Positions 1-64,000 of a stretch of 64,000 nucleotides of DNA are shown piece after piece; positions within the stretch are counted from its first letter, which is position 1, and every line of letters starts with the position of its first letter. Origin of the DNA: Stieleria magnilauensis (GTDB taxonomy: Bacteria; Planctomycetota; Planctomycetia; Pirellulales; Pirellulaceae). The notes under the pieces were generated by a model. The model was not told the origin of the DNA. It made no database searches and saw nothing but the letters and a program-made list of their open reading frames with translations. Both the position numbers and the translations under genes were made by a program. The stretch lies in the NCBI GenBank assembly GCA_007753675.1, contig CP036432.1:9891381-9955380 (forward strand), read 5' to 3'.

Positions 1-1429
1 GCTGTTGGCTGATTGGATCGGGCTGGTTCCCGACAGCCGGACGCAACTCGCCCAGGGACGCGTTTCGGTTTGTGAATCCTTGGCCGCTACTGGGACCGCC
101 ATGGTCGCCGCTGGAAATTCGAAAGGCTTCGAATCGGCCGTCACTGCCCTGGTCGAGCGAAATCGCAGTCTCCGCTCGGCCCGATTGATCGACGCCGACG
201 GCAACACTGCGTTTCAAACCGCAGGGCACGCGCAATACTGGTCCCCGCTGCCACAACACCGTGATTCAAACTTCACCCTGCCGATCTTTCGTTTCGGAAA
301 GCCTTGGGGAAATTTGCAGCTCGCGTTCACGGCTCCCGCAACCGAACTCGCCGGGTCACGCTTCGGGATCTGGGGACTGCTCGCGTTTTTGATCCCGATC
401 AGTCTGCTTCAATACTCGTGGCTGCTGGAAACGATGCTACCGTCACCAGCCGCCACAGCCGATCCAACCACGGCCGATCGCGAACCGTTGCCAGCCCACT
501 CCGACAACGCGGTCGCCCCCCAATCGCCGCCAGCCGCCGTGGCGGTCGTCCCCGGAGTGCTTGCCCCCAACGACGACACACTCAGCGACGACACGCTGAA
601 AGACTATCGATCTGCCGACGACACCCTCCGAGACGTCGCACCCGCGGCCCACAGCCCCGAAGCGTCCCCCAGTGCACCGAGCGCCCCGAGTGGACCGCCG
701 ATCCACACCACGCTGCCGATCGATGACGAAGAAATGCGTTGCATCGTCGTCAACTTTGTCGATCGCCTCGATGCCCGGCTCAACGGCATGCAAGACGCAC
801 TCCATCACGCCGACTTCCAAACCCTCCGCAGCGAAGCCCATTGGCTGAAAGGTTCCGGGGGCACGGTCGGATTCGGCGATTTCACGATCCCCGCCAAAGA
901 ACTCGAATACGCCGCCAAAGACCAGGACAGTCAATTGGCGTTGGAACTCCTGCAACAGATCCACTCCATCCGATCACGCATCGTCCCGCCCGCCCCACCC
1001 AGTCTTCCGCAAGCCAGTGGTCTGGAAGCCAGTGCTTTGGAAGCCAGTGCCTTGGAAGCGAGTGCTCGGCAGTCCGCCCCGCAGCCGTCCAGCCCCGACA
1101 ACGCGCCCATCGAGTGCACGCTACCGCTGGACGACGAAGACTACTTGGACATCGTGGTCGACTTCCTTCAACAGCTCGATGTGCGGTTGATGGGCATGTT
1201 GTCGATGGTGCAAACCAAGTCCTTTGACGAGCTGTATGACGAAGCCCATTGGCTCAAAGGTTCCGGCGGCACCGTCGGATTCCCGGCCTTTACCGATCCG
1301 GCACTCGCGCTGATGAACGCGTCGGAGCGTCGAGATGTCCGGCAATGCCAGGAATCGCTGCGCGACGTTTTGGCGATTCGCCAACGGCTGGTCGTGCCGC
1401 ACACCTCTGCCCCGGCGCCAGCTGAATAG
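1..1429 (+). CDS. sensor protein with two HPt phosphotransfer domains (5' end outside window)
   Basis: The frame is open to the left edge, so the true start is upstream; residues here are numbered from the TTG at position 5. The first ~115 residues look like the end of an extracytoplasmic sensor domain, followed by one membrane segment (about 118-141). A Pro/Ala/Ser/Asp-rich linker leads to two HPt domains sharing the motif AHWLKGSGGTVGF. The phosphorylatable histidines are about H279 and H415. HPt domains relay phosphate between receivers in multistep phosphorelays. No receiver or kinase core is visible in this part; it may lie upstream. The linker between the HPt domains carries a 15-bp tandem repeat. 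The gene converges on the NtrC-type regulator, with only 50 bp between stop codons, and could belong to the same signalling network. Confidence 0.75.
   Translation, partial: LLADWIGLVPDSRTQLAQGRVSVCESLAATGTAMVAAGNSKGFESAVTALVERNRSLRSARLIDADGNTAFQTAGHAQYWSPLPQHRDSNFTLPIFRFGKPWGNLQLAFTAPATELAGSRFGIWGLLAFLIPISLLQYSWLLETMLPSPAATADPTTADREPLPAHSDNAVAPQSPPAAVAVVPGVLAPNDDTLSDDTLKDYRSADDTLRDVAPAAHSPEASPSAPSAPSGPPIHTTLPIDDEEMRCIVVNFVDRLDARLNGMQDALHHADFQTLRSEAHWLKGSGGTVGFGDFTIPAKELEYAAKDQDSQLALELLQQIHSIRSRIVPPAPPSLPQASGLEASALEASALEASARQSAPQPSSPDNAPIECTLPLDDEDYLDIVVDFLQQLDVRLMGMLSMVQTKSFDELYDEAHWLKGSGGTVGFPAFTDPALALMNASERRDVRQCQESLRDVLAIRQRLVVPHTSAPAPAE
1013..1072 (+). repeat. 15-bp in-frame tandem repeat (4 units)
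   Basis: Four 15-bp units, the last one degenerate, encode a repeating Ala-Ser-x-Leu-Glu type pentapeptide in the linker between the two HPt domains. This is probably slippage-prone linker DNA. Confidence 0.8.
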
Positions 1430-1477
1430 ATCGGCGCCCGCTGAATCGATCGACGCCCGCTGAATCGATCGACGCGC
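1421..1477. repeat. 19-bp tandem repeat, 3 units, spanning a stop codon
   Basis: Three consecutive units of the form GCTGAATnGATCGnCGCnC cover the stop codon of the HPt gene (TAG at 1427-1429) and nearly the whole gap to the convergent NtrC-type gene, which ends at 1480. No hairpin terminator is evident besides these repeats. Confidence 0.8.
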
Positions 1478-1479
1478 GG

Positions 1480-2967
1480 TCACGTTCCGCCCGCGGCATC
1501 GACGTCGCCGATCCCATAGTGCCGCAGCTTCTCTCGCAGCGTTCCGCGGTGAATGCCCAGCCGGTCGGCCGCTGCGGCACGGCTACCCGCGGTCGACTGC
1601 AGCGTCAAACGAAGCAGCGTGGGTTCGACCGCGGCAATCAAGTCGGCGTGCAACGTCGTCAACGAATCCGCTTCGCCGGCCCCGTCGAGACGTTCCTTGC
1701 ACCACGCCACGACGGCATCGGCCAGCGCTGCATCGGGCCGCGGCGACTCGTTCGGCTCGCGACCGAGTTGTGGGTCGGGAAAGTCGTCGATCGTCAATGA
1801 ACGGCCGCGTGCCAGGACGGCGGCGTGCTCCACCGCGTTGCTCAATTCGCGAACATTGCCATGCCAAGGTCGCCCGCACAATTCCTTGATCAATTCCTCG
1901 GACAAGGATTCCGCCGCCGATTCGTTGCCCAATCGCGACAAAAAATAACGACACAACACCGCGACGTCTTCCAAACGTTCACGCAGCGGAGGCAGATGGA
2001 TGTGCAGCCCGCTCAGGCGATAATAAAGATCCTCGCGAAACTGCCCCAATCGCATGGCTTCGTGAAGGTCTCGGTTGGTCGCGGCCAGAATCCGCACGTT
2101 GCACCGTCGCGGATGCACGTCGCCCACCCTCAGGTATTCACCTTGATCCAACACCCGCAACAACTTGACTTGCACCCCCATCGGCAGATCACCGATTTCA
2201 TCCAAGAACACCGTGCCACCTTCGGCACGATCAAACAGACCCGATCGATCGGTGTCGGCGCCGGTGAAGGCGCCTTTGACATGACCGAATAACTCACTCT
2301 CGACCAGGTCTTCGTTCAACGTCACCGGCGCGATCGGCAGGTACACTTCTTTGCCGCGATGGCTGTGTCGATGAATGGCCGCGCCGACCAGCTCTTTTCC
2401 GGTTCCGGTTTCTCCCGTGATCAACACCGACAGATCGCTGGCGGCCACCAACGCGATCTGCCGAAACGCCTGCTGCATCGCCGGCGAGCTGCCGACCAGA
2501 CGCTGCTCTCGCTGGTCTTTGCGCACGACCGGCACCGGAGCCGAAGGGGACCTGGACGTGGAAAGCGCGACCTGACAGACGCGACGTGCATCGTCCAGTC
2601 GAAACGGTTTGACCAGGTAATCACTCGCGCCCCGCTGGACGGCCGCAACCGCCGTTTCCAGGTCGCCGAACGCCGTCATCACGATCACCGGACTGCCGCC
2701 GCTGGCCTCGATAAACTTGGGCAGCGCAGAAATCCCGTCCTCCTTTGGCAACCGCACATCCAACAGGACAAGATCCGGGCCCTCGGCCGCGGCAAGCTGC
2801 AGCCCTTCTTCGGCCGAGGACGCCGTCTTGACCACGTGTCCCAGGTCGGACAACAGACGCTCAAACGCCCAGCAAATCGAAGGTTCGTCATCGACGACCA
2901 GTACGGTTGCTTGATCCCTCGCCGACACGTCGCCAGCGGCACGCTGCGGTTGATCACGACCACTCAT
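1480..2967 (-). CDS. NtrC-family sigma-54-dependent response regulator
   Basis: This 495-residue protein has the full NtrC architecture. The receiver domain spans about residues 20-135, with acidic D26/D27, phospho-acceptor D70 in LLDVRLP and conserved K120. The AAA+ sigma-54 activation domain spans about 155-390, with Walker A GETGTGKE at 184-191, the sigma-54-contacting GAFTGA at 232-237 and Walker [11 protein letters not shown] Fis-type helix-turn-helix is at the C-terminus ([17 protein letters not shown]). It should activate sigma-54 promoters when phosphorylated. The start codon overlaps the stop of the upstream histidine kinase gene (ATGA), so the two are translationally coupled and almost certainly cognate partners. 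Targets are unknown; I saw no convincing -24/-12 promoter nearby. Confidence 0.95.
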
Positions 2968-4385
2968 TCGGTTGACTCTCTCGTGTTACGTTCACTGCTG
3001 ACGTTCACCGCCAGCTCGAACGTCGTTTTCTCTGAACCACGCCGCCACCGGATCGAACCACCCAACGATTCGGCCGTCCGTTTCACCAGCGGCAACCCCA
3101 GCCCCAGCCCTTCGGGCTTGGACGTGACAAAGGGGTCAAACAGTGTTTGGGAAACCGATGCGTCAACGCCAGGCCCATCATCGCTGACCGAGACGAGACA
3201 TCGATCGGGTTGATCCACGTCGGCGGTGACTTCGATCGTGGTCCCGGCCTGCATGGCATTGAGCACCAGATTCGACACCGCGGCCGAAAACGACGCCCCG
3301 TTCTTGACCAGCACCGTCTGCGTCGAAGCATCGATCGACCAATTCAAATCCACACGGAGATGATCGGCAATCGGTTGATGCGTCGAACGCACATCGTCCA
3401 AACACGCGCTGACCCGCTGGGGCTGGTCTGTCGAGTCTTGACCACGACCGAGTGCAAGCAGTCGGCCGACGTACTCTTCGGCGATCTCCAATTGTCGAAG
3501 CGCCACACGGACTTCATCGTCCGGCGTTTGCTTCAGTTTCCCTTGATGCAACTCCATCGCCATCTTGGCACCGGTCAGGGTGTTGCGAAGCTGGTGAGCC
3601 ATCCCGCCGGAAATCTGGTGCAAGAGCTTGGCGCCCTGTTGGCGGTTGATCTGGTCCCACAACGCGCTGAGCTGATCCGCCATCGTGCTGATCGCTTTGG
3701 CCAAACGCCCAATCTCATCGGGCCCCGCGTCGGAGAGTTCCGATTCAAAGTCACCGGCGGCGATGCGATCGACTTGGCTTTCCAGTCGTTTGAGTCTGCC
3801 GATCAGACGCGAGGTCAACAAGAACATCAACACACTGACCACCGCGATCGTTGACAAGCCCGTCAACAGCGGCAACACGGCCGCCCGCTTGGCGACCGCA
3901 TCGACGTTTTGTTTGGCGAACAAAACAACAATGGTCGAAACCCGGTCGCTGCCACCGCCCGCCCCGCGGCGATCAAACGCAAACGCAAAAAACTCGGTCG
4001 AGCCGAGCACCAGGTCCACCGGAGCCTGCACGGGACCACGGCCGGGATCAACGCGCGGATCAACCCCGGGGAGACCAGCGCCGGGGACATCCGCCGCGGC
4101 GGTCGTTTCCAGCGGCAACGTCGATGACAACACCTCTCCCGATTCATCGACGGTGATCCATTGCGTTCCCGTCAATTGCGAAAGCGACTGGAGCACCGGC
4201 GGCGTCAGCGGAAACGTGGACGTCCCGATCGCCGATTCGATCCAAAGGTAACGATCGGTCATTTCCTCCATCGCCCAGCGACGGCCCAACGTCCAGGACG
4301 TCCAGGCAACCCCGATCGCGGCGAGCGTGGCGGCAACCACCAGCGGCGTCAGAATACGGGTGGTCAGTGAATGATGCGTCAGCAC
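2964..4385 (-). CDS. membrane sensor histidine kinase (HAMP-containing), partner of the NtrC-type regulator
   Basis: A 473-residue sensor kinase. Membrane segments lie at about 10-32 and 172-192, flanking a periplasmic sensor region of about 140 residues. A HAMP linker follows at about 190-245. The phosphorylated histidine is H264 in AHQLRNTL, a variant of the common HELRNPL box. The ATPase domain has the N box (NLVLNAMQA), the G1 box (SDDGPGVD) and the G2 region (GLGLGLPLVK). The start used is a GTG (4383-4385) that puts the first membrane segment at the usual distance; no strong Shine-Dalgarno precedes it. It is coupled to the downstream regulator by an ATGA overlap. The sensed signal cannot be deduced. 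Confidence 0.93.
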   Translation of the reverse strand: MLTHHSLTTRILTPLVVAATLAAIGVAWTSWTLGRRWAMEEMTDRYLWIESAIGTSTFPLTPPVLQSLSQLTGTQWITVDESGEVLSSTLPLETTAAADVPGAGLPGVDPRVDPGRGPVQAPVDLVLGSTEFFAFAFDRRGAGGGSDRVSTIVVLFAKQNVDAVAKRAAVLPLLTGLSTIAVVSVLMFLLTSRLIGRLKRLESQVDRIAAGDFESELSDAGPDEIGRLAKAISTMADQLSALWDQINRQQGAKLLHQISGGMAHQLRNTLTGAKMAMELHQGKLKQTPDDEVRVALRQLEIAEEYVGRLLALGRGQDSTDQPQRVSACLDDVRSTHQPIADHLRVDLNWSIDASTQTVLVKNGASFSAAVSNLVLNAMQAGTTIEVTADVDQPDRCLVSVSDDGPGVDASVSQTLFDPFVTSKPEGLGLGLPLVKRTAESLGGSIRWRRGSEKTTFELAVNVSSERNTRESTE

Positions 4386-4650
4386 GTTGAATGAACGGTC
4401 GCGGGTGGAAGCGTTGTCACGACCGCCATCATAGACGCCAGGGTCTGGTCGCTGTTACCCACCGTCCAGGCGGCTCGTCACGCAACCGGTCACGCCGCGG
4501 CCCCGTCAAAGCCCAATACCGCTACGTGAAGACAAATGGAGAGCCCGCTCGCGCTGGCGCGAACCGGCTGATGCCAAACGATTATCAGCCGTTTGGCGCG
4601 AGCCTACGGGCCCGGCATCAGGAAGCGACGCTTAACTTAGCGGTATTGCG
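4386..4650. other. intergenic region with a family A palindromic repeat
   Basis: About 265 bp separate the kinase-TPR stop from the start of the sensor kinase (both minus strand). The left half (4515-4647) is occupied by a palindromic repeat; the remainder should contain the promoter of the sensor kinase operon. No gene is supported here. Confidence 0.6.
4515..4647. repeat. palindromic repeat, family A (diverged copy)
   Basis: A perfect 10-bp inverted repeat, AATACCGCTA ... TAGCGGTATT, bounds about 113 bp that contains internal inverted elements built on GGCGCGA/GCGAGCC and the motif GGCTGAT ... ATCAGCC. The ends and the GCGCGAGCC core resemble the shorter copies at 25.1, 31.8, 39.8 and 44.6 kb, but the interior differs. 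No ORF is present. It is probably a non-coding, REP-like element. Confidence 0.6.
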
Positions 4651-7410
4651 TCAAAGCCCCCACTGCAAGTTCCACTTCTCGCGAATCTGCCGAGCGTTTC
4701 CCCACGCCGCTTCGGCCGCATCCGCCTCGTGCATGGCCATCGATGCCTCGGCAACTTGGTCGTGAAGCCTGGCGAGCATGTTCCAGGCCATCCGATTGCC
4801 GGAGCGGAGCCGGGTATAAGCTTCAAGGTCCTCGACCGCTTGCTCGGCACTCGCCTTCGATTCGCCGAATCGCTCGATCCGGAACAGGGTTTGGGCGTGT
4901 TCGCGGAGTGCCATCGCGCAGAGAAAGTGATACGCGGGGACGTCGGGAAAGTTGCTTGTCAGCGAACGATAGATCGCGACGGCCTCGTTCAGATGCGAAA
5001 TCGCGGCGTCTGAATCCGAACGGTCGACCAAGTCTCCCATCGTCTTGAGGGCATCGGCCAAGGTTACTTTGTAGCGTGGAATCGCGGGATACGCGTCACT
5101 TAGGTCGCGGGCGATCTTGATCCCACGTTGAAGTTGGGCGATCTGTTCCTGGGCATCATCCGACCGGCGTGAGCGTCGAATCGTCGCGGTCAACATTTCC
5201 GCCAGCTCGCACTGATAGTCGGGGACCTGTGGATGCTCCAACACCAACGCGTCCAGAATCGCGATTCCGGCAGACTTGACATGGGTTCGCTCATCACTGT
5301 TACGATCCGAGGCAAACGGGTAATACGCCCGGTAGGCTCGCGCCAGCGCCAACTGGTAACTCAGATGATTGGGTTCACGATCGACCAGCGTCTCCAGGAT
5401 CGAGACGGCTTTGCGATGGCTGCGTTTCGCGTCCTCATGGTGAAACATCAACCATTGCGATTGGCCCAGGTTACTGAACGTCCGCGCCAACTCGGCTTGA
5501 CAGGACGATTGGTCCGGGTGGACCTGTGCAATCAGGACGTCGCGTGCCTTGAGGAACTGCTGCTCCGCTTCGACGAAACGGCTGGTCGCATGCTTGACCA
5601 GCCCCAATTGATTGAGCACCTTGGCTTTGATCAACACCAACGAAGTGTCATCGCCGGAATCTTGTTGATCCAAAATCTGCAAACAGCGAACGTAGGCGCG
5701 CTCGGCTTTTCCGTACTTGCCCAACCGCTGATAAATGTCGCCCGCCCGTTTGTGGACTCGGGCGGTATCGCGTTGCAGCCGAGGACTGGGAGCGTTGTCG
5801 ACGGCGAATCGATCGTAGAACCGAATCGCGTCTTCCATCAGCGACGCGTTGTGATCAGAAACCAACAACTGCAGCTCGCCCGGTGCGGGGTCGTCGGGGC
5901 CGGGCTCGAGATCTGTCGGACGAGCCATCCAACTGGACGTGAAACGACCCAGGATCTGATCCATCGATTCCAGCGCGACGATCAGATTGTTTTCGGCGCG
6001 ATGTCGCTCTTCAACCGCTTCGCGCCACTTCGAACTGACCAGAACGAACGACGTGCCGATCACGATCGCCAACGTGCCGACCAACGAAGCGGCCAAGGGA
6101 TCCCGACGGGCCCATCGCACCATCCGCCCGAGCCCTCCGATCCGCCTGGCACGCACCGGCCGCCCCTTGATGAATCGCGTCAAATCGTCGGCCAGTTCGC
6201 GTCCGTTGGCGTAGCGTTGCTCTGGCTGCAACGCCATCGCTTTGAGCACGATCGCTTCCAGATCTCTGGGAATGCGTGGCCGCACGTCTCGCGGCTTCTG
6301 AAACTCCCCACGCAGAATCCGGTCCACCACCGCGGCCTTGCTGCCGGCGACAAAGGCCGGTTGCAAGGTGATCAGCTCGTAGAGTGTCACCCCCAGGCTA
6401 TAGAGATCGCTACGCGTGTCGTGTTTGCCGCCGAGTTGCTCGGGCGCCATGAACCGCAGCGTCCCGGCGATGTCGTTCCGGTCCACCGACGGGTCTTGTT
6501 GCAATGCCGTCGCGAGCCCGAAATCCGTCACCCAAACCGTTCCGTTCGGGTCGATCATCAAATTGCTCGGCTTGATGTCTCGATGCAGGACGCCTTGGCT
6601 GTGAGCGTAATGAATCGCGTCGGCGACCTGCACCCCGATATTCGCCGCGCGTCGAAAACTGGATGTGATCTCCAAACCCAACCCCGGGTCCACCGCCTTC
6701 GACTCCGGCTCTGCGGCAACATCGGGCAGATGACCCTCGCGGTGGCTGAACCAACGGGCGCGGCGGACCGAACGATTACTGCCGGAATCCGCTGTGCTGC
6801 CGGACCCGAGACGCCAGGCGTGCGTGTCATCGGCTGAAACGTCGCGCTGCGGCTGGGCCTTGGCCTGCTCGATGATTTCGTCCAATCCGATCCCATCGAT
6901 TCGCTGCATCACAAAGTAATGGAGTCCGGCATGATGCCCGACACCGAACACGGGCACGATGTTGTTGTGGTGCAACCGCGCCGCCGTCTTGGATTCTCGC
7001 GAGAATCGCTCCAGCTTGCGGGCTTCCCGGAGCGTTTGACGAGGAAAGACCTTGACCGCCACGCGTCGCTGAAGACTCTGTTGCTCGGCTTCATAGACCA
7101 CGCCCATCGCTCCGCGACCGATCTCGCGAATGATGTGATAATCGCCCAGTTCCTGCGGCGTATCGATTTCAATGTCGTAGGGATCGGCCGTCGCCGACAA
7201 CGTGTTCTCTTTGAACTTTTCCAGCGCGATCATGACCGGAAACTGCAGACGGATCTGATCGGCAAGTTCCGGATGCGCTCGCGCGTACTCGTCCGTCGTC
7301 ACCTGTTCCCCGCGGCGTCGGCGTTCCAGCAATTCTTCGCCGAGTGCCTCGACCGGGTCACGAAACTCCGCCTCATCATCTTCGCGGACGTGCGTTGGGT
7401 CATGATTCAT
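4651..7410 (-). CDS. membrane Ser/Thr protein kinase with C-terminal TPR region
   Basis: This 919-residue protein has a Hanks-type kinase domain (about 90-425): glycine loop GRGAMG, catalytic K120, HRDIKPSN around residue 275, then DFGLAT. Between the N- and C-lobe core lies an extra hydrophilic stretch of about 70 residues (roughly 185-250) that is longer than usual. A single membrane segment (about 440-462) is followed by a long helical region with TPR-like repeats to the end. The N-terminal ~85 residues resemble the short regulatory extension found on many planctomycete kinases. It overlaps the upstream ECF sigma gene by 11 bp, forming the sigma factor-kinase pair common in planctomycetes. 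The kinase may control the sigma factor by phosphorylation, but this is inferred from context. Confidence 0.92.
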   Translation of the reverse strand: MNHDPTHVREDDEAEFRDPVEALGEELLERRRRGEQVTTDEYARAHPELADQIRLQFPVMIALEKFKENTLSATADPYDIEIDTPQELGDYHIIREIGRGAMGVVYEAEQQSLQRRVAVKVFPRQTLREARKLERFSRESKTAARLHHNNIVPVFGVGHHAGLHYFVMQRIDGIGLDEIIEQAKAQPQRDVSADDTHAWRLGSGSTADSGSNRSVRRARWFSHREGHLPDVAAEPESKAVDPGLGLEITSSFRRAANIGVQVADAIHYAHSQGVLHRDIKPSNLMIDPNGTVWVTDFGLATALQQDPSVDRNDIAGTLRFMAPEQLGGKHDTRSDLYSLGVTLYELITLQPAFVAGSKAAVVDRILRGEFQKPRDVRPRIPRDLEAIVLKAMALQPEQRYANGRELADDLTRFIKGRPVRARRIGGLGRMVRWARRDPLAASLVGTLAIVIGTSFVLVSSKWREAVEERHRAENNLIVALESMDQILGRFTSSWMARPTDLEPGPDDPAPGELQLLVSDHNASLMEDAIRFYDRFAVDNAPSPRLQRDTARVHKRAGDIYQRLGKYGKAERAYVRCLQILDQQDSGDDTSLVLIKAKVLNQLGLVKHATSRFVEAEQQFLKARDVLIAQVHPDQSSCQAELARTFSNLGQSQWLMFHHEDAKRSHRKAVSILETLVDREPNHLSYQLALARAYRAYYPFASDRNSDERTHVKSAGIAILDALVLEHPQVPDYQCELAEMLTATIRRSRRSDDAQEQIAQLQRGIKIARDLSDAYPAIPRYKVTLADALKTMGDLVDRSDSDAAISHLNEAVAIYRSLTSNFPDVPAYHFLCAMALREHAQTLFRIERFGESKASAEQAVEDLEAYTRLRSGNRMAWNMLARLHDQVAEASMAMHEADAAEAAWGNARQIREKWNLQWGL

Positions 7411-8032
7411 CGAGGAACCCGGGGATTTCTTGAAGCACTTCTCGGAGCCGGGAGAGCGCCCGCATGTAACGATTGCTGGCGGCCGCGTCCTTCAGCCCCA
7501 ACACCTCGGCCACTTCGCTGTTGCGAAGCTCTTCGAAGTGCCGCAGGGCGATCACCTCGCGGTCGATCTCGTCCATCCCTTCCAACGCCCTCTCGATCTG
7601 CAGGACCAACTCGGCATGCATCGCCAACTGACTCGGCGAGGCCAAGGCGGACGCCAGTTGTAACGCCATCGACGCCGACGTCGCCGCCAACAACTGACGG
7701 TTGATCCCGACCTCTTGCTTGATATCTCGCATCTCCGCCTTCAAATGACGGCGATGGACGTCGATCAGCCGCTGGGTCGTCAATTGGCGGAGCCAGACAT
7801 AAAAGGACAACTGGGGACGCTGCAGATAATGCCGCATCCGCTGGTGGGCATCGATGTAAACCTCTTGCAAGATGTCCGATGCATCTTCGCGGCCTCGCAA
7901 TCGGCGGTCCATTCTAAATTCAAGCATCCGTTTTAAACGCTCTCGGTGAATCGAAAAGAGCTCCACAAAGGCGTGCTCTTCGCCGGACCGCAAACGCTCG
8001 ACGAGTTCTTCGTTGAAGCCGCTGCCCGGCAT
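7400..8032 (-). CDS. ECF-family RNA polymerase sigma factor (kinase-linked type)
   Basis: A 210-residue ECF sigma factor. Region 2 is recognisable as ASDILQEVYIDAHQRM plus a YVWLRQL stretch. Region 4 is at the C-terminus (VIALRHFEELRNSEVAEVL, followed by a helix-turn-helix with RLREVL). The start is supported by AAGGGG six to seven bases upstream of the ATG at 8030-8032. It is the first gene of a two-gene unit with the Ser/Thr kinase, which it overlaps by 11 bp. No anti-sigma factor gene is adjacent, so control is probably through the kinase. Confidence 0.92.
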   Translation of the reverse strand: MPGSGFNEELVERLRSGEEHAFVELFSIHRERLKRMLEFRMDRRLRGREDASDILQEVYIDAHQRMRHYLQRPQLSFYVWLRQLTTQRLIDVHRRHLKAEMRDIKQEVGINRQLLAATSASMALQLASALASPSQLAMHAELVLQIERALEGMDEIDREVIALRHFEELRNSEVAEVLGLKDAAASNRYMRALSRLREVLQEIPGFLDES

Positions 8033-8311
8033 CTCGGTCCCCTTGAAACGGATTGAATTCGAATTTTACACCATGCCACCGCCGACCCCGGCGGACGCCT
8101 CAGCCGTCGCCGGGGTGCCCCGGCACACGCTCGCAGCCACCCCCAAAACTTTCCGGAACAATCCGAGCAGAATTCTGGTCGGTTTGGGTGTAACCAGAGG
8201 CGATCGTTGCGTTTCAAATCGAACCGAAAATCGAATACGGTGCGTTTGCCGGACAAGGTCGTCCACTGACTCTCATGCCCCCACCCTTATTGTAACCCTG
8301 GAACACTGATC

Positions 8312-8479
8312 ATGGCACGTTTCGCGCGTCTGGCACTCTGGACGGTCCTTCTTTTCCCCGTCTTGGTCGGATGCCAACGACACACCGGACTGAGCGGAAA
8401 CAGCAGTGAGATCGCTGACTTTCTCGCCGAACACCCGGGATCGGATCTCGGCACCGAAGTCGAAGGCGGCGACCGCTAA
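8312..8479 (+). CDS. small lipoprotein, 55 residues
   Basis: A short reading frame from ATG 8312 to TAA 8477-8479. It has a basic start (MARFARLALW), a hydrophobic stretch and a lipobox ending LVGC at about residue 21, then a polar tail rich in Ser, Gly and acidic residues. This is the layout of an exported lipoprotein anchored by an acylated cysteine. It lies 96 bp upstream of, and in the same direction as, the DUF1559 gene. Small lipoproteins of this kind often accompany DUF1559 genes in planctomycetes, so co-transcription is likely. Function unknown. Confidence 0.7.
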   Translation: MARFARLALWTVLLFPVLVGCQRHTGLSGNSSEIADFLAEHPGSDLGTEVEGGDR

Positions 8480-8575
8480 CACGCTTCATCCGACCGGCCG
8501 CACAGCACGCACGGCATGCCTCGCCGCCCAACCTTTCTCCAACATTCACCCATTTCAAACCTTAGGAAAACTTGC

Positions 8576-9856
8576 ATGAAACACTCCTCTAGACGCGCCT
8601 TCACGCTCGTCGAACTGCTCGTCGTGATTGCCATCATCGGCATCCTCGTCGGACTCCTCCTCCCAGCCGTTCAAGCGGCCCGCGAAGCCGCTCGGCGAAT
8701 GAGCTGCAGCAATAACTTCAAACAGATCGGCTTGGCCGTCCACAATTATCACTCCGCCTACAAGCAGCTGCCGACCCACGGAACCGGGACTTACCACCGC
8801 CGAGACGCGGGCAATAACGATCCCGTCACCGGAAACAACGGGATGAACCTGAGCTTTCTGGTCGGCATCACACCGTTCATCGAACAACAAGCCGCTTGGG
8901 ATCAGATTTCCCACCCGTTCCAGCCGAAATCGGGCACGGCCATCAACGGCGTCAGTGCCTTCCCGCCCATGGGCCCCAACCCCCACAAAGGACTCGCCAG
9001 CCACGCGCTGCACCAGTACGACCCCTGGCTGATGGAGGTCCCCGGATTCCGCTGCCCCAGTGACCCCGGCGTCGGACTGCCCGCCCACGGCCGCACCAAC
9101 TACGCGGCCAACCTCGGCGACGCGATGCACCACACCTGGGTCGGTGATCGCTACTGGTCCGCGACGGTCAACGGCAGCCCGGGCTGGTGGAACGTCACGT
9201 CGCCCAACACCGGTTTGGCCCAACGCAAACAAGAATCCAGTCGCGGCATGTTTGTGGCCCGTAACCAGTCCCGTTTCCGCGACGTGCTCGATGGACTGTC
9301 CAACACCGTCCTGGCCGGCGAAATCCCTACCGACCTCGGGGATTCGGATGTCCGCACCCGCGCCTACATCAACGCCGGACGCAACGGCGGCGTCTATGAC
9401 GATCCTGCCATCGCGGAAACCAACGGCTGGAAAGACCCCGACGATCCCACCTCCTGGCTCCCCACCCTGACCAGCCTGCAAGGCAACGGCGAAGGCATGC
9501 GTGGCTTTCGCTGGGCTGCCCACGCCGGTGTGTATTCGTCGATCTGCACGATCTTGCCGCCCAACCGCGAACTGGTCATGAGCAACGGCATCACCTCCGG
9601 CGGAACCCTGGCCCCGGGAAGCCGACACCAAGGGGGAGCCCATATCTTGATGGGAGACGGATCGGTCATCTTCATCACCGATTCGATCGAAGCCGGTAAC
9701 AGCCACTCGCCGACCGTCTACACCAACGTCGGTGGCACCAGCAGCGCCGCGATCAACCCCAAAGTTGTCCCCGGTTGCCAAAGTCCGTTCGGACTCTGGG
9801 GCTCCCTCGGCACGCGAGACGGCAAAGAAGTGATCCAAGAACAGCTGAACCAGTAA
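8576..9856 (+). CDS. DUF1559 protein with type IV pilin-like N-terminus
   Basis: The chosen ATG (8576) has AGGA about eight bases upstream and gives a 426-residue protein. It opens with a short basic leader and the prepilin motif [18 protein letters not shown], including the Glu at +5, typical of prepilin peptidase cleavage and N-methylation. [18 protein letters not shown] follows, the hallmark of the DUF1559 family expanded in planctomycetes. The C-terminal [15 protein letters not shown] is the family's H-x-G-DG ending. These proteins are thought to be surface pseudopilins; no specific role is proven. The upstream ATG (8516) lacks support and would bury the pilin leader. Confidence 0.93.
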
Positions 9857-9882
9857 TCAGTTGATTCAGTCATCCTAACGCC

Positions 9883-9909
9883 CTTGGATCCATCCCGATT
9901 GGATCCAAG
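9883..9909 (+). terminator. hairpin downstream of DUF1559 gene
   Basis: A perfect 9-bp inverted repeat, CTTGGATCC ... GGATCCAAG, with a 9-nt loop lies 26 bp after the stop codon. There is no T-tract, so if it terminates transcription it is not a canonical intrinsic terminator. Confidence 0.5.
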
Positions 9910-9924
9910 CGATGCGACGAACCC

Positions 9925-9961
9925 GTCTCGGTCGCCGGTGAGTATTCGCCACGACCGAGAC
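9925..9961. terminator. second hairpin downstream of DUF1559 gene
   Basis: A perfect 10-bp inverted repeat, GTCTCGGTCG ... CGACCGAGAC, with a 17-nt loop. Flanking GACGAA/TTCGTC would extend the stem with a small bulge. It could be a backup terminator, an RNA-processing structure or a protein-binding palindrome. Confidence 0.4.
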
Positions 9962-10167
9962 ATTCGTCATCTTCCCACCAAGATTTCCGCATCTGTCGCT
10001 AGTCGGGGTTTCTCCCCACCTTGCGGAAGCGATCGATTTGGTAGACGCTTAGATCCTGCGAGTTCGTGAAGAACTCGTGAAAATCAATGTTCGCTCGGTG
10101 CCAAGTTGTCTCCGATCCTGACGAACACTGAACGTTCAAACCACCAAAAATCCCACAGGGTGCCCAG

Positions 10168-10407
10168 ATGCTACGCAAGTTCACCACCGCCGCTTTCGCT
10201 TGTGCATTGACCGTTTCCATGATCGGTTGCGAAAAACCCGCCGACACCACCGACACGTCTGCCGAAGAAGCTGTCGAAGTCGTCGTCGAAGAGACCGAAG
10301 AAGCGGCAGTCGAAACCGAAGAAGCTGCAGAAGCCGCCGAAGAATCGGTTGAAGAGTCGGTCGAAGAAGCCGCCGAAGCAGTGGAAGAAGAAGCCGCTGC
10401 CGAGTGA
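10168..10407 (+). CDS. small Glu/Ala-rich lipoprotein, 79 residues
   Basis: The N-terminal signal (MLRKFTTAAFACALTVSM) ends in the lipobox MIGC, with the acylated cysteine at about residue 21. The mature part is almost entirely Glu, Ala and Val (EEAVE/EEAAE-like repeats) with almost no basic residues, so it is extremely acidic and probably helical or disordered. Conserved small acidic lipoproteins of this type occur in planctomycetes but have no known function. It stands alone, followed by two hairpins before the convergent sulfatase gene. Confidence 0.75.
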   Translation: MLRKFTTAAFACALTVSMIGCEKPADTTDTSAEEAVEVVVEETEEAAVETEEAAEAAEESVEESVEEAAEAVEEEAAAE

Positions 10408-10511
10408 TCGCGTCCGTTCTCCGACGACAACGTTCCGCGGTGCTCCAGGCTCCCGCCGAGCACCCGCGGACGCCCCACTTCTCGCATCCCAGATCGGATC
10501 GCAAACGAGCA

Positions 10512-10543
10512 GCCGGCGGTCAAGCGTAGCGACAACCGCCGGC
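10512..10543. terminator. hairpin between convergent genes
   Basis: A perfect 9-bp GC-rich inverted repeat, GCCGGCGGT ... ACCGCCGGC, with a 14-nt loop between the acidic lipoprotein gene and the end of the sulfatase gene. It could serve either direction. Confidence 0.5.
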
Positions 10544-10546
10544 GAC

Positions 10547-10575
10547 TCGACGGGCTGTCGATTTCAGCCCGTCGA
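10547..10575. terminator. second hairpin between convergent genes
   Basis: A perfect 10-bp inverted repeat, TCGACGGGCT ... AGCCCGTCGA, with a 9-nt loop, 14 bp from the sulfatase stop codon. It is probably the sulfatase terminator or a bidirectional one. Confidence 0.55.
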
Positions 10576-10589
10576 ACGATCACCGCCTC

Positions 10590-12122
10590 TCAGCGAAACG
10601 GCTCCTCCCGCGGCGGCCAGGCGTCGTAGTGCTCCGCCGTGTTGCCGGACCAGTACGGCGAAGACCCCCACAGCGGAACGGTCGGCAGCGCCGACTCCCA
10701 TTTCCCCAGCAGCCCAAACAGCTGCATCAGTCGCTCGGTTTCTCGATGCGACAAATCGTCCGACTCCCCGACATCGCTCGCCACACGAAACAGTTCCGCG
10801 GGGCGATGTGAGGGCCGGACGAGCTTGTCGGCACCATCCAGCACGGCCGCTTGGCCCTGCAACCGCCAGTACAATCGTCGTGGCGGTCCGGCACCACCGA
10901 TCAACTGCGGTAAAACGTCGATCCCGTCGTGCGGCCCCGCCAGATCGATCATCCGTTTTCGATTTCGTGCGTCTTCATGCGACATCGGTTTGGCCAGCGG
11001 CAATGCCTGCGCCCCCGCCGCGGCCATGAACGTGGGCAACAGATCCAACGCACTGACCACCGCATCGCAACGCTGGCCGGCGGCGATCTTGGCCGGCCAA
11101 CTCCAGATCATCGGCACGCGGATGCCGCCTTCGCGCAGACAACCCTTCACACCCCGCAGCGGCCCGTTCCAGCTGCCGTTGGTGGTCGCACCGCCGTTGT
11201 CGGAAAAAAACACCAACAGCGTGTTGTCCCACTGATCGGTCCGTTCCAGATGCTCACGAATCCGGCCGACACCGCGATCGAGTGCAAACATCATCGCAGC
11301 GTAGGTTTGCCGCTTCTTGTCCGGCAGATCCTTGAAACGCTCCAGATCCTCCGGCGTCGCCTGCATCGGGGTGTGAGGCGCGTTGTACGAGAAAAACACG
11401 AACCACGGTTGTGCCGGCTCGCTGCGGTCTTGCTGCTGGATAAACCGCAGTCCCTCGTCGGTAAAAAAATCAGTCAGGTAGTCGCTGGAAAATGATTCAA
11501 CCCGGGTCCCGTTGCGTTCGATCACATGGTTCATCGTCCCTGGAAAATAGTGGTGACTTCCCGTCAGCATGCCACAAAAGTGATCGAAGCCTCGCACGTT
11601 GGGATGGAACTCACCGCCCATACCGAGATGCCACTTGCCGATCAATGCGGTCGCATAGCCGGCGGCGCGCAAGTGATCCCCCAGCGTCTTTTCGCTCGGC
11701 GGCAGCCCCAGCAACTCCGGCCGAGTCGCGTAGTTGGACGCCGCCGCGTTCAAATTGCCTTCGTAGCCGAACCGTCGCGGATCACGGCCGGTCATCAATC
11801 CCGCACGCGACGGCGAACACACCGCGCTGGCGACATACGCCTGAGTGCACAGCACCCCCGAGTCCGCCAGACGATCCAAGTTCGGCGTGCGAAGCGTTTC
11901 GCTGCCCATACACCCCATGTCTCCGTACCCCATGTCGTCGGCAAGGATCACGACGATATTCGGCCGCGCCGAGTCCTCCGCCACCGCCGGCACACCCAAA
12001 GCCCCACACGCACACCAGACAATCGCGAAAACCAACCGAAACGCAATCAAGCGAATGAACAACAGCGAACACGTGCCAACCCATGATCCGCGCTGCGTTA
12101 ATTCCGTCTGTGTTTCACCCAT
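10590..12122 (-). CDS. secreted type I sulfatase
   Basis: The ATG at 12120-12122 has AAGG eight bases upstream and is preferred over a GTG nine bases earlier; the product is 510 residues. A long N-terminal export region (to about residue 48, AVAED) precedes the metal-binding start of the alkaline phosphatase/sulfatase fold, PNIVVILADDMGYGD. The active-site signature CSPSR at 102-106 carries the cysteine that is converted to formylglycine. FFSDNGGA and the ALIGKWHLG motif are further sulfatase hallmarks. Sulfatases are expanded in marine planctomycetes for attack on sulfated polysaccharides; the substrate here is unknown. It lies 39 bp downstream of a small exported protein gene on the same strand, so the two may be co-transcribed. 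Confidence 0.95.
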   Translation of the reverse strand: MGETQTELTQRGSWVGTCSLLFIRLIAFRLVFAIVWCACGALGVPAVAEDSARPNIVVILADDMGYGDMGCMGSETLRTPNLDRLADSGVLCTQAYVASAVCSPSRAGLMTGRDPRRFGYEGNLNAAASNYATRPELLGLPPSEKTLGDHLRAAGYATALIGKWHLGMGGEFHPNVRGFDHFCGMLTGSHHYFPGTMNHVIERNGTRVESFSSDYLTDFFTDEGLRFIQQQDRSEPAQPWFVFFSYNAPHTPMQATPEDLERFKDLPDKKRQTYAAMMFALDRGVGRIREHLERTDQWDNTLLVFFSDNGGATTNGSWNGPLRGVKGCLREGGIRVPMIWSWPAKIAAGQRCDAVVSALDLLPTFMAAAGAQALPLAKPMSHEDARNRKRMIDLAGPHDGIDVLPQLIGGAGPPRRLYWRLQGQAAVLDGADKLVRPSHRPAELFRVASDVGESDDLSHRETERLMQLFGLLGKWESALPTVPLWGSSPYWSGNTAEHYDAWPPREEPFR

Positions 12123-12161
12123 GAAGGCCACCTTGGTTGATGGAAAAACGGAATGTGCAGA

Positions 12162-12845
12162 TCATTGCTTCCCGACACGCTTAGCTGCATTGAAGCTGCC
12201 AAGGAGCACGCGCCCGGACAGTCGCTTCCCCCGATTGTTCGTGCCTGAAAATTGCTTGCCTGCTTCATCAAGCGTATTCGCATCGACCACGACTCCGTTT
12301 CGCGACCGCCACGTCAGCTTCAACGATCGACCCTGCAAGGTCCACGAAGCGTTCAAGTCCGGCGTGGAGGTTAAGATGGTGCCATCAGCTTGGAGGACGA
12401 TCTGGGTGCTGTTCTTGGTATTACCATCGACCGTTTGCTCTATCACGATAACAGGGCGGAAGTTTTCGAACCTCTCCATTTCAGCTCGCAATTGTGCATT
12501 CTCCTTCCGCAACCCAGGCAGCACCTTGCCGTCTTCTGATCGGCTATTGTCGACAGGTGTTGATGCGTCTGTTTGAAGGAACTTCGAGATTCGCTCAGTT
12601 TCCTTCAGATCTCCGTCCTTCGCAGCTTGTTCCAGCGCAGCTTTCAGCGACTCGCGGAGCGTTTCTGTAGCCGTTTCGAGATGCTCCTGCATGCTTTGCT
12701 GCAGAAAGTCGATTCGATCGGTGTACGTCTTGACCGCTTTTCGGGCCAGCGGTGATTTGAAATCGTCCAGTCGAATCGTCGAATCATCGGCGGCAACAGC
12801 TGACGCAAACACGCAGAGCACAAGGCAACGGTAGACACTGTTCAT
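12162..12845 (-). CDS. exported coiled-coil protein of unknown function
   Basis: The start at 12845 is chosen because GGAGG lies seven bases upstream and a signal peptide begins there (MNSVYRCLVLCVFASAVAADD); the longer frame to 12878 adds residues before the signal. The mature protein (about 205 residues) has a helical, coiled-coil-like part (roughly 30-130) with many Glu/Lys/Leu residues, then a small beta-rich C-terminal domain with repeated W/L/G positions (SWTLQGRSLKLTW). It lies directly upstream of the sulfatase. I do not recognise a named family. It could be a periplasmic scaffold or a binding protein. Confidence 0.65.
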   Translation of the reverse strand: MNSVYRCLVLCVFASAVAADDSTIRLDDFKSPLARKAVKTYTDRIDFLQQSMQEHLETATETLRESLKAALEQAAKDGDLKETERISKFLQTDASTPVDNSRSEDGKVLPGLRKENAQLRAEMERFENFRPVIVIEQTVDGNTKNSTQIVLQADGTILTSTPDLNASWTLQGRSLKLTWRSRNGVVVDANTLDEAGKQFSGTNNRGKRLSGRVLLGSFNAAKRVGKQ

Positions 12846-13224
12846 CCATTTTCCTCCATTGTGAGTTTCAGCAGGCATGAACTGCTTTGCGTCTCCACCA
12901 GTGTAGCAGCTCCCATCCCGAAGGGACGGGAAAGGAATTGCTGACTTGAAAAGCAGCGCGGAGCTCGCGTCTATTCGGTCGATGTCAATCGATTACCCTC
13001 GCCGGGAGATACACTGCGCGCCAACGGCGCCACACCGCAGAGCGGTGCCACAACAAAGCCCGGGGTCGCGAAGCGCACCCCGGGTGGTGGCTCCCTCGAC
13101 CCGGCGTCGCCGAAAAAATCAATAATTTTGGTAAGCGCGGGCGGGCGGGATGTCACTAACGGGGCACCGAAGCCGAACGTGTCGGCTTTCTGCTTTTCGT
13201 TTCCGGTTCGTTAGGGACGCTGCT
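12846..13224. other. intergenic region before the RTX-type gene
   Basis: About 380 bp between a divergent pair: the exported coiled-coil protein (minus) and the RTX-type protein (plus). It contains a GC-rich palindrome (13059-13084) and presumably the two promoters. No additional gene is supported. Confidence 0.5.
13059..13084. repeat. GC-rich palindrome
   Basis: A perfect 8-bp inverted repeat, CCCGGGGT ... ACCCCGGG, around a 10-nt loop. It lies between divergent genes, so a terminator role is unlikely; it could be a remnant of a repeat element or a binding site. Confidence 0.4.
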
Positions 13225-14190
13225 GTGACTTCTCGAAATTCTTCAACTCGTCGTTCTACCCCATCCCGTCGTCTGCAACCGCGTCGTTTGCGGGGCGAAA
13301 CCCTTGAAACCCGCCGCGTGATGGCCGCCGCCGTCGATCTGACGCCCGATGGTTTGCTGGTCATCGAAGGCGACGCCGATAACAACCGCATCTGGGTCGC
13401 GCAAAGTCGCAGCGGCGAACGATTGCGGGTCTCGATCGACGGCCGCACCAAAGATTTCCCGGCGGCCAACATCAGCCTGATGAAAATCTTTGCCGGCCCA
13501 GGCAACGACGCCGTCCGTGTTTCACGTCGCGTCGAAATCCCGACCCAGATTTTCGGCGGTGCAGGCCATGACCGGCTGGCCGCCGGCAGCGGACCAACCT
13601 TGATCGAAGGCGGCGACGGCCGCGACCGCATCCGCGGCGGCAAGGGCGTCAACGTGCTGTTCGGGGGTGCCGGCAATGATCGCATCGTCGGCGGCGCTTC
13701 GACCGATTACATCATCGGCGGTGCGGGCAATGACATTCTGCGGGGCGGCGCGGGCGACGATTGGATCTTCGGGGACGCCACCAATTCGTTGCCCGAAGGC
13801 GAGACCGATCCGCTGGAATACGCCAGACGGACGATGGATGTGAATCGTGGTGACGACATCATCCATGGGGGCCGCGGCAACGACATGGTGTTTGCCGGGC
13901 ACGGCAATGACCGGATCCGCGGAGGCGTCGGCAACGACTTCTTGCACGGCGGCGGCGGGAATGATCGCATCCGCGGGGAGCGTGGTGACGACGAACTGAT
14001 CGGGGGAGCGGGCAACGATGACCTTCGCGGCGGCTTGGGTGCGGACGTGATCCGTGCCCGTGACGGAGAAGTGGACGTCATCTTTGCCGATCGGCTCGAT
14101 GAGTTGTTCGTCGACGACATCGACCGCATTGTCCGCCGCGGTCACGGAGATTCCGAGGATGCGGGTGATGCACTGGCAGCGAGCGTCTAG
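13225..14190 (+). CDS. RTX-type calcium-binding repeat protein
   Basis: The likely start is the GTG at 13225, with AGGGA seven bases upstream; an ATG at 13150 is in frame but has no better support. The product is about 321 residues. The N-terminus is Arg/Ser-rich and ends RRLRGETLETRRVMAA, a leader typical of large secreted planctomycete proteins (LE-x-RR-hydrophobic). The rest is dominated by glycine/aspartate nonapeptides such as GGAGNDRI and GGRGNDMV, which form the calcium-binding beta-roll of RTX/hemolysin-type proteins. There is no toxin domain, so it is probably a small structural or adhesive surface protein. The ECF gene follows after 26 bp. Confidence 0.85.
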   Translation: MTSRNSSTRRSTPSRRLQPRRLRGETLETRRVMAAAVDLTPDGLLVIEGDADNNRIWVAQSRSGERLRVSIDGRTKDFPAANISLMKIFAGPGNDAVRVSRRVEIPTQIFGGAGHDRLAAGSGPTLIEGGDGRDRIRGGKGVNVLFGGAGNDRIVGGASTDYIIGGAGNDILRGGAGDDWIFGDATNSLPEGETDPLEYARRTMDVNRGDDIIHGGRGNDMVFAGHGNDRIRGGVGNDFLHGGGGNDRIRGERGDDELIGGAGNDDLRGGLGADVIRARDGEVDVIFADRLDELFVDDIDRIVRRGHGDSEDAGDALAASV

Positions 14191-14216
14191 AATGGCGGGC
14201 TAGCGACGGGCGGGAA

Positions 14217-14966
14217 ATGCGGGGGTCAGGCGTCCAGGATGGTGTTGCCGAGACGACCGGCTGGAAGCCGATCCCACATGTAACGACCGACGTCACTCCT
14301 TTCCCCGGGACACCCGAGACGATCGAGCAACAACGCCTCCCAACGCGCACCGGCATCGGCTCCGGCGACCGCAAGTCGTCGGAGCTTTCGGTCGTTGATG
14401 CGGAATTGATCGACGACCTGTTGAGCGGCAGCAGCGAGGCGTGGGAAAAACTGATCGATCGCTATGGGGCGTTGGTGCGAAGTCGTGTGGCGGACGTCGC
14501 GGCCGTGTTTCAAAGGGGCCGTGATTGGTCGACGATCGACGATGTGACCGCGGAGGTGTTTGCGACCTTGTTGGCTCGCGATGCCGCCGCCCTGCGAGCC
14601 TTTCGCAACCAAAGTAGTCTGGCGACCTACTTGGCCGTGATCGCCACCCGCGTGGCACGCCGCGTGATGGCAAAACTGGTGCGTCACGCGCATGGACAAC
14701 GTGATTCGCTGGACGATCTGGACGATCGGCCCTCGGCAGTCGATCCGGAATCGCTGCTGATCGACAGGGAAGAACGAGATCGACTGCTGACGCTGGTCGA
14801 TCGCCTGCCGCAACGGCAAAAAGACTTGGTGGTTGCGTTTTACCGGGAGCAACAAACGTACGCAGAAATCAGTCACCGATTCGACATTCCGATCGGTTCC
14901 ATCGGCACGACGCTTCGACGCGCCGAAGAAAGACTCCGGCAATGGATCGACGATGAAACCGAATAA
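14217..14966 (+). CDS. ECF-type RNA polymerase sigma factor
   Basis: The product is 249 residues from the only plausible in-frame ATG; the first ~50 residues do not align with a sigma domain and the true start could be later (a TTG at 14404). Region 2 is visible as EAWEKLIDRYGALV ... DDVTAEVFATLLA and the AFRNQSSLATYLAVIA stretch. Region 4 is the C-terminal LPQRQKDLVVAFYREQQTYAEI helix-turn-helix with IGTTLRRAEERLRQW. It overlaps the next gene by 14 bp. That gene encodes a membrane protein whose N-terminus may act as its anti-sigma factor. Confidence 0.85.
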   Translation: MRGSGVQDGVAETTGWKPIPHVTTDVTPFPGTPETIEQQRLPTRTGIGSGDRKSSELSVVDAELIDDLLSGSSEAWEKLIDRYGALVRSRVADVAAVFQRGRDWSTIDDVTAEVFATLLARDAAALRAFRNQSSLATYLAVIATRVARRVMAKLVRHAHGQRDSLDDLDDRPSAVDPESLLIDREERDRLLTLVDRLPQRQKDLVVAFYREQQTYAEISHRFDIPIGSIGTTLRRAEERLRQWIDDETE

Positions 14967-17043
14967 TTCCTTCAACCGCAAAACGCTATTGCAGCTTGTC
15001 CAGCGAAGACTCGACGGAGTCTCCGCGTCCGGGGCCGGCTCCGACGTCCGCGCTGACGATCACGGCGACGTCCTCGGTCGCGTCGTGCGTCAAGTGATGC
15101 ACGAAGTGACCGACGGCACGACACACTCGCGCGACGAATCCGACAGCGCCGTCCCCGTCCCCTTGCACGACGTTGCGGCCTACGTCGACGGCACGATAGA
15201 CGATCCGGAAAAATTGACGGCGATCACGGAAGCGGCAACATCCGATCCGGGATTGATGATGGAGATCGTTGCGGCGGTGCGCAGCCGCGGCGAAGCGAAA
15301 ACAGTGGGGCTGGCGCCAGAGTTGCGTTCGCGTCTGCTCGCGTTGCAACACGCCAACGCGTCTCCCACGGTCGTGGAGACCGCCAGTGATGAATCAACGT
15401 CAGCGGATCGCCCCGCGGCGCTGCCGTTGGTGCGGACGGACACGCCCGTCGCATCGGACACGCCGCGTTTCAGCCCCGTAGCGATGGGATGGTTCACCAC
15501 CGCCGCCGTCGTCCTGCTGGCGATCGGTTGGTGGGTTCGTTCGGGAATGCGTCCGACGAACGATCCGATCGCCGAAGACGGCCGACGAATCGAGGTCCCC
15601 GAACCGATCGTTCCCGACGAGAACGTCGACGCAGATCCATCGACCGGACAACCCGACAGGCAAGCTCCCCTGCTGGTCGAGCGTCCACAATCAACGTCAT
15701 CCGATCAGCATGGCGTTGCCGCGACGCCGGCCATCGAGCCGCCTTCGGATCTCGACCCCGCTGCCCTGCCGGACGGTGCTGCCCCGTCGGATGTCGCCGT
15801 CGCTTCTGATGGCCAAGCCGACGCACCGATGGCCGACACACCGCGTGTGGCGGTGGAACCCAAACCGGCCGCGGCGCTGACGCCCGGCACCGACACTGGA
15901 ACACCCACCCGCGACCGGCGTCCCAACGTCGGCCGGACGCCGCAAACGCTGGTCGCCCAGTGGAGCCAGATTGACGGCTTGTTGCTTCGCAGCGAATCGT
16001 CGGTGGGGGCGGCCGGTTCGTCCTCGAGCGAGTCCACGCCGGCAAGTGTGACGGTCGGCAGCGCGTTCGACTTGGCCGCCGAGGGTCCCGGTCGGGTGAT
16101 GAAGTTACAAACGCTACCGCTGTGTCGAGCCACGGCCGCGTTGGCCGGCGGCGGCGAACTGGTTATCGCCGCGGACACCGAAGTGGAATTGACGCCCGGC
16201 GGGACGATCCACCTGCTGCACGGTTCGATCGCGCTGTTGGGACTGCGTGAAAACATGGTCGTCCGGCTTGGCAGGAGCATCGCCAACAGCGTCTCGCTGG
16301 AGGGCGTCGCGTTGGACGGTCAAGATGGCGGCGATGTCGTCGTGCGAAAGACGGTCACCGGGATGGAGGTCGATGTGACGGGAACGCCGGTGAAGGTGAA
16401 CGACCAAGCGGTCGCCGATTCACGTTTGAAGCTGGAAGGCCCCTTGCTTGCCGTGGAACCGGCGGAAGAAGCACCCGAGCGGCTGCCGCGTTGGACACGA
16501 GAACGCGTGGACCGCATCGAAGTCGGGCGGAACGTTCTGGCACAATTGAGCGAGAGCACGGATGTCCGAGTCACGCTGATGCAAGCCCTCGCCTCGGGCG
16601 AGGTACGCGGCGACGCCGCCACGACGGTGCGTGCCTGGCTGGTGGCGGCCAGCGGCGACCAACTGCTGCGGCTGATCGGCGCCCCCGATCCGTTGCTACG
16701 CGAAGCCGCTTTGCGACACCTACGTACCGTCAGTCCGAAGGACCCCCGACACCAGCGGCTATGGCGTCGTTTGCAAGCCAATGGCAACAACGCCCGAACG
16801 TTCGCGACCGTCCGATCGTTCTTCGTCGACCTGTGGTCCGGCCGTCGACCCAACGCGACCAAACGCGAACAGTTGCTGCGGATGCTGCAAGCATCCGATC
16901 CCGCGGCGCGGGCGACGGCGAACTATTTACTTCGTTCGTTCTACGGTCCCGGTCCGCGATTCGACTTGAATGCCTCGGCCGCGGCGCGGACGCGTGCCGT
17001 GGCCGCTTGGCGGGCGGTGATCCATCGCGTGGATCAGCGGTGA
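14953..17043 (+). CDS. membrane protein with FecR-like domain, putative anti-sigma partner
   Basis: The ATG at 14953 overlaps the ECF gene end by 14 bp; earlier in-frame starts lie inside the sigma gene and are less likely. The product is about 696 residues. Residues 1-125 form a cytoplasmic region containing VPLHDVAAYVDGTID, which resembles anti-sigma N-termini. One membrane segment (about 178-195, TTAAVVLLAIGWW) follows. A long Pro/Asp-rich linker leads to a FecR-like beta domain (about 380-500; GGELVIAADTEVELTPGG, LHGSIALLG). The C-terminal ~150 residues are helical and resemble HEAT-like repeats. The arrangement suggests signal transfer from envelope to ECF factor, as in FecR/FecI systems; this is inference. 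It ends 3 bp before the convergent HtrA gene. Confidence 0.75.
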   Translation: MKPNNSFNRKTLLQLVQRRLDGVSASGAGSDVRADDHGDVLGRVVRQVMHEVTDGTTHSRDESDSAVPVPLHDVAAYVDGTIDDPEKLTAITEAATSDPGLMMEIVAAVRSRGEAKTVGLAPELRSRLLALQHANASPTVVETASDESTSADRPAALPLVRTDTPVASDTPRFSPVAMGWFTTAAVVLLAIGWWVRSGMRPTNDPIAEDGRRIEVPEPIVPDENVDADPSTGQPDRQAPLLVERPQSTSSDQHGVAATPAIEPPSDLDPAALPDGAAPSDVAVASDGQADAPMADTPRVAVEPKPAAALTPGTDTGTPTRDRRPNVGRTPQTLVAQWSQIDGLLLRSESSVGAAGSSSSESTPASVTVGSAFDLAAEGPGRVMKLQTLPLCRATAALAGGGELVIAADTEVELTPGGTIHLLHGSIALLGLRENMVVRLGRSIANSVSLEGVALDGQDGGDVVVRKTVTGMEVDVTGTPVKVNDQAVADSRLKLEGPLLAVEPAEEAPERLPRWTRERVDRIEVGRNVLAQLSESTDVRVTLMQALASGEVRGDAATTVRAWLVAASGDQLLRLIGAPDPLLREAALRHLRTVSPKDPRHQRLWRRLQANGNNARTFATVRSFFVDLWSGRRPNATKREQLLRMLQASDPAARATANYLLRSFYGPGPRFDLNASAAARTRAVAAWRAVIHRVDQR

Positions 17044-17046
17044 CCA

Positions 17047-18435
17047 CTAGTTGACGTCGGTCAGTTGGACTTCGGTGCGATAGCGTTTGCCGTCGCGGTA
17101 GATGATCATCGGGACCACCGAACCGATCGGGGTCAGTCCGACTTGGGCGACCAAATGGTCATCGTTGTCGACCTGGCTGCCGTTGAATTCGACGATGATG
17201 TCGCCGCGTTGCAAGTTGGCCTTGGCCGCCGGCGAACCATGCCGAACCCCTTTGACCTTGGCACCGCCGGAGGCGACGGCTTGCAAGGGTCCCAGGTCGG
17301 AAACGGTGAAATCGGGTTCCAGGGTCACACCCAGATAACCGCGACGCAACCGTCCATGGCGGATCAGCTCGTCGGCCACTTGGACGGCCATGTTGATCGG
17401 GATGGCGAAACCGATGCCTTCGCTGCCGCCGCTGCTGCTGGCGATCGCGGTGTTCAACCCGATCACTTCGCCGCGAAGATTTAGCAACGGGCCGCCGCTG
17501 TTGCCGGGATTGATCGCGGCGTCGGTTTGAAAGAAATCTTGCAGATCGATCTTTTGGTCGCCCAACGACAGGTCACGCCGTCCCTTGGCACTGAGGATGC
17601 CGAACGTGACCGAATGACTGAGCCCAAAGGGGCTGCCGATCGCGATCGTGAAGTCTCCGATGTTGACCAGATTACTGTCGCCGGTTCGGGCCGGTGGAAG
17701 CCGCAAATCGGGGACCTTCATGACGGCCACGTCGGTGCTTTCATCGGAGAGAATGCGTGACGGATGGTACTGGCGACCGTCGGCGCTGCGGAGCAAGATT
17801 TCTGCGGGCTGCGATCCCAGAATCACGTGCCGATTGGTCAACACCCACACCCCGTCGGCCGTGTCGATGACGACTCCGCTGCCGGCTTCATCGTAGGACT
17901 CGTACTGCCCGCCCTTGGTCTCGGTCTTGTGGGCTTCGATGTGAATGACACTCGGTTTGACGAGCTGAGACACTTTTCGAACGAGATTGCCCAGCCGATC
18001 GAACGCATTGAATTCGTCGGCCAATTCCCGAAACAACGCTTCACGTCGCGCCTGAATGGATTGGGCGGTGGGGACCGCGTCGCCGAGTTCGGATGCCGAG
18101 TCGATCGTCGGTGAATGTTGAGGCGACGCCCCGGGGGACGGAGCGAGCGAGGGACGCAGGGAACGAATCGACGCCGACCCCGATGCGCGAGGATTGCCAT
18201 TGCTTTCGATCGACGCGCTCGCCGGCGTGCGCTGCGGTGTCGCGTTGGACTGTGCGGCTCGTGTCGGAGCATAGCGACCGCCGCCGCCATAAACGTCTTG
18301 GGCGGACGCCGTCGTGGACATGAAATGCGTTGAACACATCCAGGCGAGTGCCGCACCGGAGAGTGTGATCGCAAGTCGTCGAGGATTGCGCACACGACAT
18401 CGTGTGCGTCCGCTGGGTTGGGAGAGGTCGACCAT
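17047..18435 (-). CDS. HtrA/DegP-type serine protease with PDZ domain
   Basis: A 462-residue protein with an N-terminal membrane/signal segment (about 21-45, ending TTASAQD). A Ser/Ala/Pro-rich linker and a helical stretch of about 70 residues precede the trypsin-like domain. The catalytic triad is H203 (LTNRHVI), D235 (STDVAVM) and S313 (NPGNSGGPL). One PDZ domain occupies about 345-455 (HGSPAAKANLQRGDIIVEF). It should act in the periplasm or on the envelope in protein quality control. It lies 224 bp downstream of the DksA-type gene on the same strand and converges with the FecR-like gene. Confidence 0.94.
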   Translation of the reverse strand: MVDLSQPSGRTRCRVRNPRRLAITLSGAALAWMCSTHFMSTTASAQDVYGGGGRYAPTRAAQSNATPQRTPASASIESNGNPRASGSASIRSLRPSLAPSPGASPQHSPTIDSASELGDAVPTAQSIQARREALFRELADEFNAFDRLGNLVRKVSQLVKPSVIHIEAHKTETKGGQYESYDEAGSGVVIDTADGVWVLTNRHVILGSQPAEILLRSADGRQYHPSRILSDESTDVAVMKVPDLRLPPARTGDSNLVNIGDFTIAIGSPFGLSHSVTFGILSAKGRRDLSLGDQKIDLQDFFQTDAAINPGNSGGPLLNLRGEVIGLNTAIASSSGGSEGIGFAIPINMAVQVADELIRHGRLRRGYLGVTLEPDFTVSDLGPLQAVASGGAKVKGVRHGSPAAKANLQRGDIIVEFNGSQVDNDDHLVAQVGLTPIGSVVPMIIYRDGKRYRTEVQLTDVN

Positions 18436-18659
18436 CGGAAAAGCTTCAACAGAGAGAGGGAGGTTCGACGGGGAGGCGTCGCATTGTACGCATCGTCGTT
18501 TTGCGGCAAGGAACTTTTCGTCAGTCCGGTTCGCTATCCCTCGTCCGGCGAGAAGTCAGAATCGTCATCGCCCGCGCATCAAAAAACGGCCGAATGATTC
18601 GACTTTCATCGAAGCATCTCGGCCGTCACAGCAGGCCGCAATGGTCACAACCGATACGG

Positions 18660-19067
18660 TCAAGCCGTGTCGGCCTGGTAGGAATCAAACATCCGGCTCA
18701 TCATCGCCGCCGGGTGGGACTTGCGTTTCTCGGCAAGTCGGTGACAACCGATACATTCTCGCGCGTACGGCACCGCACGAAGCCGCGTCAGTGGGATCGG
18801 CTTTTTACAACTCTCGCAGTCTCCGTACTTGCCTTCGTCCAACCGCTGGATCGCGGCATCGATCGCCTCCAACTCGCGCCCCTCGACCTCCAACAGCTGG
18901 CTGTTCAATTCGGCTTGCACCGTGTCGGCGACCGCATCGAGGACGTCGCCGGTCTTGGACGGTTTGCCCTGCAAGAGACTGAGGTCGCCGATGGCGGACC
19001 GAATCAATGCGTCGCGTCGTTTCAGGAGAGTCGCTCGCAATTTCTTAATTGAGTCTTTTCTTGCCAT
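18660..19067 (-). CDS. DksA/TraR-type C4 zinc-finger protein
   Basis: 135 residues with an N-terminal helical hairpin (KKLRATLLKRRDALI, then LEAIDAAIQRLDEGKYG) and a C-terminal four-cysteine zinc finger: CESC (84, 87) and CIGC (105, 108). This is the DksA/TraR layout; such proteins act in the secondary channel of RNA polymerase, often with ppGpp. The start has AGGTGAT just upstream of ATG 19067. The acidic tip residues of classic DksA cannot be assigned with certainty, so a TraR- or YocK-like role is possible. The next gene downstream on this strand is HtrA. Confidence 0.88.
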   Translation of the reverse strand: MARKDSIKKLRATLLKRRDALIRSAIGDLSLLQGKPSKTGDVLDAVADTVQAELNSQLLEVEGRELEAIDAAIQRLDEGKYGDCESCKKPIPLTRLRAVPYARECIGCHRLAEKRKSHPAAMMSRMFDSYQADTA

Positions 19068-19504
19068 CGGATCACCTAAATCTCTATGTATGCCTGTCGG
19101 TCTTACGAGCCCTGCCAGCCTTTAGTTCCGCAATTCGCCTACCAATTGAACTGAAACTTGGCAACCACCGCTGTGAAATAGTAGAGGCGCCGCTCGTAAA
19201 GTCACCCTTGAAAGACAACGAATTTTCCCTTATGCCCCAGCAAGGGCGCCAGAGCAACCATTTTTGCGATATTCCGCAAATTTCGCTCGCTCCAAATCCG
19301 CTTTTGCGACGAGACAGTTTGCGTTGGGGTCCGCCCACCACCCTCAAGAGCCGCTTGGACGACCGTTGAGAACTGAAACCGCACAGATCAGGTGATTTTG
19401 GTTCACCCCAGCGACCGGTCTGTCCGAAACTCTGAAAACGGTCTTGTCTGTCGGCAACGACCCCATCCAGGCAATTTTGCAAGCAAAGACGCAAGGAACG
19501 TGTC
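19068..19504. other. divergent promoter region between dksA-like and FHA genes
   Basis: About 437 bp without a supported gene. It must carry the promoters for the DksA-type gene (minus) and the FHA protein gene (plus). A small inverted repeat, TTTGCG-N6-CGCAAA, is at 19263-19280. Antisense frames here have no recognisable features. Confidence 0.5.
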
Positions 19505-22500
19505 GTGATGAACGACCAAAACGACGGCCCCTCGAGCCCCACCGATCTGCATCAGTCCAACCACGACATCAAGTTCGTGGCCTCGGCGGGACACCTGCGC
19601 GACGACGACTCCTCGCGGATCGGGATCATCCCTGACGCGTTGACCCAGACGCTGCCGCGGCTCGGCGGCCTGACCGCTGGCGGAGCGTCGCTGGAGGGAT
19701 CGCGGTCGATTCCGGCGACGGGCCAGACGGCTTTGGAGTTCCGTGTGATTCGCCCCGGCGCTCCGGTCCGCAGGCTGCGACTGACCGGCAACCGCTACAC
19801 CTTCGGCAGCGGCGAAGGGTGCTCGATCCGGCTGGATGATGAATCGCTTCGCCCCATGCACGCCGTCCTGCTGCGTGACGCACACCGAATTTTGATGCGC
19901 GCCTATTCGGTGCCGCTGGAATGCAACGGCAACCGGGTCACCGAATCGGTGCTTCGGCTGGGTGACATCATCCGCATGGGCCAGTATCGATTCGAGTTGC
20001 TTGCCGCACCGGAGGCGTCCGCACCGCGACACGCCGCGTTGGAAACCCGCGAATCGGTGTTGCACGAGCGGCTGACTCAGTTGAGCCAGCAGTGGCATGC
20101 GCGGCACGCCGAATGCGAAGTGCGCGAGAGCCGGTGCGATCAACGCGAGTCCGAATTACACGGCCGCGAAACGGAACTGTGGAGTCGCGCCGAATCCTTG
20201 CAGCACCGCGAAAGCCATCTGCTGGCCCAGGAAGCAGCCGTCCGCGAGATCCAAGAGACCTACGCGGCGACCCAGGAAGAACTGAAATCGCTGCGGATGC
20301 GAGAGATCGAGACCAGCGAGGCGCTGCAAGAAAAGGAAGCCGAGTTGCAGCACAAGAGTGACTTGTTGCGTGAGCGGCAAGCGGAACTCGAACGACGCCA
20401 GGCCGAATGGCAACAGCGTGAAGAGCAGTATGCCGAGCATGCCGCCGAGGCGCAGCGAAAGCTGGAACAAACTCAGCAACAGGCTCAATCGGCCAGCGAT
20501 GCCGTCGGTCGGATGCGCGATGAGTTTTCGACGCTCAGCGAACAACTGACGGAACTGAGGGAACGACACAGCGAGTTGCAGGCCCGCGAGAAGCGTGAAC
20601 AACAAGAGCACGAGCGGCTGCGGAGTGAACTGGAAGCGGCGCGTGACCAAGCGATCGACAGCGTTGCCGAAAGCGAAGCCAAACGCCAGGCGACCGAGAG
20701 CGAACTGGAGCGAGTGTCGGCGGATCTACAATCCACACGCGAAGAACTGGCCCGCATCCGTGAGGAGAGCAAACAGTGCCAGCATGAGTTGAGCGAGAAG
20801 CTGCGCGCGACCGGTCAGGAGCTTCAGGCGACGCGCGAAGACGCAGAACAATCGCGTCGGGCTGCCGAAGAAGAACAAGCGTACAACGAAAAACGGATCG
20901 CCGAACTCGAAGAACGACTCGCCAAGATTCAAGAGAATCGTGAAGAGAGCGAGCGGTCGACGGACGAGGAAATCGCCGCACTGCATCGCAAGCATGCGTC
21001 CGCCGAAGAGGCCCGGGCCGAGGCAGACGAAGCCCGTGCCCAAGCCGAGGCCGCTCGCCAAACCGCCGAAGCGGCCCGCACCGATGCCGAAGCCGTCGCC
21101 GAAGAACTGCGCGAGAACATTCGCCAGTTGCAAGAAAACGTCACCGAAGCGACGCAAGAAGCGTCCCAGTTGCGGATCGACCAAGAAGGCGCCAACGCGT
21201 CGATCCGACAGCTCGAATTGCTGGTCGACCAAACCAAAAACAATCAATCGGCGCAGCAAGAATCCTGGACGCAAGAATGCGACCAGCTGCGGCAGACGAT
21301 CGAAGACCTGTCGATCCAACTGGCCGCGGCAAACGTCGAACTCGGCCAGCTTCAATCCGCCAACGAAGCGCTCTCCTACGAGCTGGCGCAATCCTCCTCC
21401 GGCGACGACGATCACGAAACGTCCAACCAGGCGGTGATCGATTCGGAACAGTTCCGGATCCTGGAACAGGAACTCGATTCGGCCCGCCAGGAAATCGAGC
21501 GGTTGCGAGAAACACACGCCGAAACCGTTTCGCGTTTGGAAACCGAGCGACAAGAAAGCGAGTCGGCGCTGCGTCACGAGATCGAACAACTGCGTGATGA
21601 AATCGCCTCGGCACAGCAAACCGCCGAAGCACATCTCCAGGGATTCGCTCAGGCAACCGACTTGGAACCGGCCAACAGCCCCAGTCCAGCAACGGAACAA
21701 TTTGTCGAGTCGGGTGAAAATCGCTGGCGGTTGGAGTCCGAACAATCGGTCGAACAAAGCAGCCATCTGTACGAGGAACGGGGATACGAGGAAGGGTACG
21801 ACGACGGCTCTCTCGAAGGCGGCGAATCAGAGCCGGTGAATTGGTCGCAAACCGAATCGCTTTCCGATGCGGCTGATCCCACGACCGACGACCCACAAGC
21901 CTCCGACCCCACCGCGGAAACACCGTCCGAAGGTCAAGCGGCAACCGATCAAAGCGTTTCCTGGCACGATGAATTGCCCGAGCAGGCGATCGATGGCGCG
22001 ATCGATGAGATCGAACACAACGTCGAACAAGCCATCTCGGACTACGAAGCACCGCAGTCAGAATCGGCCTGGGCAGACCATCAAGACCATGGCCCCCAAG
22101 ACCATGGCGATCAAGACCATGGCGACACCGATCCTTCGGCCGGCGACATGGCGGACGTCGACATCGCACACGACTTCTCGATTGAATCGACGACCGAACA
22201 AGAGTCGCCACTGGATTGGTCCGCCTTCATGCCCGGCGGCGATGTCCAGTCGTCTAGCGATGACGACACACAGTCACCCGAGCAGGTGCTCGATCAAGAA
22301 CCCGAGCAGGTGCTCGATCAAGAACCCGAACAGGCCGAACCTGAACAGGCGGGCCTGGAAGCGAATGCATGGGACCAGTCATCGTGGCAGACCGATGCGG
22401 AGCAATCCGGTGAAGCCAACGACTATGAGGCGACGCAGCAGTGGGACGGTGTCACCGACGACGGGAACGACACCGCGTCATCCGGGCTGGATTCACTGCT

Positions 22501-23578
22501 TCACGGCGAAGAAGACGAAGCGGTCGCGGAAGACCAAACCGTCGAGGACGCTGAACCACCCGCCGGAAGCCTGGCGGCGATGCTGATCCGTGACTTGGCC
22601 GGCGACGACGAAGCACCGCAAGAACACAGCGATGCGAACGCAGACGAAGAAAACGCATACGATGAAAGCTCGTCTGACGATCACTCCTATCAGGACAACT
22701 CCTACGCCGACGATGTCTCCGCTGAATCAGCGGAATCCGAGGACTCCGTCGAGGAGGGCCATCATGCGACCTTTGTGATGGACAGCGAGATTGAGTTCTC
22801 CGCCGATGAATCCGATGGCGAATCCGACGCCTGGAGCCTGGAGTCTCCCCACCAGGACGAACCACTGGCAAACGACGCGACCGGTCTGGCGGAATCTTTC
22901 GATCAGCCGCAAGACGACCTCGACCGCGACGCCGCCGCAGAGGAATTCACGTCGCAGACCGCTCTGGTGTCCGAACACGACACCGTCGTGGCCGCCGACG
23001 ACGGGCCGGAAGACGATTCGATCGAAGCCTACATGAGCCGTTTGTTGCAACGCGTTCAAGGCGAAGATCAACCGAAGCAGCCTGCTCCGCCAGCGCCGGC
23101 CAGCGTTCCCGTCGCCGAAACCGAACAAGACGATTCCGCGATCGAGTTGGACGAATCGGACGAAGCGGAGTTGGAACAGTCACATCCGGTCGAACCGTCG
23201 ATCAAGGACAGCGTGCCGTTGGTTCCGCGTTCGCAAGCGCCGGAGTTATCGCGCAACCTTTCGGCGATGCGTGAATTGGCCAACCAGTCGGCCCGCAATG
23301 CCGTCTCGCGCAGCATTCGAATCCAGGCGCGTGACACCCAGATGAAAGCCGCACTCAAAGGCGGTTTGGCTCTCGGGTTCGCCACCATGGGGATCGCCGC
23401 CTTTATTTTCGTCACGTGGTCGGGGACAATCAAATTCGGATTGGTCGGCGCGTTCCTGGTGCTCGCCGGTGTGTTTGGGCAAGAAGGCTACGTGCTGGCG
23501 AGAGATGCCCGACGTCGTTTGGCGCTGGCGGACCAGCAAACCGCCGAAGAGGCCGACGACGACTTGGCTGACGAATAG
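19505..23578 (+). CDS. large FHA-domain, coiled-coil, C-terminally membrane-anchored protein
   Basis: The start is the GTG at 19505 or the ATG at 19508; AAGGAA lies about eight bases before the former. The product is about 1357 residues. An FHA domain (about 90-165; RYTFGSGEGCSIRL, LRPMHAVL, CNGNRV) should bind phosphothreonine. A very long, highly charged coiled coil follows (about 185-720). Next is an extremely acidic, low-complexity region (about 720-1240) with short repeats. Two hydrophobic segments near the C-terminus (about 1280-1325) end in a basic cytoplasmic tail. The layout suggests a membrane-tethered filament or scaffold that docks to phosphorylated proteins, possibly substrates of the local Ser/Thr kinases. 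I do not recognise a named family. Confidence 0.8.
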   Translation: MMNDQNDGPSSPTDLHQSNHDIKFVASAGHLRDDDSSRIGIIPDALTQTLPRLGGLTAGGASLEGSRSIPATGQTALEFRVIRPGAPVRRLRLTGNRYTFGSGEGCSIRLDDESLRPMHAVLLRDAHRILMRAYSVPLECNGNRVTESVLRLGDIIRMGQYRFELLAAPEASAPRHAALETRESVLHERLTQLSQQWHARHAECEVRESRCDQRESELHGRETELWSRAESLQHRESHLLAQEAAVREIQETYAATQEELKSLRMREIETSEALQEKEAELQHKSDLLRERQAELERRQAEWQQREEQYAEHAAEAQRKLEQTQQQAQSASDAVGRMRDEFSTLSEQLTELRERHSELQAREKREQQEHERLRSELEAARDQAIDSVAESEAKRQATESELERVSADLQSTREELARIREESKQCQHELSEKLRATGQELQATREDAEQSRRAAEEEQAYNEKRIAELEERLAKIQENREESERSTDEEIAALHRKHASAEEARAEADEARAQAEAARQTAEAARTDAEAVAEELRENIRQLQENVTEATQEASQLRIDQEGANASIRQLELLVDQTKNNQSAQQESWTQECDQLRQTIEDLSIQLAAANVELGQLQSANEALSYELAQSSSGDDDHETSNQAVIDSEQFRILEQELDSARQEIERLRETHAETVSRLETERQESESALRHEIEQLRDEIASAQQTAEAHLQGFAQATDLEPANSPSPATEQFVESGENRWRLESEQSVEQSSHLYEERGYEEGYDDGSLEGGESEPVNWSQTESLSDAADPTTDDPQASDPTAETPSEGQAATDQSVSWHDELPEQAIDGAIDEIEHNVEQAISDYEAPQSESAWADHQDHGPQDHGDQDHGDTDPSAGDMADVDIAHDFSIESTTEQESPLDWSAFMPGGDVQSSSDDDTQSPEQVLDQEPEQVLDQEPEQAEPEQAGLEANAWDQSSWQTDAEQSGEANDYEATQQWDGVTDDGNDTASSGLDSLLHGEEDEAVAEDQTVEDAEPPAGSLAAMLIRDLAGDDEAPQEHSDANADEENAYDESSSDDHSYQDNSYADDVSAESAESEDSVEEGHHATFVMDSEIEFSADESDGESDAWSLESPHQDEPLANDATGLAESFDQPQDDLDRDAAAEEFTSQTALVSEHDTVVAADDGPEDDSIEAYMSRLLQRVQGEDQPKQPAPPAPASVPVAETEQDDSAIELDESDEAELEQSHPVEPSIKDSVPLVPRSQAPELSRNLSAMRELANQSARNAVSRSIRIQARDTQMKAALKGGLALGFATMGIAAFIFVTWSGTIKFGLVGAFLVLAGVFGQEGYVLARDARRRLALADQQTAEEADDDLADE
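22082..22126 (+). repeat. 15-bp tandem repeat (3 units) in FHA gene
   Basis: Three near-identical 15-bp units with core CAAGACCATGGC encode Asp-His-Gly-containing pentapeptides in the acidic region of the FHA protein. Confidence 0.8.
22277..22324 (+). repeat. 24-bp exact tandem duplication in FHA gene
   Basis: Two identical 24-bp units encode PEQVLDQE twice, followed by degenerate continuations. It is probably a recent slippage event within the acidic region. Confidence 0.8.
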
Positions 23579-23647
23579 TTCCCGACGGATCGCTTTTCCA
23601 ATCGCTAAGATCTTTTCGGACCGAGCACGGCCGGGAGCATTCGTACG

Positions 23648-25069
23648 ATGTCACTGTTGATCCAAAACGGCACGATCATCACCCCCGATCAGCGTTATGT
23701 CGCTGACATCTTGATCCAAGGCGAATCGATCTACCGGATCGCCCCCGTGATCGACACCTCGGACGTCGGCGATGTGGAGATCATCGACGCGGAGGGCAAG
23801 TATGTGTTTCCGGGTTTCATCGACCCACACGTCCACATCTACTTGCCGTTCATGGGGACCTACGCCAAGGACACGTACGACTCCGGCAGTCGTGCCGCAC
23901 TGGTCGGCGGCACGACCACGCTGATCGAAATGTGCTGTCCGGCACGCGAAGACGACCCCTGGGATGCCTATCAGTTGTGGAAAGGTAAAGCGGAAGGCCT
24001 CTCGGCGTGCGACTACTCGTTTCACATGGGCGTCACTCGGTTTGACGAGACGACCGAGCCACTGCTGCGGCGCATCGTTGCCGATGGCGTCACGTCGTTC
24101 AAAGTTTTCCTGGCCTACAAAGGCGCGTTCGGTGTGAGTGACGAGGAACTCTATCGCACCTGTCGCTTGGCGAAGGATTTGGGCGTGGTGGTCACGGCAC
24201 ACTGCGAGAACGCCGACCTGGTCGCCCAGCTGCAAACGTCACTGGTGGCCGCGGGCAAGACCGGCCCGGAATTTCACGAACCCTCGCGTCCGGTCGCCGT
24301 GGAAGCCGAAGGGGTGCACCATTTCTGTACGTTCCTGAAGATGACCGGTGCGGCCGGCTACATCGTCCACACGTCCTGCCGGGACGCCGTCGAAGCGGCG
24401 CTGAAGTTTCAAGTCCAGGGCGTCGACGTGAACCTCGAAACCGTGATCCCGTACCTGGTACTCGACAAGACGTACGCCGAACGTCCGAACTTCGAAGGCG
24501 CCAAGTACGTGATGAGTCCCCCGATCCGCGATCTCTCACATCAAGATTACCTTTGGAATGCACTCCGGTCCGGCGTGATCTCCACCGTCGCCACCGATCA
24601 TGCGCCGTTCGACTTTGTCGGCCAAAAGGAGATGGGCAAACCGCCCGAATCCGATTTCACCAAGATCCCCAACGGCATCCCATCGGTCGAGCATCGTCCC
24701 ACGCTGCTGTATACCCACGGCGTTGCGACCGGCCGCATCGACTTGCACCGCTTCGTCGAATTGCTGTCGACGTCGGCGGCAAAGCAGTTCGGCATGTTCC
24801 CCCGCAAAGGAAGCATCCAACCGGGCTGCGACGCCGACTTGGTGATTTGGGATCCGGACTACCGAGGCACGATCTCGGCGGCCACACACACGATGAACAC
24901 CGACTACGACGGATTCGAAGGCTTTCCGATCATCGGCCGCCCCGCCGTCGTCACCTGCCGCGGAAAAGTCTCCGTTCGCGACGGCCAGTTCACCGGCACC
25001 CTCGGTCACGGACGACAAGTCGCCCGGTCGACGAAAGGCAGCGACGTCGATTCAATGGCTACACCGTGA
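23648..25069 (+). CDS. dihydropyrimidinase / D-hydantoinase family amidohydrolase
   Basis: A 473-residue cytoplasmic enzyme, near the usual family length. Signature residues of the cyclic amidohydrolase fold are present: metal ligands H61 and H63 in DPHVHIY, the carboxylated lysine K152 in TSFKVFLAYKG, H185 in TAHCEN, a histidine in VHTSC, and the aspartate in ATDHAPF. The final SAAKQFGMFPRKGSIQPGCDADLV segment is typical of dihydropyrimidinases. It should open dihydropyrimidine or hydantoin rings (reductive pyrimidine degradation). No dihydropyrimidine dehydrogenase or beta-ureidopropionase gene is adjacent, so the physiological substrate is open. GGGAG lies about ten bases before the ATG. 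Confidence 0.9.
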   Translation: MSLLIQNGTIITPDQRYVADILIQGESIYRIAPVIDTSDVGDVEIIDAEGKYVFPGFIDPHVHIYLPFMGTYAKDTYDSGSRAALVGGTTTLIEMCCPAREDDPWDAYQLWKGKAEGLSACDYSFHMGVTRFDETTEPLLRRIVADGVTSFKVFLAYKGAFGVSDEELYRTCRLAKDLGVVVTAHCENADLVAQLQTSLVAAGKTGPEFHEPSRPVAVEAEGVHHFCTFLKMTGAAGYIVHTSCRDAVEAALKFQVQGVDVNLETVIPYLVLDKTYAERPNFEGAKYVMSPPIRDLSHQDYLWNALRSGVISTVATDHAPFDFVGQKEMGKPPESDFTKIPNGIPSVEHRPTLLYTHGVATGRIDLHRFVELLSTSAAKQFGMFPRKGSIQPGCDADLVIWDPDYRGTISAATHTMNTDYDGFEGFPIIGRPAVVTCRGKVSVRDGQFTGTLGHGRQVARSTKGSDVDSMATP

Positions 25070-25098
25070 CGCATCAGCGGCTGCAGCACTGAAGGTGA

Positions 25099-25163
25099 TA
25101 GCGGAACGGCGCGAGCCGTCCGGTGTCAGCGTTGAAAACCGGAGGGCTCGCGCCCTGCCGCTA
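25099..25163. repeat. palindromic repeat, family A
   Basis: Imperfect inverted repeat with about 26-bp arms: TAGCGGAACGGCGCGAGCC... pairs with ...GGCTCGCGCCCTGCCGCTA around a short loop (GTCAGCGTTGAAAA). It lies between the convergent amidohydrolase and small membrane protein genes, where it could also work as a terminator hairpin. Confidence 0.75.
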
Positions 25164-25200
25164 ACAGATAACGGAAGACTCAAACCGTTCGCGTCGGCCC

Positions 25201-25773
25201 CTACAACCGCTCGTAGAACCCGCGCGGCTGATGATCCGGATGGGCGCGAAGAAATCGCACCAACTGGCCTGCGACCGTTTCGGTGTGCACCCGGTCACGT
25301 GAGCTGCCCACCAGCAGAATCACCCGTTCTCCGGCGACGTCCAATCGAATGAAATAGGTGGTTCGCACAGGACCATCGGGACTGCCATTGCGTGTGTTCT
25401 GCCAATCGACACTGTCGATGCGAATCGCCCGCACGTCCGCGACCGGGATTCGAGAAACCTCGGGGGCCAACCAGTGGAACACCGATCGATCGCTGCGGAC
25501 CACGTCGGCTGCATCGAACCGTCCGACAAGCGTTTGCCGCTCGTACGACATCGCCACCACGATCGCAACACAAATCGTCGGAACCCCGAATTCAATCGCG
25601 ATCTTCTGCCACTGAGATCGGGACCATTGGCCTCGACGCGTCCGATGCGCCGCCATCACGACGTACAACACGAGCAATCCGCCAACAAACAGCAGACTGA
25701 ACGGCGCGTTGGAATAGTCGAAGACAATCCCTTCGGCGGACTGCGCGTATTGCTCGATCTTAAAAAAGCTCAC
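25201..25773 (-). CDS. small membrane protein of unknown function
   Basis: 190 residues from a GTG start. Two hydrophobic segments (about 24-42 and 60-78) are joined by a short basic loop. A soluble C-terminal domain of about 110 residues follows, with alternating beta-type strands (IPVADVRAIRIDSVDW, YFIRLDVAGERVILLV). The C-terminal part could be a small PH-like domain, but I cannot assign a family. It is a single gene followed by a family A palindrome; the upstream neighbour is a 14-bp tandem array. Confidence 0.6.
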   Translation of the reverse strand: MSFFKIEQYAQSAEGIVFDYSNAPFSLLFVGGLLVLYVVMAAHRTRRGQWSRSQWQKIAIEFGVPTICVAIVVAMSYERQTLVGRFDAADVVRSDRSVFHWLAPEVSRIPVADVRAIRIDSVDWQNTRNGSPDGPVRTTYFIRLDVAGERVILLVGSSRDRVHTETVAGQLVRFLRAHPDHQPRGFYERL

Positions 25774-25889
25774 GGGACGTCACATTCGACTCGGTTTGCG
25801 GGGGAACGCCGGCAGCCCCTTACCCAGGGCGGCGGCTTGAACTTCCGTGCGCAAGCTTATAGGCCGATCGCAACCCGGCGTCAAATCCG

Positions 25890-26114
25890 CCCCCATCATT
25901 CCGCCCCCATCATTCCGCCCCATCATTCCGCCCCCATCATTCCGCCCCCATCATTCCACCCCCATCATTCCGCCCCCATCATTCTGCCCCCATCATTCTG
26001 CCCCTATCATTCTGCCCCTATCATTCTGCCCCTATCATTCTGCCCCTATCGTTTTGCCCCCATCATTCTGCCCCGTATTATTCTGCCCCTATTATCCCTG
26101 TCCCCATCATTCTG
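25890..26114. repeat. 14-bp tandem array, about 16 units
   Basis: Sixteen consecutive units of consensus CCCCCATCATTCnG (one of 13 bp, two of 15 bp). The left units end in CCG and the right ones in CTG with CCCCT starts, so variants are clustered. The array lies 20 bp beyond the stop codon of the SWIM gene, so it would be transcribed into that gene's 3' region. There are no spacers, so it is not a CRISPR. Expansion by slippage is likely; any role in transcription termination is a guess. Confidence 0.95.
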
Positions 26115-26134
26115 CCATCCCTCCCGCATTCTTC

Positions 26135-28018
26135 TCACGACAACCAATCATTCCAAGCCTGCCGATGGTAGTCGGCACGAAACACGTTTTGATAACGATC
26201 GGTAGCGGCCAACAGGTGGCACAAGCCGGGCAGATCGTCTGCGCCCCCAGAGTCTGAAACTCTCGATTCGGTCGCCGCCGACGCCACGGCATCGGCAAGC
26301 CTTGCGGCGGTCGGCAACAATTGACGCTTCAACATTCGGATCATTCGACGATGCCCGCCGGAGGCCGGTGACGCGACGCTGCCGCGACCACCGAGGACCA
26401 GCGTCCGTTGCTGGCGCGCGAGTCCCGCCACGCCATCGACGCTGGGTTCCGCCTGTCCACGCGAATCGACGGTGGCAGCGAGCGCAGGACTGCCTGGCTC
26501 TGGATCGGTCCGCGAAAAGAAGTGCCGTTCCAATCGATCCAGCCCCAACTGGCAGACGTTCTGCCATGATTCAGGTAGCTCCAGTCTCGGATCGTCATCG
26601 GAACCCGCGCGGCACGCTTCAACGCGTATCGCAAGCGCATCAATCGATCCGGCCTGGTGGCGTCGGACACGCCCGATGACGAAAACGTTCAGTCCTGGGC
26701 TGCGGGCGACGAGTTCCAGGTTTTCACGATACGGCACCTGGTCGGTGTCCAACGCGATCCGCAGCCTCAACGGACGCGAAACACCATCCGCCTTGACCAA
26801 CACGGCGTCTTCGTGCCGCCCGAGGACCTGACAGCGAAACGCGACGAAGTCTGGTTCCGCCGGAGCCGTCGGTCCGACCGATTCGTCCGTCGCAAAGAGC
26901 TGTTCGACCTGGTCGGCCAAGGATCGCCCGAAACGCGACGTCCACGCCGCTGATTCATCGATCGGCCGGTCGGTCTGTTTCCGCACGGCCCAGCGAGTCT
27001 TTGATCCTCGTCCCAGTCGCCGATCCGGCGATGCCGTCATGTTTTGAACGTCCACACTCGACCGGCAAAGCTGAAACGCAGAAATCGTCGTACCGCCCAA
27101 TTCGATTCCTCCGCGATACGCTTGCGACGCCAAGTCGGCTTCTCCGGGGCGCACTTCGCTGACCTGATAAATCTTTCCGTCGTCCGCCATCATCGAAACA
27201 CACACTCCCGCGTAGCCGGACCGCGTCACGATCGGTTCGGCCACCAGACTGACCAGCCGCGAAACGTCCACCGGTTCAAACGATCGACGGACCTGGCCGA
27301 TCGTTTCAAGGTCGGCCACAGGTTGCCGGAGCACACGCCGTGCGATGACGACCGCGCGGGCGAGATCGCTTTGTAACTGCGAGACATCCGTGTTGCCCGA
27401 TTGTGCCCGCAACCGCACCACGCCCTCGACAACACTCAGGACGGCCGACGATAAATGAACCAGTCCCGCGGCGCGGCATTGATGCGCCGCCCGCAACAGC
27501 GCCGATTGCAACACGACGCCACAGCGCCGAGCGCCGCTGCACAACATCAATTCGATCGCATCGAGACAGCGGCTGGCGGCGTCACGCATCGCAGCGTTGA
27601 TTTCAATCACCGATGATTCGTCGCCAGGCTGCGATCCAGGCTGCGATCTAGGCTGCGATTCAGATGCTTGATTCGGAGCAGCTTCGTGATCCGAACGTGC
27701 CGCATCGGTCTCGATCGGCAAACAGCTGACACAAGCCAGCAGATGAAAACACTTCGGCGACAGCAAGCACGAACAAGAAACCTGTTGGAGTTGCGTCACG
27801 CGTTTCGACTCGCCATCCCATTCCAATCGCACGGTTTCGTCACCAGTGCTGATCGTCACGCAAGTCGCTTCGGCAGTCCAAGTCCAAGCGTGTGCGATCG
27901 CCGGATCTTTGTCCAAGCGTTTTCGCACGCGCGAAGGCGCCGAGTCGATCAAGTTGGCGAGCACGTCGGCGCGAACACTCAGTTGGCCGCAGATGCTGGG
28001 GCGATCCGACTCATCCAT
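26135..28018 (-). CDS. SWIM zinc-finger protein (YehQ-like)
   Basis: The ATG at 28018 is chosen because GGAGG lies eight bases upstream; it overlaps the stop of the preceding VWA gene by 8 bp. The product is about 627 residues. The SWIM motif is CSC-x5-CFH at about residues 81-91 (CSCLLSPKCFHLL), a zinc-binding fold predicted to contact nucleic acid or protein. The rest is helical and poorly characterised. SWIM proteins of this kind are the last member of the enterobacterial yehL-yehM-yehP-yehQ gene set, and the same order is seen here: MoxR ATPase, DUF5682-VWA, SWIM. It is probably translationally coupled to the VWA gene and works with it. Confidence 0.85.
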   Translation of the reverse strand: MDESDRPSICGQLSVRADVLANLIDSAPSRVRKRLDKDPAIAHAWTWTAEATCVTISTGDETVRLEWDGESKRVTQLQQVSCSCLLSPKCFHLLACVSCLPIETDAARSDHEAAPNQASESQPRSQPGSQPGDESSVIEINAAMRDAASRCLDAIELMLCSGARRCGVVLQSALLRAAHQCRAAGLVHLSSAVLSVVEGVVRLRAQSGNTDVSQLQSDLARAVVIARRVLRQPVADLETIGQVRRSFEPVDVSRLVSLVAEPIVTRSGYAGVCVSMMADDGKIYQVSEVRPGEADLASQAYRGGIELGGTTISAFQLCRSSVDVQNMTASPDRRLGRGSKTRWAVRKQTDRPIDESAAWTSRFGRSLADQVEQLFATDESVGPTAPAEPDFVAFRCQVLGRHEDAVLVKADGVSRPLRLRIALDTDQVPYRENLELVARSPGLNVFVIGRVRRHQAGSIDALAIRVEACRAGSDDDPRLELPESWQNVCQLGLDRLERHFFSRTDPEPGSPALAATVDSRGQAEPSVDGVAGLARQQRTLVLGGRGSVASPASGGHRRMIRMLKRQLLPTAARLADAVASAATESRVSDSGGADDLPGLCHLLAATDRYQNVFRADYHRQAWNDWLS

Positions 28019-31000
28019 CGATCGAACCTCCGGCGACGTTGCCACGGATTTGATCGCCCACCCACTGTGCCAGTTTTTCGGGACTGACCGCGGCGACCGC
28101 CATCCCTGCCGACGCCATCATTTGTGCCAGCCCCTGGTGGAACCGGGCTTGGCCGGAATCATCCAGGGAAGCCAGCCCGATACAACGGACGCCCGAGTCG
28201 ACCAGCGCCCGCACTTCGGCCAGCATCCCGGGAATCGAAACGCCTTCTTCAAAGTCGGTGACCAACACGACGATCGAACGCGACGGCACCTTGATGCCCG
28301 CGCGAGCTCCACGCAGACCGAGTCCGATATCGGTTCCGCCGCCGACATCGACTTCCAACAACAGTGCCAGCGGATCGTCGACTTGATCGCTCAAGTCGAT
28401 CAGTTCGGTGCTGAAAGCAAGAAACCGCACGGACAACGCAGGCAAAGCGTCAAAGATCGCAGCAACCAGCGCGCTATACACCACCGACGCGGACATCGAT
28501 GCCGAAACGTCGACGACGAACGTCACGTGCCAGTCCAATTCCCGTCGTGCCGGGGCGTTGAAGATCAATTGATCGGCGACGATCGTGGGACGGCCATCGG
28601 ATCGACGCCGCCCGTTGGCCAAGTTGGCTCGAATCGTGCGTGATAGATTCAGCCGCCGCGATCGACGGCGAGTCGGTCTCGGCGTGGAAAGACCACTCAG
28701 CGCGGTCTGCAGACGGACCGCCAACTGCCGGGCAAGGTCATCGGTGATCTTTTGGGCAAGCTGTCGAAGCTTGGCCATGCGTGATTCCGGCATCGCGCCG
28801 GCCAACGAAAGAACTTGCTGCAGTAAATCAATCGACGGCGTGATGGAGTCGACGTCCAAGTGCCCGACCGCGGACGCGTTGCCTGACGCCGCGGCTTGTC
28901 CGAGCACCTCCTGGCAGACGTCGCCGCCGAACAACGCCTCTAAGTCGTCGGCCCACTGCGCGGTCGTCGGTTGCGGTGCCTCTTGTCCGCCGCTGCCACG
29001 CCGTTGCTGAAAATCACCGCGTGACCCCTCGCCGCGTCCTTTTCCGAACAATTGGTCCAACGACTGGGCGGCGATCGATGCGTTTCGCGAAGGGTTTTCC
29101 GGCGGCAAGCCGAAGATCAATCGCCAGCGATCGGCCATCTTGATTTCGTTGTCCGCGATCGATTCGGAACGCAATGGTTCGGCAGCCATGTCGACATCGG
29201 AGTCGTTTTGATCTGTCACGCCCTGGTCCGCTTCGCGAATGAAACGATCGACGCTGGGAAACGCTTCCGCGACGGACGCTGCCGCAACCAAGTCGGCGTG
29301 TCGCAAACGGGCGACGTGCAATGTGATCGCGTCGGCATCGCCGTCATTGGCCCAGTGCTGGTGATCGATGGCCGATCCGCGTTGGTCCAGTCCCTGCAAT
29401 CGCAACTCCAGCAACCGTTGTCGGTCGGCCGGCGAAAACGGATCAAAGGCCCCCCGAAGTGCCGGCAATCGTGACAGAAACTCCGCGTCGGACAATTGAC
29501 TCAAACCGGACTGGAACGGGTCCAGCCACAACGGATCGTTCTGCATGCGAGACAGCAAGATCTGCACGGCACCGGACAGTCCGTCGCGCAAGCGTGTCCG
29601 GCCGTCGCGATCGCCGGCACCATCCAACCAGCCGATCATCAACTGGCCCAACTCAGTCGCGTCCATCGCATCGAGCGCGCACAAACTGGCCGCCGCGGCG
29701 CCGCGCATGCGGTCGCTGCCGTGACGAATCGTTTGACGGCACCACGTCACCAGTTGCCGTCGCTGCCCCGCTGTCTCTGCTTGCCGCGATTGAGTCGTCT
29801 GAATCAACGCATGCAGATCCCCGCTGAACCACTGGATCAAGTCCGCCAGACAGACCACGTCTTCGATCGACGAACTGCCACGCAGCCCCTGCAGACGCTC
29901 CAAGCAGGCGCGCAACAATTCATCCGCTGAAACCCTCGCATCGGGCATCCGGTAAACCGGTACGATCGGGGGCGCCGCATCGGCCGGGTCGAGCGGCAAC
30001 CCGGGCAGGTGCGACGCAGCGATCCGCACCATCAACGTGACGGCTTCGACCAGTTCCGAGATTGCGGCGGTTTGGCAAAACGTCTCGTCCAGCCGACACA
30101 ACGCCTGCGTCGTCAACGTCTGCAGCCCGCATTCGCTGGCGATCCCCAATTGATCCAAGATCATTCTTGGCGACGTTTCGTTCGCCTCATCGGGACCGAC
30201 TCGGCGACCGGCCCTGCGAACGATTTCTTCGGCAACCTGAGTCAGGGTGACACCGAATCGGGCGACACTTTCGATCGTCGCCGCCGTCGTCTGTTGCCAC
30301 TCGACCCGCCAACGCTCGGTCAAGTTTTCACGGTTTCCCTGCGTCACCGTGTCGACTCGCTGGGCATACGGGATCCCAGCCGCCACCATCCGCCGTAGCA
30401 CCACCGCGCGGGCCCGATCTTTGGGGCTGCGTAAGACGTCCAAGCGAAGCTCTTTTTCAGTTTCCGATCGCGTCGATTGAAATCGTCCGCGCTGCCGTTG
30501 CGGTTTCGCTTTGGCGGCTGCCTCTCGTCCCGGCAACCCCAGTTGCTCAAGCAGTTGATCGATCGAAACGGAAAGTCCGCAGCGTGGTGCGGACGGCGTG
30601 ACCACTCCTGTCCGGTCCCCGATCAGCACATCACCGGCGGCTGCCGAGACGGCTCGACCACGCCCCATCACGTCGCCGTGGACCAAACAGGTTTGCAAGG
30701 ATTCAACGAACTCGCCACGACCGGGAACCGCCAGTCCGCGCAGCCGCGCCAGGTCACGCATCATCCGCAGCGTTTCAGCGGCGTCCGGCGTTCCGGCGAC
30801 ATGGCCGAACTGACGCAAACGACGACAGACACCGGTGGCCAGCTCCACGGCGGCGTCTTCCATTTCCGCGTTCGATTTCGCTTGCACCATGTGTTGATGC
30901 CAGACGGGATCCAAGACGCCGGCCGGATAGCCGCTGCGTTCGTCGAGTTGTTCAAAAGAATACGGGATCAGAGAAACGCCGACCGATGACGTGTCGGATT

Positions 31001-31721
31001 CGATCGCGGCAAGTTCGGCTTGATCACGGTCGTGTGACGCGTCAACGACGGCGGGCAGCAAGACCGGCGCGTGAAAGGCGCCGACGATGGCCACCGTTTT
31101 CCCATTGCTCTCGCGGATCGCCTGACGCATCGCGGCTTCGCGAAGCAAATCGCGCGGCGAGGGTTCCTGATCATCCTGACGGACCGCCCAGCCGAACGTC
31201 AGCGCCGCGCGGCGGATGATTTCCGGGTCTGCATCACAACCGGGCGATTCCACCAACCGTTGCCACAGATCACCGACATCGCTGGCACCGACGCGTCGTT
31301 TTAATTGCGACAAAACGTCGACCGACTCGGTCGCCTGGCTCGATGGTGTCGGGTTGAGTTCCGATGCGGCAGACTTGGATTTGACCGACACCGAAAGATC
31401 GCAGGCACGGACGGGAACACCGTTGGCCGACGCCCAGCGGATCGCGGCAAACTCGGGTGAAAAATCGGCCAGCGGATAGAACATCATGCCGCCGTCGGGA
31501 TCGACCGCGGAGATCGCGATCGGGGCCTGCGTTTGTGGATCGGCGATGTACTTTATCCAATCGGATAGATCCGACGGCAGCTCGATCAGGATCGCATCGG
31601 GCGCGAACCGATCCAACAGCACCGGCATCGCACGGGCCAGCATCGCCGAATGATGACGCACCCCGATCAACAACGGTTTGGTGCATTGATGCAACGCGGT
31701 GCAGCAGGCGATGGGGTCCAT
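28011..31721 (-). CDS. DUF5682-VWA fusion protein (YehM + YehP-like)
   Basis: A 1236-residue protein. The N-terminal ~750 residues match the DUF5682/YehM type: it opens with GVRHHSAMLARAMP and ILIELPSD and includes VAIVGAFHAPVLLP. A von Willebrand A domain fills about 1060-1225, with an intact MIDAS signature DVSAS (near residue 1069) and VVLVTDFEEG. In E. coli these two parts are separate proteins (YehM and YehP) encoded next to each other; here they are one chain. The VWA part is likely the metal-dependent adaptor for the neighbouring MoxR ATPase, as in other MoxR-VWA pairs. The SWIM gene starts before this one ends (8-bp overlap), indicating coupled synthesis. Confidence 0.85.
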   Translation of the reverse strand: MDPIACCTALHQCTKPLLIGVRHHSAMLARAMPVLLDRFAPDAILIELPSDLSDWIKYIADPQTQAPIAISAVDPDGGMMFYPLADFSPEFAAIRWASANGVPVRACDLSVSVKSKSAASELNPTPSSQATESVDVLSQLKRRVGASDVGDLWQRLVESPGCDADPEIIRRAALTFGWAVRQDDQEPSPRDLLREAAMRQAIRESNGKTVAIVGAFHAPVLLPAVVDASHDRDQAELAAIESDTSSVGVSLIPYSFEQLDERSGYPAGVLDPVWHQHMVQAKSNAEMEDAAVELATGVCRRLRQFGHVAGTPDAAETLRMMRDLARLRGLAVPGRGEFVESLQTCLVHGDVMGRGRAVSAAAGDVLIGDRTGVVTPSAPRCGLSVSIDQLLEQLGLPGREAAAKAKPQRQRGRFQSTRSETEKELRLDVLRSPKDRARAVVLRRMVAAGIPYAQRVDTVTQGNRENLTERWRVEWQQTTAATIESVARFGVTLTQVAEEIVRRAGRRVGPDEANETSPRMILDQLGIASECGLQTLTTQALCRLDETFCQTAAISELVEAVTLMVRIAASHLPGLPLDPADAAPPIVPVYRMPDARVSADELLRACLERLQGLRGSSSIEDVVCLADLIQWFSGDLHALIQTTQSRQAETAGQRRQLVTWCRQTIRHGSDRMRGAAAASLCALDAMDATELGQLMIGWLDGAGDRDGRTRLRDGLSGAVQILLSRMQNDPLWLDPFQSGLSQLSDAEFLSRLPALRGAFDPFSPADRQRLLELRLQGLDQRGSAIDHQHWANDGDADAITLHVARLRHADLVAAASVAEAFPSVDRFIREADQGVTDQNDSDVDMAAEPLRSESIADNEIKMADRWRLIFGLPPENPSRNASIAAQSLDQLFGKGRGEGSRGDFQQRRGSGGQEAPQPTTAQWADDLEALFGGDVCQEVLGQAAASGNASAVGHLDVDSITPSIDLLQQVLSLAGAMPESRMAKLRQLAQKITDDLARQLAVRLQTALSGLSTPRPTRRRSRRLNLSRTIRANLANGRRRSDGRPTIVADQLIFNAPARRELDWHVTFVVDVSASMSASVVYSALVAAIFDALPALSVRFLAFSTELIDLSDQVDDPLALLLEVDVGGGTDIGLGLRGARAGIKVPSRSIVVLVTDFEEGVSIPGMLAEVRALVDSGVRCIGLASLDDSGQARFHQGLAQMMASAGMAVAAVSPEKLAQWVGDQIRGNVAGGSIDG

Positions 31722-31808
31722 GGACTGTCTTTCAAGATTGGGGAATCAAGGGCCCGTAGGCTCGCGCCCAAAGCCACCTGTGTTGGCACCAAGCTGGGTG
31801 TTCTATGT

Positions 31809-31943
31809 TAGCGGTAGGGCGCGAGCCCTCCGGTCTTTCGAGGTGTTTGAACGCTGGGACCGGACGGCTCGCGCCGTTCCGCAAACTCCTTCAGGGTTTC
31901 GGCACGGCTACCGGACGGCTCGCGCCGTTCCGCAAACTCCTTC
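31809..31943. repeat. palindromic repeat, family A, with a 34-bp duplicated arm
   Basis: The left arm starts TAGCGGTAGGGCGCGAGCC and is followed by an inverted partner ACCGGACGGCTCGCGCCG.... The partner segment (34 bp, to ...CAAACTCCTTC) occurs twice, at 31859-31892 and 31910-31943, identical in both copies. A further GGCTCGCGCCC half-site lies at about 31750. It occupies the gap between the MoxR gene and the DUF5682-VWA gene. Confidence 0.75.
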
Positions 31944-31955
31944 GGTCGCGTTGTT

Positions 31956-33122
31956 TCACATCGTTTCATCCAGCACGCCGCGCATTTCGCTCAGCTTTGT
32001 CCACAGCGGTTCACCGTTTTTTGCGCGGCGTTGGACGGGACCGTCCCAGTATCCGAGCAATCGTTCACGGTCTTTCGCGTCGTCTTTGAGCACGACACCC
32101 AGCAGGTGTCCGGGCATCCGCGAGACGGGATCGAATCCGGAAGGGAAGAAGGCGTTTTCGCGCATGATGGCGGTGGCCACCGCGACCGCTTCGGCGGTAC
32201 TCATCACCGTGCTCGGCCGATTGACCTGCCAGCCTTCGTCGGTACGTCCGCTGCGAAGGTCGCGAAACACCGTGACCAGTAGCTCGATCAACGACTCATC
32301 AATCGGTTTGTCGCTGCCCGATTCATGCAGCAGCGCGGCGGCGCGGGAGGACACCAATTGGCATTCGCGTAGGGCATCGGAAATCGGCGCAATGGTTTCG
32401 AAATTGAATCGCCGTTTTAAGGCCGCCGACATTTCGGACACGCCGCGGTCGCGTAGATTGGCCGTCGCGATCAGCGAGAATCCGGGCGCGGCGAAGACAC
32501 TGGAATCTTCGTCACCGAGTTCGGGCACCATCATGCGTCGTTCGCTCAAGATCGAGATCAACGCGTCTTGGACTTCGGGCAAACAACGTGTGACTTCTTC
32601 GAAGCGGACAATCTTTCCTTGCCGCATCGCTTGCATGACCGGCGACGGCACCAGTGCTTCGGGCGTCGGGCCGCGATCGAGCAACATGGCATAGTTCCAG
32701 CCGTAACGGATCTGGTCTTCGGTCGTGCCGGCGGTGCCTTGAACGGCCAGCGCACCGGTGCCGCTGATCGCGACGGCCAGCAATTCGCCGAGCATCGACT
32801 TGGCAGTGCCGGGTTCACCGACCAACATCAGCCCACGCTCGCCGGCCAGCGTGACGACGCAGCGTTGGATGATGTCGCGGGGTCCGACAAATTTTTCGCT
32901 GATCGCCAATGCGGTCGACTTTTTGGTGCCGACCTTTTGGCCGTCGGTGCCACAGATGAAATCGACGATCGAAGCCGGCGAGAGCAGCCAACCGTCGGGG
33001 CGAGGATTGGAATCCGCATCACGCATCACCGCCAGCTCCTCCGCATAGCGAATCTCCGCCGGCGGTGCTTGGATCTTTCGCGTCGGTGATGAAGCGGAGG
33101 CTGAAGTTTTCTTTTTTGCCAT
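31956..33122 (-). CDS. MoxR-type AAA+ ATPase (YehL-like)
   Basis: The start at 33122 (MAKKKTSASASS) is preferred; a longer frame to 33248 adds 42 residues with no family resemblance. The product is 388 residues. Walker A is GEPGTAKS. The Walker B region reads VRFEEVTR, with FEE instead of the more common DE(I). The sensor/arginine-finger region is TANLRDRGVSEMSAALKRRF. The size and order match YehL. MoxR ATPases pair with VWA proteins to remodel target complexes. Here the VWA partner is encoded 234 bp downstream on the same strand, separated by palindromic repeats. Confidence 0.9.
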   Translation of the reverse strand: MAKKKTSASASSPTRKIQAPPAEIRYAEELAVMRDADSNPRPDGWLLSPASIVDFICGTDGQKVGTKKSTALAISEKFVGPRDIIQRCVVTLAGERGLMLVGEPGTAKSMLGELLAVAISGTGALAVQGTAGTTEDQIRYGWNYAMLLDRGPTPEALVPSPVMQAMRQGKIVRFEEVTRCLPEVQDALISILSERRMMVPELGDEDSSVFAAPGFSLIATANLRDRGVSEMSAALKRRFNFETIAPISDALRECQLVSSRAAALLHESGSDKPIDESLIELLVTVFRDLRSGRTDEGWQVNRPSTVMSTAEAVAVATAIMRENAFFPSGFDPVSRMPGHLLGVVLKDDAKDRERLLGYWDGPVQRRAKNGEPLWTKLSEMRGVLDETM

Positions 33123-33615
33123 CGGCAGTTGAGGAGCAAATAGATGAAGTGAGAAATCAATCGCGTCGAGTGTACCAAATCGATTCCGGCCTTTGCTCCG
33201 CAGGGCGACGCCCTGAAAGCCAGTGCCTTGGGGCCCCGCAACCGCCACTGATGCTCGCTGGGAAGCTCCGGAACCTCGATCATGCGAGTATTTGAATCGG
33301 CCGCTGGATTAAAGTAAGAAGATTTCGGAGGTAAGAAAATGAATTCCGGCTGCAATCCATGGTTGTCCGCAATTTTCTTACCTCCAAAATCTTCCTACCC
33401 GCGATTCTTCAACATCCGAAGCAACAAAACAACTATCTCTATCTCGCCAAGGATTCGACCAGCCGAACGCAGTAGCGAGATTGGCAAACTGCAGACCGTG
33501 TTGGACACCGACGCGTATTTTGGATCTCCCTTTGCGGCACCCGGCGGCCGACACCGGTCATCCTGGGGCGCGCGTTTGCTACACACAACACTCAGCTGTG
33601 TGCACGACGGTAGCA
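33123..33615. other. intergenic region inside the AAA+/VWA cluster
   Basis: About 490 bp between the giant protein gene and the MoxR gene, both minus strand. It contains the family B palindromic repeat (33311-33400) and presumably the MoxR promoter. No coding region with recognisable features was found. Confidence 0.6.
33311..33400. repeat. palindromic repeat, family B
   Basis: Near-perfect inverted repeat of about 28 bp. The left arm reads AGTAAGAAGATTTCGGAGG... and the right arm ...CCTCCAAAATCTTCCTACC, separated by about 31 bp. A second copy is at 42543-42637. The ends are made of the purine-rich pattern GGTAGGAAGATTTTGGAGG. Confidence 0.8.
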
Positions 33616-36600
33616 TCACCCTCCCAACGTCTCTTCATAACGCGGCGCGTCTCCCTCGGTGACGCGGTTGTATGCGAATTGAAACTGTGACGGGACGGGG
33701 CGTTTGCAAACCAACAACGCCGCATTGCCTCCCCGCAGTCGATCGGTTCCGTCGTGGCCGTACATCGAGAGCTTCCACGTTTCCACCGGTAGATTGGGAA
33801 GTTTGAGCGGTTCCCATCCGCCTGGCAAAAAGATGTCACGTCCCGCGCGGCTGCGTTTGGCGCTCACCACCAATTCCTTGTCGACCAATTCGGCCGCAGC
33901 CTTTTTGTATTCCGCAGGCTTCCAACCGTTCCATCCTTGAATGTTTTTGGACGTCGGATCCGGCAACGCCAAAATTTGCAGATACAACGTTGCGGCATGG
34001 TCACTGACGTCCTGGTCCTTTGCGACTTGGGCAACCAGCTCCGGCACAGAAACTCGTGGGTCCTGTTCCCAGGAACCGTCGGGAAGATCGCTGCCAAGGT
34101 TGGCGGCCATCAATTCGTCGGCAACGTCGGAGCGGAGTTCCAACACAAATCTGGCGAATTCCAACATCCCCGATCCATCGCCTTCGTAGTGAAACGTGAT
34201 CTTCCCTGCCGCGGCGAGCATCGCGATGTCATCCGTCGTGTGTAGTTTTGACGTGCGGAAATGCAGCCGACAAACGGGCGGATAGAGGGCACCTACGATC
34301 AATCCGCCGTCAAACTCATAATGCCCGTCCTTCTTTCGTTGGCAGGGTGCAATCAGTTTGGAAAACTGGTCGACGGTCGCTTCAACATCCACTTGATTGT
34401 CGCCGTACCAATTCTTTGCCGTGTAGGTCGCCCCGAACGGCAGCGTGGTCGAAGGATCATCCAACCAGGCTCGCGTCGCTTGGATCAATTCGGGAATCTT
34501 GCGTCGTGCGGGATCGCCAAATGGCGTCGCATAATTGATCCAGCCCACGGCATCCAACAACTGGGGCAAGACCTTCTGCAAGTCGAGTGGAGGTTCGGGG
34601 GTGTACGTGGCATCGAGGATGTGTTGCTGATGCCGCTTGGATTGCGACGAATACTGAAACGTCGTCTTGCGACGCTCCAAAACTTTCGACCCTTGGGGAT
34701 CGGAAAGCAAACCCAAGAACGCTTTTCGGTCCAATCTTGGATAGCCGAATCCGACGTGCTCCAACGGCGCCGCCGCTTCAGGGGGAAGCGTCACCGATGA
34801 TTCGCGACGCTTTTTCCAAGCGGCAACCATCCGGGCAAATGCTTCGTTCTTGCCATCGCCGATCGCACCCGCGGGATCGTCCAACAGGCCGGTGGACATC
34901 AACGACATCGGCAACGCCTCCCCGTCGAGCCCCGAGATAGCCGCTTTGATTTCGTTGAGCTTCCAACCGTAGTGCGACCGTAGTTCCTTGGTCAACTTCT
35001 CTTGGCCGTAGCGGTTGGTCCGCAGATCCGCCATCCACGCCAATCCAACTTGGACGGGTGACGCGCCCAGCTGTCCGGCGGCATCGGCGAGCAACTCGGC
35101 ATCCACCAGCGGCAGCGTTTCCAGCTTGCGGACCGCCTCGACAAATTGGTTGACTTGCTTCGATCCCCAGGTGCGTTTGACCTCGATGGTCTCCAGAATC
35201 GAATAGGGCTCGGGCGGCTTCGGCGTGCCGGATTCGATGTATTCCAGCACGTGAATCTCCTCGGTTCCGTAACCTCCGTACGAATACGCGAGGTAGCGAT
35301 GTTTTCCATCGGTAAATGCGACGGCTTTGTCACGGGCCGGCGCGTAAGGTTTGTTCTTGTCCAGCTTGGCGTCGGCTTCGGAAAACCCCTTGGCGATGTA
35401 GTAGACGAATTTGCCTTTCCAATCCAGGATGCCGCGTTTGGCCAAGTACGCGAGTCCCTGGAGGCCCAAACTGTCTTCGAAGCGAGACTTGGCCGGGGCA
35501 TTCTCAGTCGCTTCGGTATCGGCCCCCACCGTGGACTGTGTCCAAAACCATTTCCAGGCCGCCGAGCAGGGATCGTCGATCGCGGAAACCCAGTCGGGAT
35601 TGCCGCCGGGAATCTTTTGTTGGTTGCCGGTTTCCAGAAAGTTCGTGGCAACCTCGATGTGAGCTTTGGACGCGTTTGATGCCCCATAACGATAGATCCC
35701 CGGACGGTCTGAGCCGGGCCAAGTGTAGATCAGATCCGCGACGCCGGCTGCCGAGGGCGCGAACTCCGGCTTTTCGTTTGCCTCCGTCGGCGTTTCCTTT
35801 TCTTTAGGTGGTTCCGTGATCCGATCCAAAAAGCCACCCAGCGAGGCTTGTTCAGCCGCCATGATGCTGATGATTTTCCCCAGTCCTTTCTGCAACCGCG
35901 GCGGGGCGTCGGGCAACCATTTCGCGACCGCTTCGGCAACGGCATTGCGGTCGGGATCCGTCTCGGCTTCTTCCTTTTTCTTTCGCAACGCTTGATGCTG
36001 AGCCTTTCCGGCGTCGAGAAACAACTTGCATTGCTTGACCGAGATTTTGCGCAGCTTGGCCGACGCCTGCTTTGAACGAACGGTGTAGTGGTGAAAGAAC
36101 CGATACGACAGATGCATCGGCTGGCCCAAGTGATAACGGTTCGATCTCTCTTGCATCAGCGCGATGCCGATTCCCGTTTCGCTGTCGATGACGAGTCCGT
36201 CAGCGGTGATGATCCAGTGATGTTTCGATTCGGGTTTGTCCATGATCGCAAGGGGGATCCTGGCGTCTTCGAACCCGTGCGGGTCTTTCTCCAGCGTGCA
36301 TGTGCGGCCGTCGATACCGCGCCCGATCGCGCTGCCGTCACGCGTGGTCAGAACACTCCAACCGAGCATGCCGTCGGCGATCCCCAACGGCGACGCGTCC
36401 ATGCCGTCGGGCGCCGGCATCAGGAAACAATGCTGCCAGTGAACGGTGTTGCTTGAGGAGAGATCTTTTTCAAACCAGTCCGGCACGCTCTCGCGGATCT
36501 TTTTTCCGCTGACCGGATCCAGTTCGACCAGCGACGTCGTGCCGATCATTTCCCCAGAGTCTGCGTGATAGTGGTACTGTGTGGGATCGGTTTTTTGGAT

Positions 36601-38751
36601 CCAGCAACGCCCACCGTCGCTCAACCAGTGCGCCCACGTCGGCAATTTCGTATCGCCCGGCTTGAGCATTCGGCTGCCAAAGAACACCCCGTCTTGAAAC
36701 GGCATCCAGAATCCTGGAGGCGAATACCAGTAACCGCCGTCGAGTTTTTTGACGTCACCGGGGTCGCTGAGCCAACAGATCTTGCCTTCGTAGTTGGAAG
36801 TATCCCGGAAGACCACTGCGGTGTCGTTTCCGACCGGCAGAACCGCCTGGGGCTCGGTGGACTTGGTGAACGTAAACTCCGCGCGGACCCGGTGACCGGC
36901 GGGGCCGAATTCATCGATCTTTCCATCGCGGGCGAAAATCAACGTGGGAAACGATTCATAAAACGAATCGTTTCGTCGCCGGCTCTTGATCACCGGCAAC
37001 CGACTCTCGTCGTCGGCCTCATCGAGCGGTTGCCAACCGTATTCATCCAAAATGCCGCCGACCAACGTGCGTCGAAGCGTGCCGACCAGATCCAGTTTCC
37101 TCAGTCGCTTCAGAACGACGGGAAACCGCTCGAGCGTGCTGCGTCCGATGGCCGAACGAATTTGATTCAACGTGACTTCGAAATCCGCCAGCCCGCCGCT
37201 TTCCAAAATCGACAGCTTGTGATCCAAAAATTCCCACCAGATGTCTTTGAGCGCATCGTGCCCGGCGGCGGCTTGATCGAATCGACGCCCGCCGTGTCCG
37301 TACTGGTCACCATACCGCCGCGAGGATTGGTCGCGGCAGATCAGGTTTGGAATCATGTTGCGCACCCGCGATGCGAAACGTTCATCGTCCAAAACATGAA
37401 CGAGTGATGAGTTGCGGCGGGGATGGTCGACATCGGACTGCATCCAACCGCCGAACCCGATCCCGGTCCCTTGGGGAATGTCGGCCAACGGGATTTCCAA
37501 ATCCAAACAGGCTTCGATGACATCGACGTCGGCCGGCACGGACGCCCAGCCTTGTGACTTGCCTAACTGCAACGGGATCGCGTCTTGACGGAGCGCCGCG
37601 GCGGCCGATTCAAGCAAGTCGAAAAAGCGTTTCGGCGGAGGGGTGCTTGCCAACGAAAGTCGGCCGAACCAGCCCGCTCGTCCGCCGGGGATTTCGACGT
37701 CGGCAGGAAACTTGTCCGCTGGCAACGCGAGCAACCGCAGCACGTTCCACTTTTCAAGTTGATCGATCCATTTCCAAGCCGTGGACTCGGAGTAGTAGTT
37801 GGATTCGCAATTGGTATGAACCAGTAACCAAACGCCGAAGGAATCGGATTGCTTGACCAGCTGTGCGATCCGCTTGCTGACCGAGGACCAAAATTGCTGG
37901 GGGGCCCGCGACATCGACGGCGCGGAAATGATCTCCTTCAACAACCGATCGATTTCCGCATCGGGATCCTTGCCCGCCAGCTTTGCCAGCCGAATCAAAT
38001 CTTTGGCCGCACCGGCCATCGGCGGCATGCCACCGAGCGTCCGCCGCACGAGCAAGTCGCGAAACGTTTCAAAAGCTTCCTCCGGTTCGAATTGATTCTC
38101 CAAGTCTTTGGTGTATTCGCCGAGTGCTTTCCCGGACAAGCAACCGCTGAGGGCGAATTCCAATACGGCATCACGTCGTCGTTCGCGATCGACGTCGAGC
38201 GCGTGGACACGTTCGGCTTCGAGTGCTTTGCCGAGTCCGCGTCCGGCGTACGTCTGGTTGCCGAGTTCTTTGAAGATTCTGGCGGCCTCTTCCCAGAACG
38301 GCGGCAGAAAATGTCGGACCGATCGATTCAATTCCTCGGCCATTTCGGAGAACGCGTCCCAGGCGTGGCCGGGTTTCGACTTCGCCTTGCGGGCCGCGGC
38401 TTTGATCCGTTTGACCAACACCAACGCGTCCTTGGCGTTTTCCGGATGCGTGATCAAAGCCCAGCTGGCGAACCCCAGCGCCCGTCGACCTTGAATCGCC
38501 AGCGGTTTGCTTTCGCCAGCCGATTGAAGCCCCAGAAACTCCATCGCCAAGTCTTCGGCCGGTCCCAGACGTTCGGCGCCCAGACGCACGATTTTTCGGT
38601 CACCGAGCACCTGGCCGGTGTAGGTTCGCGCGACGACTTTTTCGGAGCTTTTGGGGTCGACCTTGGACTTGATCGGCAACATGCCGCCGGCGACCAACTG
38701 AGCCTCCAGAGCTTTCTTTGATTTGCCGGGTTTCTTCGTCGCAACACTCAT
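33616..38751 (-). CDS. giant cluster protein of unknown function, 1711 residues
   Basis: The ATG at 38751 is chosen because GGAGG lies seven bases upstream and it overlaps the stop of the preceding gene as ATGA; the frame to 38970 adds spurious sequence from that gene. After a Lys-rich start (MSVATKKPGKSKKALE), the first ~480 residues are helical, possibly HEAT-like. The middle (about 540-850) is rich in Trp/Tyr/Gly beta strands and may be propeller-like. The final ~850 residues are mixed helical. No signal peptide or catalytic motif was found. It might replace the N-terminal part of MolR-type proteins, whose C-terminal DUF4132-like part appears to be encoded by the preceding gene. I cannot name a family. 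Confidence 0.75.
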   Translation of the reverse strand: MSVATKKPGKSKKALEAQLVAGGMLPIKSKVDPKSSEKVVARTYTGQVLGDRKIVRLGAERLGPAEDLAMEFLGLQSAGESKPLAIQGRRALGFASWALITHPENAKDALVLVKRIKAAARKAKSKPGHAWDAFSEMAEELNRSVRHFLPPFWEEAARIFKELGNQTYAGRGLGKALEAERVHALDVDRERRRDAVLEFALSGCLSGKALGEYTKDLENQFEPEEAFETFRDLLVRRTLGGMPPMAGAAKDLIRLAKLAGKDPDAEIDRLLKEIISAPSMSRAPQQFWSSVSKRIAQLVKQSDSFGVWLLVHTNCESNYYSESTAWKWIDQLEKWNVLRLLALPADKFPADVEIPGGRAGWFGRLSLASTPPPKRFFDLLESAAAALRQDAIPLQLGKSQGWASVPADVDVIEACLDLEIPLADIPQGTGIGFGGWMQSDVDHPRRNSSLVHVLDDERFASRVRNMIPNLICRDQSSRRYGDQYGHGGRRFDQAAAGHDALKDIWWEFLDHKLSILESGGLADFEVTLNQIRSAIGRSTLERFPVVLKRLRKLDLVGTLRRTLVGGILDEYGWQPLDEADDESRLPVIKSRRRNDSFYESFPTLIFARDGKIDEFGPAGHRVRAEFTFTKSTEPQAVLPVGNDTAVVFRDTSNYEGKICWLSDPGDVKKLDGGYWYSPPGFWMPFQDGVFFGSRMLKPGDTKLPTWAHWLSDGGRCWIQKTDPTQYHYHADSGEMIGTTSLVELDPVSGKKIRESVPDWFEKDLSSSNTVHWQHCFLMPAPDGMDASPLGIADGMLGWSVLTTRDGSAIGRGIDGRTCTLEKDPHGFEDARIPLAIMDKPESKHHWIITADGLVIDSETGIGIALMQERSNRYHLGQPMHLSYRFFHHYTVRSKQASAKLRKISVKQCKLFLDAGKAQHQALRKKKEEAETDPDRNAVAEAVAKWLPDAPPRLQKGLGKIISIMAAEQASLGGFLDRITEPPKEKETPTEANEKPEFAPSAAGVADLIYTWPGSDRPGIYRYGASNASKAHIEVATNFLETGNQQKIPGGNPDWVSAIDDPCSAAWKWFWTQSTVGADTEATENAPAKSRFEDSLGLQGLAYLAKRGILDWKGKFVYYIAKGFSEADAKLDKNKPYAPARDKAVAFTDGKHRYLAYSYGGYGTEEIHVLEYIESGTPKPPEPYSILETIEVKRTWGSKQVNQFVEAVRKLETLPLVDAELLADAAGQLGASPVQVGLAWMADLRTNRYGQEKLTKELRSHYGWKLNEIKAAISGLDGEALPMSLMSTGLLDDPAGAIGDGKNEAFARMVAAWKKRRESSVTLPPEAAAPLEHVGFGYPRLDRKAFLGLLSDPQGSKVLERRKTTFQYSSQSKRHQQHILDATYTPEPPLDLQKVLPQLLDAVGWINYATPFGDPARRKIPELIQATRAWLDDPSTTLPFGATYTAKNWYGDNQVDVEATVDQFSKLIAPCQRKKDGHYEFDGGLIVGALYPPVCRLHFRTSKLHTTDDIAMLAAAGKITFHYEGDGSGMLEFARFVLELRSDVADELMAANLGSDLPDGSWEQDPRVSVPELVAQVAKDQDVSDHAATLYLQILALPDPTSKNIQGWNGWKPAEYKKAAAELVDKELVVSAKRSRAGRDIFLPGGWEPLKLPNLPVETWKLSMYGHDGTDRLRGGNAALLVCKRPVPSQFQFAYNRVTEGDAPRYEETLGG

Positions 38752-39644
38752 TGGTCTTCCTCCGTGGCATCGACTTTGCGTTTGGCGTAGATCTCCGAGG
38801 CCATGCGAACGCCTTCGCTGAACGTGACCGGACCGATCGAATTGATTTTCTGCGGCTGCTGACTCTCGTCGACGAACACCAATCCGCCTGTCCATGTTGG
38901 TGATTCGGGGTATTCGTCCCCGATGAAATACCGAGCCTCGATCAGGGCGTTGCTTTCCCAGATCCGGCACGTCGCGTAGCCTCCGCGAACGGGATAGCCC
39001 AAGCGGCGACAGTGGGACGTGGCGAAATTCAATTGTTCGAAGTGGCCACCGGAAAAATCATTGATGGACGTCAGATCCAGCTGCTCTTGAGTCGGTTGAT
39101 GAATCGGGCGATAGAGCTGGTCGATCGCTTGTCGGATGCCCAGGTCCCCGGCCAACTCACGCAATTCTTCCAAGTCACCGATCAGGATCGGGTGCGGCAC
39201 GCCGAACGAATCGGTTTTGATCCACTGGGTTTCGCCGTCCAGATCGATGACGCCCAGTCCGCGTTTCGCGTCGACGTCTTTCAGCAGCCCGGCGTTTTCG
39301 AGATCGAAGGCTCCACCGGCAGCGACGGGCACGACCACCATGTTTTCGATGCAGTCTCGCCAAGCCGAATCCGCCCAGATTTCCGTCACCACGGCGCGTG
39401 GGATCGACAGCGATCGCAACATCCAGCGCTCGACGGTGTGCAGACATTCCAGCTCGTGTTCGGCCAGCCAATCGGCCAGAGCGAGCAACGACTCGGCCGT
39501 TTCCGTTTCTTTGAGCCACTTGGGGACCGACGCGAGTGATTTGCCTTTGGGATTTTGACAAACCAGTTTTCCCGCCCGAAGCCCCAACTTGTAATCTCGC
39601 TCGGCATCCACCCAAGCGTCTTCCTGTTGGACCGTTGACACCAT
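38748..39644 (-). CDS. DUF4132-like (MolR C-terminal-like) protein
   Basis: The start at 39644 (MVSTVQQEDAW) follows GGAGGG at five bases; two earlier in-frame starts lack this. The product is 298 residues. The stretch ELAGDLGIRQAIDQLYRPIH, then PTQEQLDL, SGGHFEQ and LGYPVRGGYA, resembles the conserved core of DUF4132 domains, where a Q-x-x-QLYR-type motif is followed by a hydrophobic beta region. This domain forms the C-terminal part of MolR/YehI-type proteins, which accompany YehL-type ATPases in enterobacteria. Here it is the first gene of the block and is translationally coupled to the 1711-residue protein. The assignment is from motif memory and should be confirmed by profile search. Confidence 0.6.
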   Translation of the reverse strand: MVSTVQQEDAWVDAERDYKLGLRAGKLVCQNPKGKSLASVPKWLKETETAESLLALADWLAEHELECLHTVERWMLRSLSIPRAVVTEIWADSAWRDCIENMVVVPVAAGGAFDLENAGLLKDVDAKRGLGVIDLDGETQWIKTDSFGVPHPILIGDLEELRELAGDLGIRQAIDQLYRPIHQPTQEQLDLTSINDFSGGHFEQLNFATSHCRRLGYPVRGGYATCRIWESNALIEARYFIGDEYPESPTWTGGLVFVDESQQPQKINSIGPVTFSEGVRMASEIYAKRKVDATEEDQ

Positions 39645-39766
39645 CTCTTCCCTCCGCTGCATCCAAACCCCGCCCCATTTGTCTGACGTCACGCCGCCGG
39701 GGGATATTGTGCCACATCGGCGACAGGATTTGTTGCGTGGTCGCGCATCGCGTCAGCAGAAGTTGA

Positions 39767-39832
39767 TAGCGGAACGGCGCGAGCCGTCCGGTGTCAGCAT
39801 TGAAAGACCGGAGGGCTCGCGCCCTACCGCTA
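39767..39832. repeat. palindromic repeat, family A
   Basis: TAGCGGAACGGCGCGAGCC at the left pairs with GGCTCGCGCCCTACCGCTA at the right, arms about 26 bp, loop about 14 nt. Nearly identical to the copies at 25.1 and 44.6 kb. It lies upstream of the DUF4132-like gene, about 65 bp from the end of the DUF1501 gene. Confidence 0.8.
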
Positions 39833-39896
39833 ACAAAAGACACTCCGTTTGTCATAGCTGCGGTCACACGGACGCTGACTTAAAACCGAGAATCGG

Positions 39897-41138
39897 TCAC
39901 GACTTCGCAAACAGCGGCAGGGTTTCATAGTGACCGCGGAGGACTTGGTCGGGGTCGGTCCCGAGCCAGTCCTTCAACACTGATGCGTAGACGCTGCGGA
40001 AGTCGACGCTGTGTTTCAAGTCGCCTTGTTCCAGATCGTCCAGACGCGGCGGATCGCCGATCAACCCCGCGTTCAGCCCGCCGCCGCATAGAAACATCGG
40101 CCCGGCCGCGCCGTGATCGGTTCCCGCGCTGGCATTCTCAGCCACCCGTCGACCGAATTCGCTGAACGTCATCACACAGACGCGATCGCTGTGATCCCGA
40201 GCCTTCATGTCACCCAGAAACGCCGAAACCGCATCACTCCACTGACGCAGCAAAATGGCATGCGTGTCGCCTTGCTGGGCGTGCGTGTCGAAGCCGTCCA
40301 GTTGCAAGTAATAAACCCGTGTCCTCATCCCGGCGCTGATCAGTTGAGCCACCAACCGCAATTGCTCTCCCAGTTGCGACTGGGGATAGTCGATGTCGCT
40401 CTGATAGTCCTGGGCCGCCGCGGTGACGCGTTGGCTGGCGGAGATCGCGCCTTGGGTGCTGGACTGCAAAAAGCCCAGCAAGTCGTCATCAGACTGCTCG
40501 ATTGCAGGTGTCAGCGGCGTATTGAGCAGCCGACGCAACGCCGCCGAATCCGAACCGCGCAGCTGAAATGCTTCGAGTTGTTTCACCGTCGGCACACGGA
40601 TCGTTTCCGAGGCGAGCGCGAAGGGTTGTTGCTGCTGACCAAGATGCAAGGCGGGCACATCACCGCCGTCGGCGCCGGTGAATTGTTCCAGGGCGCGTCC
40701 GATCCAGCCATCGGTGCGAGGCTGACCCTTGCGGACACAGCTGTGCCAAATATCCATCGATTCGAAATGGGACCGATTGGGGTTCTCATAGCCGACGCCT
40801 TGGACCACGGCGACCTGTCCGTCTTCGAGCAAGTCCTTCATCCCACGCAGCGACGGATGAAAACCGACATGGTCATCGATCGCCAGTACCTCGGATCGGG
40901 GCACGGCCAACGTCGTTCGAGCGGCACGGTAGGCGTCGTCGGCGTAAGGGATCACCGTGTTCAGCCCGTCGTTGCCGCCGGTGAGCTGGACGACGACCAG
41001 AATCCGATCTTCGTCGGAGCTCGCCGACTCCGCCGCTTGCAAAAAGCAGTTCGGCAGCGACGACCCGATCCCGATCGCCAGCGCACCGCCCCCGGAAGCG
41101 TGAAGGAAACGACGTCGATTGGTGGGCTGATGAAACAT
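39897..41138 (-). CDS. DUF1501 family secreted protein
   Basis: 413 residues. The N-terminus NRRRFLHASGGGALAIG is a twin-arginine type signal, followed by conserved DUF1501 features: DRILVVVQLTGGNDGLNTVIPY, VGFHPSLRGM and GVGYENPNRSHFESMDIWH. These place it in the alkaline phosphatase-like DUF1501 family. The C-terminal AGTDHGAAGPMFLCGG and VDFRSVYASVLKDWLG are also typical. It follows the DUF1800 gene by 14 bp; the pair is a hallmark operon of planctomycetes. The biochemical role is unknown, and the export route is probably Tat. Confidence 0.93.
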   Translation of the reverse strand: MFHQPTNRRRFLHASGGGALAIGIGSSLPNCFLQAAESASSDEDRILVVVQLTGGNDGLNTVIPYADDAYRAARTTLAVPRSEVLAIDDHVGFHPSLRGMKDLLEDGQVAVVQGVGYENPNRSHFESMDIWHSCVRKGQPRTDGWIGRALEQFTGADGGDVPALHLGQQQQPFALASETIRVPTVKQLEAFQLRGSDSAALRRLLNTPLTPAIEQSDDDLLGFLQSSTQGAISASQRVTAAAQDYQSDIDYPQSQLGEQLRLVAQLISAGMRTRVYYLQLDGFDTHAQQGDTHAILLRQWSDAVSAFLGDMKARDHSDRVCVMTFSEFGRRVAENASAGTDHGAAGPMFLCGGGLNAGLIGDPPRLDDLEQGDLKHSVDFRSVYASVLKDWLGTDPDQVLRGHYETLPLFAKS

Positions 41139-41152
41139 CGAAATGACCGTTT

Positions 41153-42520
41153 TCAGGCGAGTTGAAATTCGGGGAGTGAGCAGACGGCGTGAAGCAGTCG
41201 GCGATACGTCTTTTCGTGATCCTTGCCGAGCGAATCAAATTGCGACGTCAGCTGTCGACGGGTCGCCGGGTTGATCGGCACCGCCATCAGACAGCGTTCA
41301 AAATGGTCGATCGCATGATCGACGTCGTGGATGCCATGGTCGGCCAAAGACTGCGTCAGCGACTGCCCCTCAAATTTTGTGTCTTCATTGGACAGAATCG
41401 CTTCGAACAAGTTGGCCCGCCCGAGCACGGTCGACGAATTGATCCAGGCCCGGCCTCCGTCCCAGCCTTTGACATTGGGCGGATAGAACAAGCCTTGGCC
41501 GATATCGCGTAACCCACGTGCGACCAGCTGGCTGTTGGTCGTTCCATTCAAACCGCGCAACATCCCGACCACCAGTTCGACCGGCGACTTGATTTTCCTG
41601 GCACGGGCGTGTGACGAATAGAACAAATTGCTCGAGAGCATCTGCTTGAGCACCGGAGCGATCTGCAGGTTGTTCTCGCGCATCGTCGTCGCCGGGATCT
41701 CAATCAGATCGTCGGTCAGCTCCAGTTCATCGGCGAGGAAGTACCGCGCGAGTTTCCGGCAGATGAAACGCGGCATGTCGTCACGTCCGACGACGATTGC
41801 GACGGCCTGCTCGCCGTCAAACGCGCCGCGTTGCCCCAGAATCGACTTCTCGCCGGCATCGTGTTGATAACGGTTCTTGCGAAATCGATCGCGACGGATT
41901 TCCCAACCGGTGAAACAACGTGCCAGTTCGACGACGTCGGTTTCGCTGTAATGCCCTTCCCCGAGACAAAACAATTCCATCAGCTCGCGGGCGAAGTTTT
42001 CGTTGGGATGCGACTTTCGATTCGACGTTGAATCCAAATAGATCAACATCGCCGGGTCCTTGGCGATCGCTTGGGTCAACGCTTGAAAGTCACCGAGGGC
42101 GTGTCGACGCAGCAGCTGATTTTGCCGCCACATCATCGCCGCATCCTTGACCTTGTCGGCGCCGGTGGCGAAATGGCCATGCCAGAACAGTGTTGTTTTT
42201 TCCAGCAACTGAGCCGGCGTGAACAGCAACCGATAAACCCAAGCGGCCGACAACTTCATCGGATCGCCGCCCGCCAACAGGGTTTGGGCGAGCGAATCCG
42301 CGACGGCGCGAAAGTCGGACGTTTCCAGATTAATCGCGATCAATTCGTCCACCACGTCATGGGGACTTTTGGCAACCGCTTCGTCCAACAGTTGCAGGTC
42401 GGCACCAAAGCCGGCGCGACGATACAGGTGCGCCGCCAGCGAGCGATCCCAGGGCTGGGTGTCGCTCGGCGTAAAGGGTTGCCAGGCCCAGCCGGGATCG
42501 ATTTTTGTGTCGACAGCCAT
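41153..42520 (-). CDS. DUF1800 family protein
   Basis: 455 residues with DUF1800 landmarks: AAHLYRRAGFGADLQLLDEAV near the start, KTTLFWHGHFATGADKV, NFARELMELFCLGEGHYSETDV and YPPNVKGWDGGRAWINSSTV. These proteins are mostly encoded directly upstream of DUF1501 genes, as here (14-bp gap), and probably act with them outside the cytoplasm. No clear signal peptide is visible in this copy. The start (ATG 42520, MAVDTKIDP) has no strong Shine-Dalgarno. Confidence 0.92.
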   Translation of the reverse strand: MAVDTKIDPGWAWQPFTPSDTQPWDRSLAAHLYRRAGFGADLQLLDEAVAKSPHDVVDELIAINLETSDFRAVADSLAQTLLAGGDPMKLSAAWVYRLLFTPAQLLEKTTLFWHGHFATGADKVKDAAMMWRQNQLLRRHALGDFQALTQAIAKDPAMLIYLDSTSNRKSHPNENFARELMELFCLGEGHYSETDVVELARCFTGWEIRRDRFRKNRYQHDAGEKSILGQRGAFDGEQAVAIVVGRDDMPRFICRKLARYFLADELELTDDLIEIPATTMRENNLQIAPVLKQMLSSNLFYSSHARARKIKSPVELVVGMLRGLNGTTNSQLVARGLRDIGQGLFYPPNVKGWDGGRAWINSSTVLGRANLFEAILSNEDTKFEGQSLTQSLADHGIHDVDHAIDHFERCLMAVPINPATRRQLTSQFDSLGKDHEKTYRRLLHAVCSLPEFQLA

Positions 42521-42542
42521 GCTATGTCGGTGGTGATTGAGG

Positions 42543-42637
42543 GGGTAAGAAAATTTTGGAGGTAAGAAAATTAGGTTGGTGATCGTTCATTGAAGCGTCC
42601 CTTCTTCCATTTCCCTACCTCCAAAATCTTCCTACCC
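42543..42637. repeat. palindromic repeat, family B
   Basis: The left arm GGGTAAGAAAATTTTGGAGG... and the right arm ...CCTACCTCCAAAATCTTCCT form an inverted repeat of about 28 bp with a loop of about 38 bp. The arms match those of the copy at 33.3 kb. It lies between the DUF1800 gene and the exported protein gene (both minus strand). Confidence 0.8.
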
Positions 42638-42652
42638 AAACTCCTGCTTCGG

Positions 42653-44431
42653 CTACTTCGATTGCAGTTGCACTTCTGTCGTCAATTTCAATTGGCCGTC
42701 GTCCACGTCCAACTCCACCGTCACATCCTTGAACAGCGCAAGGATGTCGAACAGGACATCGATTTCGGCGTTGGCCTGATCCGGACCGTGCCCTTTCTCC
42801 AACATGTTTTGCGCGACGAGCTGCTGCTTGTTGTCACGAAGGGTATCGGCCAACGCGTCGGCATTGAGAACCGCAACGGTATTGGGCTGCTTCACCTTCG
42901 ATTCCGATGGCGCGGATAACCCAATGAGTGTGCGTGCCAGCTGGGTGCTGCTGGAGACGATCATCCGTTCGCCGGCAAAGGCGAGGGTGGGCGAAAAGTT
43001 GTAGTTGATCGGCACGGCAGCCAATGGGTCTTCCTCGCGCGGCGGGACGTAGGTGGCGGTGAGCAGGGTTGCCGAATCGGTTTGCTCGAAGTCCTGATCC
43101 AATTGGGGCTGCCCTTGCATCGCGCCGACCACGTTGATGAACCCGACGAGGTTCTGGAACACTCGGCGAAATTCCCGTGTGGTTTCTTCCGGGGTCCGCA
43201 TCGTGAACTGCATCGCAAAGGCGGGCAACTTGATCGCCGGTTGTGGTGACGCGGCATCAAAGGATTGTCGCTGGACGACCAACTGGATCCCGGGCCGCAA
43301 CGACCCCAAAATGTCTTCACCGAAATCGCGGTTGGAGAAGAACGTGGTCAGGTTCGTGTCCGCCTGGGCAAGATCTTCGTTCGCCTTGTCCGTCATCAGG
43401 TCCGGTGCGCGCAACCACATTTGCGAGAGGTCGCGGTGGGTGCTGATCGCCAAAAGCTGATGGGGAACTTGGAGCAGCGGTGGTGCCGACGCGGCCGAGT
43501 CTTCGCCAAAAAAGTACTCGCGGCCGGTCTCCCATTCGCTCTGGTGGGGAGTCGCCAGGGTCAGCCGGACGCCGGAAGGATCGATATCCAACGTCGCGAC
43601 GGCCGAAGGCGTGTGGGCCAGGTTGGCGACGATCCCGCCGAACAGCGCTTCGGCGGCGACGTTCTCGGTCTTGCCGGCGTACAGTTTTGGCGCGACCCCG
43701 GCGTCGCGAATGGTTTCCACATCGACATAGGCTTTCATCGACGCGTCGCCGGCACCGGCCATCGCCGCCGTAAACGAATCGGACGCGGCGAGTGAATGCT
43801 TGTCGCCATCAAGATAACGATCGATGATCGATTTCCCCAACTCGGGTTTGTTGGTCATCAGGAACCAGTGGTCGACCAGCGCCAGCTTGATGTTGTCGTT
43901 GAGCGCGTAGGCGGTGAAGCCTCGATAATCGGCTTGACGGGCGATGCCAAAGTTCCCTTGGCCGAGTTGCGACAGGGCCAGGACGACGCCGCGAAAACGT
44001 TCCAGCTGTTCGCGGCTGGAGGACTGGATGAGCAGCGCGGCACCTTGAGTCGGGGCGTCGAACGCCAGGTGAATCCCGCCGTCGGTCAACACAGTGAGGG
44101 CTTCATCCCAAGGACGCCCCATGCCGCCCTCGAACGCCGCGATTCCGTCACGCAGCGGTCGCACTTGATCCGAACTGCCGATCGCTCGGACGGCGGGCAT
44201 GTCTTGGATCGACTGACGGAGCGGGTGATCGGCGACCAGCTCGATGACGTCGCCCAGACGTGGCACTTCGACGTATGCGACGACGCTGGCGGGCAACAAT
44301 TCGGCCGCGGTTCGCCGATCGCCCTGTTTCGCATCTTCCGCCAAGGTGGGACTGGCCAAGAAGACCGACAACGCAAACACGGCGAGAGACCGATTCGAAC
44401 ACCGAAAGGGCGACAATGCTTGGACGGTCAT
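42653..44431 (-). CDS. exported protein of unknown function (DUF3352-like size and style)
   Basis: The start at 44431 is chosen because AGGA is eight bases upstream and a signal peptide begins there (MTVQALSPFRCSNRSLAVFA... ending SPTLAEDA); the longer frame to 44560 adds unrelated residues. The product is about 592 residues. The mature chain begins TAAELLPASVVAYVEVPRLGDVIELV, a pattern seen in planctomycete proteins that describe repeated alpha/beta units with LP-x-x-x-VAYV. No membrane segment other than the signal is evident. It may be periplasmic. Family assignment is tentative. Confidence 0.6.
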   Translation of the reverse strand: MTVQALSPFRCSNRSLAVFALSVFLASPTLAEDAKQGDRRTAAELLPASVVAYVEVPRLGDVIELVADHPLRQSIQDMPAVRAIGSSDQVRPLRDGIAAFEGGMGRPWDEALTVLTDGGIHLAFDAPTQGAALLIQSSSREQLERFRGVVLALSQLGQGNFGIARQADYRGFTAYALNDNIKLALVDHWFLMTNKPELGKSIIDRYLDGDKHSLAASDSFTAAMAGAGDASMKAYVDVETIRDAGVAPKLYAGKTENVAAEALFGGIVANLAHTPSAVATLDIDPSGVRLTLATPHQSEWETGREYFFGEDSAASAPPLLQVPHQLLAISTHRDLSQMWLRAPDLMTDKANEDLAQADTNLTTFFSNRDFGEDILGSLRPGIQLVVQRQSFDAASPQPAIKLPAFAMQFTMRTPEETTREFRRVFQNLVGFINVVGAMQGQPQLDQDFEQTDSATLLTATYVPPREEDPLAAVPINYNFSPTLAFAGERMIVSSSTQLARTLIGLSAPSESKVKQPNTVAVLNADALADTLRDNKQQLVAQNMLEKGHGPDQANAEIDVLFDILALFKDVTVELDVDDGQLKLTTEVQLQSK

Positions 44432-44830
44432 CGGACGATTCCTGGATGGCAAAAGAAAGAGGTGATCGATCAGCATATTCGGTGATTCGAGCGGCCAGAG
44501 AGAATCTTGCGTAACCGATTGTACCATTGCGACCGGGGCGCACTCCAACAGAGCAAACATGCCTGGTAACGCTGTGGAGTGTTTTTTAGCGGCATTGGGC
44601 CGTGAAGGTGTTAGCGGAACGGCGCGAGCGGCCTGTTTGACCTTGAAAGACCGGAGGGCTCGCGCCCTACCGCTAACAAAAGGCCCCCGTTTGCCGCCAA
44701 AGTAAGTGGCATTGGACCGCGTTTGTTTGACCCACCCGACAATTGATCAACCACCACTTAGAATGATCGTCGCCGCAGCACCGTTCCGCACCGCCAGCTT
44801 CAAGATGAATCCGGAGACAATGACCATTCC
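44432..44830. other. intergenic region with family A repeat
   Basis: About 400 bp with no supported gene. It contains a family A palindrome (44612-44675) and, nearer the left, the promoter of the exported protein gene. Short antisense frames have no recognisable features. Confidence 0.6.
44612..44675. repeat. palindromic repeat, family A
   Basis: TAGCGGAACGGCGCGAGC at the left is inverted at the right as GGCTCGCGCCCTACCGCTA, with a loop of about 14 nt. A further TAGCGGCATTGG half-site starts at 44587 and a related GTGGCATTGGACCG lies near 44705. Confidence 0.75.
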
Positions 44831-45026
44831 ATGAAAGTTGCCAAGAACGTCAGAAGCCTGTTTTCGAAGAAAACAGAACCCGCCGAAAAGTTCCTCCGCT
44901 CGCTGTCGATCACCGCCGACCAGCCCGGCCCCATCCTCTCGGACGCCAACGCGTTGCTCGATTTCCTGGACGGGCCACCGACCCCGACCGGCAATCAGAA
45001 CTTTGTGCTGCCGATGAAACTTCTCA
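44831..45026 (+). pseudogene. 5' fragment of a truncated gene
   Basis: The frame begins with ATG 44831 (MKVAKNVRSLFSKKTEP) and shows protein-like composition up to about NFVLPMKLLKSNS near 45026. After that the sequence runs antisense through the 3' end of the enolase gene and looks random to its stop at 45184. The hydrophobic pattern ILSDANALLDFLDGP ... FVLPMKLL recalls N-termini of winged-helix-type planctomycete proteins, but this is from memory. The break coincides with the enolase stop codon. It is probably a remnant left by recombination; a short functional ORF is possible but less likely. Confidence 0.4.
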
Positions 45027-46394
45027 AGTCGAATAGCCACCGTCCAGCGGCTCGCTCGCGACCTCGAATGCCGCACCTTTTTTCAAGGGATCACGCGACT
45101 TCCAAACTTGGCCGTCGGGAAACCGGTGCCGCTGGAGAAAGCTCGGCAGAAACTCGAGTCCCCAACCCGCTGCGGTCGGCGTGACGTAACAGCCGTCGCG
45201 CGTCGTGACGGGATGCTCGACGGCTTCCTGCAGAAAGTCGATGTATTCGACCAGCTGCGTGTCGGAGTGTCCGGCCACGGCGATCTGGTCCCACAGCCCG
45301 TAATGCTGAATCATGTTGCACAGCGCGATGCCGCCGCCGTGGGGGCACACCGGCACGCCAAACTTCGCCGCCATCAAGATGATCGCCATCACGTCGTTGA
45401 CCCCCGCGACGCGGACGGCGTCGATCTGGCAATACTCGATCGCGCCGCTTTTGAGCAACTGTTTGAAAATGACGGGCGAAGCGGCTTGTTCACCACAGGC
45501 GAATCCAAAATCCGCATCGGCAAACGTCTCGGCAAGTTCGACGTAGCCGAGCACATCATCGCGGGCGATCGGCTCTTCGATCCACTTCAACCCGTACGGG
45601 CGATAGCGTTCGATATGACGCTTCGCCTCGTCGAGCCCCCAATACTGATTCGCGTCTACCATCAGGTTACAGTCCGGACCGATCGCGTCGCGCATGAAAC
45701 GAATCCGTGCCACGTCCTGATCCGAATCCTGCCCGACCTTCAGCTTGAACGAATCAAAACCTTGCATTTGCAGCTTGCGAATCGTCGCCAGAATCTGTTC
45801 GTCGCTCAGCCCCAGCCAGCCGGCGGTGCAGTAGGCCTTGGGGCCGCGCGGATTCATTTCGGCTTCGCGCTGTTTGACCGTCGAGCGCCGCTCTTGCAGC
45901 AGTGCCACCGCCTCGTCGCGGCTAAGCGCGTCACGAATGTTTCGCCAATCGATGCAGTCGGCGACGAATTCCGGTTCCAGATCGACCAACAATTTCCAAA
46001 GGGGTTTGTCGAGCGACTTGGCCCACAGGTCCCACATCGCATTCAAGACCGCGCCGGCTGCCATCCGAAACACGCCGTCGTGCAGCCAACGCAATTGATG
46101 GTGGTCGATCAACCGTCGATACAAATCGATCGGGGCTGCGGCAAAGTCTTGCAGGTCGGATCCGATCACCAGTTGGCACAAATCCTTGATCCCGTGACAG
46201 ACCCAATCCGTTCCCGCGCCGACGGTGAACACCACCGACACGCCTCGCAAGCCGGCATCGGTTTCCAGGTGCAACAGCGCCGACGAATAGTCCGGTTGTT
46301 TGTGAAACGGGTCGGACCCGAGCAACTGATCGGAGGTGGGAACACGGAGGTCGATGACGTCCGCTGAAGTGATCATGATTTTTGGATTGGACAT
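45024..46394 (-). CDS. enolase-superfamily dehydratase, L-fuconate dehydratase-like
   Basis: The start at 46394 (MSNPKIMITSADV) is tentative: 46376 and 46430 are also possible, and no clear Shine-Dalgarno helps. The product is about 456 residues. The N-terminus (ADVIDLRVPTSDQLLGSDP) and the motif GWLGLSDEQI match FucD/ENOSF1-type dehydratases. Enolase-superfamily catalytic positions are visible: the KLK pair in FKLKVG (about 217-219), metal ligands in MVDANQ (about 245), WIEEP (about 271) and CGEQ (about 298), and a histidine in CPHGGGI (about 349). It should dehydrate L-fuconate or a related sugar acid. The TauE/SafE-type permease gene is directly upstream on the same strand. Confidence 0.85.
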   Translation of the reverse strand: MSNPKIMITSADVIDLRVPTSDQLLGSDPFHKQPDYSSALLHLETDAGLRGVSVVFTVGAGTDWVCHGIKDLCQLVIGSDLQDFAAAPIDLYRRLIDHHQLRWLHDGVFRMAAGAVLNAMWDLWAKSLDKPLWKLLVDLEPEFVADCIDWRNIRDALSRDEAVALLQERRSTVKQREAEMNPRGPKAYCTAGWLGLSDEQILATIRKLQMQGFDSFKLKVGQDSDQDVARIRFMRDAIGPDCNLMVDANQYWGLDEAKRHIERYRPYGLKWIEEPIARDDVLGYVELAETFADADFGFACGEQAASPVIFKQLLKSGAIEYCQIDAVRVAGVNDVMAIILMAAKFGVPVCPHGGGIALCNMIQHYGLWDQIAVAGHSDTQLVEYIDFLQEAVEHPVTTRDGCYVTPTAAGWGLEFLPSFLQRHRFPDGQVWKSRDPLKKGAAFEVASEPLDGGYST

Positions 46395-46426
46395 ACTGGC
46401 AGCGAGTTTAGAGCAACAAGGGGCGT

Positions 46427-47194
46427 TCATCCCAACCATTGATAGACACTGGTGACGATCAGTTTCAGGCCCGTCGCGATCATCACCACGATCAGGAATC
46501 CGAAGATCAGACGGTTGCCCTTTTTGATCGCCAGCTTCGCACCGACGACACCGCCGATCACGTTACCGACCGCCATCACCAAGCCGGGCAACCAGTCGAT
46601 CAAGCCATAAATCGCGAACATCACCGTCGCCGCCAGCGTGACCAAAAAACCGATCCAATTCTTGACCGCGTTGGACGCCACCAAATCGCCGCTGTTGGTC
46701 AAACTCATCGCCAACAGTATCAGGATCCCCATCCCGGCTTGGATAAAGCCGACGTAGATGCCGATGGCGAAAAAGACCGGTTTGATCCACCGCCTGGAAC
46801 TGACCGAACCCACGTTCGCCGCCGCAATTCGCTTGGGATTGAGCATCAGTACCACCGCCATCACCAAGAAGATCGCGCCGAACACGGGCTCAAAGGCGTC
46901 CGGCGGTAAATAGACCGCCAACCAAGCCCCGACGGGGACCCCCAACATCGTCGGAAACGTCAGACGGTTGGCAAGTTCGCGATCCAGGTGCCCGTGTCTG
47001 TGAAAGGTCACGACGGCGGCACCGCTGGAAAACAGCACGGCGACGCGGTTGGTGCCGTTGGCAATTTTCGGATCCAATCCGAACAGCATCAATGCCGGCA
47101 ACGTCATGAACGAGCCCCCGCCGGCGATCGTGTTCACCACGCCGGCCAGAAACCCCGCAACGATCAAAAGCAGATACCAGACGACTTCATTCAC
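46427..47194 (-). CDS. TauE/SafE-family membrane permease
   Basis: The GTG at 47194 gives a 255-residue protein that opens in the usual TauE way, VVWYLLLIVAGFLAGVVNTIAGGGSFMTLPAL. A longer frame to 47278 adds residues with no family resemblance. The NTIAGGGS motif and about eight hydrophobic segments fit the sulfite/organosulfonate exporter family (former UPF0721). Members export or take up sulfite, sulfoacetate or related anions; the substrate is unknown. The start overlaps the end of a short remnant frame at 47187. The next gene downstream is the L-fuconate dehydratase-like enzyme. Confidence 0.85.
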   Translation of the reverse strand: MNEVVWYLLLIVAGFLAGVVNTIAGGGSFMTLPALMLFGLDPKIANGTNRVAVLFSSGAAVVTFHRHGHLDRELANRLTFPTMLGVPVGAWLAVYLPPDAFEPVFGAIFLVMAVVLMLNPKRIAAANVGSVSSRRWIKPVFFAIGIYVGFIQAGMGILILLAMSLTNSGDLVASNAVKNWIGFLVTLAATVMFAIYGLIDWLPGLVMAVGNVIGGVVGAKLAIKKGNRLIFGFLIVVMIATGLKLIVTSVYQWLG

Positions 47195-47372
47195 CCTTTG
47201 TGATGCAATACAGAGGCTCGTCGCCGCGCAGAAAAAGCTCGCTGCCGACAATCGCTGCCGACGCACTGACCTTCTCACCGATTCGGTTGACGGCGATCAT
47301 TTGTGGAATCTGCGAATGTTCGATCACCAGCGTCACGCCGTCAAGGTCGGTCACAGATTCAGTCGTCAACAC
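47187..47372 (-). pseudogene. C-terminal fragment resembling a PQQ-like beta-propeller protein
   Basis: A short frame (61 residues from a GTG) in which VTDLDGVTLVIEH ... VSASAAIVGSELFLRGDEPLYCI has the alternating blade pattern and ending of PQQ-like beta-propeller proteins. The rest of such a gene is absent: the sequence upstream on this strand is the 3' end of the giant surface protein gene. It overlaps the GTG start of the permease by 8 bp. It is either a remnant left by a deletion or a chance frame; I favour a remnant. Confidence 0.4.
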
Positions 47373-47380
47373 TGATGACG

Positions 47381-50300
47381 CTATTCGGGCAGACTTCGCA
47401 AGAAATGCAGGCCGAAATGCCCGTAGTCCTGGCCGTCAACGTCACCGTCGCCATCGAAATCCAGATCGGCGTCAAAACCTTGCATGCCTTCCTGCTTCAG
47501 AAAGGAGAGTCCGAAGCGGCCGTAGTCTTGACCGTCAACGTCGCGGTCACCGTCGCTATCACCGAAGAACCGGAAAAAGCTGTCGACAAAGTCGACCGCC
47601 AAGCCAGAAGTATTCGACCCGCTGACCGCATCGCGTTTGACTCGTATTCGATAATTTCCATCCGCGAGTGAACCGCCGACGAAAGTTTGGGGATCAAACT
47701 GAATGGTCGCAATCGTCCGTCCGGCCACTTCGCTCGTCGTAAACGCGGGCGCAAACGCAACACCACCGACAGGCTCAATCTCGATTGCGTTCGACTGCAG
47801 CGTCACAACGGAATCGAACCGAACTTGGATTGTACGGATCGACGAACGCTGCGCGGTTCCGTCGTCATAGACGACGTCTTCTACTTCTGGGCGAAACACG
47901 ATCTCGAAGGATGCGTTGGCTGTGCCGGACAACGGGCCGTTGGCGGCGTTTGTGCCATTGGAATCGGTGACCGTGACTTCAATGTGACGTGTGTCCGTGG
48001 TCGGTTGGTCGCTGGTGTTCTGGTATTCGAGCAACGAGAGTGCGATCTTGTAATCCGCCAGAGACGCATTGCCGGTCAGAGTGATCGTGCCGGTGGTCGT
48101 GTCAAAACTTCCTGCCGAGATCGAAGCGGGCAGCCCCGCGGCAATGCTTAGCAGATCCGCGTTCGATTGGTAGCCGTTAACGATTCTGGCCGTTGCACGG
48201 GTCCAATTTGCATCGTCAACATCTGAGACGCCCAGGTCCGCCGCGGAAAACACCCGCTGCGGGGGTTCGCCGGCCAGATAGTCTGGAGGGTCGGGCAATG
48301 AAACGCTGGGGGCATCGTTGACCGGTTCGACCGTGACGGTCGCCTTACGCGTCAGCACGCCGTTGTCCGAAGGCGTGCTGAAATCACCGTCAGCACCGGG
48401 GTCGATGATCTGTACTTCAATCACAGCTTGTCCAAACGCGTGTTCGATCGGTGAAAACACAACCGATCCAACGTCGCTCGGGTAAAGGTAGGTCACCGTC
48501 GGCGCGGCAAGTAAGTTTGTATCCGAGCTGGTCGCATCGATCTCAAGTATCCGGCCGAGCGAATTGTAGGACAACAGATTGTTCAGCTGCAACGTGCTTG
48601 TGTTGCTGTCTTCCAGAACAATCTGGTTGGTTGTCGGCGCGATATGCGACAAGTCTTTGACGGTCACCGAGAGCGGCAGACTTTCGGCACCGTCATAGTT
48701 GCTTCCGGCCACGGCAGTGGGTGCAAGCGAGAGTGCAATCAACTGATCGCCGTCGCTCTCGTGATCCATCACACCGACAATCTCGACGGTTTGGGGGAGA
48801 AACCAATTGTCCGTCGTGAACATCAGCTGTGTTGTGATCGGTATCGCTTCGTTCTCGTCGGCACTGGTGATGGTGACGGTCACATCCGTTGTCGGAGCAA
48901 TGTTGAGGGCAACTTCAAAGCTGTCCCGCGTGCTCTCCATGATGCCCTCTTCGAACACCACGGTTTCGTTGTTGGATTCGATGACCGAGACGCCCGGTGC
49001 GGAGGATGAGCCCGGCAAGACGGTAAAGAAGGACGTGAATGGATTTGCCAGCGGATTTCCAGCTGCATCGCGGATCGCGTCATAGAGGGTCAACTGGTAC
49101 TCGCCCGGCGGCAACGTTTGCAAGACATCAACCTGCACAAACGGGTTGCCTAGCAAGTATCGTGGTTGCAGCACGTAGAGAACGTCGTCCGTATTGCCGA
49201 ACTGTGCGTCATCGCCACTGTCGCGCAGTTCGTAGGACGTTGCGGCAGTTGCCGTGACTGCATTGAGTTCTTCGTCAAACGTGACTCGGATCGTAGGGAC
49301 ATCAAAGAGGACATCGTTCTGATCCGGAAGAATCGAAAGAACGTTTGGCGGATCGATGTCCGAACTGTCTCCACGGAACTCATAGGCTCCGATGTCTGCA
49401 AAACCAGGTCTGAGGACAAACCGTTGTGAATCAAATTGATTCAAATCTGCGACGCGGTTGGAATCCGCATAGACAAACAGCTGTCCAGAACCGCTCGAGA
49501 TTCCGGCGATCGGAGAGAGTCCCGTTGGAACATCGCCGTAGTGGAAGATGATTTCGCCGGACTTTTTCAGTGTTGCCGAAAACTGAACCTCCTGCGTGCG
49601 GTCGCTTGATAACGAGACATCCCATCGAATCGTCACCTGTTCTGCAATCGAAGTGTCCACGTAGACGTTGTCGCCCGCTCCCCAGTTGTCGATCGCACCC
49701 CAAAGCGGCGCGATTCTGGCTTGGTTCTTGAAGTTCGCCTCCGTCGGTTCTCGAAACCAGGTGATATTGCCTAGGTCAATGAATCCGTTCGTCGATACAC
49801 CGACCGAGGAGTACGAGTTTCCATAGAATGGAAACGAGAAGGGCAAGTTGATCGGGAAGGTTCCGTCAGAAGTCCAATTCAAGGCGGACCCAACGGCAGC
49901 GAACTGGTTATTCTCGAGCGATTCGGCGACATAGTCAGGCGATCCGAGGTTGATTGTCGACGGGTCATCGAGTCGCGAAGAACCGAGTCGATCGCTCACC
50001 GGAGCAGACCATGAATGTGCCCGGTCGATTGCGGGTGATTGGGCATTCAGAATCAAATTGTCATCTTGGCTGCCATCAACACCGGCGATCGTGTCGTAAC
50101 CAAAAATGTTGTCGCTTCCATCGAAGTCGACGAAGTTTGGGTTCGCGGTAAGGCTCGCGGCATCTTGAGAACTGACGTTCTGCCAGTCCGCCAGCGTCGT
50201 GGCGTCCACGCCCGCCCAGGAACCTGTTTTTGCCGCTCCGGTCGCGAGGTGCACCAGGTTGTAATCGCTGTCGACACCCGTTTGGCTGGCGGCGTTGACG

Positions 50301-53300
50301 AACAAGGCGTAGCCTCCTTCGACCGCGACGATATTATTGTGAAGTAACACGTCCGGTGATCCGGCAGTAATCCGAATGCCGTCGCCGACTTCCTGATAGA
50401 TGGTGTTGTTGACCACCTCGAACTTGGGGCTGAAATTGTCGAAGAAAATCCCCTGGTTCGTGTTGCCGTAGATCAGATTGTTGATCGCCTTGCTCCGGAC
50501 CGAAGCGCCTAAATAGGCGTGAATCAGTATGCCGACGGAATTGTCGAACGATGTGTTCGCTTCGATGTGCGTTTGGTTGTCGGCCACGATCCCCGCGGCG
50601 GAGTTGTTGTAGACTCGGTTGTTGCGGACGATCGGATTCCATGAGTTTTGCACCTCGATCCCGTTCAGATTTCCGTAAGCGACGTTTCCATCGGCAATGG
50701 CTCCATCGTTTAGGAGGATCCCGCTGCCGGAGTTATCATAAGCGTCGTTCTTGAACAGCTGCACATTGCCGCTAACTTTGATCCCTGTTGTGTTGGAATC
50801 GGCTTCGTTGTTTCGCAGAACGACTTCTCCGGTGGCGGACATTCCGGTCACGTTGCCGTAGGCACGATTGTCCGTGACCGTCGACGCGCTTCCGATCGCA
50901 CCGTTGATGTCCAATCCGGTCCCGGTGTTGTTGTAGAACTCGTTGTCGAACACCTGCATGCCCAGTCCGATCAACTTGGCGCCGACGTAGTGCCCGTGAA
51001 TCAAGTTGCGCGTCAGCGCTGCTCCGTTAGCGTTAATTGAAATGCCAGATTCGAAAACGGTTCCGCCGCTGGGATCGAAGAAATCGCTGTCTGATAGTGT
51101 CGCTCCGTCGTTGGTCTGACCGAGAATCAGTTCTTCGCGAGCGTTCTGGTAAATTCGCGAATGCAGTACTTGCAAGTTGTCACTGTCGGAACCAGTTCCG
51201 GCATGAACTCCATAGTGGCCTCCAGTAATCGAGAGGTATTCGAGCGTGAGGTCATCTCCGTTGACGAGTTCGATCACATTGTTTCCCGAGATCTGGTTCC
51301 CCCGATCGAGCACGCTATGGTGATCGAGCTGCGAGGCGCCGACGATTCGGACACCGGAATCTTCCGCCGTCAGGTTGATGGTCTGCAACACCGGATAGAT
51401 TCCGGTGTCAATATAAATGACATCATTCGGATCAAGGTCAAATGCTTCAATGAGCGCGCGTGGGCTTGCCATCGGGCTGTCCGGGCTTTTTCCCGATTTC
51501 CGATTGTCGCCGACAGACGACGTGAATTCGTTGTCGCTTAGATCCGAGTCTCCCACGTAATACACGTTGCCATCGTTGACGATGTAGAACGGCGCATCGC
51601 TGACACTCTGGAGGCCGCCGGAACTCACCCCAACCATCAACCGATACTCCATATCGACAGGCACACCGGAGATCGTCCAGGAGTATTCGCCACTATTCAC
51701 CACGCATGCGATTGGGTATTGCTGACCGGAAAGGTCGTCAATGATCGTCAGGTCAATGAAATCGGAAGACGGGACTCCGGAGGTGTTCCAACGCAGATCG
51801 ATCGTCTGGCCCGACTCGAACTTTTGGAATCCGATCGGATCGATGACTTGAATGATCTGAGCGGCACTGATTGCGGCCTCGTCGGTGTTCCCATACGCAC
51901 CGAGATTGATTCGCGATCCGTTGGGCGATGGTTCCAGCGCGTAAGGCCCGGTCGGATCGCCGCGGTCAATTGCCGGTGAGCTACCGATCAGGTGGAAGTC
52001 ATCATCGATCGACCTGTCTCCTACAATCTCCACCATGTGAATCGCGTCGGCTACGACGACGCCGCCCCCGACGAAATCGCGCAGCACGATGGTGACGGTG
52101 TCACTCGAGGGACTGACAATCGCAATGTTCTCCCACGTGCTGCCGGCATCCGTGAAGTCGTTTGGTGAAGTTTGTTGATTCACTCGTTTCCAGCCGACCG
52201 GCATGTCCGTTTCCGAAGCACCATCGTGGATCTGATAGGGAACGGTTCCGGCGTCAAAACGCGGTTTCCAAGTTGCGGCAACCTGATAGGTGAATCCTGG
52301 CGTCAGTCCCGTAACGGTCCACCGAGCGATGTTTCCGCCCGTTCCAGGAACGCTCGAACTCTGGTAGTCACCGCCGTGGGCGCTGCCATCGGTCACAGAA
52401 CTCCAAGCGGTTCCAAACGTGGCAAAACCGGCTTCGCCGTCGTCGATAATTTGCGCCACTCCGTTGACCGTTGTTTGGAAGCCCTGCAGATTATCCGCAC
52501 CATCGTGATCCACGAATTTCGGGTCGAAGGCCACACCACTTCCCGCCATCCCGTGCTCGTCAAATCCAAATTCGTAATACCAATCAGACCGGTCGAGGAT
52601 TTCGGTTCCCGCCCAATCGGCCAGCTTTGCCGTTCCCAATACGTTGTACAGGTTGTAATCCAGGCGAGGATCAAGTTGGCTATCGGCCGCAAACGAAATC
52701 GCGTAGGCACCGTCGCTTTGAAGGATGTTATTGCGGAAATCGAAGTCTTTCGAACCGCCCTGAATGCGAACGCTGTTACCGAACCGATGATCAATGGTGT
52801 TGTTGATGATCAGGGCATCGCCGCTGAGACCTTCCAGCAACATCGCTTGCTCGGTGTTCGCATAAACCAAGTTGCCTTGAATCTGACCGGTAAACAGCGG
52901 GCCGTTGGCACGAGAGGTGTGAACGCCGACAGGGTTGGAAAAAATCGTGTTCGCAAGCACCGTGGAACGTGCTTCGGCGCGAATTCCCGCTTCGCGGTTG
53001 CCGAATGCGCGATTTCCGCTGACGATGACATCATCGGTTGCGTGGATGCCCAGATTGTTGCGAAAGACGGTGTTTTCGGCGACAACGACGTTCGACTTCG
53101 CGTCGATGCCCAGAAGGTTGTCGTAGACCGTGTTACGTTCCACGCGAATCGTTGACCGCAACGATCCGACGTCGATTCCTTTGAAGGAGTTGGCAAAGAC
53201 GATGTTGTCAGAGATGACCCCGACGAACGCAGAGTCCGATAGGTTGGCGGAAATCCCGGTGCTGTTTCCAAAGATCCGGTTGTGCGTGATCGTGGTTCCC

Positions 53301-56300
53301 GTATCGCTGCCCAGGTTGTATTGGATCCCATAAACGGTGTTGCTGTAGACCCAGTTGCGGGCGACCTGATTTCCATGACCAGCGAGGACAATGCCAAAGT
53401 AGTGTCCATGAATCTTGCTGTCGTGCAACACGGCGGCGCCACCGCGCAGTTGCATCCCAATGAAATCGGACCAACTGGGATCGAAAACTTCGCTTCTCAG
53501 CAAAGTAAATCGCTCGTTGCCCGCGCCGATCCAAATCTCTTCATGACGGTTAGAAAAGATTCTTGAGTCCTGGATCGTCAGATCGTCGCTGTCGGCGTTG
53601 TCGGCCGCGAAGATTCCGCGCGAGCCGCCGCTCAATGACAGGAACTCGAACGTAATGTCATCGGCATCCCGTAATTCGAAAACATAACTCCCGACACTCA
53701 GGTTGGAGCGATCAAGATGGGATTGATGGCCGGATTGAGACGCCCCCACAATGGTCACACCGGAATCGGCAGAGGTCAAAATGATGTTGCCGAGCAGCGA
53801 ATAGGTGCCCGTATCGATCGAGATGACATCGCCAGCATCCAGATCGTAAGCCTCGACCAAGGCTCGCAAGCTAGACATCGGGCTGTCGGGAGACTTTCCA
53901 AAGTTGCGATTGTTGCCTGCGACCGTCGTGAATTCGTTATCGCTCAAGTCCTGGTCATCTGGGATGTTCACATAGTAGCTGTTGCCATCGTTGGCAATCT
54001 GAATGGGCTCATTTGAAATTCCAGTTGGCAAGCTGCCCTGATTGACCGTGATCGCGAACCGATATTCGCGATCGGCGGGCACACCGGTAATCGTCCAATC
54101 GAAAGTACCGGCGGCATCAACGTTCGAAGCGATCGGATAGGGCTGGCCGGTGAGTTCGTCGACGAGCGTAAGTGTCACATTCGCCCACGGTGTGTTGATC
54201 CGTTGGCGACGGATCTCGTTGGGCGTCAATGCCCGATCGTAAACCGCCACTTCGTCGAGCCGGCCGTCCAACGGAGTGAAGTAACCGACGCCCGAGCCGG
54301 TCCACCATCCGAGACGCAAAGGCTGGGTGCTGGGATCAAGATCATTGGTGCCGGTCGATCGTTGGGCAACCAGTTCGCCTTCCACATAGATTTTCATGCT
54401 GCCGGCGTCGCGATCGATCACTCCCGCCACGTGTTGCCATTTGCCCGACTGAAATTTCCCAGGGGGCGACTCAAGAATCTCGGCTCCTCCCTTTGTCTCC
54501 AATCGCAGCAATCCGGTCTGGCTGATCATCAACAAATAGCCGGGACTGCCGTTGGTGTTTGGTTTGTGAATCAACGGCGTCCAATAGCCAGGTGAGCGGT
54601 CCTGGTTCACCCAGAATGAGAAACTCAACTGTCTCGACGGACTGAGCGAGCCGTCGTCGGCGATTTCGATGTAATCGATGTCCGTGTTGTCGAACCTAAC
54701 CGCCGTGTCGAAACCGGATTCGAACACACCGTCGGCAGCGAGCGTCGGAGACCCGAGATACGAACCGTGCCGCAGATTGCCCGAAGCGTCTTGCGCTTGC
54801 GTCCCCGATGTCTCTCCCAGGCGATAGTATGCGATTGGATTGCCTTGAAGAATGGTACGCTGATACGAATCGTCAATCGGATCACCGATCCCGGCGACGT
54901 GCCACTGAATCTCAATGGGTTGTCCTACCTCATATTTCTGCAGGCCGCCCGGCTCAATGATCTGAACGATCTGCGCCGAACTTACCGCGGCATCCGCGGA
55001 ATTGCCGTAAGCGCCCAGATTGATCCGTCGACCATTCGGCAAAGGTTCGAGGTCAAACAAGTCAAAACGATCACCCTGGTCGATAGCCGGTGAATTGCTC
55101 GCTAGATGGAAATCGTCGTCGCCACCACCGTCGCCCACGATCGGAACCAGATGAACCGCATCGGCCGAGACCGGTTGGCCAAAATCGCTCATCACGATCG
55201 CGATGGTATTGCCGGTGGGCGTGAAGAATCCCAGGCGATTCCACGTGCTGCCCGCATCCGTGAACCCGACCGGGGGAATGCTTTGGTTGATCGCCTTCCA
55301 TCCGATCGGCGGCTTGGATTCGTCGAACGGTCCATCGTAGATTCGGTATTTGGCCGATCGCGTGTAGGCGAAATCGGCGACCCAGGTCGTCGATATTTGA
55401 TAGGTTTGACCTGCCGTTAACCCACCGAACGTCCACTGCGCAAGATTATTTCCCGTGCCCGGTTCGTTGGTTGTTTGGAAGTCACCGTCATATGCATTTG
55501 AATCCACTTCGGGAATCCAGCCGATGCCGCTGGTACTGAATCCGGCGTCGCCGTCATCAATGATCACGGCAGCACCCGTCGCAGTCGCATTAAAACCCAG
55601 CACGTCATCCACGCCGTTGTCATCGACAAATTGTGGATCGAATGATGAAGCGGTTCCGGCGAGACTATGTGTGCCGAGGCCCAAGTCGTAAAACCAATCG
55701 ACGCGACTAAGAATGTCGGAGTTGCCCAAGTCGGCCAACTTGGTCGTTCCGCCCAAGTGGTAGAGGTTGTAGTCGAAGCTCAGATTCTGTTGGCTGTCCG
55801 CCGCGAACGACAACGCATAGTCACCGTCGATATTGAGAATGTTGTTTCGGAAACTGAAATTCGAGGAAGAAATCTGGAATCGCACGGCACTTCCGGCACC
55901 ATGGTCGATCGTGTTATTGACGATCTGAGAGCCCGCAACAAGACGCTCCAGCAGCATCGCGTGCGTCGCGTTGTCATACACAATATTGCCACTCACCAGA
56001 CCCGAATAGCCGGAACCAAGGGTCTGGATGCCGATTTGGTTGGAGTACACCTGGTTGCCGAGTACACGTGCGAGTGTCTCCGCCTGGATCCCGACTTGGG
56101 TGTTGCCATAGACGCGATTTCCAGTGACGACACTATCGTCCGTCGAATGGATTCCGATACTATTTCGAAACACGTCGTTGTCCGCGAAACGTACGTTGTA
56201 CCTGGTGTCGATACCACGGGCATTGTCATAGATCGCATTGCGTTCGACTCGAATCAGCGCTCGCAATGCTCCCACATCGATTCCTCTGAACGAATTGGCA

Positions 56301-59300
56301 AAAACAGCATTGTCGGAAATCGTTCCGGCGACCGACGAGTCCGATAGATTGGCCTGGATTCCAGTGCTGTTGGCAAAAACGTGGTTGTGAGTGATCGAGG
56401 TCCCCGTGTCATTGCCCAAGTTGTAAAGGATGCCGAAAGCGTCATTGTTGTAGACCCAGCTCTTCGTGATTTCGTTTCCTCGGCCTTCGAGTTGGATGCC
56501 AAAGTAGTGGCCGTGGATTTTGCTTTCCGTCACAACCGTCGTATCACCGCGCGATCGGATCCCGATCACGTCTGACCAATTGGGGTCATAGACGTCGCTG
56601 CCTCGCAGGGTGAAACGCTCGTTGCCGATGCCGATCCAAATTTCCTCATAGCGATTGCCAAACACTTTTGAATCTTTCAACTGCAGTCCGTCGCTGTCGG
56701 CATTGTCAAGTGCAACAACGCCGTTCGAACCACCGGTGATGCTTAAGCTCTCCAATGTCACATCGTCCGCACCTTGCAGGTCAAACACGTAATTGCCCGC
56801 AGCCGTATTAGCGCGATCGAGCAGCGTTTCGTGTCCCGGTTGGGTTGCGCCGACGATACGGACTCCGGAATCCTCCGCAGTGATCACAACATTGACGTCG
56901 AGTGTGTAGTGCCCGGTGTCGACGAAAATGACATCACCCGGTCCAAGGTCGTACGCTTCCAGTACGCCGCGAATCGTTGCTTTCGGTGCGGCCGGGCTGG
57001 TTCCTGCGTTGACCGCATCGTCGCCGGGGAACGTCGTGTATTCATTATCCGTGAAGTCGGTGTCGCCGGCCAAGTTGACGTAATAAAAATGGATCGGCTC
57101 GGTGATCGCAAAGACTCCATTGCTGGTATCAACGAGCGCATGGTTATCATTTCGTGTCACGCGGATTCGATAGTCCGATTGCGGCGTGATCCTCGTCGGA
57201 ATGGTCCAATCGAAACCGCCCGTGTTCGGAGCGTTGGCGGCGATCAATTCCACGAAAGCTCCGTCACCCTCACGTAAAAGCTCGATTCGGACGTCTCCAC
57301 TGGCAAGTAAATCCGAACGCCAACCAATCGCGAATGTCTGTTCGGCGGGCCAAACCTCTCCACCATCGGGTACCGTCACCAAGACGTATTCCAACGGGCT
57401 CTTGGATGCTTGCAGCGTATTGCCGAACGCCCCTAAATTCACGAATCCGCCATTCGGTGACGACTCGTTCAAGAATGGGTACGTCTCGTCGCCACGGTCG
57501 ATTGCCGGCGACTGATTGGCATCCACCTGTTCGGTAATACTCAGGAAAACAGGGAGACCCGTGACAAGATCATGAACCGGTGTGATCGATCCGGTGAAGC
57601 GGCCTTCGGTGCTTTGCAGATGGAAGTCGTCGTCGCGTCCGTCATTCGCCAAATCAACGAATCCGAGCACCCCATCAGATCCATGCGGGTCCAAGAAGAG
57701 CGGGTCTTGCTCCAGACTGTTGCGATCGGTGAACGCGGCGTTTCGCCATTCGTTCAAGCTCGCCCGTTTGATGCCCTGCCAGGAAGCAACCACACCGCCG
57801 CCGTCCGCCCAATAGAGGTTGTAGTCCGAGTCAAAGCCGGACTGACTGTTGCTCGCCACCGAAAGTCCCACTCCGTCAAGGACTCGGAAGATGTTGTTGC
57901 GAACATCAACGTTGACCGAAGTGTTCTCCACCGACAGCCCGATTCCAGCGTTGGTATAGAACGTATTGCCATCGATCTCAGCACCATTCGCGTCGTCAAC
58001 CCGGACGCCATTTTGGGTCGCTGCATAGACCAGGTTTCCCGAGATGCTTCCTCCCAGAGCATTTTGCATGCGAGCGTCGACCCCGATGGGTGAGGAATAA
58101 ATCACATTGCCTTCGATCACACTGCTACCGTAGGCGAGAATGCCGATTTCGTCGTGATCGTAAACGCGGTTGTTCCTGGCGGTTGCGCCCCCGTAGCCAA
58201 CCAATTCGATCCCCGTCTTGCTGCCGAAGACGACGTTTTCAACTGCCCTGGCCTCGTCGCGAACTTGAATTCCTAAGTTCTGGTTGTTGAAAACCGAGTT
58301 CCGTGAAACATCGCCATTGCCCCAAATTTCAATGCCCTGCGTCGGATGATCGTGTACGGAATTACCAACGACGGTGACGGCAGAACGCCCCAAGCCGAAG
58401 GAGGCATAGATTCCGCGATTATTGCCGTAGACCGCGTTCCCGGAGATCGACGAACTCGCTCCCGGAACTCGTGTCAGGTGAATGCCATCGAGCCCGTTCT
58501 CGTAAATCTGATTCTGATCGACGACCAAACTCTCTTGATTGGAGAGCGCTAATCCATGTTCCGCGTTGCCAAAGAACCGGCTGTTGGTGATCTCCCCGAT
58601 CGCACTGGTCGCGTAAACACCGTGCCGCGCGTTATTGGATGCAGTGATCTGGTCCAATCGCGTTGCTTCGGCATCGTCTTGGATCAAGATGCCGTCTTCG
58701 GATTGCGACGATAGCGTTAGAGACTCACCGGTGAATCGAGTGCTTCCCCCGTGTAGCCAAATGCCACGGCGGCCGCCTGAGAAGTCAAAGTATCGAATGG
58801 TCACTTGATCGGCATCAAACAGTTCGACGACCGAATCGGGTTGGTTCGAGTAGGCATACTCGAACGAGACTTTTTTGCCCGCGTCGGACGGCCCCGTCCA
58901 CAAAAAGCCTTCGTCGTCACCCACACCCGTGGAACTGGAAATCACGATCGGATCAAAAGCGAAGTAGTCGCCGGTGTCGTTAAAAATCGTATCGCCGGCC
59001 CCGAGGTCGTAGACGCGCAGGATGCTGTTGATGTGCGGCTTGGGACGATTCTGCAATAGCCCCGTATTGCGATGGTCTCCCGGCGCCGTGCTGTACTGAT
59101 CGTTTACCGCATTGGCGTCGTTGACATAGAACGCGTTGGCCGCCGGATCCTCGGGGACCGTGAACGGTTCAACGCTGCGGTCGAACACCAGCGGTTGGTT
59201 GACCAGCGAAACATGGATCCTCAATCCATACGTGCCAAAACCAATTCCGTCATCGCTGGGCGTCCACGAATACTCCCCGTCATCGGCCGTCGACGCGGCA

Positions 59301-62300
59301 ATCGTTGTCAACCAAACCGGTCCATCAACCGCATCTTGGTACAAATCAATTTTCACCGGAGTTCCCGCGTCGTTGCCGGCCGATTGCCAACGGATTAAAT
59401 CCGGCACATCCTTGCGCCAATCGACGTACAGGTCCGGTGACAGGAGGCGAATTTGCGTGCGACCGGCAAACACATCACTTGTCGTTCCTCCATACGCCCC
59501 CTGATCGGGATAGATATTTTTCGAAACGACCTGCAATGACGCGGCATCAAAATAGCCGTCGTTGTAGACTCCGCTCATTCGATCAGACTCGAACCGGAAG
59601 ACGGCTTTGCGCGCCCCGAGTGGGATTGCAACGCGATCGCCCAGCAGTTCCCATCGATCGATCGCCGATTCTGCCGTCAGCTCAATCGTCTCGAGTACAA
59701 CATCCGCACCGTCGAGAAACTGCAACGAAATCTTAGCCTGCTCAGGCAGTGTCTCGTTTGCCGCGCGAACACGGCCATTAAATACGGCAACCAATTCCGC
59801 TCCATCAATTTCCTCGATCGCGTAACCCGCAGCGAGTAGGTCGATGGTCTGTTGTGCGAACGCCGTCGCGTGGTTGTTTCCGAAAAAGTATTGATTTCCT
59901 TCGAATGCGATTGGGGCGACGGATCGAACCTGTGCCCCTTGATGAGTCTGCCAGCCGGTGGTTCCATTTTCAAATCCCGCGTTAACGAGCAGATTCTGAT
60001 ACCCCGTTGGTGATACGAAATCGATTCGCGGATCGCCGGCGTCCAGTGTCGGGCTGGTGCGGCGCAGCCCGGCAACGGTTTCGAAAACATCGAGTTCGCC
60101 TGTTCCGCGGTTGACGTACGTCGGCTTGCTCCACCAGGGGTTCACCCGCGTCGAACCGAGTGAATGCAAATCATAGCGATGAACATCGCGTTGCCAGTCG
60201 AGCAGGTCGTCGAAGTCAATCACAAAGTGGGCGATCTTGCCACCCGGATCGGCATGCAGCGTGTTGTAGTCGCTGAAGAAACCTTTCAAACTATTGTCGT
60301 CGAGGAACAGGTCGTATCCGTTCTGCGTTGACAAAATATTGTTGCGTACTTCGATCTCACTGGAAGTGCCGTCAATCCGGATGTTGGCACCTGTTTCGCC
60401 GAAAATCGTGTTGTGGGCGATCCTGACATCAAAGCTTCCATGGGCGTGAATGCCGGCAACGCTGTTGCGCGACAGGATGTTGTGAACGATCACGTTGCGG
60501 CTACCAGCCGAAACGCCCGTCACGTTTTCGAAAACACGGTTGAACTGTACCAAGCCATCGAAATCTATGCCGACTTCGTTGGACTGGATCAGGTTCATGA
60601 AACCAAAGTCGTCACCGCCAAGAATCCCCGCCCCGATCACACCGATCTGGTTTTCAAAGACGTGTTGATTCTGCATCCGTCCATTCAGCTCGACACCCGT
60701 CTGGTTGCCAAAGATCTTGTTGGGAAGTGCGGTCCCGACGAATCCGAATCCAGAACTGACGGAGTCGACGGTCGATCGAACGCCGAGTGTATTGTCAAAG
60801 ATTTGATTGTCGCTGAGCGATGCCGACGCGGTGTACGCCACGCCGACCAGAGCATCGTGGATGTTGTTTTCGGAAATCTCGCCCGTGAATGGCGCCGCGA
60901 TCTTGATCCCCGTTTCGGAGACTCCAATCTCGTTGCCCTGAATGGTTCCGCCGGCCGAGGCGTCGAGCGAGATCCCCGTACCCGAACCGAGAAAATCGTT
61001 TTCGCGAACGACCATGCCGGTTGCACCTGTTCCCGTTACCTTGAACCCCACGGCACTGCCGTTGGGACTGGTGAACTGATTGAACTCGACACGTGTCTGG
61101 GTGACCGATCCGGTCAGCGTGAGTCCGATGTCTGCGGCAATCGAATTGTTTGCCAGAACAGTGTTGGTAGAGGCTTGATCAATGGTGACACCACCGCCGG
61201 AGATCTTGTTTTCGCGCAGCGTGACGTTGTCGGAACCGTTGATCGTGATTCCGCCGTTGATCGACAATCGTTGCACAGTGATTCCGTCGGCATCGTTGAT
61301 CACGATCGAACCTTGAATGACCGAATCCGGTCCGCCGATGATTGAAACACCGGCGTCGCCCGATGTCACGATCGCGCCATCGGTGTGCGTTCCCTGGACG
61401 AGAATCACATCGCCAACGCCAAGGTCTTGAGCATCCAGAACGTCCTGAAGAGAGTTTCCCACTGTCCCATCGACTTGGGTCAACGAACCGCTGAGATCAA
61501 ACGTGTTGCCGCGGAAATAGACCTCTCCGCCGGCGTCGACCGGTTCGAACCACGCCACGAACGGACTGCCGTCTGAATCCAGTGCCAAGGCGTTGTCAAG
61601 CCGGGCCCCGCCGGTGATTCCGATGCCACGACCGCTGGCGTCTCCCCTGACGGGCTCAGCAAACGCTGTGCCCGACCATTCTTTGACGTAAATCGCTGGA
61701 TCGGAATTGACGTCGGTCGCGACCAGATTGTCACGATAGGCGAGGAACAGTTTTCCGCCGCGGGAGACCAGACCGGGGCGACTGGCACGACCGCCGAACG
61801 CATTGACGCCACTGTGTTCTCGCGATCCGACTCCGGCATCAACCCACTCGCTGCCGTCAAATCGCGAGGCATAGACGCGGGGGAACCCACTTGTTTCGTC
61901 GATCCAGGCGGTAAACAGTTCTCCGTCGTGGTACGCCAACGTCGCCGAATGACTCGCGCGGCGAGAATCAGAAACACCGCCACCGCTGGCCGATCCATCC
62001 ATTTGCCCCCAAGTCGAACCGCTCAGTTGACGCAGATAGATTTCGCTTTGATCGCCGGTCGTTTGGGTCCAGGCGATGGCGACGGTCTCACCGTCCACGG
62101 CGATCGCAAGACCCTCAATGTCGCTGTCGGATTCGGACACACCGGCCGTTGCCACGTTACTGCCCAAGGTGACCCAATCACCCGCGGCGAAACGACGGGC
62201 ATATGCATTTTTGGCGCCCGAGGATTGATCCAGCCATGCGATCACGGGACCCGATGGCGTGATCGCGATCGACGATTCGTCGGCGCGGTCGGACGGGTTT

Positions 62301-64000
62301 CCGCCTGTGATTCCACCCGGCAAAAGCGAATCACCGATGGGCACCCAAGCACCGCTGCCGGCGCCCGCCGTTGGATCCCATTTGGCGGCGCGGAGGTCGC
62401 TGCCGGCGGCATCGATTTCGGTCCAAACCACGATCGGGTTGTTGTCCGCATCGATCGCGATCGAGGGACGACGCGATGAAGTCGGCGTGGCGACCACTCC
62501 GCCCGCTGCGACGCTGCCGGCCAGTTGACGCCAGCCGACACCCGATTCGTGGACCGCAACGTAAACTTCAAAGTTGCCATGCCGCGCATCGGCCCAGGTC
62601 ACATAGCGTTTGCCCGACGCATCGATCGCGACGGCGGGCTCGATAGAAACCGGACCACCACCGCTGATTCCCCAGCCCGATGCCGATCCGGCAAACTCGG
62701 TCCAACGCCCCGTATAGGTCGGCCCGGTGGGAAGGGTTGCGACGGCCAGAATCATCGGATCGGCCGTCGTCAGAACCGGATCGGCCGTCGGCGTTGGCGT
62801 CACGAAATCACTCGGCGTCGCAGCTTCACCGGAACCGTAGTCGTAGGTCTGAACCGTTTCCGTCACGACATCGATGAAGTCGTCACCGGCTTCACCAAAC
62901 ATCAGATCGGTTCCACCGCCGCCGAACAGTTGGTCCTGTCCCGAACCTGTTTCGTCGGCACCGGTTCCGAAGTCACCAAAGATGCGATCGGCCGCGCCGT
63001 CATCGGCCGTTCCGTCACCCACCCCTGTCGTGTTGTGGCCATACAGAATGTCGTGATCATCGTCACCGAGCAGGACATCGATGCCGCCATCGCCGGCGAT
63101 TTTGTCGTCGCCCTTGCCGCCGCGGATGACATCGTCGCCGGGTCCCCCGGAAATGACATCGTTTCCGCCCAAGCCGATGATCCATTCGTTGCCTGGACCG
63201 CCGAAGATCAGATCCGCTCCGTCATCGGAGCCTCGAATGACGTCGTCGCCTTCCTGTCCCAAGAGTTGATCCAGGGTGCCGCCACCGCCGAGAAGTTCAT
63301 CGTCGCCGAGTCCTCCACGAACCAGATCGACGCCGATTCCGCCGTCCAGGAAATCATCTCCGGCGTCTCCGTCGAGCGTGTCATTGCCGCCCTGTCCAAA
63401 CAGACGGTCTTGGCCTGTTCCGCCGGCGAGTGTGTCGTCACCGAAATGCGAACCATACAGTTCGTCGTCGTCAGATCCGCCCAGCAAGCGATCGCCCAAA
63501 CCGTGACCGGCAAACATCCAATCGTTGCCCGATCCGCCGTCGGCGTCGTCGCTACCGAGCCCGGTATCGATGCGGTCGTTTCCATCGCCTCCCAGTACGT
63601 GATCGGCACCGGCGAGAGCCCAGATTTGGTCGTCGCCGGGTCCTCCAATGATCAAATCGCCGAAGTAGATTGCGTCGGTGAAATCAGGATCTGTATCGCC
63701 ACCCTCGTCGGCACCGGTGATTCGATCATCGCCTTCGTCGCCATTGAGAACGTTGCCGATTCCAGTCCCCGCGAATAAGACGTCGTTGCCGATTCCTCCC
63801 GAGAGGCTGTCGGTCCCTTCGCCGCCGTCGAGGTAATCTGTTCCGTCACCGCCGCTGATTGAGTCTTGACCGGTCTGACCGAAAAGGATGTCGTCACCGG
63901 CATCCCCTTGAAGCTGATCGTTGCCGGGGCCGCCGTAGGCTTGATCATTTCCTTCGCCCCCTAGGATCGAGTCGGCGCCCGCGCCGCCAAAGAGGTCATC
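47381..64000 (-). CDS. giant modular surface protein, RTX/beta-helix/dockerin-like (5' end outside window)
   Basis: The frame is open to the right edge (more than 5,500 codons), so the start is outside the window. In translation order: RTX/beta-roll Gly-Asp repeats (64000 to about 62840); a BNR/sialidase-like region (62700-61490); a beta-helix (61480-60100); a galactose-binding-like domain (59990-59520); four beta-helix modules (59140-50050), separated by Kre9/KNH-type domains and golvesin-like domains near 55580-55130 and 52460-52030; a LamG-like domain (54850-54200); a nidogen-like domain (49900-49440); Ig-like, Calx-beta-like and cadherin-like domains; and an EF-hand/dockerin-like end (47560-47384) with DSDGDRDVDGQDYG and DFDGDGDVDGQDYG. 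It should be a calcium-dependent extracellular adhesin or matrix protein. Domain names are from pattern recognition and need profile searches. Confidence 0.85.
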   Translation of the reverse strand, partial: DDLFGGAGADSILGGEGNDQAYGGPGNDQLQGDAGDDILFGQTGQDSISGGDGTDYLDGGEGTDSLSGGIGNDVLFAGTGIGNVLNGDEGDDRITGADEGGDTDPDFTDAIYFGDLIIGGPGDDQIWALAGADHVLGGDGNDRIDTGLGSDDADGGSGNDWMFAGHGLGDRLLGGSDDDELYGSHFGDDTLAGGTGQDRLFGQGGNDTLDGDAGDDFLDGGIGVDLVRGGLGDDELLGGGGTLDQLLGQEGDDVIRGSDDGADLIFGGPGNEWIIGLGGNDVISGGPGDDVIRGGKGDDKIAGDGGIDVLLGDDDHDILYGHNTTGVGDGTADDGAADRIFGDFGTGADETGSGQDQLFGGGGTDLMFGEAGDDFIDVVTETVQTYDYGSGEAATPSDFVTPTPTADPVLTTADPMILAVATLPTGPTYTGRWTEFAGSASGWGISGGGPVSIEPAVAIDASGKRYVTWADARHGNFEVYVAVHESGVGWRQLAGSVAAGGVVATPTSSRRPSIAIDADNNPIVVWTEIDAAGSDLRAAKWDPTAGAGSGAWVPIGDSLLPGGITGGNPSDRADESSIAITPSGPVIAWLDQSSGAKNAYARRFAAGDWVTLGSNVATAGVSESDSDIEGLAIAVDGETVAIAWTQTTGDQSEIYLRQLSGSTWGQMDGSASGGGVSDSRRASHSATLAYHDGELFTAWIDETSGFPRVYASRFDGSEWVDAGVGSREHSGVNAFGGRASRPGLVSRGGKLFLAYRDNLVATDVNSDPAIYVKEWSGTAFAEPVRGDASGRGIGITGGARLDNALALDSDGSPFVAWFEPVDAGGEVYFRGNTFDLSGSLTQVDGTVGNSLQDVLDAQDLGVGDVILVQGTHTDGAIVTSGDAGVSIIGGPDSVIQGSIVINDADGITVQRLSINGGITINGSDNVTLRENKISGGGVTIDQASTNTVLANNSIAADIGLTLTGSVTQTRVEFNQFTSPNGSAVGFKVTGTGATGMVVRENDFLGSGTGISLDASAGGTIQGNEIGVSETGIKIAAPFTGEISENNIHDALVGVAYTASASLSDNQIFDNTLGVRSTVDSVSSGFGFVGTALPNKIFGNQTGVELNGRMQNQHVFENQIGVIGAGILGGDDFGFMNLIQSNEVGIDFDGLVQFNRVFENVTGVSAGSRNVIVHNILSRNSVAGIHAHGSFDVRIAHNTIFGETGANIRIDGTSSEIEVRNNILSTQNGYDLFLDDNSLKGFFSDYNTLHADPGGKIAHFVIDFDDLLDWQRDVHRYDLHSLGSTRVNPWWSKPTYVNRGTGELDVFETVAGLRRTSPTLDAGDPRIDFVSPTGYQNLLVNAGFENGTTGWQTHQGAQVRSVAPIAFEGNQYFFGNNHATAFAQQTIDLLAAGYAIEEIDGAELVAVFNGRVRAANETLPEQAKISLQFLDGADVVLETIELTAESAIDRWELLGDRVAIPLGARKAVFRFESDRMSGVYNDGYFDAASLQVVSKNIYPDQGAYGGTTSDVFAGRTQIRLLSPDLYVDWRKDVPDLIRWQSAGNDAGTPVKIDLYQDAVDGPVWLTTIAASTADDGEYSWTPSDDGIGFGTYGLRIHVSLVNQPLVFDRSVEPFTVPEDPAANAFYVNDANAVNDQYSTAPGDHRNTGLLQNRPKPHINSILRVYDLGAGDTIFNDTGDYFAFDPIVISSSTGVGDDEGFLWTGPSDAGKKVSFEYAYSNQPDSVVELFDADQVTIRYFDFSGGRRGIWLHGGSTRFTGESLTLSSQSEDGILIQDDAEATRLDQITASNNARHGVYATSAIGEITNSRFFGNAEHGLALSNQESLVVDQNQIYENGLDGIHLTRVPGASSSISGNAVYGNNRGIYASFGLGRSAVTVVGNSVHDHPTQGIEIWGNGDVSRNSVFNNQNLGIQVRDEARAVENVVFGSKTGIELVGYGGATARNNRVYDHDEIGILAYGSSVIEGNVIYSSPIGVDARMQNALGGSISGNLVYAATQNGVRVDDANGAEIDGNTFYTNAGIGLSVENTSVNVDVRNNIFRVLDGVGLSVASNSQSGFDSDYNLYWADGGGVVASWQGIKRASLNEWRNAAFTDRNSLEQDPLFLDPHGSDGVLGFVDLANDGRDDDFHLQSTEGRFTGSITPVHDLVTGLPVFLSITEQVDANQSPAIDRGDETYPFLNESSPNGGFVNLGAFGNTLQASKSPLEYVLVTVPDGGEVWPAEQTFAIGWRSDLLASGDVRIELLREGDGAFVELIAANAPNTGGFDWTIPTRITPQSDYRIRVTRNDNHALVDTSNGVFAITEPIHFYYVNLAGDTDFTDNEYTTFPGDDAVNAGTSPAAPKATIRGVLEAYDLGPGDVIFVDTGHYTLDVNVVITAEDSGVRIVGATQPGHETLLDRANTAAGNYVFDLQGADDVTLESLSITGGSNGVVALDNADSDGLQLKDSKVFGNRYEEIWIGIGNERFTLRGSDVYDPNWSDVIGIRSRGDTTVVTESKIHGHYFGIQLEGRGNEITKSWVYNNDAFGILYNLGNDTGTSITHNHVFANSTGIQANLSDSSVAGTISDNAVFANSFRGIDVGALRALIRVERNAIYDNARGIDTRYNVRFADNDVFRNSIGIHSTDDSVVTGNRVYGNTQVGIQAETLARVLGNQVYSNQIGIQTLGSGYSGLVSGNIVYDNATHAMLLERLVAGSQIVNNTIDHGAGSAVRFQISSSNFSFRNNILNIDGDYALSFAADSQQNLSFDYNLYHLGGTTKLADLGNSDILSRVDWFYDLGLGTHSLAGTASSFDPQFVDDNGVDDVLGFNATATGAAVIIDDGDAGFSTSGIGWIPEVDSNAYDGDFQTTNEPGTGNNLAQWTFGGLTAGQTYQISTTWVADFAYTRSAKYRIYDGPFDESKPPIGWKAINQSIPPVGFTDAGSTWNRLGFFTPTGNTIAIVMSDFGQPVSADAVHLVPIVGDGGGDDDFHLASNSPAIDQGDRFDLFDLEPLPNGRRINLGAYGNSADAAVSSAQIVQIIEPGGLQKYEVGQPIEIQWHVAGIGDPIDDSYQRTILQGNPIAYYRLGETSGTQAQDASGNLRHGSYLGSPTLAADGVFESGFDTAVRFDNTDIDYIEIADDGSLSPSRQLSFSFWVNQDRSPGYWTPLIHKPNTNGSPGYLLMISQTGLLRLETKGGAEILESPPGKFQSGKWQHVAGVIDRDAGSMKIYVEGELVAQRSTGTNDLDPSTQPLRLGWWTGSGVGYFTPLDGRLDEVAVYDRALTPNEIRRQRINTPWANVTLTLVDELTGQPYPIASNVDAAGTFDWTITGVPADREYRFAITVNQGSLPTGISNEPIQIANDGNSYYVNIPDDQDLSDNEFTTVAGNNRNFGKSPDSPMSSLRALVEAYDLDAGDVISIDTGTYSLLGNIILTSADSGVTIVGASQSGHQSHLDRSNLSVGSYVFELRDADDITFEFLSLSGGSRGIFAADNADSDDLTIQDSRIFSNRHEEIWIGAGNERFTLLRSEVFDPSWSDFIGMQLRGGAAVLHDSKIHGHYFGIVLAGHGNQVARNWVYSNTVYGIQYNLGSDTGTTITHNRIFGNSTGISANLSDSAFVGVISDNIVFANSFKGIDVGSLRSTIRVERNTVYDNLLGIDAKSNVVVAENTVFRNNLGIHATDDVIVSGNRAFGNREAGIRAEARSTVLANTIFSNPVGVHTSRANGPLFTGQIQGNLVYANTEQAMLLEGLSGDALIINNTIDHRFGNSVRIQGGSKDFDFRNNILQSDGAYAISFAADSQLDPRLDYNLYNVLGTAKLADWAGTEILDRSDWYYEFGFDEHGMAGSGVAFDPKFVDHDGADNLQGFQTTVNGVAQIIDDGEAGFATFGTAWSSVTDGSAHGGDYQSSSVPGTGGNIARWTVTGLTPGFTYQVAATWKPRFDAGTVPYQIHDGASETDMPVGWKRVNQQTSPNDFTDAGSTWENIAIVSPSSDTVTIVLRDFVGGGVVVADAIHMVEIVGDRSIDDDFHLIGSSPAIDRGDPTGPYALEPSPNGSRINLGAYGNTDEAAISAAQIIQVIDPIGFQKFESGQTIDLRWNTSGVPSSDFIDLTIIDDLSGQQYPIACVVNSGEYSWTISGVPVDMEYRLMVGVSSGGLQSVSDAPFYIVNDGNVYYVGDSDLSDNEFTSSVGDNRKSGKSPDSPMASPRALIEAFDLDPNDVIYIDTGIYPVLQTINLTAEDSGVRIVGASQLDHHSVLDRGNQISGNNVIELVNGDDLTLEYLSITGGHYGVHAGTGSDSDNLQVLHSRIYQNAREELILGQTNDGATLSDSDFFDPSGGTVFESGISINANGAALTRNLIHGHYVGAKLIGLGMQVFDNEFYNNTGTGLDINGAIGSASTVTDNRAYGNVTGMSATGEVVLRNNEADSNTTGIKVSGNVQLFKNDAYDNSGSGILLNDGAIADGNVAYGNLNGIEVQNSWNPIVRNNRVYNNSAAGIVADNQTHIEANTSFDNSVGILIHAYLGASVRSKAINNLIYGNTNQGIFFDNFSPKFEVVNNTIYQEVGDGIRITAGSPDVLLHNNIVAVEGGYALFVNAASQTGVDSDYNLVHLATGAAKTGSWAGVDATTLADWQNVSSQDAASLTANPNFVDFDGSDNIFGYDTIAGVDGSQDDNLILNAQSPAIDRAHSWSAPVSDRLGSSRLDDPSTINLGSPDYVAESLENNQFAAVGSALNWTSDGTFPINLPFSFPFYGNSYSSVGVSTNGFIDLGNITWFREPTEANFKNQARIAPLWGAIDNWGAGDNVYVDTSIAEQVTIRWDVSLSSDRTQEVQFSATLKKSGEIIFHYGDVPTGLSPIAGISSGSGQLFVYADSNRVADLNQFDSQRFVLRPGFADIGAYEFRGDSSDIDPPNVLSILPDQNDVLFDVPTIRVTFDEELNAVTATAATSYELRDSGDDAQFGNTDDVLYVLQPRYLLGNPFVQVDVLQTLPPGEYQLTLYDAIRDAAGNPLANPFTSFFTVLPGSSSAPGVSVIESNNETVVFEEGIMESTRDSFEVALNIAPTTDVTVTITSADENEAIPITTQLMFTTDNWFLPQTVEIVGVMDHESDGDQLIALSLAPTAVAGSNYDGAESLPLSVTVKDLSHIAPTTNQIVLEDSNTSTLQLNNLLSYNSLGRILEIDATSSDTNLLAAPTVTYLYPSDVGSVVFSPIEHAFGQAVIEVQIIDPGADGDFSTPSDNGVLTRKATVTVEPVNDAPSVSLPDPPDYLAGEPPQRVFSAADLGVSDVDDANWTRATARIVNGYQSNADLLSIAAGLPASISAGSFDTTTGTITLTGNASLADYKIALSLLEYQNTSDQPTTDTRHIEVTVTDSNGTNAANGPLSGTANASFEIVFRPEVEDVVYDDGTAQRSSIRTIQVRFDSVVTLQSNAIEIEPVGGVAFAPAFTTSEVAGRTIATIQFDPQTFVGGSLADGNYRIRVKRDAVSGSNTSGLAVDFVDSFFRFFGDSDGDRDVDGQDYGRFGLSFLKQEGMQGFDADLDFDGDGDVDGQDYGHFGLHFLRSLPE
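47384..47560 (-). other. dockerin/EF-hand-like C-terminal domain of the giant protein
   Basis: Two calcium-loop repeats, DSDGDRDVDGQDYGRFG and DFDGDGDVDGQDYGHFG, about 30 residues apart. Each is followed by a short helix ending F-L. This is the layout of type I dockerins and of planctomycete C-terminal EF-hand domains. Confidence 0.75.
50050..59140 (-). repeat. four duplicated beta-helix modules within the giant gene
   Basis: Four units each begin with a tyrosine-valine start (FYVND, YYVNLAG, YYVNIP, YYVGD) followed by FTDNEYTT-type text and a segment of the form YDLG-x-GD-V-x-x-x-DTG. The starts are near 59140, 57080, 53980 and 51570. Each leads into a right-handed beta-helix with repeated GN-x-x-Y-x-N blocks. 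The third and fourth are very alike (SPDSPMSSLRALVEAYDL and SPDSPMASPRALIEAFDL), pointing to more recent duplication. Confidence 0.8.

Follow-up and report, generated by a model that had tools for sequence, protein, structure and literature searches.

The 64,000-nucleotide stretch of the Stieleria magnilauensis genome analyzed here (the window) carries five consecutive genes on the minus strand (26135-39644), which run DUF4132, giant protein, MoxR-type AAA+ ATPase, DUF5682/VWA and SWIM, and the question raised by this locus is how it relates to the yeh cluster of Escherichia coli and what its products may do together. A preliminary description had read it as a rearranged yeh-type cluster of a planctomycete, possibly serving in conflict (defence); the coordinates, strand and gene order given there were all recovered.

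Organization of the operon

The first gene of the operon encodes a short DUF4132 protein (38748-39644, minus strand; Pfam DUF4132, E-value 2.7e-26, 93 bits vs a gathering score of 27 for PF13569); its reading frame is open to 39692 and its start is placed at 39644, as before. The stop of this gene is overlapped by the ATG of the second as ATGA at 38751, which is most likely the start of the giant (33616-38751, minus strand), giving a protein of 1711 aa without a known family. The MoxR-type AAA+ ATPase (31956-33122, minus strand; Pfam AAA_5, E-value 2.2e-36) has the P-loop GEPGTAKS, and its start most likely lies near 33122 in a frame open to 33248. The DUF5682::VWA fusion protein of 1236 aa (28011-31721, minus strand) matches Pfam DUF5682 at residues 34-971 (E-value 1.5e-137; 460.4 bits vs a gathering score of 26, PF18934) and VWA_CoxE at residues 1000-1221 (E-value 4.2e-49); the MIDAS-type motifs DVSASM, GGTD and VTDF of the VWA_CoxE domain (28059-28724, minus strand) are intact. 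The last gene encodes the SWIM-motif protein (26135-28018, minus strand; frame open to 28045). All five yeh-type families (DUF4132, MoxR, DUF5682, VWA and SWIM) are thus found in one cluster, the SWIM family by motif only.

Relationship to the yeh cluster and other MoxR systems

In E. coli K-12 MG1655 the order is yehI (DUF4132)-yehK-yehL (MoxR)-yehM (DUF5682)-yehP (VWA)-yehQ (SWIM), the same family order as in the window. The set of families was therefore rightly attributed to the yeh cluster, with MoxR, VWA and DUF5682 recognized by identity (47.6% to YehL; 31.6% to YehP for the VWA part; 26% to YehM over part of the length of the DUF5682 part) and SWIM by a profile match to YehQ, but it is not rearranged: collinear gene order and a lineage that spans phyla speak against a local reshuffling confined to one planctomycete, and this reading was rejected. 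The architecture does differ, as had been proposed, in two respects other than gene order. YehI is one long protein with a C-terminal DUF4132, in the place of which the window has the short DUF4132 protein, corresponding to the C-terminal part of YehI (hhalign vs YehI 877-1153, 86.3%), plus the giant; and the DUF5682 and VWA proteins, separate in E. coli as YehM and YehP, are fused.

Regarding the MoxR lineage, a tree of 29 rows that covered only types A to D of these operons placed the window MoxR in a single clade of 15 rows, here named type C (support 100/100), which includes a copy from a Streptomyces plasmid. Types C and B fall on one side (100/99), with type C forming a separate clade beside type B; types A and D are each supported at 100/99, and type B (three rows, YehL on a long branch) was not resolved as a single group. 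YehL is the closest relative of the window MoxR among the MoxR types compared (47.6% identity, as above, vs 42.2% to type A). The operon is thus its own lineage, type C, collinear with yehI-L-M-P-Q. Type A, with the order SWIM-DUF5691-MoxR-DUF5682-VWA in E. coli SMS-3-5 (identity to the window 42% for MoxR, 26% for DUF5682 and 29% for VWA), differs in that the partner slot is taken by DUF5691, the SWIM gene leads the cluster, DUF5682 and VWA are encoded separately and MoxR belongs to another clade. The partner slot varies by lineage, being occupied by DUF5691 in type A and by WGR-DUF4132 in type B; the type-C partner is not a YehI/MolR-type WGR-DUF4132 protein, consisting instead of the short DUF4132 protein and the giant. 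Among E. coli genomes, type A is carried by 30 of 5426, and 5162 of 5426 complete ones have a yeh counterpart covering 80% or more of the query.

Regarding the SWIM protein, no Pfam match was obtained for the window sequence up to an E-value of 1 (PF04434), so that its assignment rests on the motif CxCx5CxH (CSCLLSPKCFH; 27743-27775, minus strand, ORF residues 91-101). Of the families named beforehand, DUF4132 and DUF5682 were thus borne out by Pfam profiles above the gathering score, and SWIM by its motif. The motif is present in 14/14 type-C rows examined, and its cysteines and histidine are invariant in all eight rows of a separate alignment of relatives; by the same pattern it is absent from one type-B row (L035). 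Pfam SWIM is matched below threshold in the Streptomyces homologue (E-value 0.023, 14.7 bits vs a cut-off of 19.6), and the window protein aligns with YehQ 257-578 (hhalign, 92.6%).

RavA-ViaA and NorQ-NorD are two-component systems whose VWA protein is not known to be fused to DUF5682 or to have a SWIM or DUF4132 partner. They too combine a MoxR AAA+ ATPase with a VWA partner, according to PMC13036017 and PMC9976466. The MoxR-vWA ternary conflict systems (Kaur et al. 2020, PMC7159879) likewise comprise MoxR, vWA and a large variable component and have the P-loop GxxxTAKS, but no VMAP, iSTAND, FtsH or beta-propeller component was detected in type C by Pfam, and the text of that paper contains no mention of SWIM, YehL, Tiki, WGR or DUF4132.

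Distribution of type C

The window and six further members of the genus share the five-gene set in one order, as do other planctomycete families and classes and a plasmid of Streptomyces atratus, on which identity is 39% for DUF4132, 28% for the giant, 63% for MoxR, 39-41% for DUF5682::VWA and about 30% for SWIM. The set is therefore not peculiar to one planctomycete, and is kept across two phyla. Sampling of 392 planctomycete genomes recovered the giant in 8, and within the genus it occurs in 8 of 14. Inspection of neighborhoods in relatives, which had been proposed as a check, showed all five genes together in 15 of 21, with giant identity down to about 28-33%; since the set recurs in such distant genomes, the association is beyond chance. 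Elsewhere the DUF4132-giant group and the MoxR trio are convergent (G390) or on different contigs (G022), and in G248 the giant adjoins MoxR, with no DUF5682 match in the remaining 2.7 kb of the contig.

Four genus members carry the cluster at one and the same syntenic site; a clean empty site was not found in G006, where the left flank is conserved as far as 25116 and the right-hand neighbors are absent too. Carriage as phage cargo was rejected, as the IMG/VR pattern matches of the DUF5682::VWA and giant alignments (26 and 30, respectively) included no confirmed type-C relative. The type-A DUF5682 had no pattern match in IMG/VR and, among 50,697 phage records, was found on one unverified 14-kb faecal contig, which is taken for bacterial DNA.

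The DUF4132-giant pair

The short DUF4132 protein shows 68-97% identity in six genus members, and the Streptomyces giant homologue aligns over nearly its full length. Alignments of the giant revealed a conserved C-terminal domain with an invariant RxRAGR..(F/V)LPG. The giant had no Pfam match up to an E-value of 1 and none in NCBIfam; against PADLOC there was none at E-values of up to 0.001 and a single noise-level match (0.027), and its profile gave only chance-level matches against PDB. A search of 14 giant rows against Pfam gave no match besides DUF4132 in one row. A reading of the giant as a divergent YehI or DUF5691 protein was rejected for want of profile similarity (hhalign, 0.3% and 0.1%, respectively), and no claim is made of a beta-propeller in the middle segment, guessed from sequence, for which the model is many-stranded at a pLDDT of 34.7. 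Genome L062 has DUF4132 and the giant fused into one, and in Streptomyces nigrescens and, in broken form, in Embleya the pair stands with none of the other three genes inside 12 kb. Together with the ATGA overlap, this fusion and this separate occurrence suggest that the pair is a client or targeting module separable from the rest.

A predicted ChaN/Tiki-like domain in DUF5682

The N-terminal part of DUF5682 (approximately residues 16-240; 31002-31676, minus strand) probably carries an overlooked, enzyme-like ChaN/Tiki-like domain, predicted here from sequence for the first time. Its profile aligned with that of ChaN over 186 columns with an hhalign score of 49.1 (89%). Among the controls, none of 100 column shuffles exceeded 23.0, and MoxR and VWA scored 27.3 and 15.2, respectively; as a yardstick, ChaN vs TraB scored 46.7. 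Residues H23, E47 and H217, invariant in 15/15 rows, and M198 align with the GxxH, Glu, second GxxH and conserved Met of ChaN. Regarding the 2His/2Glu active-site motif described for the ChaN/Tiki superfamily in PMC6254334, both His and one Glu are thus in register, while the window carries Val where ChaN has the first Glu of its motif. DUF5682 further differs from ChaN/Tiki-TraB in its long C-terminal region and its link to VWA. Five type-C rows alone did not reach ChaN (score 25.9, 5.3%), the DUF5682 profile matched TraB weakly (30.7, 14.7%), and a weak Pfam ChaN match occurred in only 2 of 15 members (best E-value 0.0047). The profile gave no match to a single Ere sequence, and neither did ChaN; a PDB search by sequence found no ChaN structure, and an AlphaFold2 model of the N-terminus from three rows had a pLDDT of 37.3.

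Proposed function and alternatives

We tentatively favor, at somewhat less than even confidence, a reading of the operon as one machine made up of a MoxR/VWA remodeller and a DUF4132-giant client or targeting part. Driven by ATP, this machine would do its remodelling either on the DUF4132-giant complex or by way of it, and may include a processing enzyme. Remodelling by AAA+/VWA pairs, as suggested in the preliminary description, is the usual role of MoxR/VWA pairs according to PMC3893208 and PMC7159879 (section 8); for this operon we infer it. The five proteins would form a single complex, in which the MoxR AAA+ ring and the DUF5682-fused VWA co-chaperone constitute the remodeller, the SWIM protein serves as adaptor, and the DUF4132 protein and the giant would be client rather than sensor. 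On a signal, the VWA domain, its MIDAS motifs intact, would grip a segment of the client, and MoxR would spend ATP to change the conformation of the client (mechanism drawn from sections 8 and 22 of PMC7159879). The ChaN/Tiki-like domain, brought close to this grip by its fusion with VWA, may be catalytic and may cut or otherwise process the client.

Alternatively, the operon might encode a classical MoxR maturation chaperone, responsible for cofactor or subunit insertion or for assembly in a dedicated enzyme complex, with DUF4132-giant as that complex or its scaffold and the ChaN-like fold of DUF5682 for binding only. This is what known MoxR/VWA pairs mostly do (PMC3893208; PMC7159879, section 8), and the CoxE type of the VWA domain, the binding of haem by ChaN itself (Pfam name) and the missing first Glu of the ChaN motif are all consistent with it. 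We nonetheless hold it to be unlikely on balance, as the operon has no recognizable enzyme or cofactor gene, and the invariance of H23, E47 and H217 exceeds the needs of a binding scaffold.

Regarding defence, the operon could be a MoxR-vWA-type conflict system in which DUF4132-giant senses an invader and the Tiki-like domain of DUF5682 is an effector restrained until MoxR acts. The patchy spread of the giant and of type A, the plasmid-borne copies, a sub-threshold bpMoxR match (E-value 9.5e-5, 22 vs 27 bits) and the GxxxTAKS P-loop of 8 of 10 MoxR rows, frequent in FtsH and beta-propeller conflict systems according to section 22 of PMC7159879, point in this direction. Against it, none of the five proteins matched PADLOC at an E-value of up to 0.001, and ten flanking ORFs from eight type-C loci are unremarkable, including a kinase that resembles defence kinase models solely in its kinase domain; the conflict reading of the preliminary description thus found no support. 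Together with the single syntenic site in four genus members, the lack of a confirmed relative in IMG/VR and the presence of the yeh counterpart in most E. coli genomes, unlike an accessory defence system, this makes it rather unlikely. On weak grounds, namely WGR beside DUF4132 in a type-B relative and the induction of a DUF4132 operon in Deinococcus when DdrO is depleted (reported in PMC8533742), a stress- or DNA-linked housekeeping role seems more likely than defence.

That the five genes merely co-travel, DUF4132-giant and the MoxR trio acting separately, is highly improbable: the pair without the trio, the two places in G022 and the convergent groups in G390 would fit, but most neighborhoods hold all five genes even at low giant identity, and translational overlap explains the pair only, yet the whole order is kept across phyla.

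Returning to the remodelling machine, a bolder version, which we rate as quite improbable, would make MoxR and a Tiki-fold hydrolase fused to VWA an undescribed ATP-dependent processing machine, in which a client gripped by VWA is pushed by the AAA+ ring into an active site of Tiki type, and lineages swap their client or targeting module (DUF4132-giant, WGR-DUF4132 or DUF5691). If so, the same core would be present, unrecognized, as yehLMP in nearly every E. coli.

Significance for the operon family

Among 5.39 million full texts searched, none contained DUF5682 or DUF5691 and three contained DUF4132; literature searches, in which yehL/M/P/Q as words mostly matched the surname Yehl, found no functional study of the yeh operon. 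The operon family is of a known but uncharacterized kind, of which type C is a second, fused lineage. The E. coli operon appears unstudied, yet its counterpart was recovered at the above coverage in 5162/5426 complete genomes, and the predicted enzyme-like domain, the candidate client module and the second fused lineage provide concrete, cheap tests for this operon family.

Organization and genomic setting of the cluster

Positions 26135-39644 of the window are occupied by five minus-strand genes, which in order of transcription encode a short DUF4132 protein, a 1711-aa protein without a family (33616-38751, here the giant), a MoxR-type AAA+ ATPase, a fusion of DUF5682 with a VWA_CoxE domain (1236 aa) and a SWIM-motif protein, the arrangement that the preliminary description had given. 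The stop codon of the DUF4132 gene and the start codon of the giant overlap in ATGA. The intergenic gaps on both sides of MoxR are larger than in relatives such as locus L028 and contain repeats, so the genes flanking MoxR were probably once closer together. The MoxR-giant gap (33123-33615) holds an inverted repeat with 27-nt arms (33314-33340 and 33372-33398) of an interspersed family, the gap sequence having 69 matches in the genome, itself included. The gap between MoxR and DUF5682::VWA (31748-31943), nearly zero in L024 and similar relatives, contains two exact copies of a 34-nt direct repeat and inverted repeats. Directly downstream of the SWIM gene (25889-26116), a 14-bp unit is repeated in tandem in 16.2 copies.

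Four genus members, including the window, have the cluster at one site, with a dihydropyrimidinase-like gene on one side and DUF1501/DUF1800 genes on the other. In genome G006 the cluster is absent, the left flank is retained and the right-hand neighbours are also missing. For loci L028 and L029 the alignment is confined to the cluster. Ten flanking ORFs of eight loci of the window lineage (type C) were ordinary; one flanking kinase matched many defence-kinase models, which is attributed to its kinase domain. A 1357-aa protein elsewhere in the window (19505-23578) has an FHA-like N-terminal match and a long coiled-coil-like stretch, the latter probably accounting for a weak LmuB match (E 0.0021); AT skew is marked (0.381) at 20-22 kb.

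Comparison with Escherichia coli and cluster types

The cluster had been described as rearranged relative to the yeh genes of E. coli, but its order is collinear with yehI (DUF4132), yehK, yehL (MoxR), yehM (DUF5682), yehP (VWA) and yehQ (SWIM) of strain K-12. The family set is recognisable, as proposed, with the short DUF4132 protein aligning to YehI 877-1153 (86.3%) and the SWIM protein to YehQ 257-578 (92.6%) in profile comparisons. The same approach found no similarity of the giant to YehI or DUF5691, and a relationship to either was rejected. A second E. coli cluster, in strain SMS-3-5 (type A), differs in having its own order, SWIM-DUF5691-MoxR-DUF5682-VWA; the window MoxR is closer to YehL (47.6% identity) than to its counterpart in this cluster (42.2%). 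A yehL-Q query was at least 80% covered in 5162 of 5426 E. coli genomes, and the type-A cluster was found in 30 of the 5426 by megablast, which misses relatives below about 85% identity. On a conjugative E. coli plasmid (L090), the chromosomal yehI-to-mlrA stretch is flanked by two IS26 copies.

DUF5682 was present in 21 of 60 relatives, and 20 wide neighbourhoods taken from these comprised eight of type C, six of type A (the partner gene assigned by position only in two loci, and L036 truncated at a contig end), two of the yeh type (type B), three of a fourth type (type D) and one with DUF5682 alone. Pentapeptide-repeat genes lie upstream in both type-D loci scanned (L030 and L041; L042 was left out); in these, MoxR-DUF5682-VWA is preceded by a large pentapeptide-repeat gene and a second gene, of about 370-390 aa, without a family (L030:3010-5565, L041:3308-5779). 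The yehQ-like protein of one type-B cluster (L035:4772-6874) has neither a SWIM motif nor a Pfam SWIM match. In a MoxR tree of 29 rows, type C formed a single clade (15 rows, 100/100), as did type A (8 rows, 100/99) and type D (3 rows, 100/99), while the three type-B rows adjoined type C without forming a resolved group, YehL having a long branch. The window cluster is thus a lineage of its own.

Distribution in planctomycetes and Streptomyces

The giant profile matched 8 of 392 genomes sampled from the phylum, 15 of 147 relatives and 8 of 14 genus genomes. The phylum and relatives searches jointly named 22 genomes, and in 15 of the 21 neighbourhoods inspected (fragmented G009 was left out) all five genes occurred together. 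Thirteen of these 15 have separate genes in the window order, one (G481) with a broken giant; in G166 (L062) DUF4132 is fused to the giant, and in G390 (L057) the DUF4132-giant pair is convergent to the other three genes. Contig ends truncate the locus in G035, G140 and G462, with the visible genes in order; in G248 the giant adjoins MoxR, with no DUF5682 match in the remaining 2.7 kb, in G022 pair and trio lie on separate contigs, and in G271 only a short part of the C-terminal domain of the giant is matched.

Coverage of 80% or more for both queries, DUF5682::VWA and giant, was reached by five of 72,556 plasmid records, all five from Streptomyces. The gene order was read in one of them, a linear plasmid of Streptomyces atratus, where the five genes recur in unchanged order under the annotations DUF4132 protein, DNA-binding protein, AAA ATPase, DUF5682 protein and hypothetical protein (identities to planctomycete queries: DUF4132 39%, giant 28%, MoxR 63%, DUF5682::VWA 39-41%, SWIM about 30%). 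Five weaker giant matches were inspected: Streptomyces nigrescens has the DUF4132-giant pair with the other three genes absent within 12 kb, the pair is broken in one Embleya, and the remaining three are giant pieces or a lone giant. The pair is therefore separable from the other three genes.

Conserved motifs and the N-terminus of DUF5682

The VWA domain retains DVSASM, GGTD and VTDF. The P-loop of the window MoxR is GEPGTAKS, with TAKS in 8 of 10 MoxR rows and TGKS in both type-D rows. PMC7159879 (section 22) reports GxxxTAKS often in conflict systems of the FtsH and beta-propeller kinds; the Pfam model for the MoxR of those systems matches the window protein at 22 bits, below its 27-bit cut-off. 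The giant is best conserved in its last 180 residues, where RxRAGR and LPG are invariant; whole-giant profiles gave only chance-level matches against PDB.

In a 15-row alignment of DUF5682 that reaches from E. coli to planctomycetes, R22, H23, E47, D108, R194, E195, M198, G214 and H217 do not vary, and the motif order (GxRH, IExP, RExxM, GxxH) recalls the Tiki/TraB/ChaN pattern. Two of the 15 members had a weak match to Pfam ChaN, the better one at E 0.0047. With hhalign, a profile of six ChaN domains from relatives aligned to the N-terminus at 89.0% with a score of 49.1 over 186 columns (E 2.4e-6, a pairwise value without database calibration), compared with at most 23.0 for 100 column shuffles, 12.4 for the reversed profile, 27.3 for MoxR and 15.2 for VWA; ChaN against TraB, both accepted superfamily members, scored 46.7. 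H23, E47, M198, G214 and H217 fall on ChaN H17, E46, M172, G193 and H196. Relative to the 2His/2Glu motif of the superfamily (PMC6254334), DUF5682 is missing one Glu, V21 falling on ChaN Glu15. Counting against the ChaN reading, the score was no more than 25.9 when the profile contained the five type-C rows alone; the remaining ten gave 44.5, restricted to a short stretch, and DUF5682 against TraB gave 30.7 (14.7%). A PDB sequence search did not return ChaN, a single Ere sequence matched neither DUF5682 nor ChaN, and an AlphaFold2 model built from three close rows was unusable (pLDDT 37.3). A ChaN/Tiki-like domain is the likely assignment on sequence grounds, and this putative domain may have a catalytic role.

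Possible role

A search of 5.39 million full texts found no mention of DUF5682 or DUF5691 and three papers naming DUF4132. The 2002 paper first describing the SWIM domain reportedly already noted the neighbours of bacterial SWIM genes, which bears on any priority claim. The terms Tiki, TraB, WGR and SWIM are absent from PMC7159879 and PMC8195603.

A link of the cluster to DNA stress is weak, coming from a type-B relative in which WGR is joined to DUF4132 and from Deinococcus radiodurans, where DdrO depletion upregulates a DUF4132 operon whose role the authors left open (PMC8533742). In other MoxR/VWA pairs, VWA binds a substrate peptide for ATP-driven remodelling (PMC7159879, section 8; PMC3893208), whereas in the window cluster VWA is physically joined to DUF5682. 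A MoxR-DUF5682-VWA-SWIM core is conserved, whereas its partners (DUF4132-giant, WGR-DUF4132 and DUF5691) are exchangeable, which suggests that the partner is a client or a targeting device. In the boldest part of the proposed mechanism, the predicted Tiki-like domain might cut the client.
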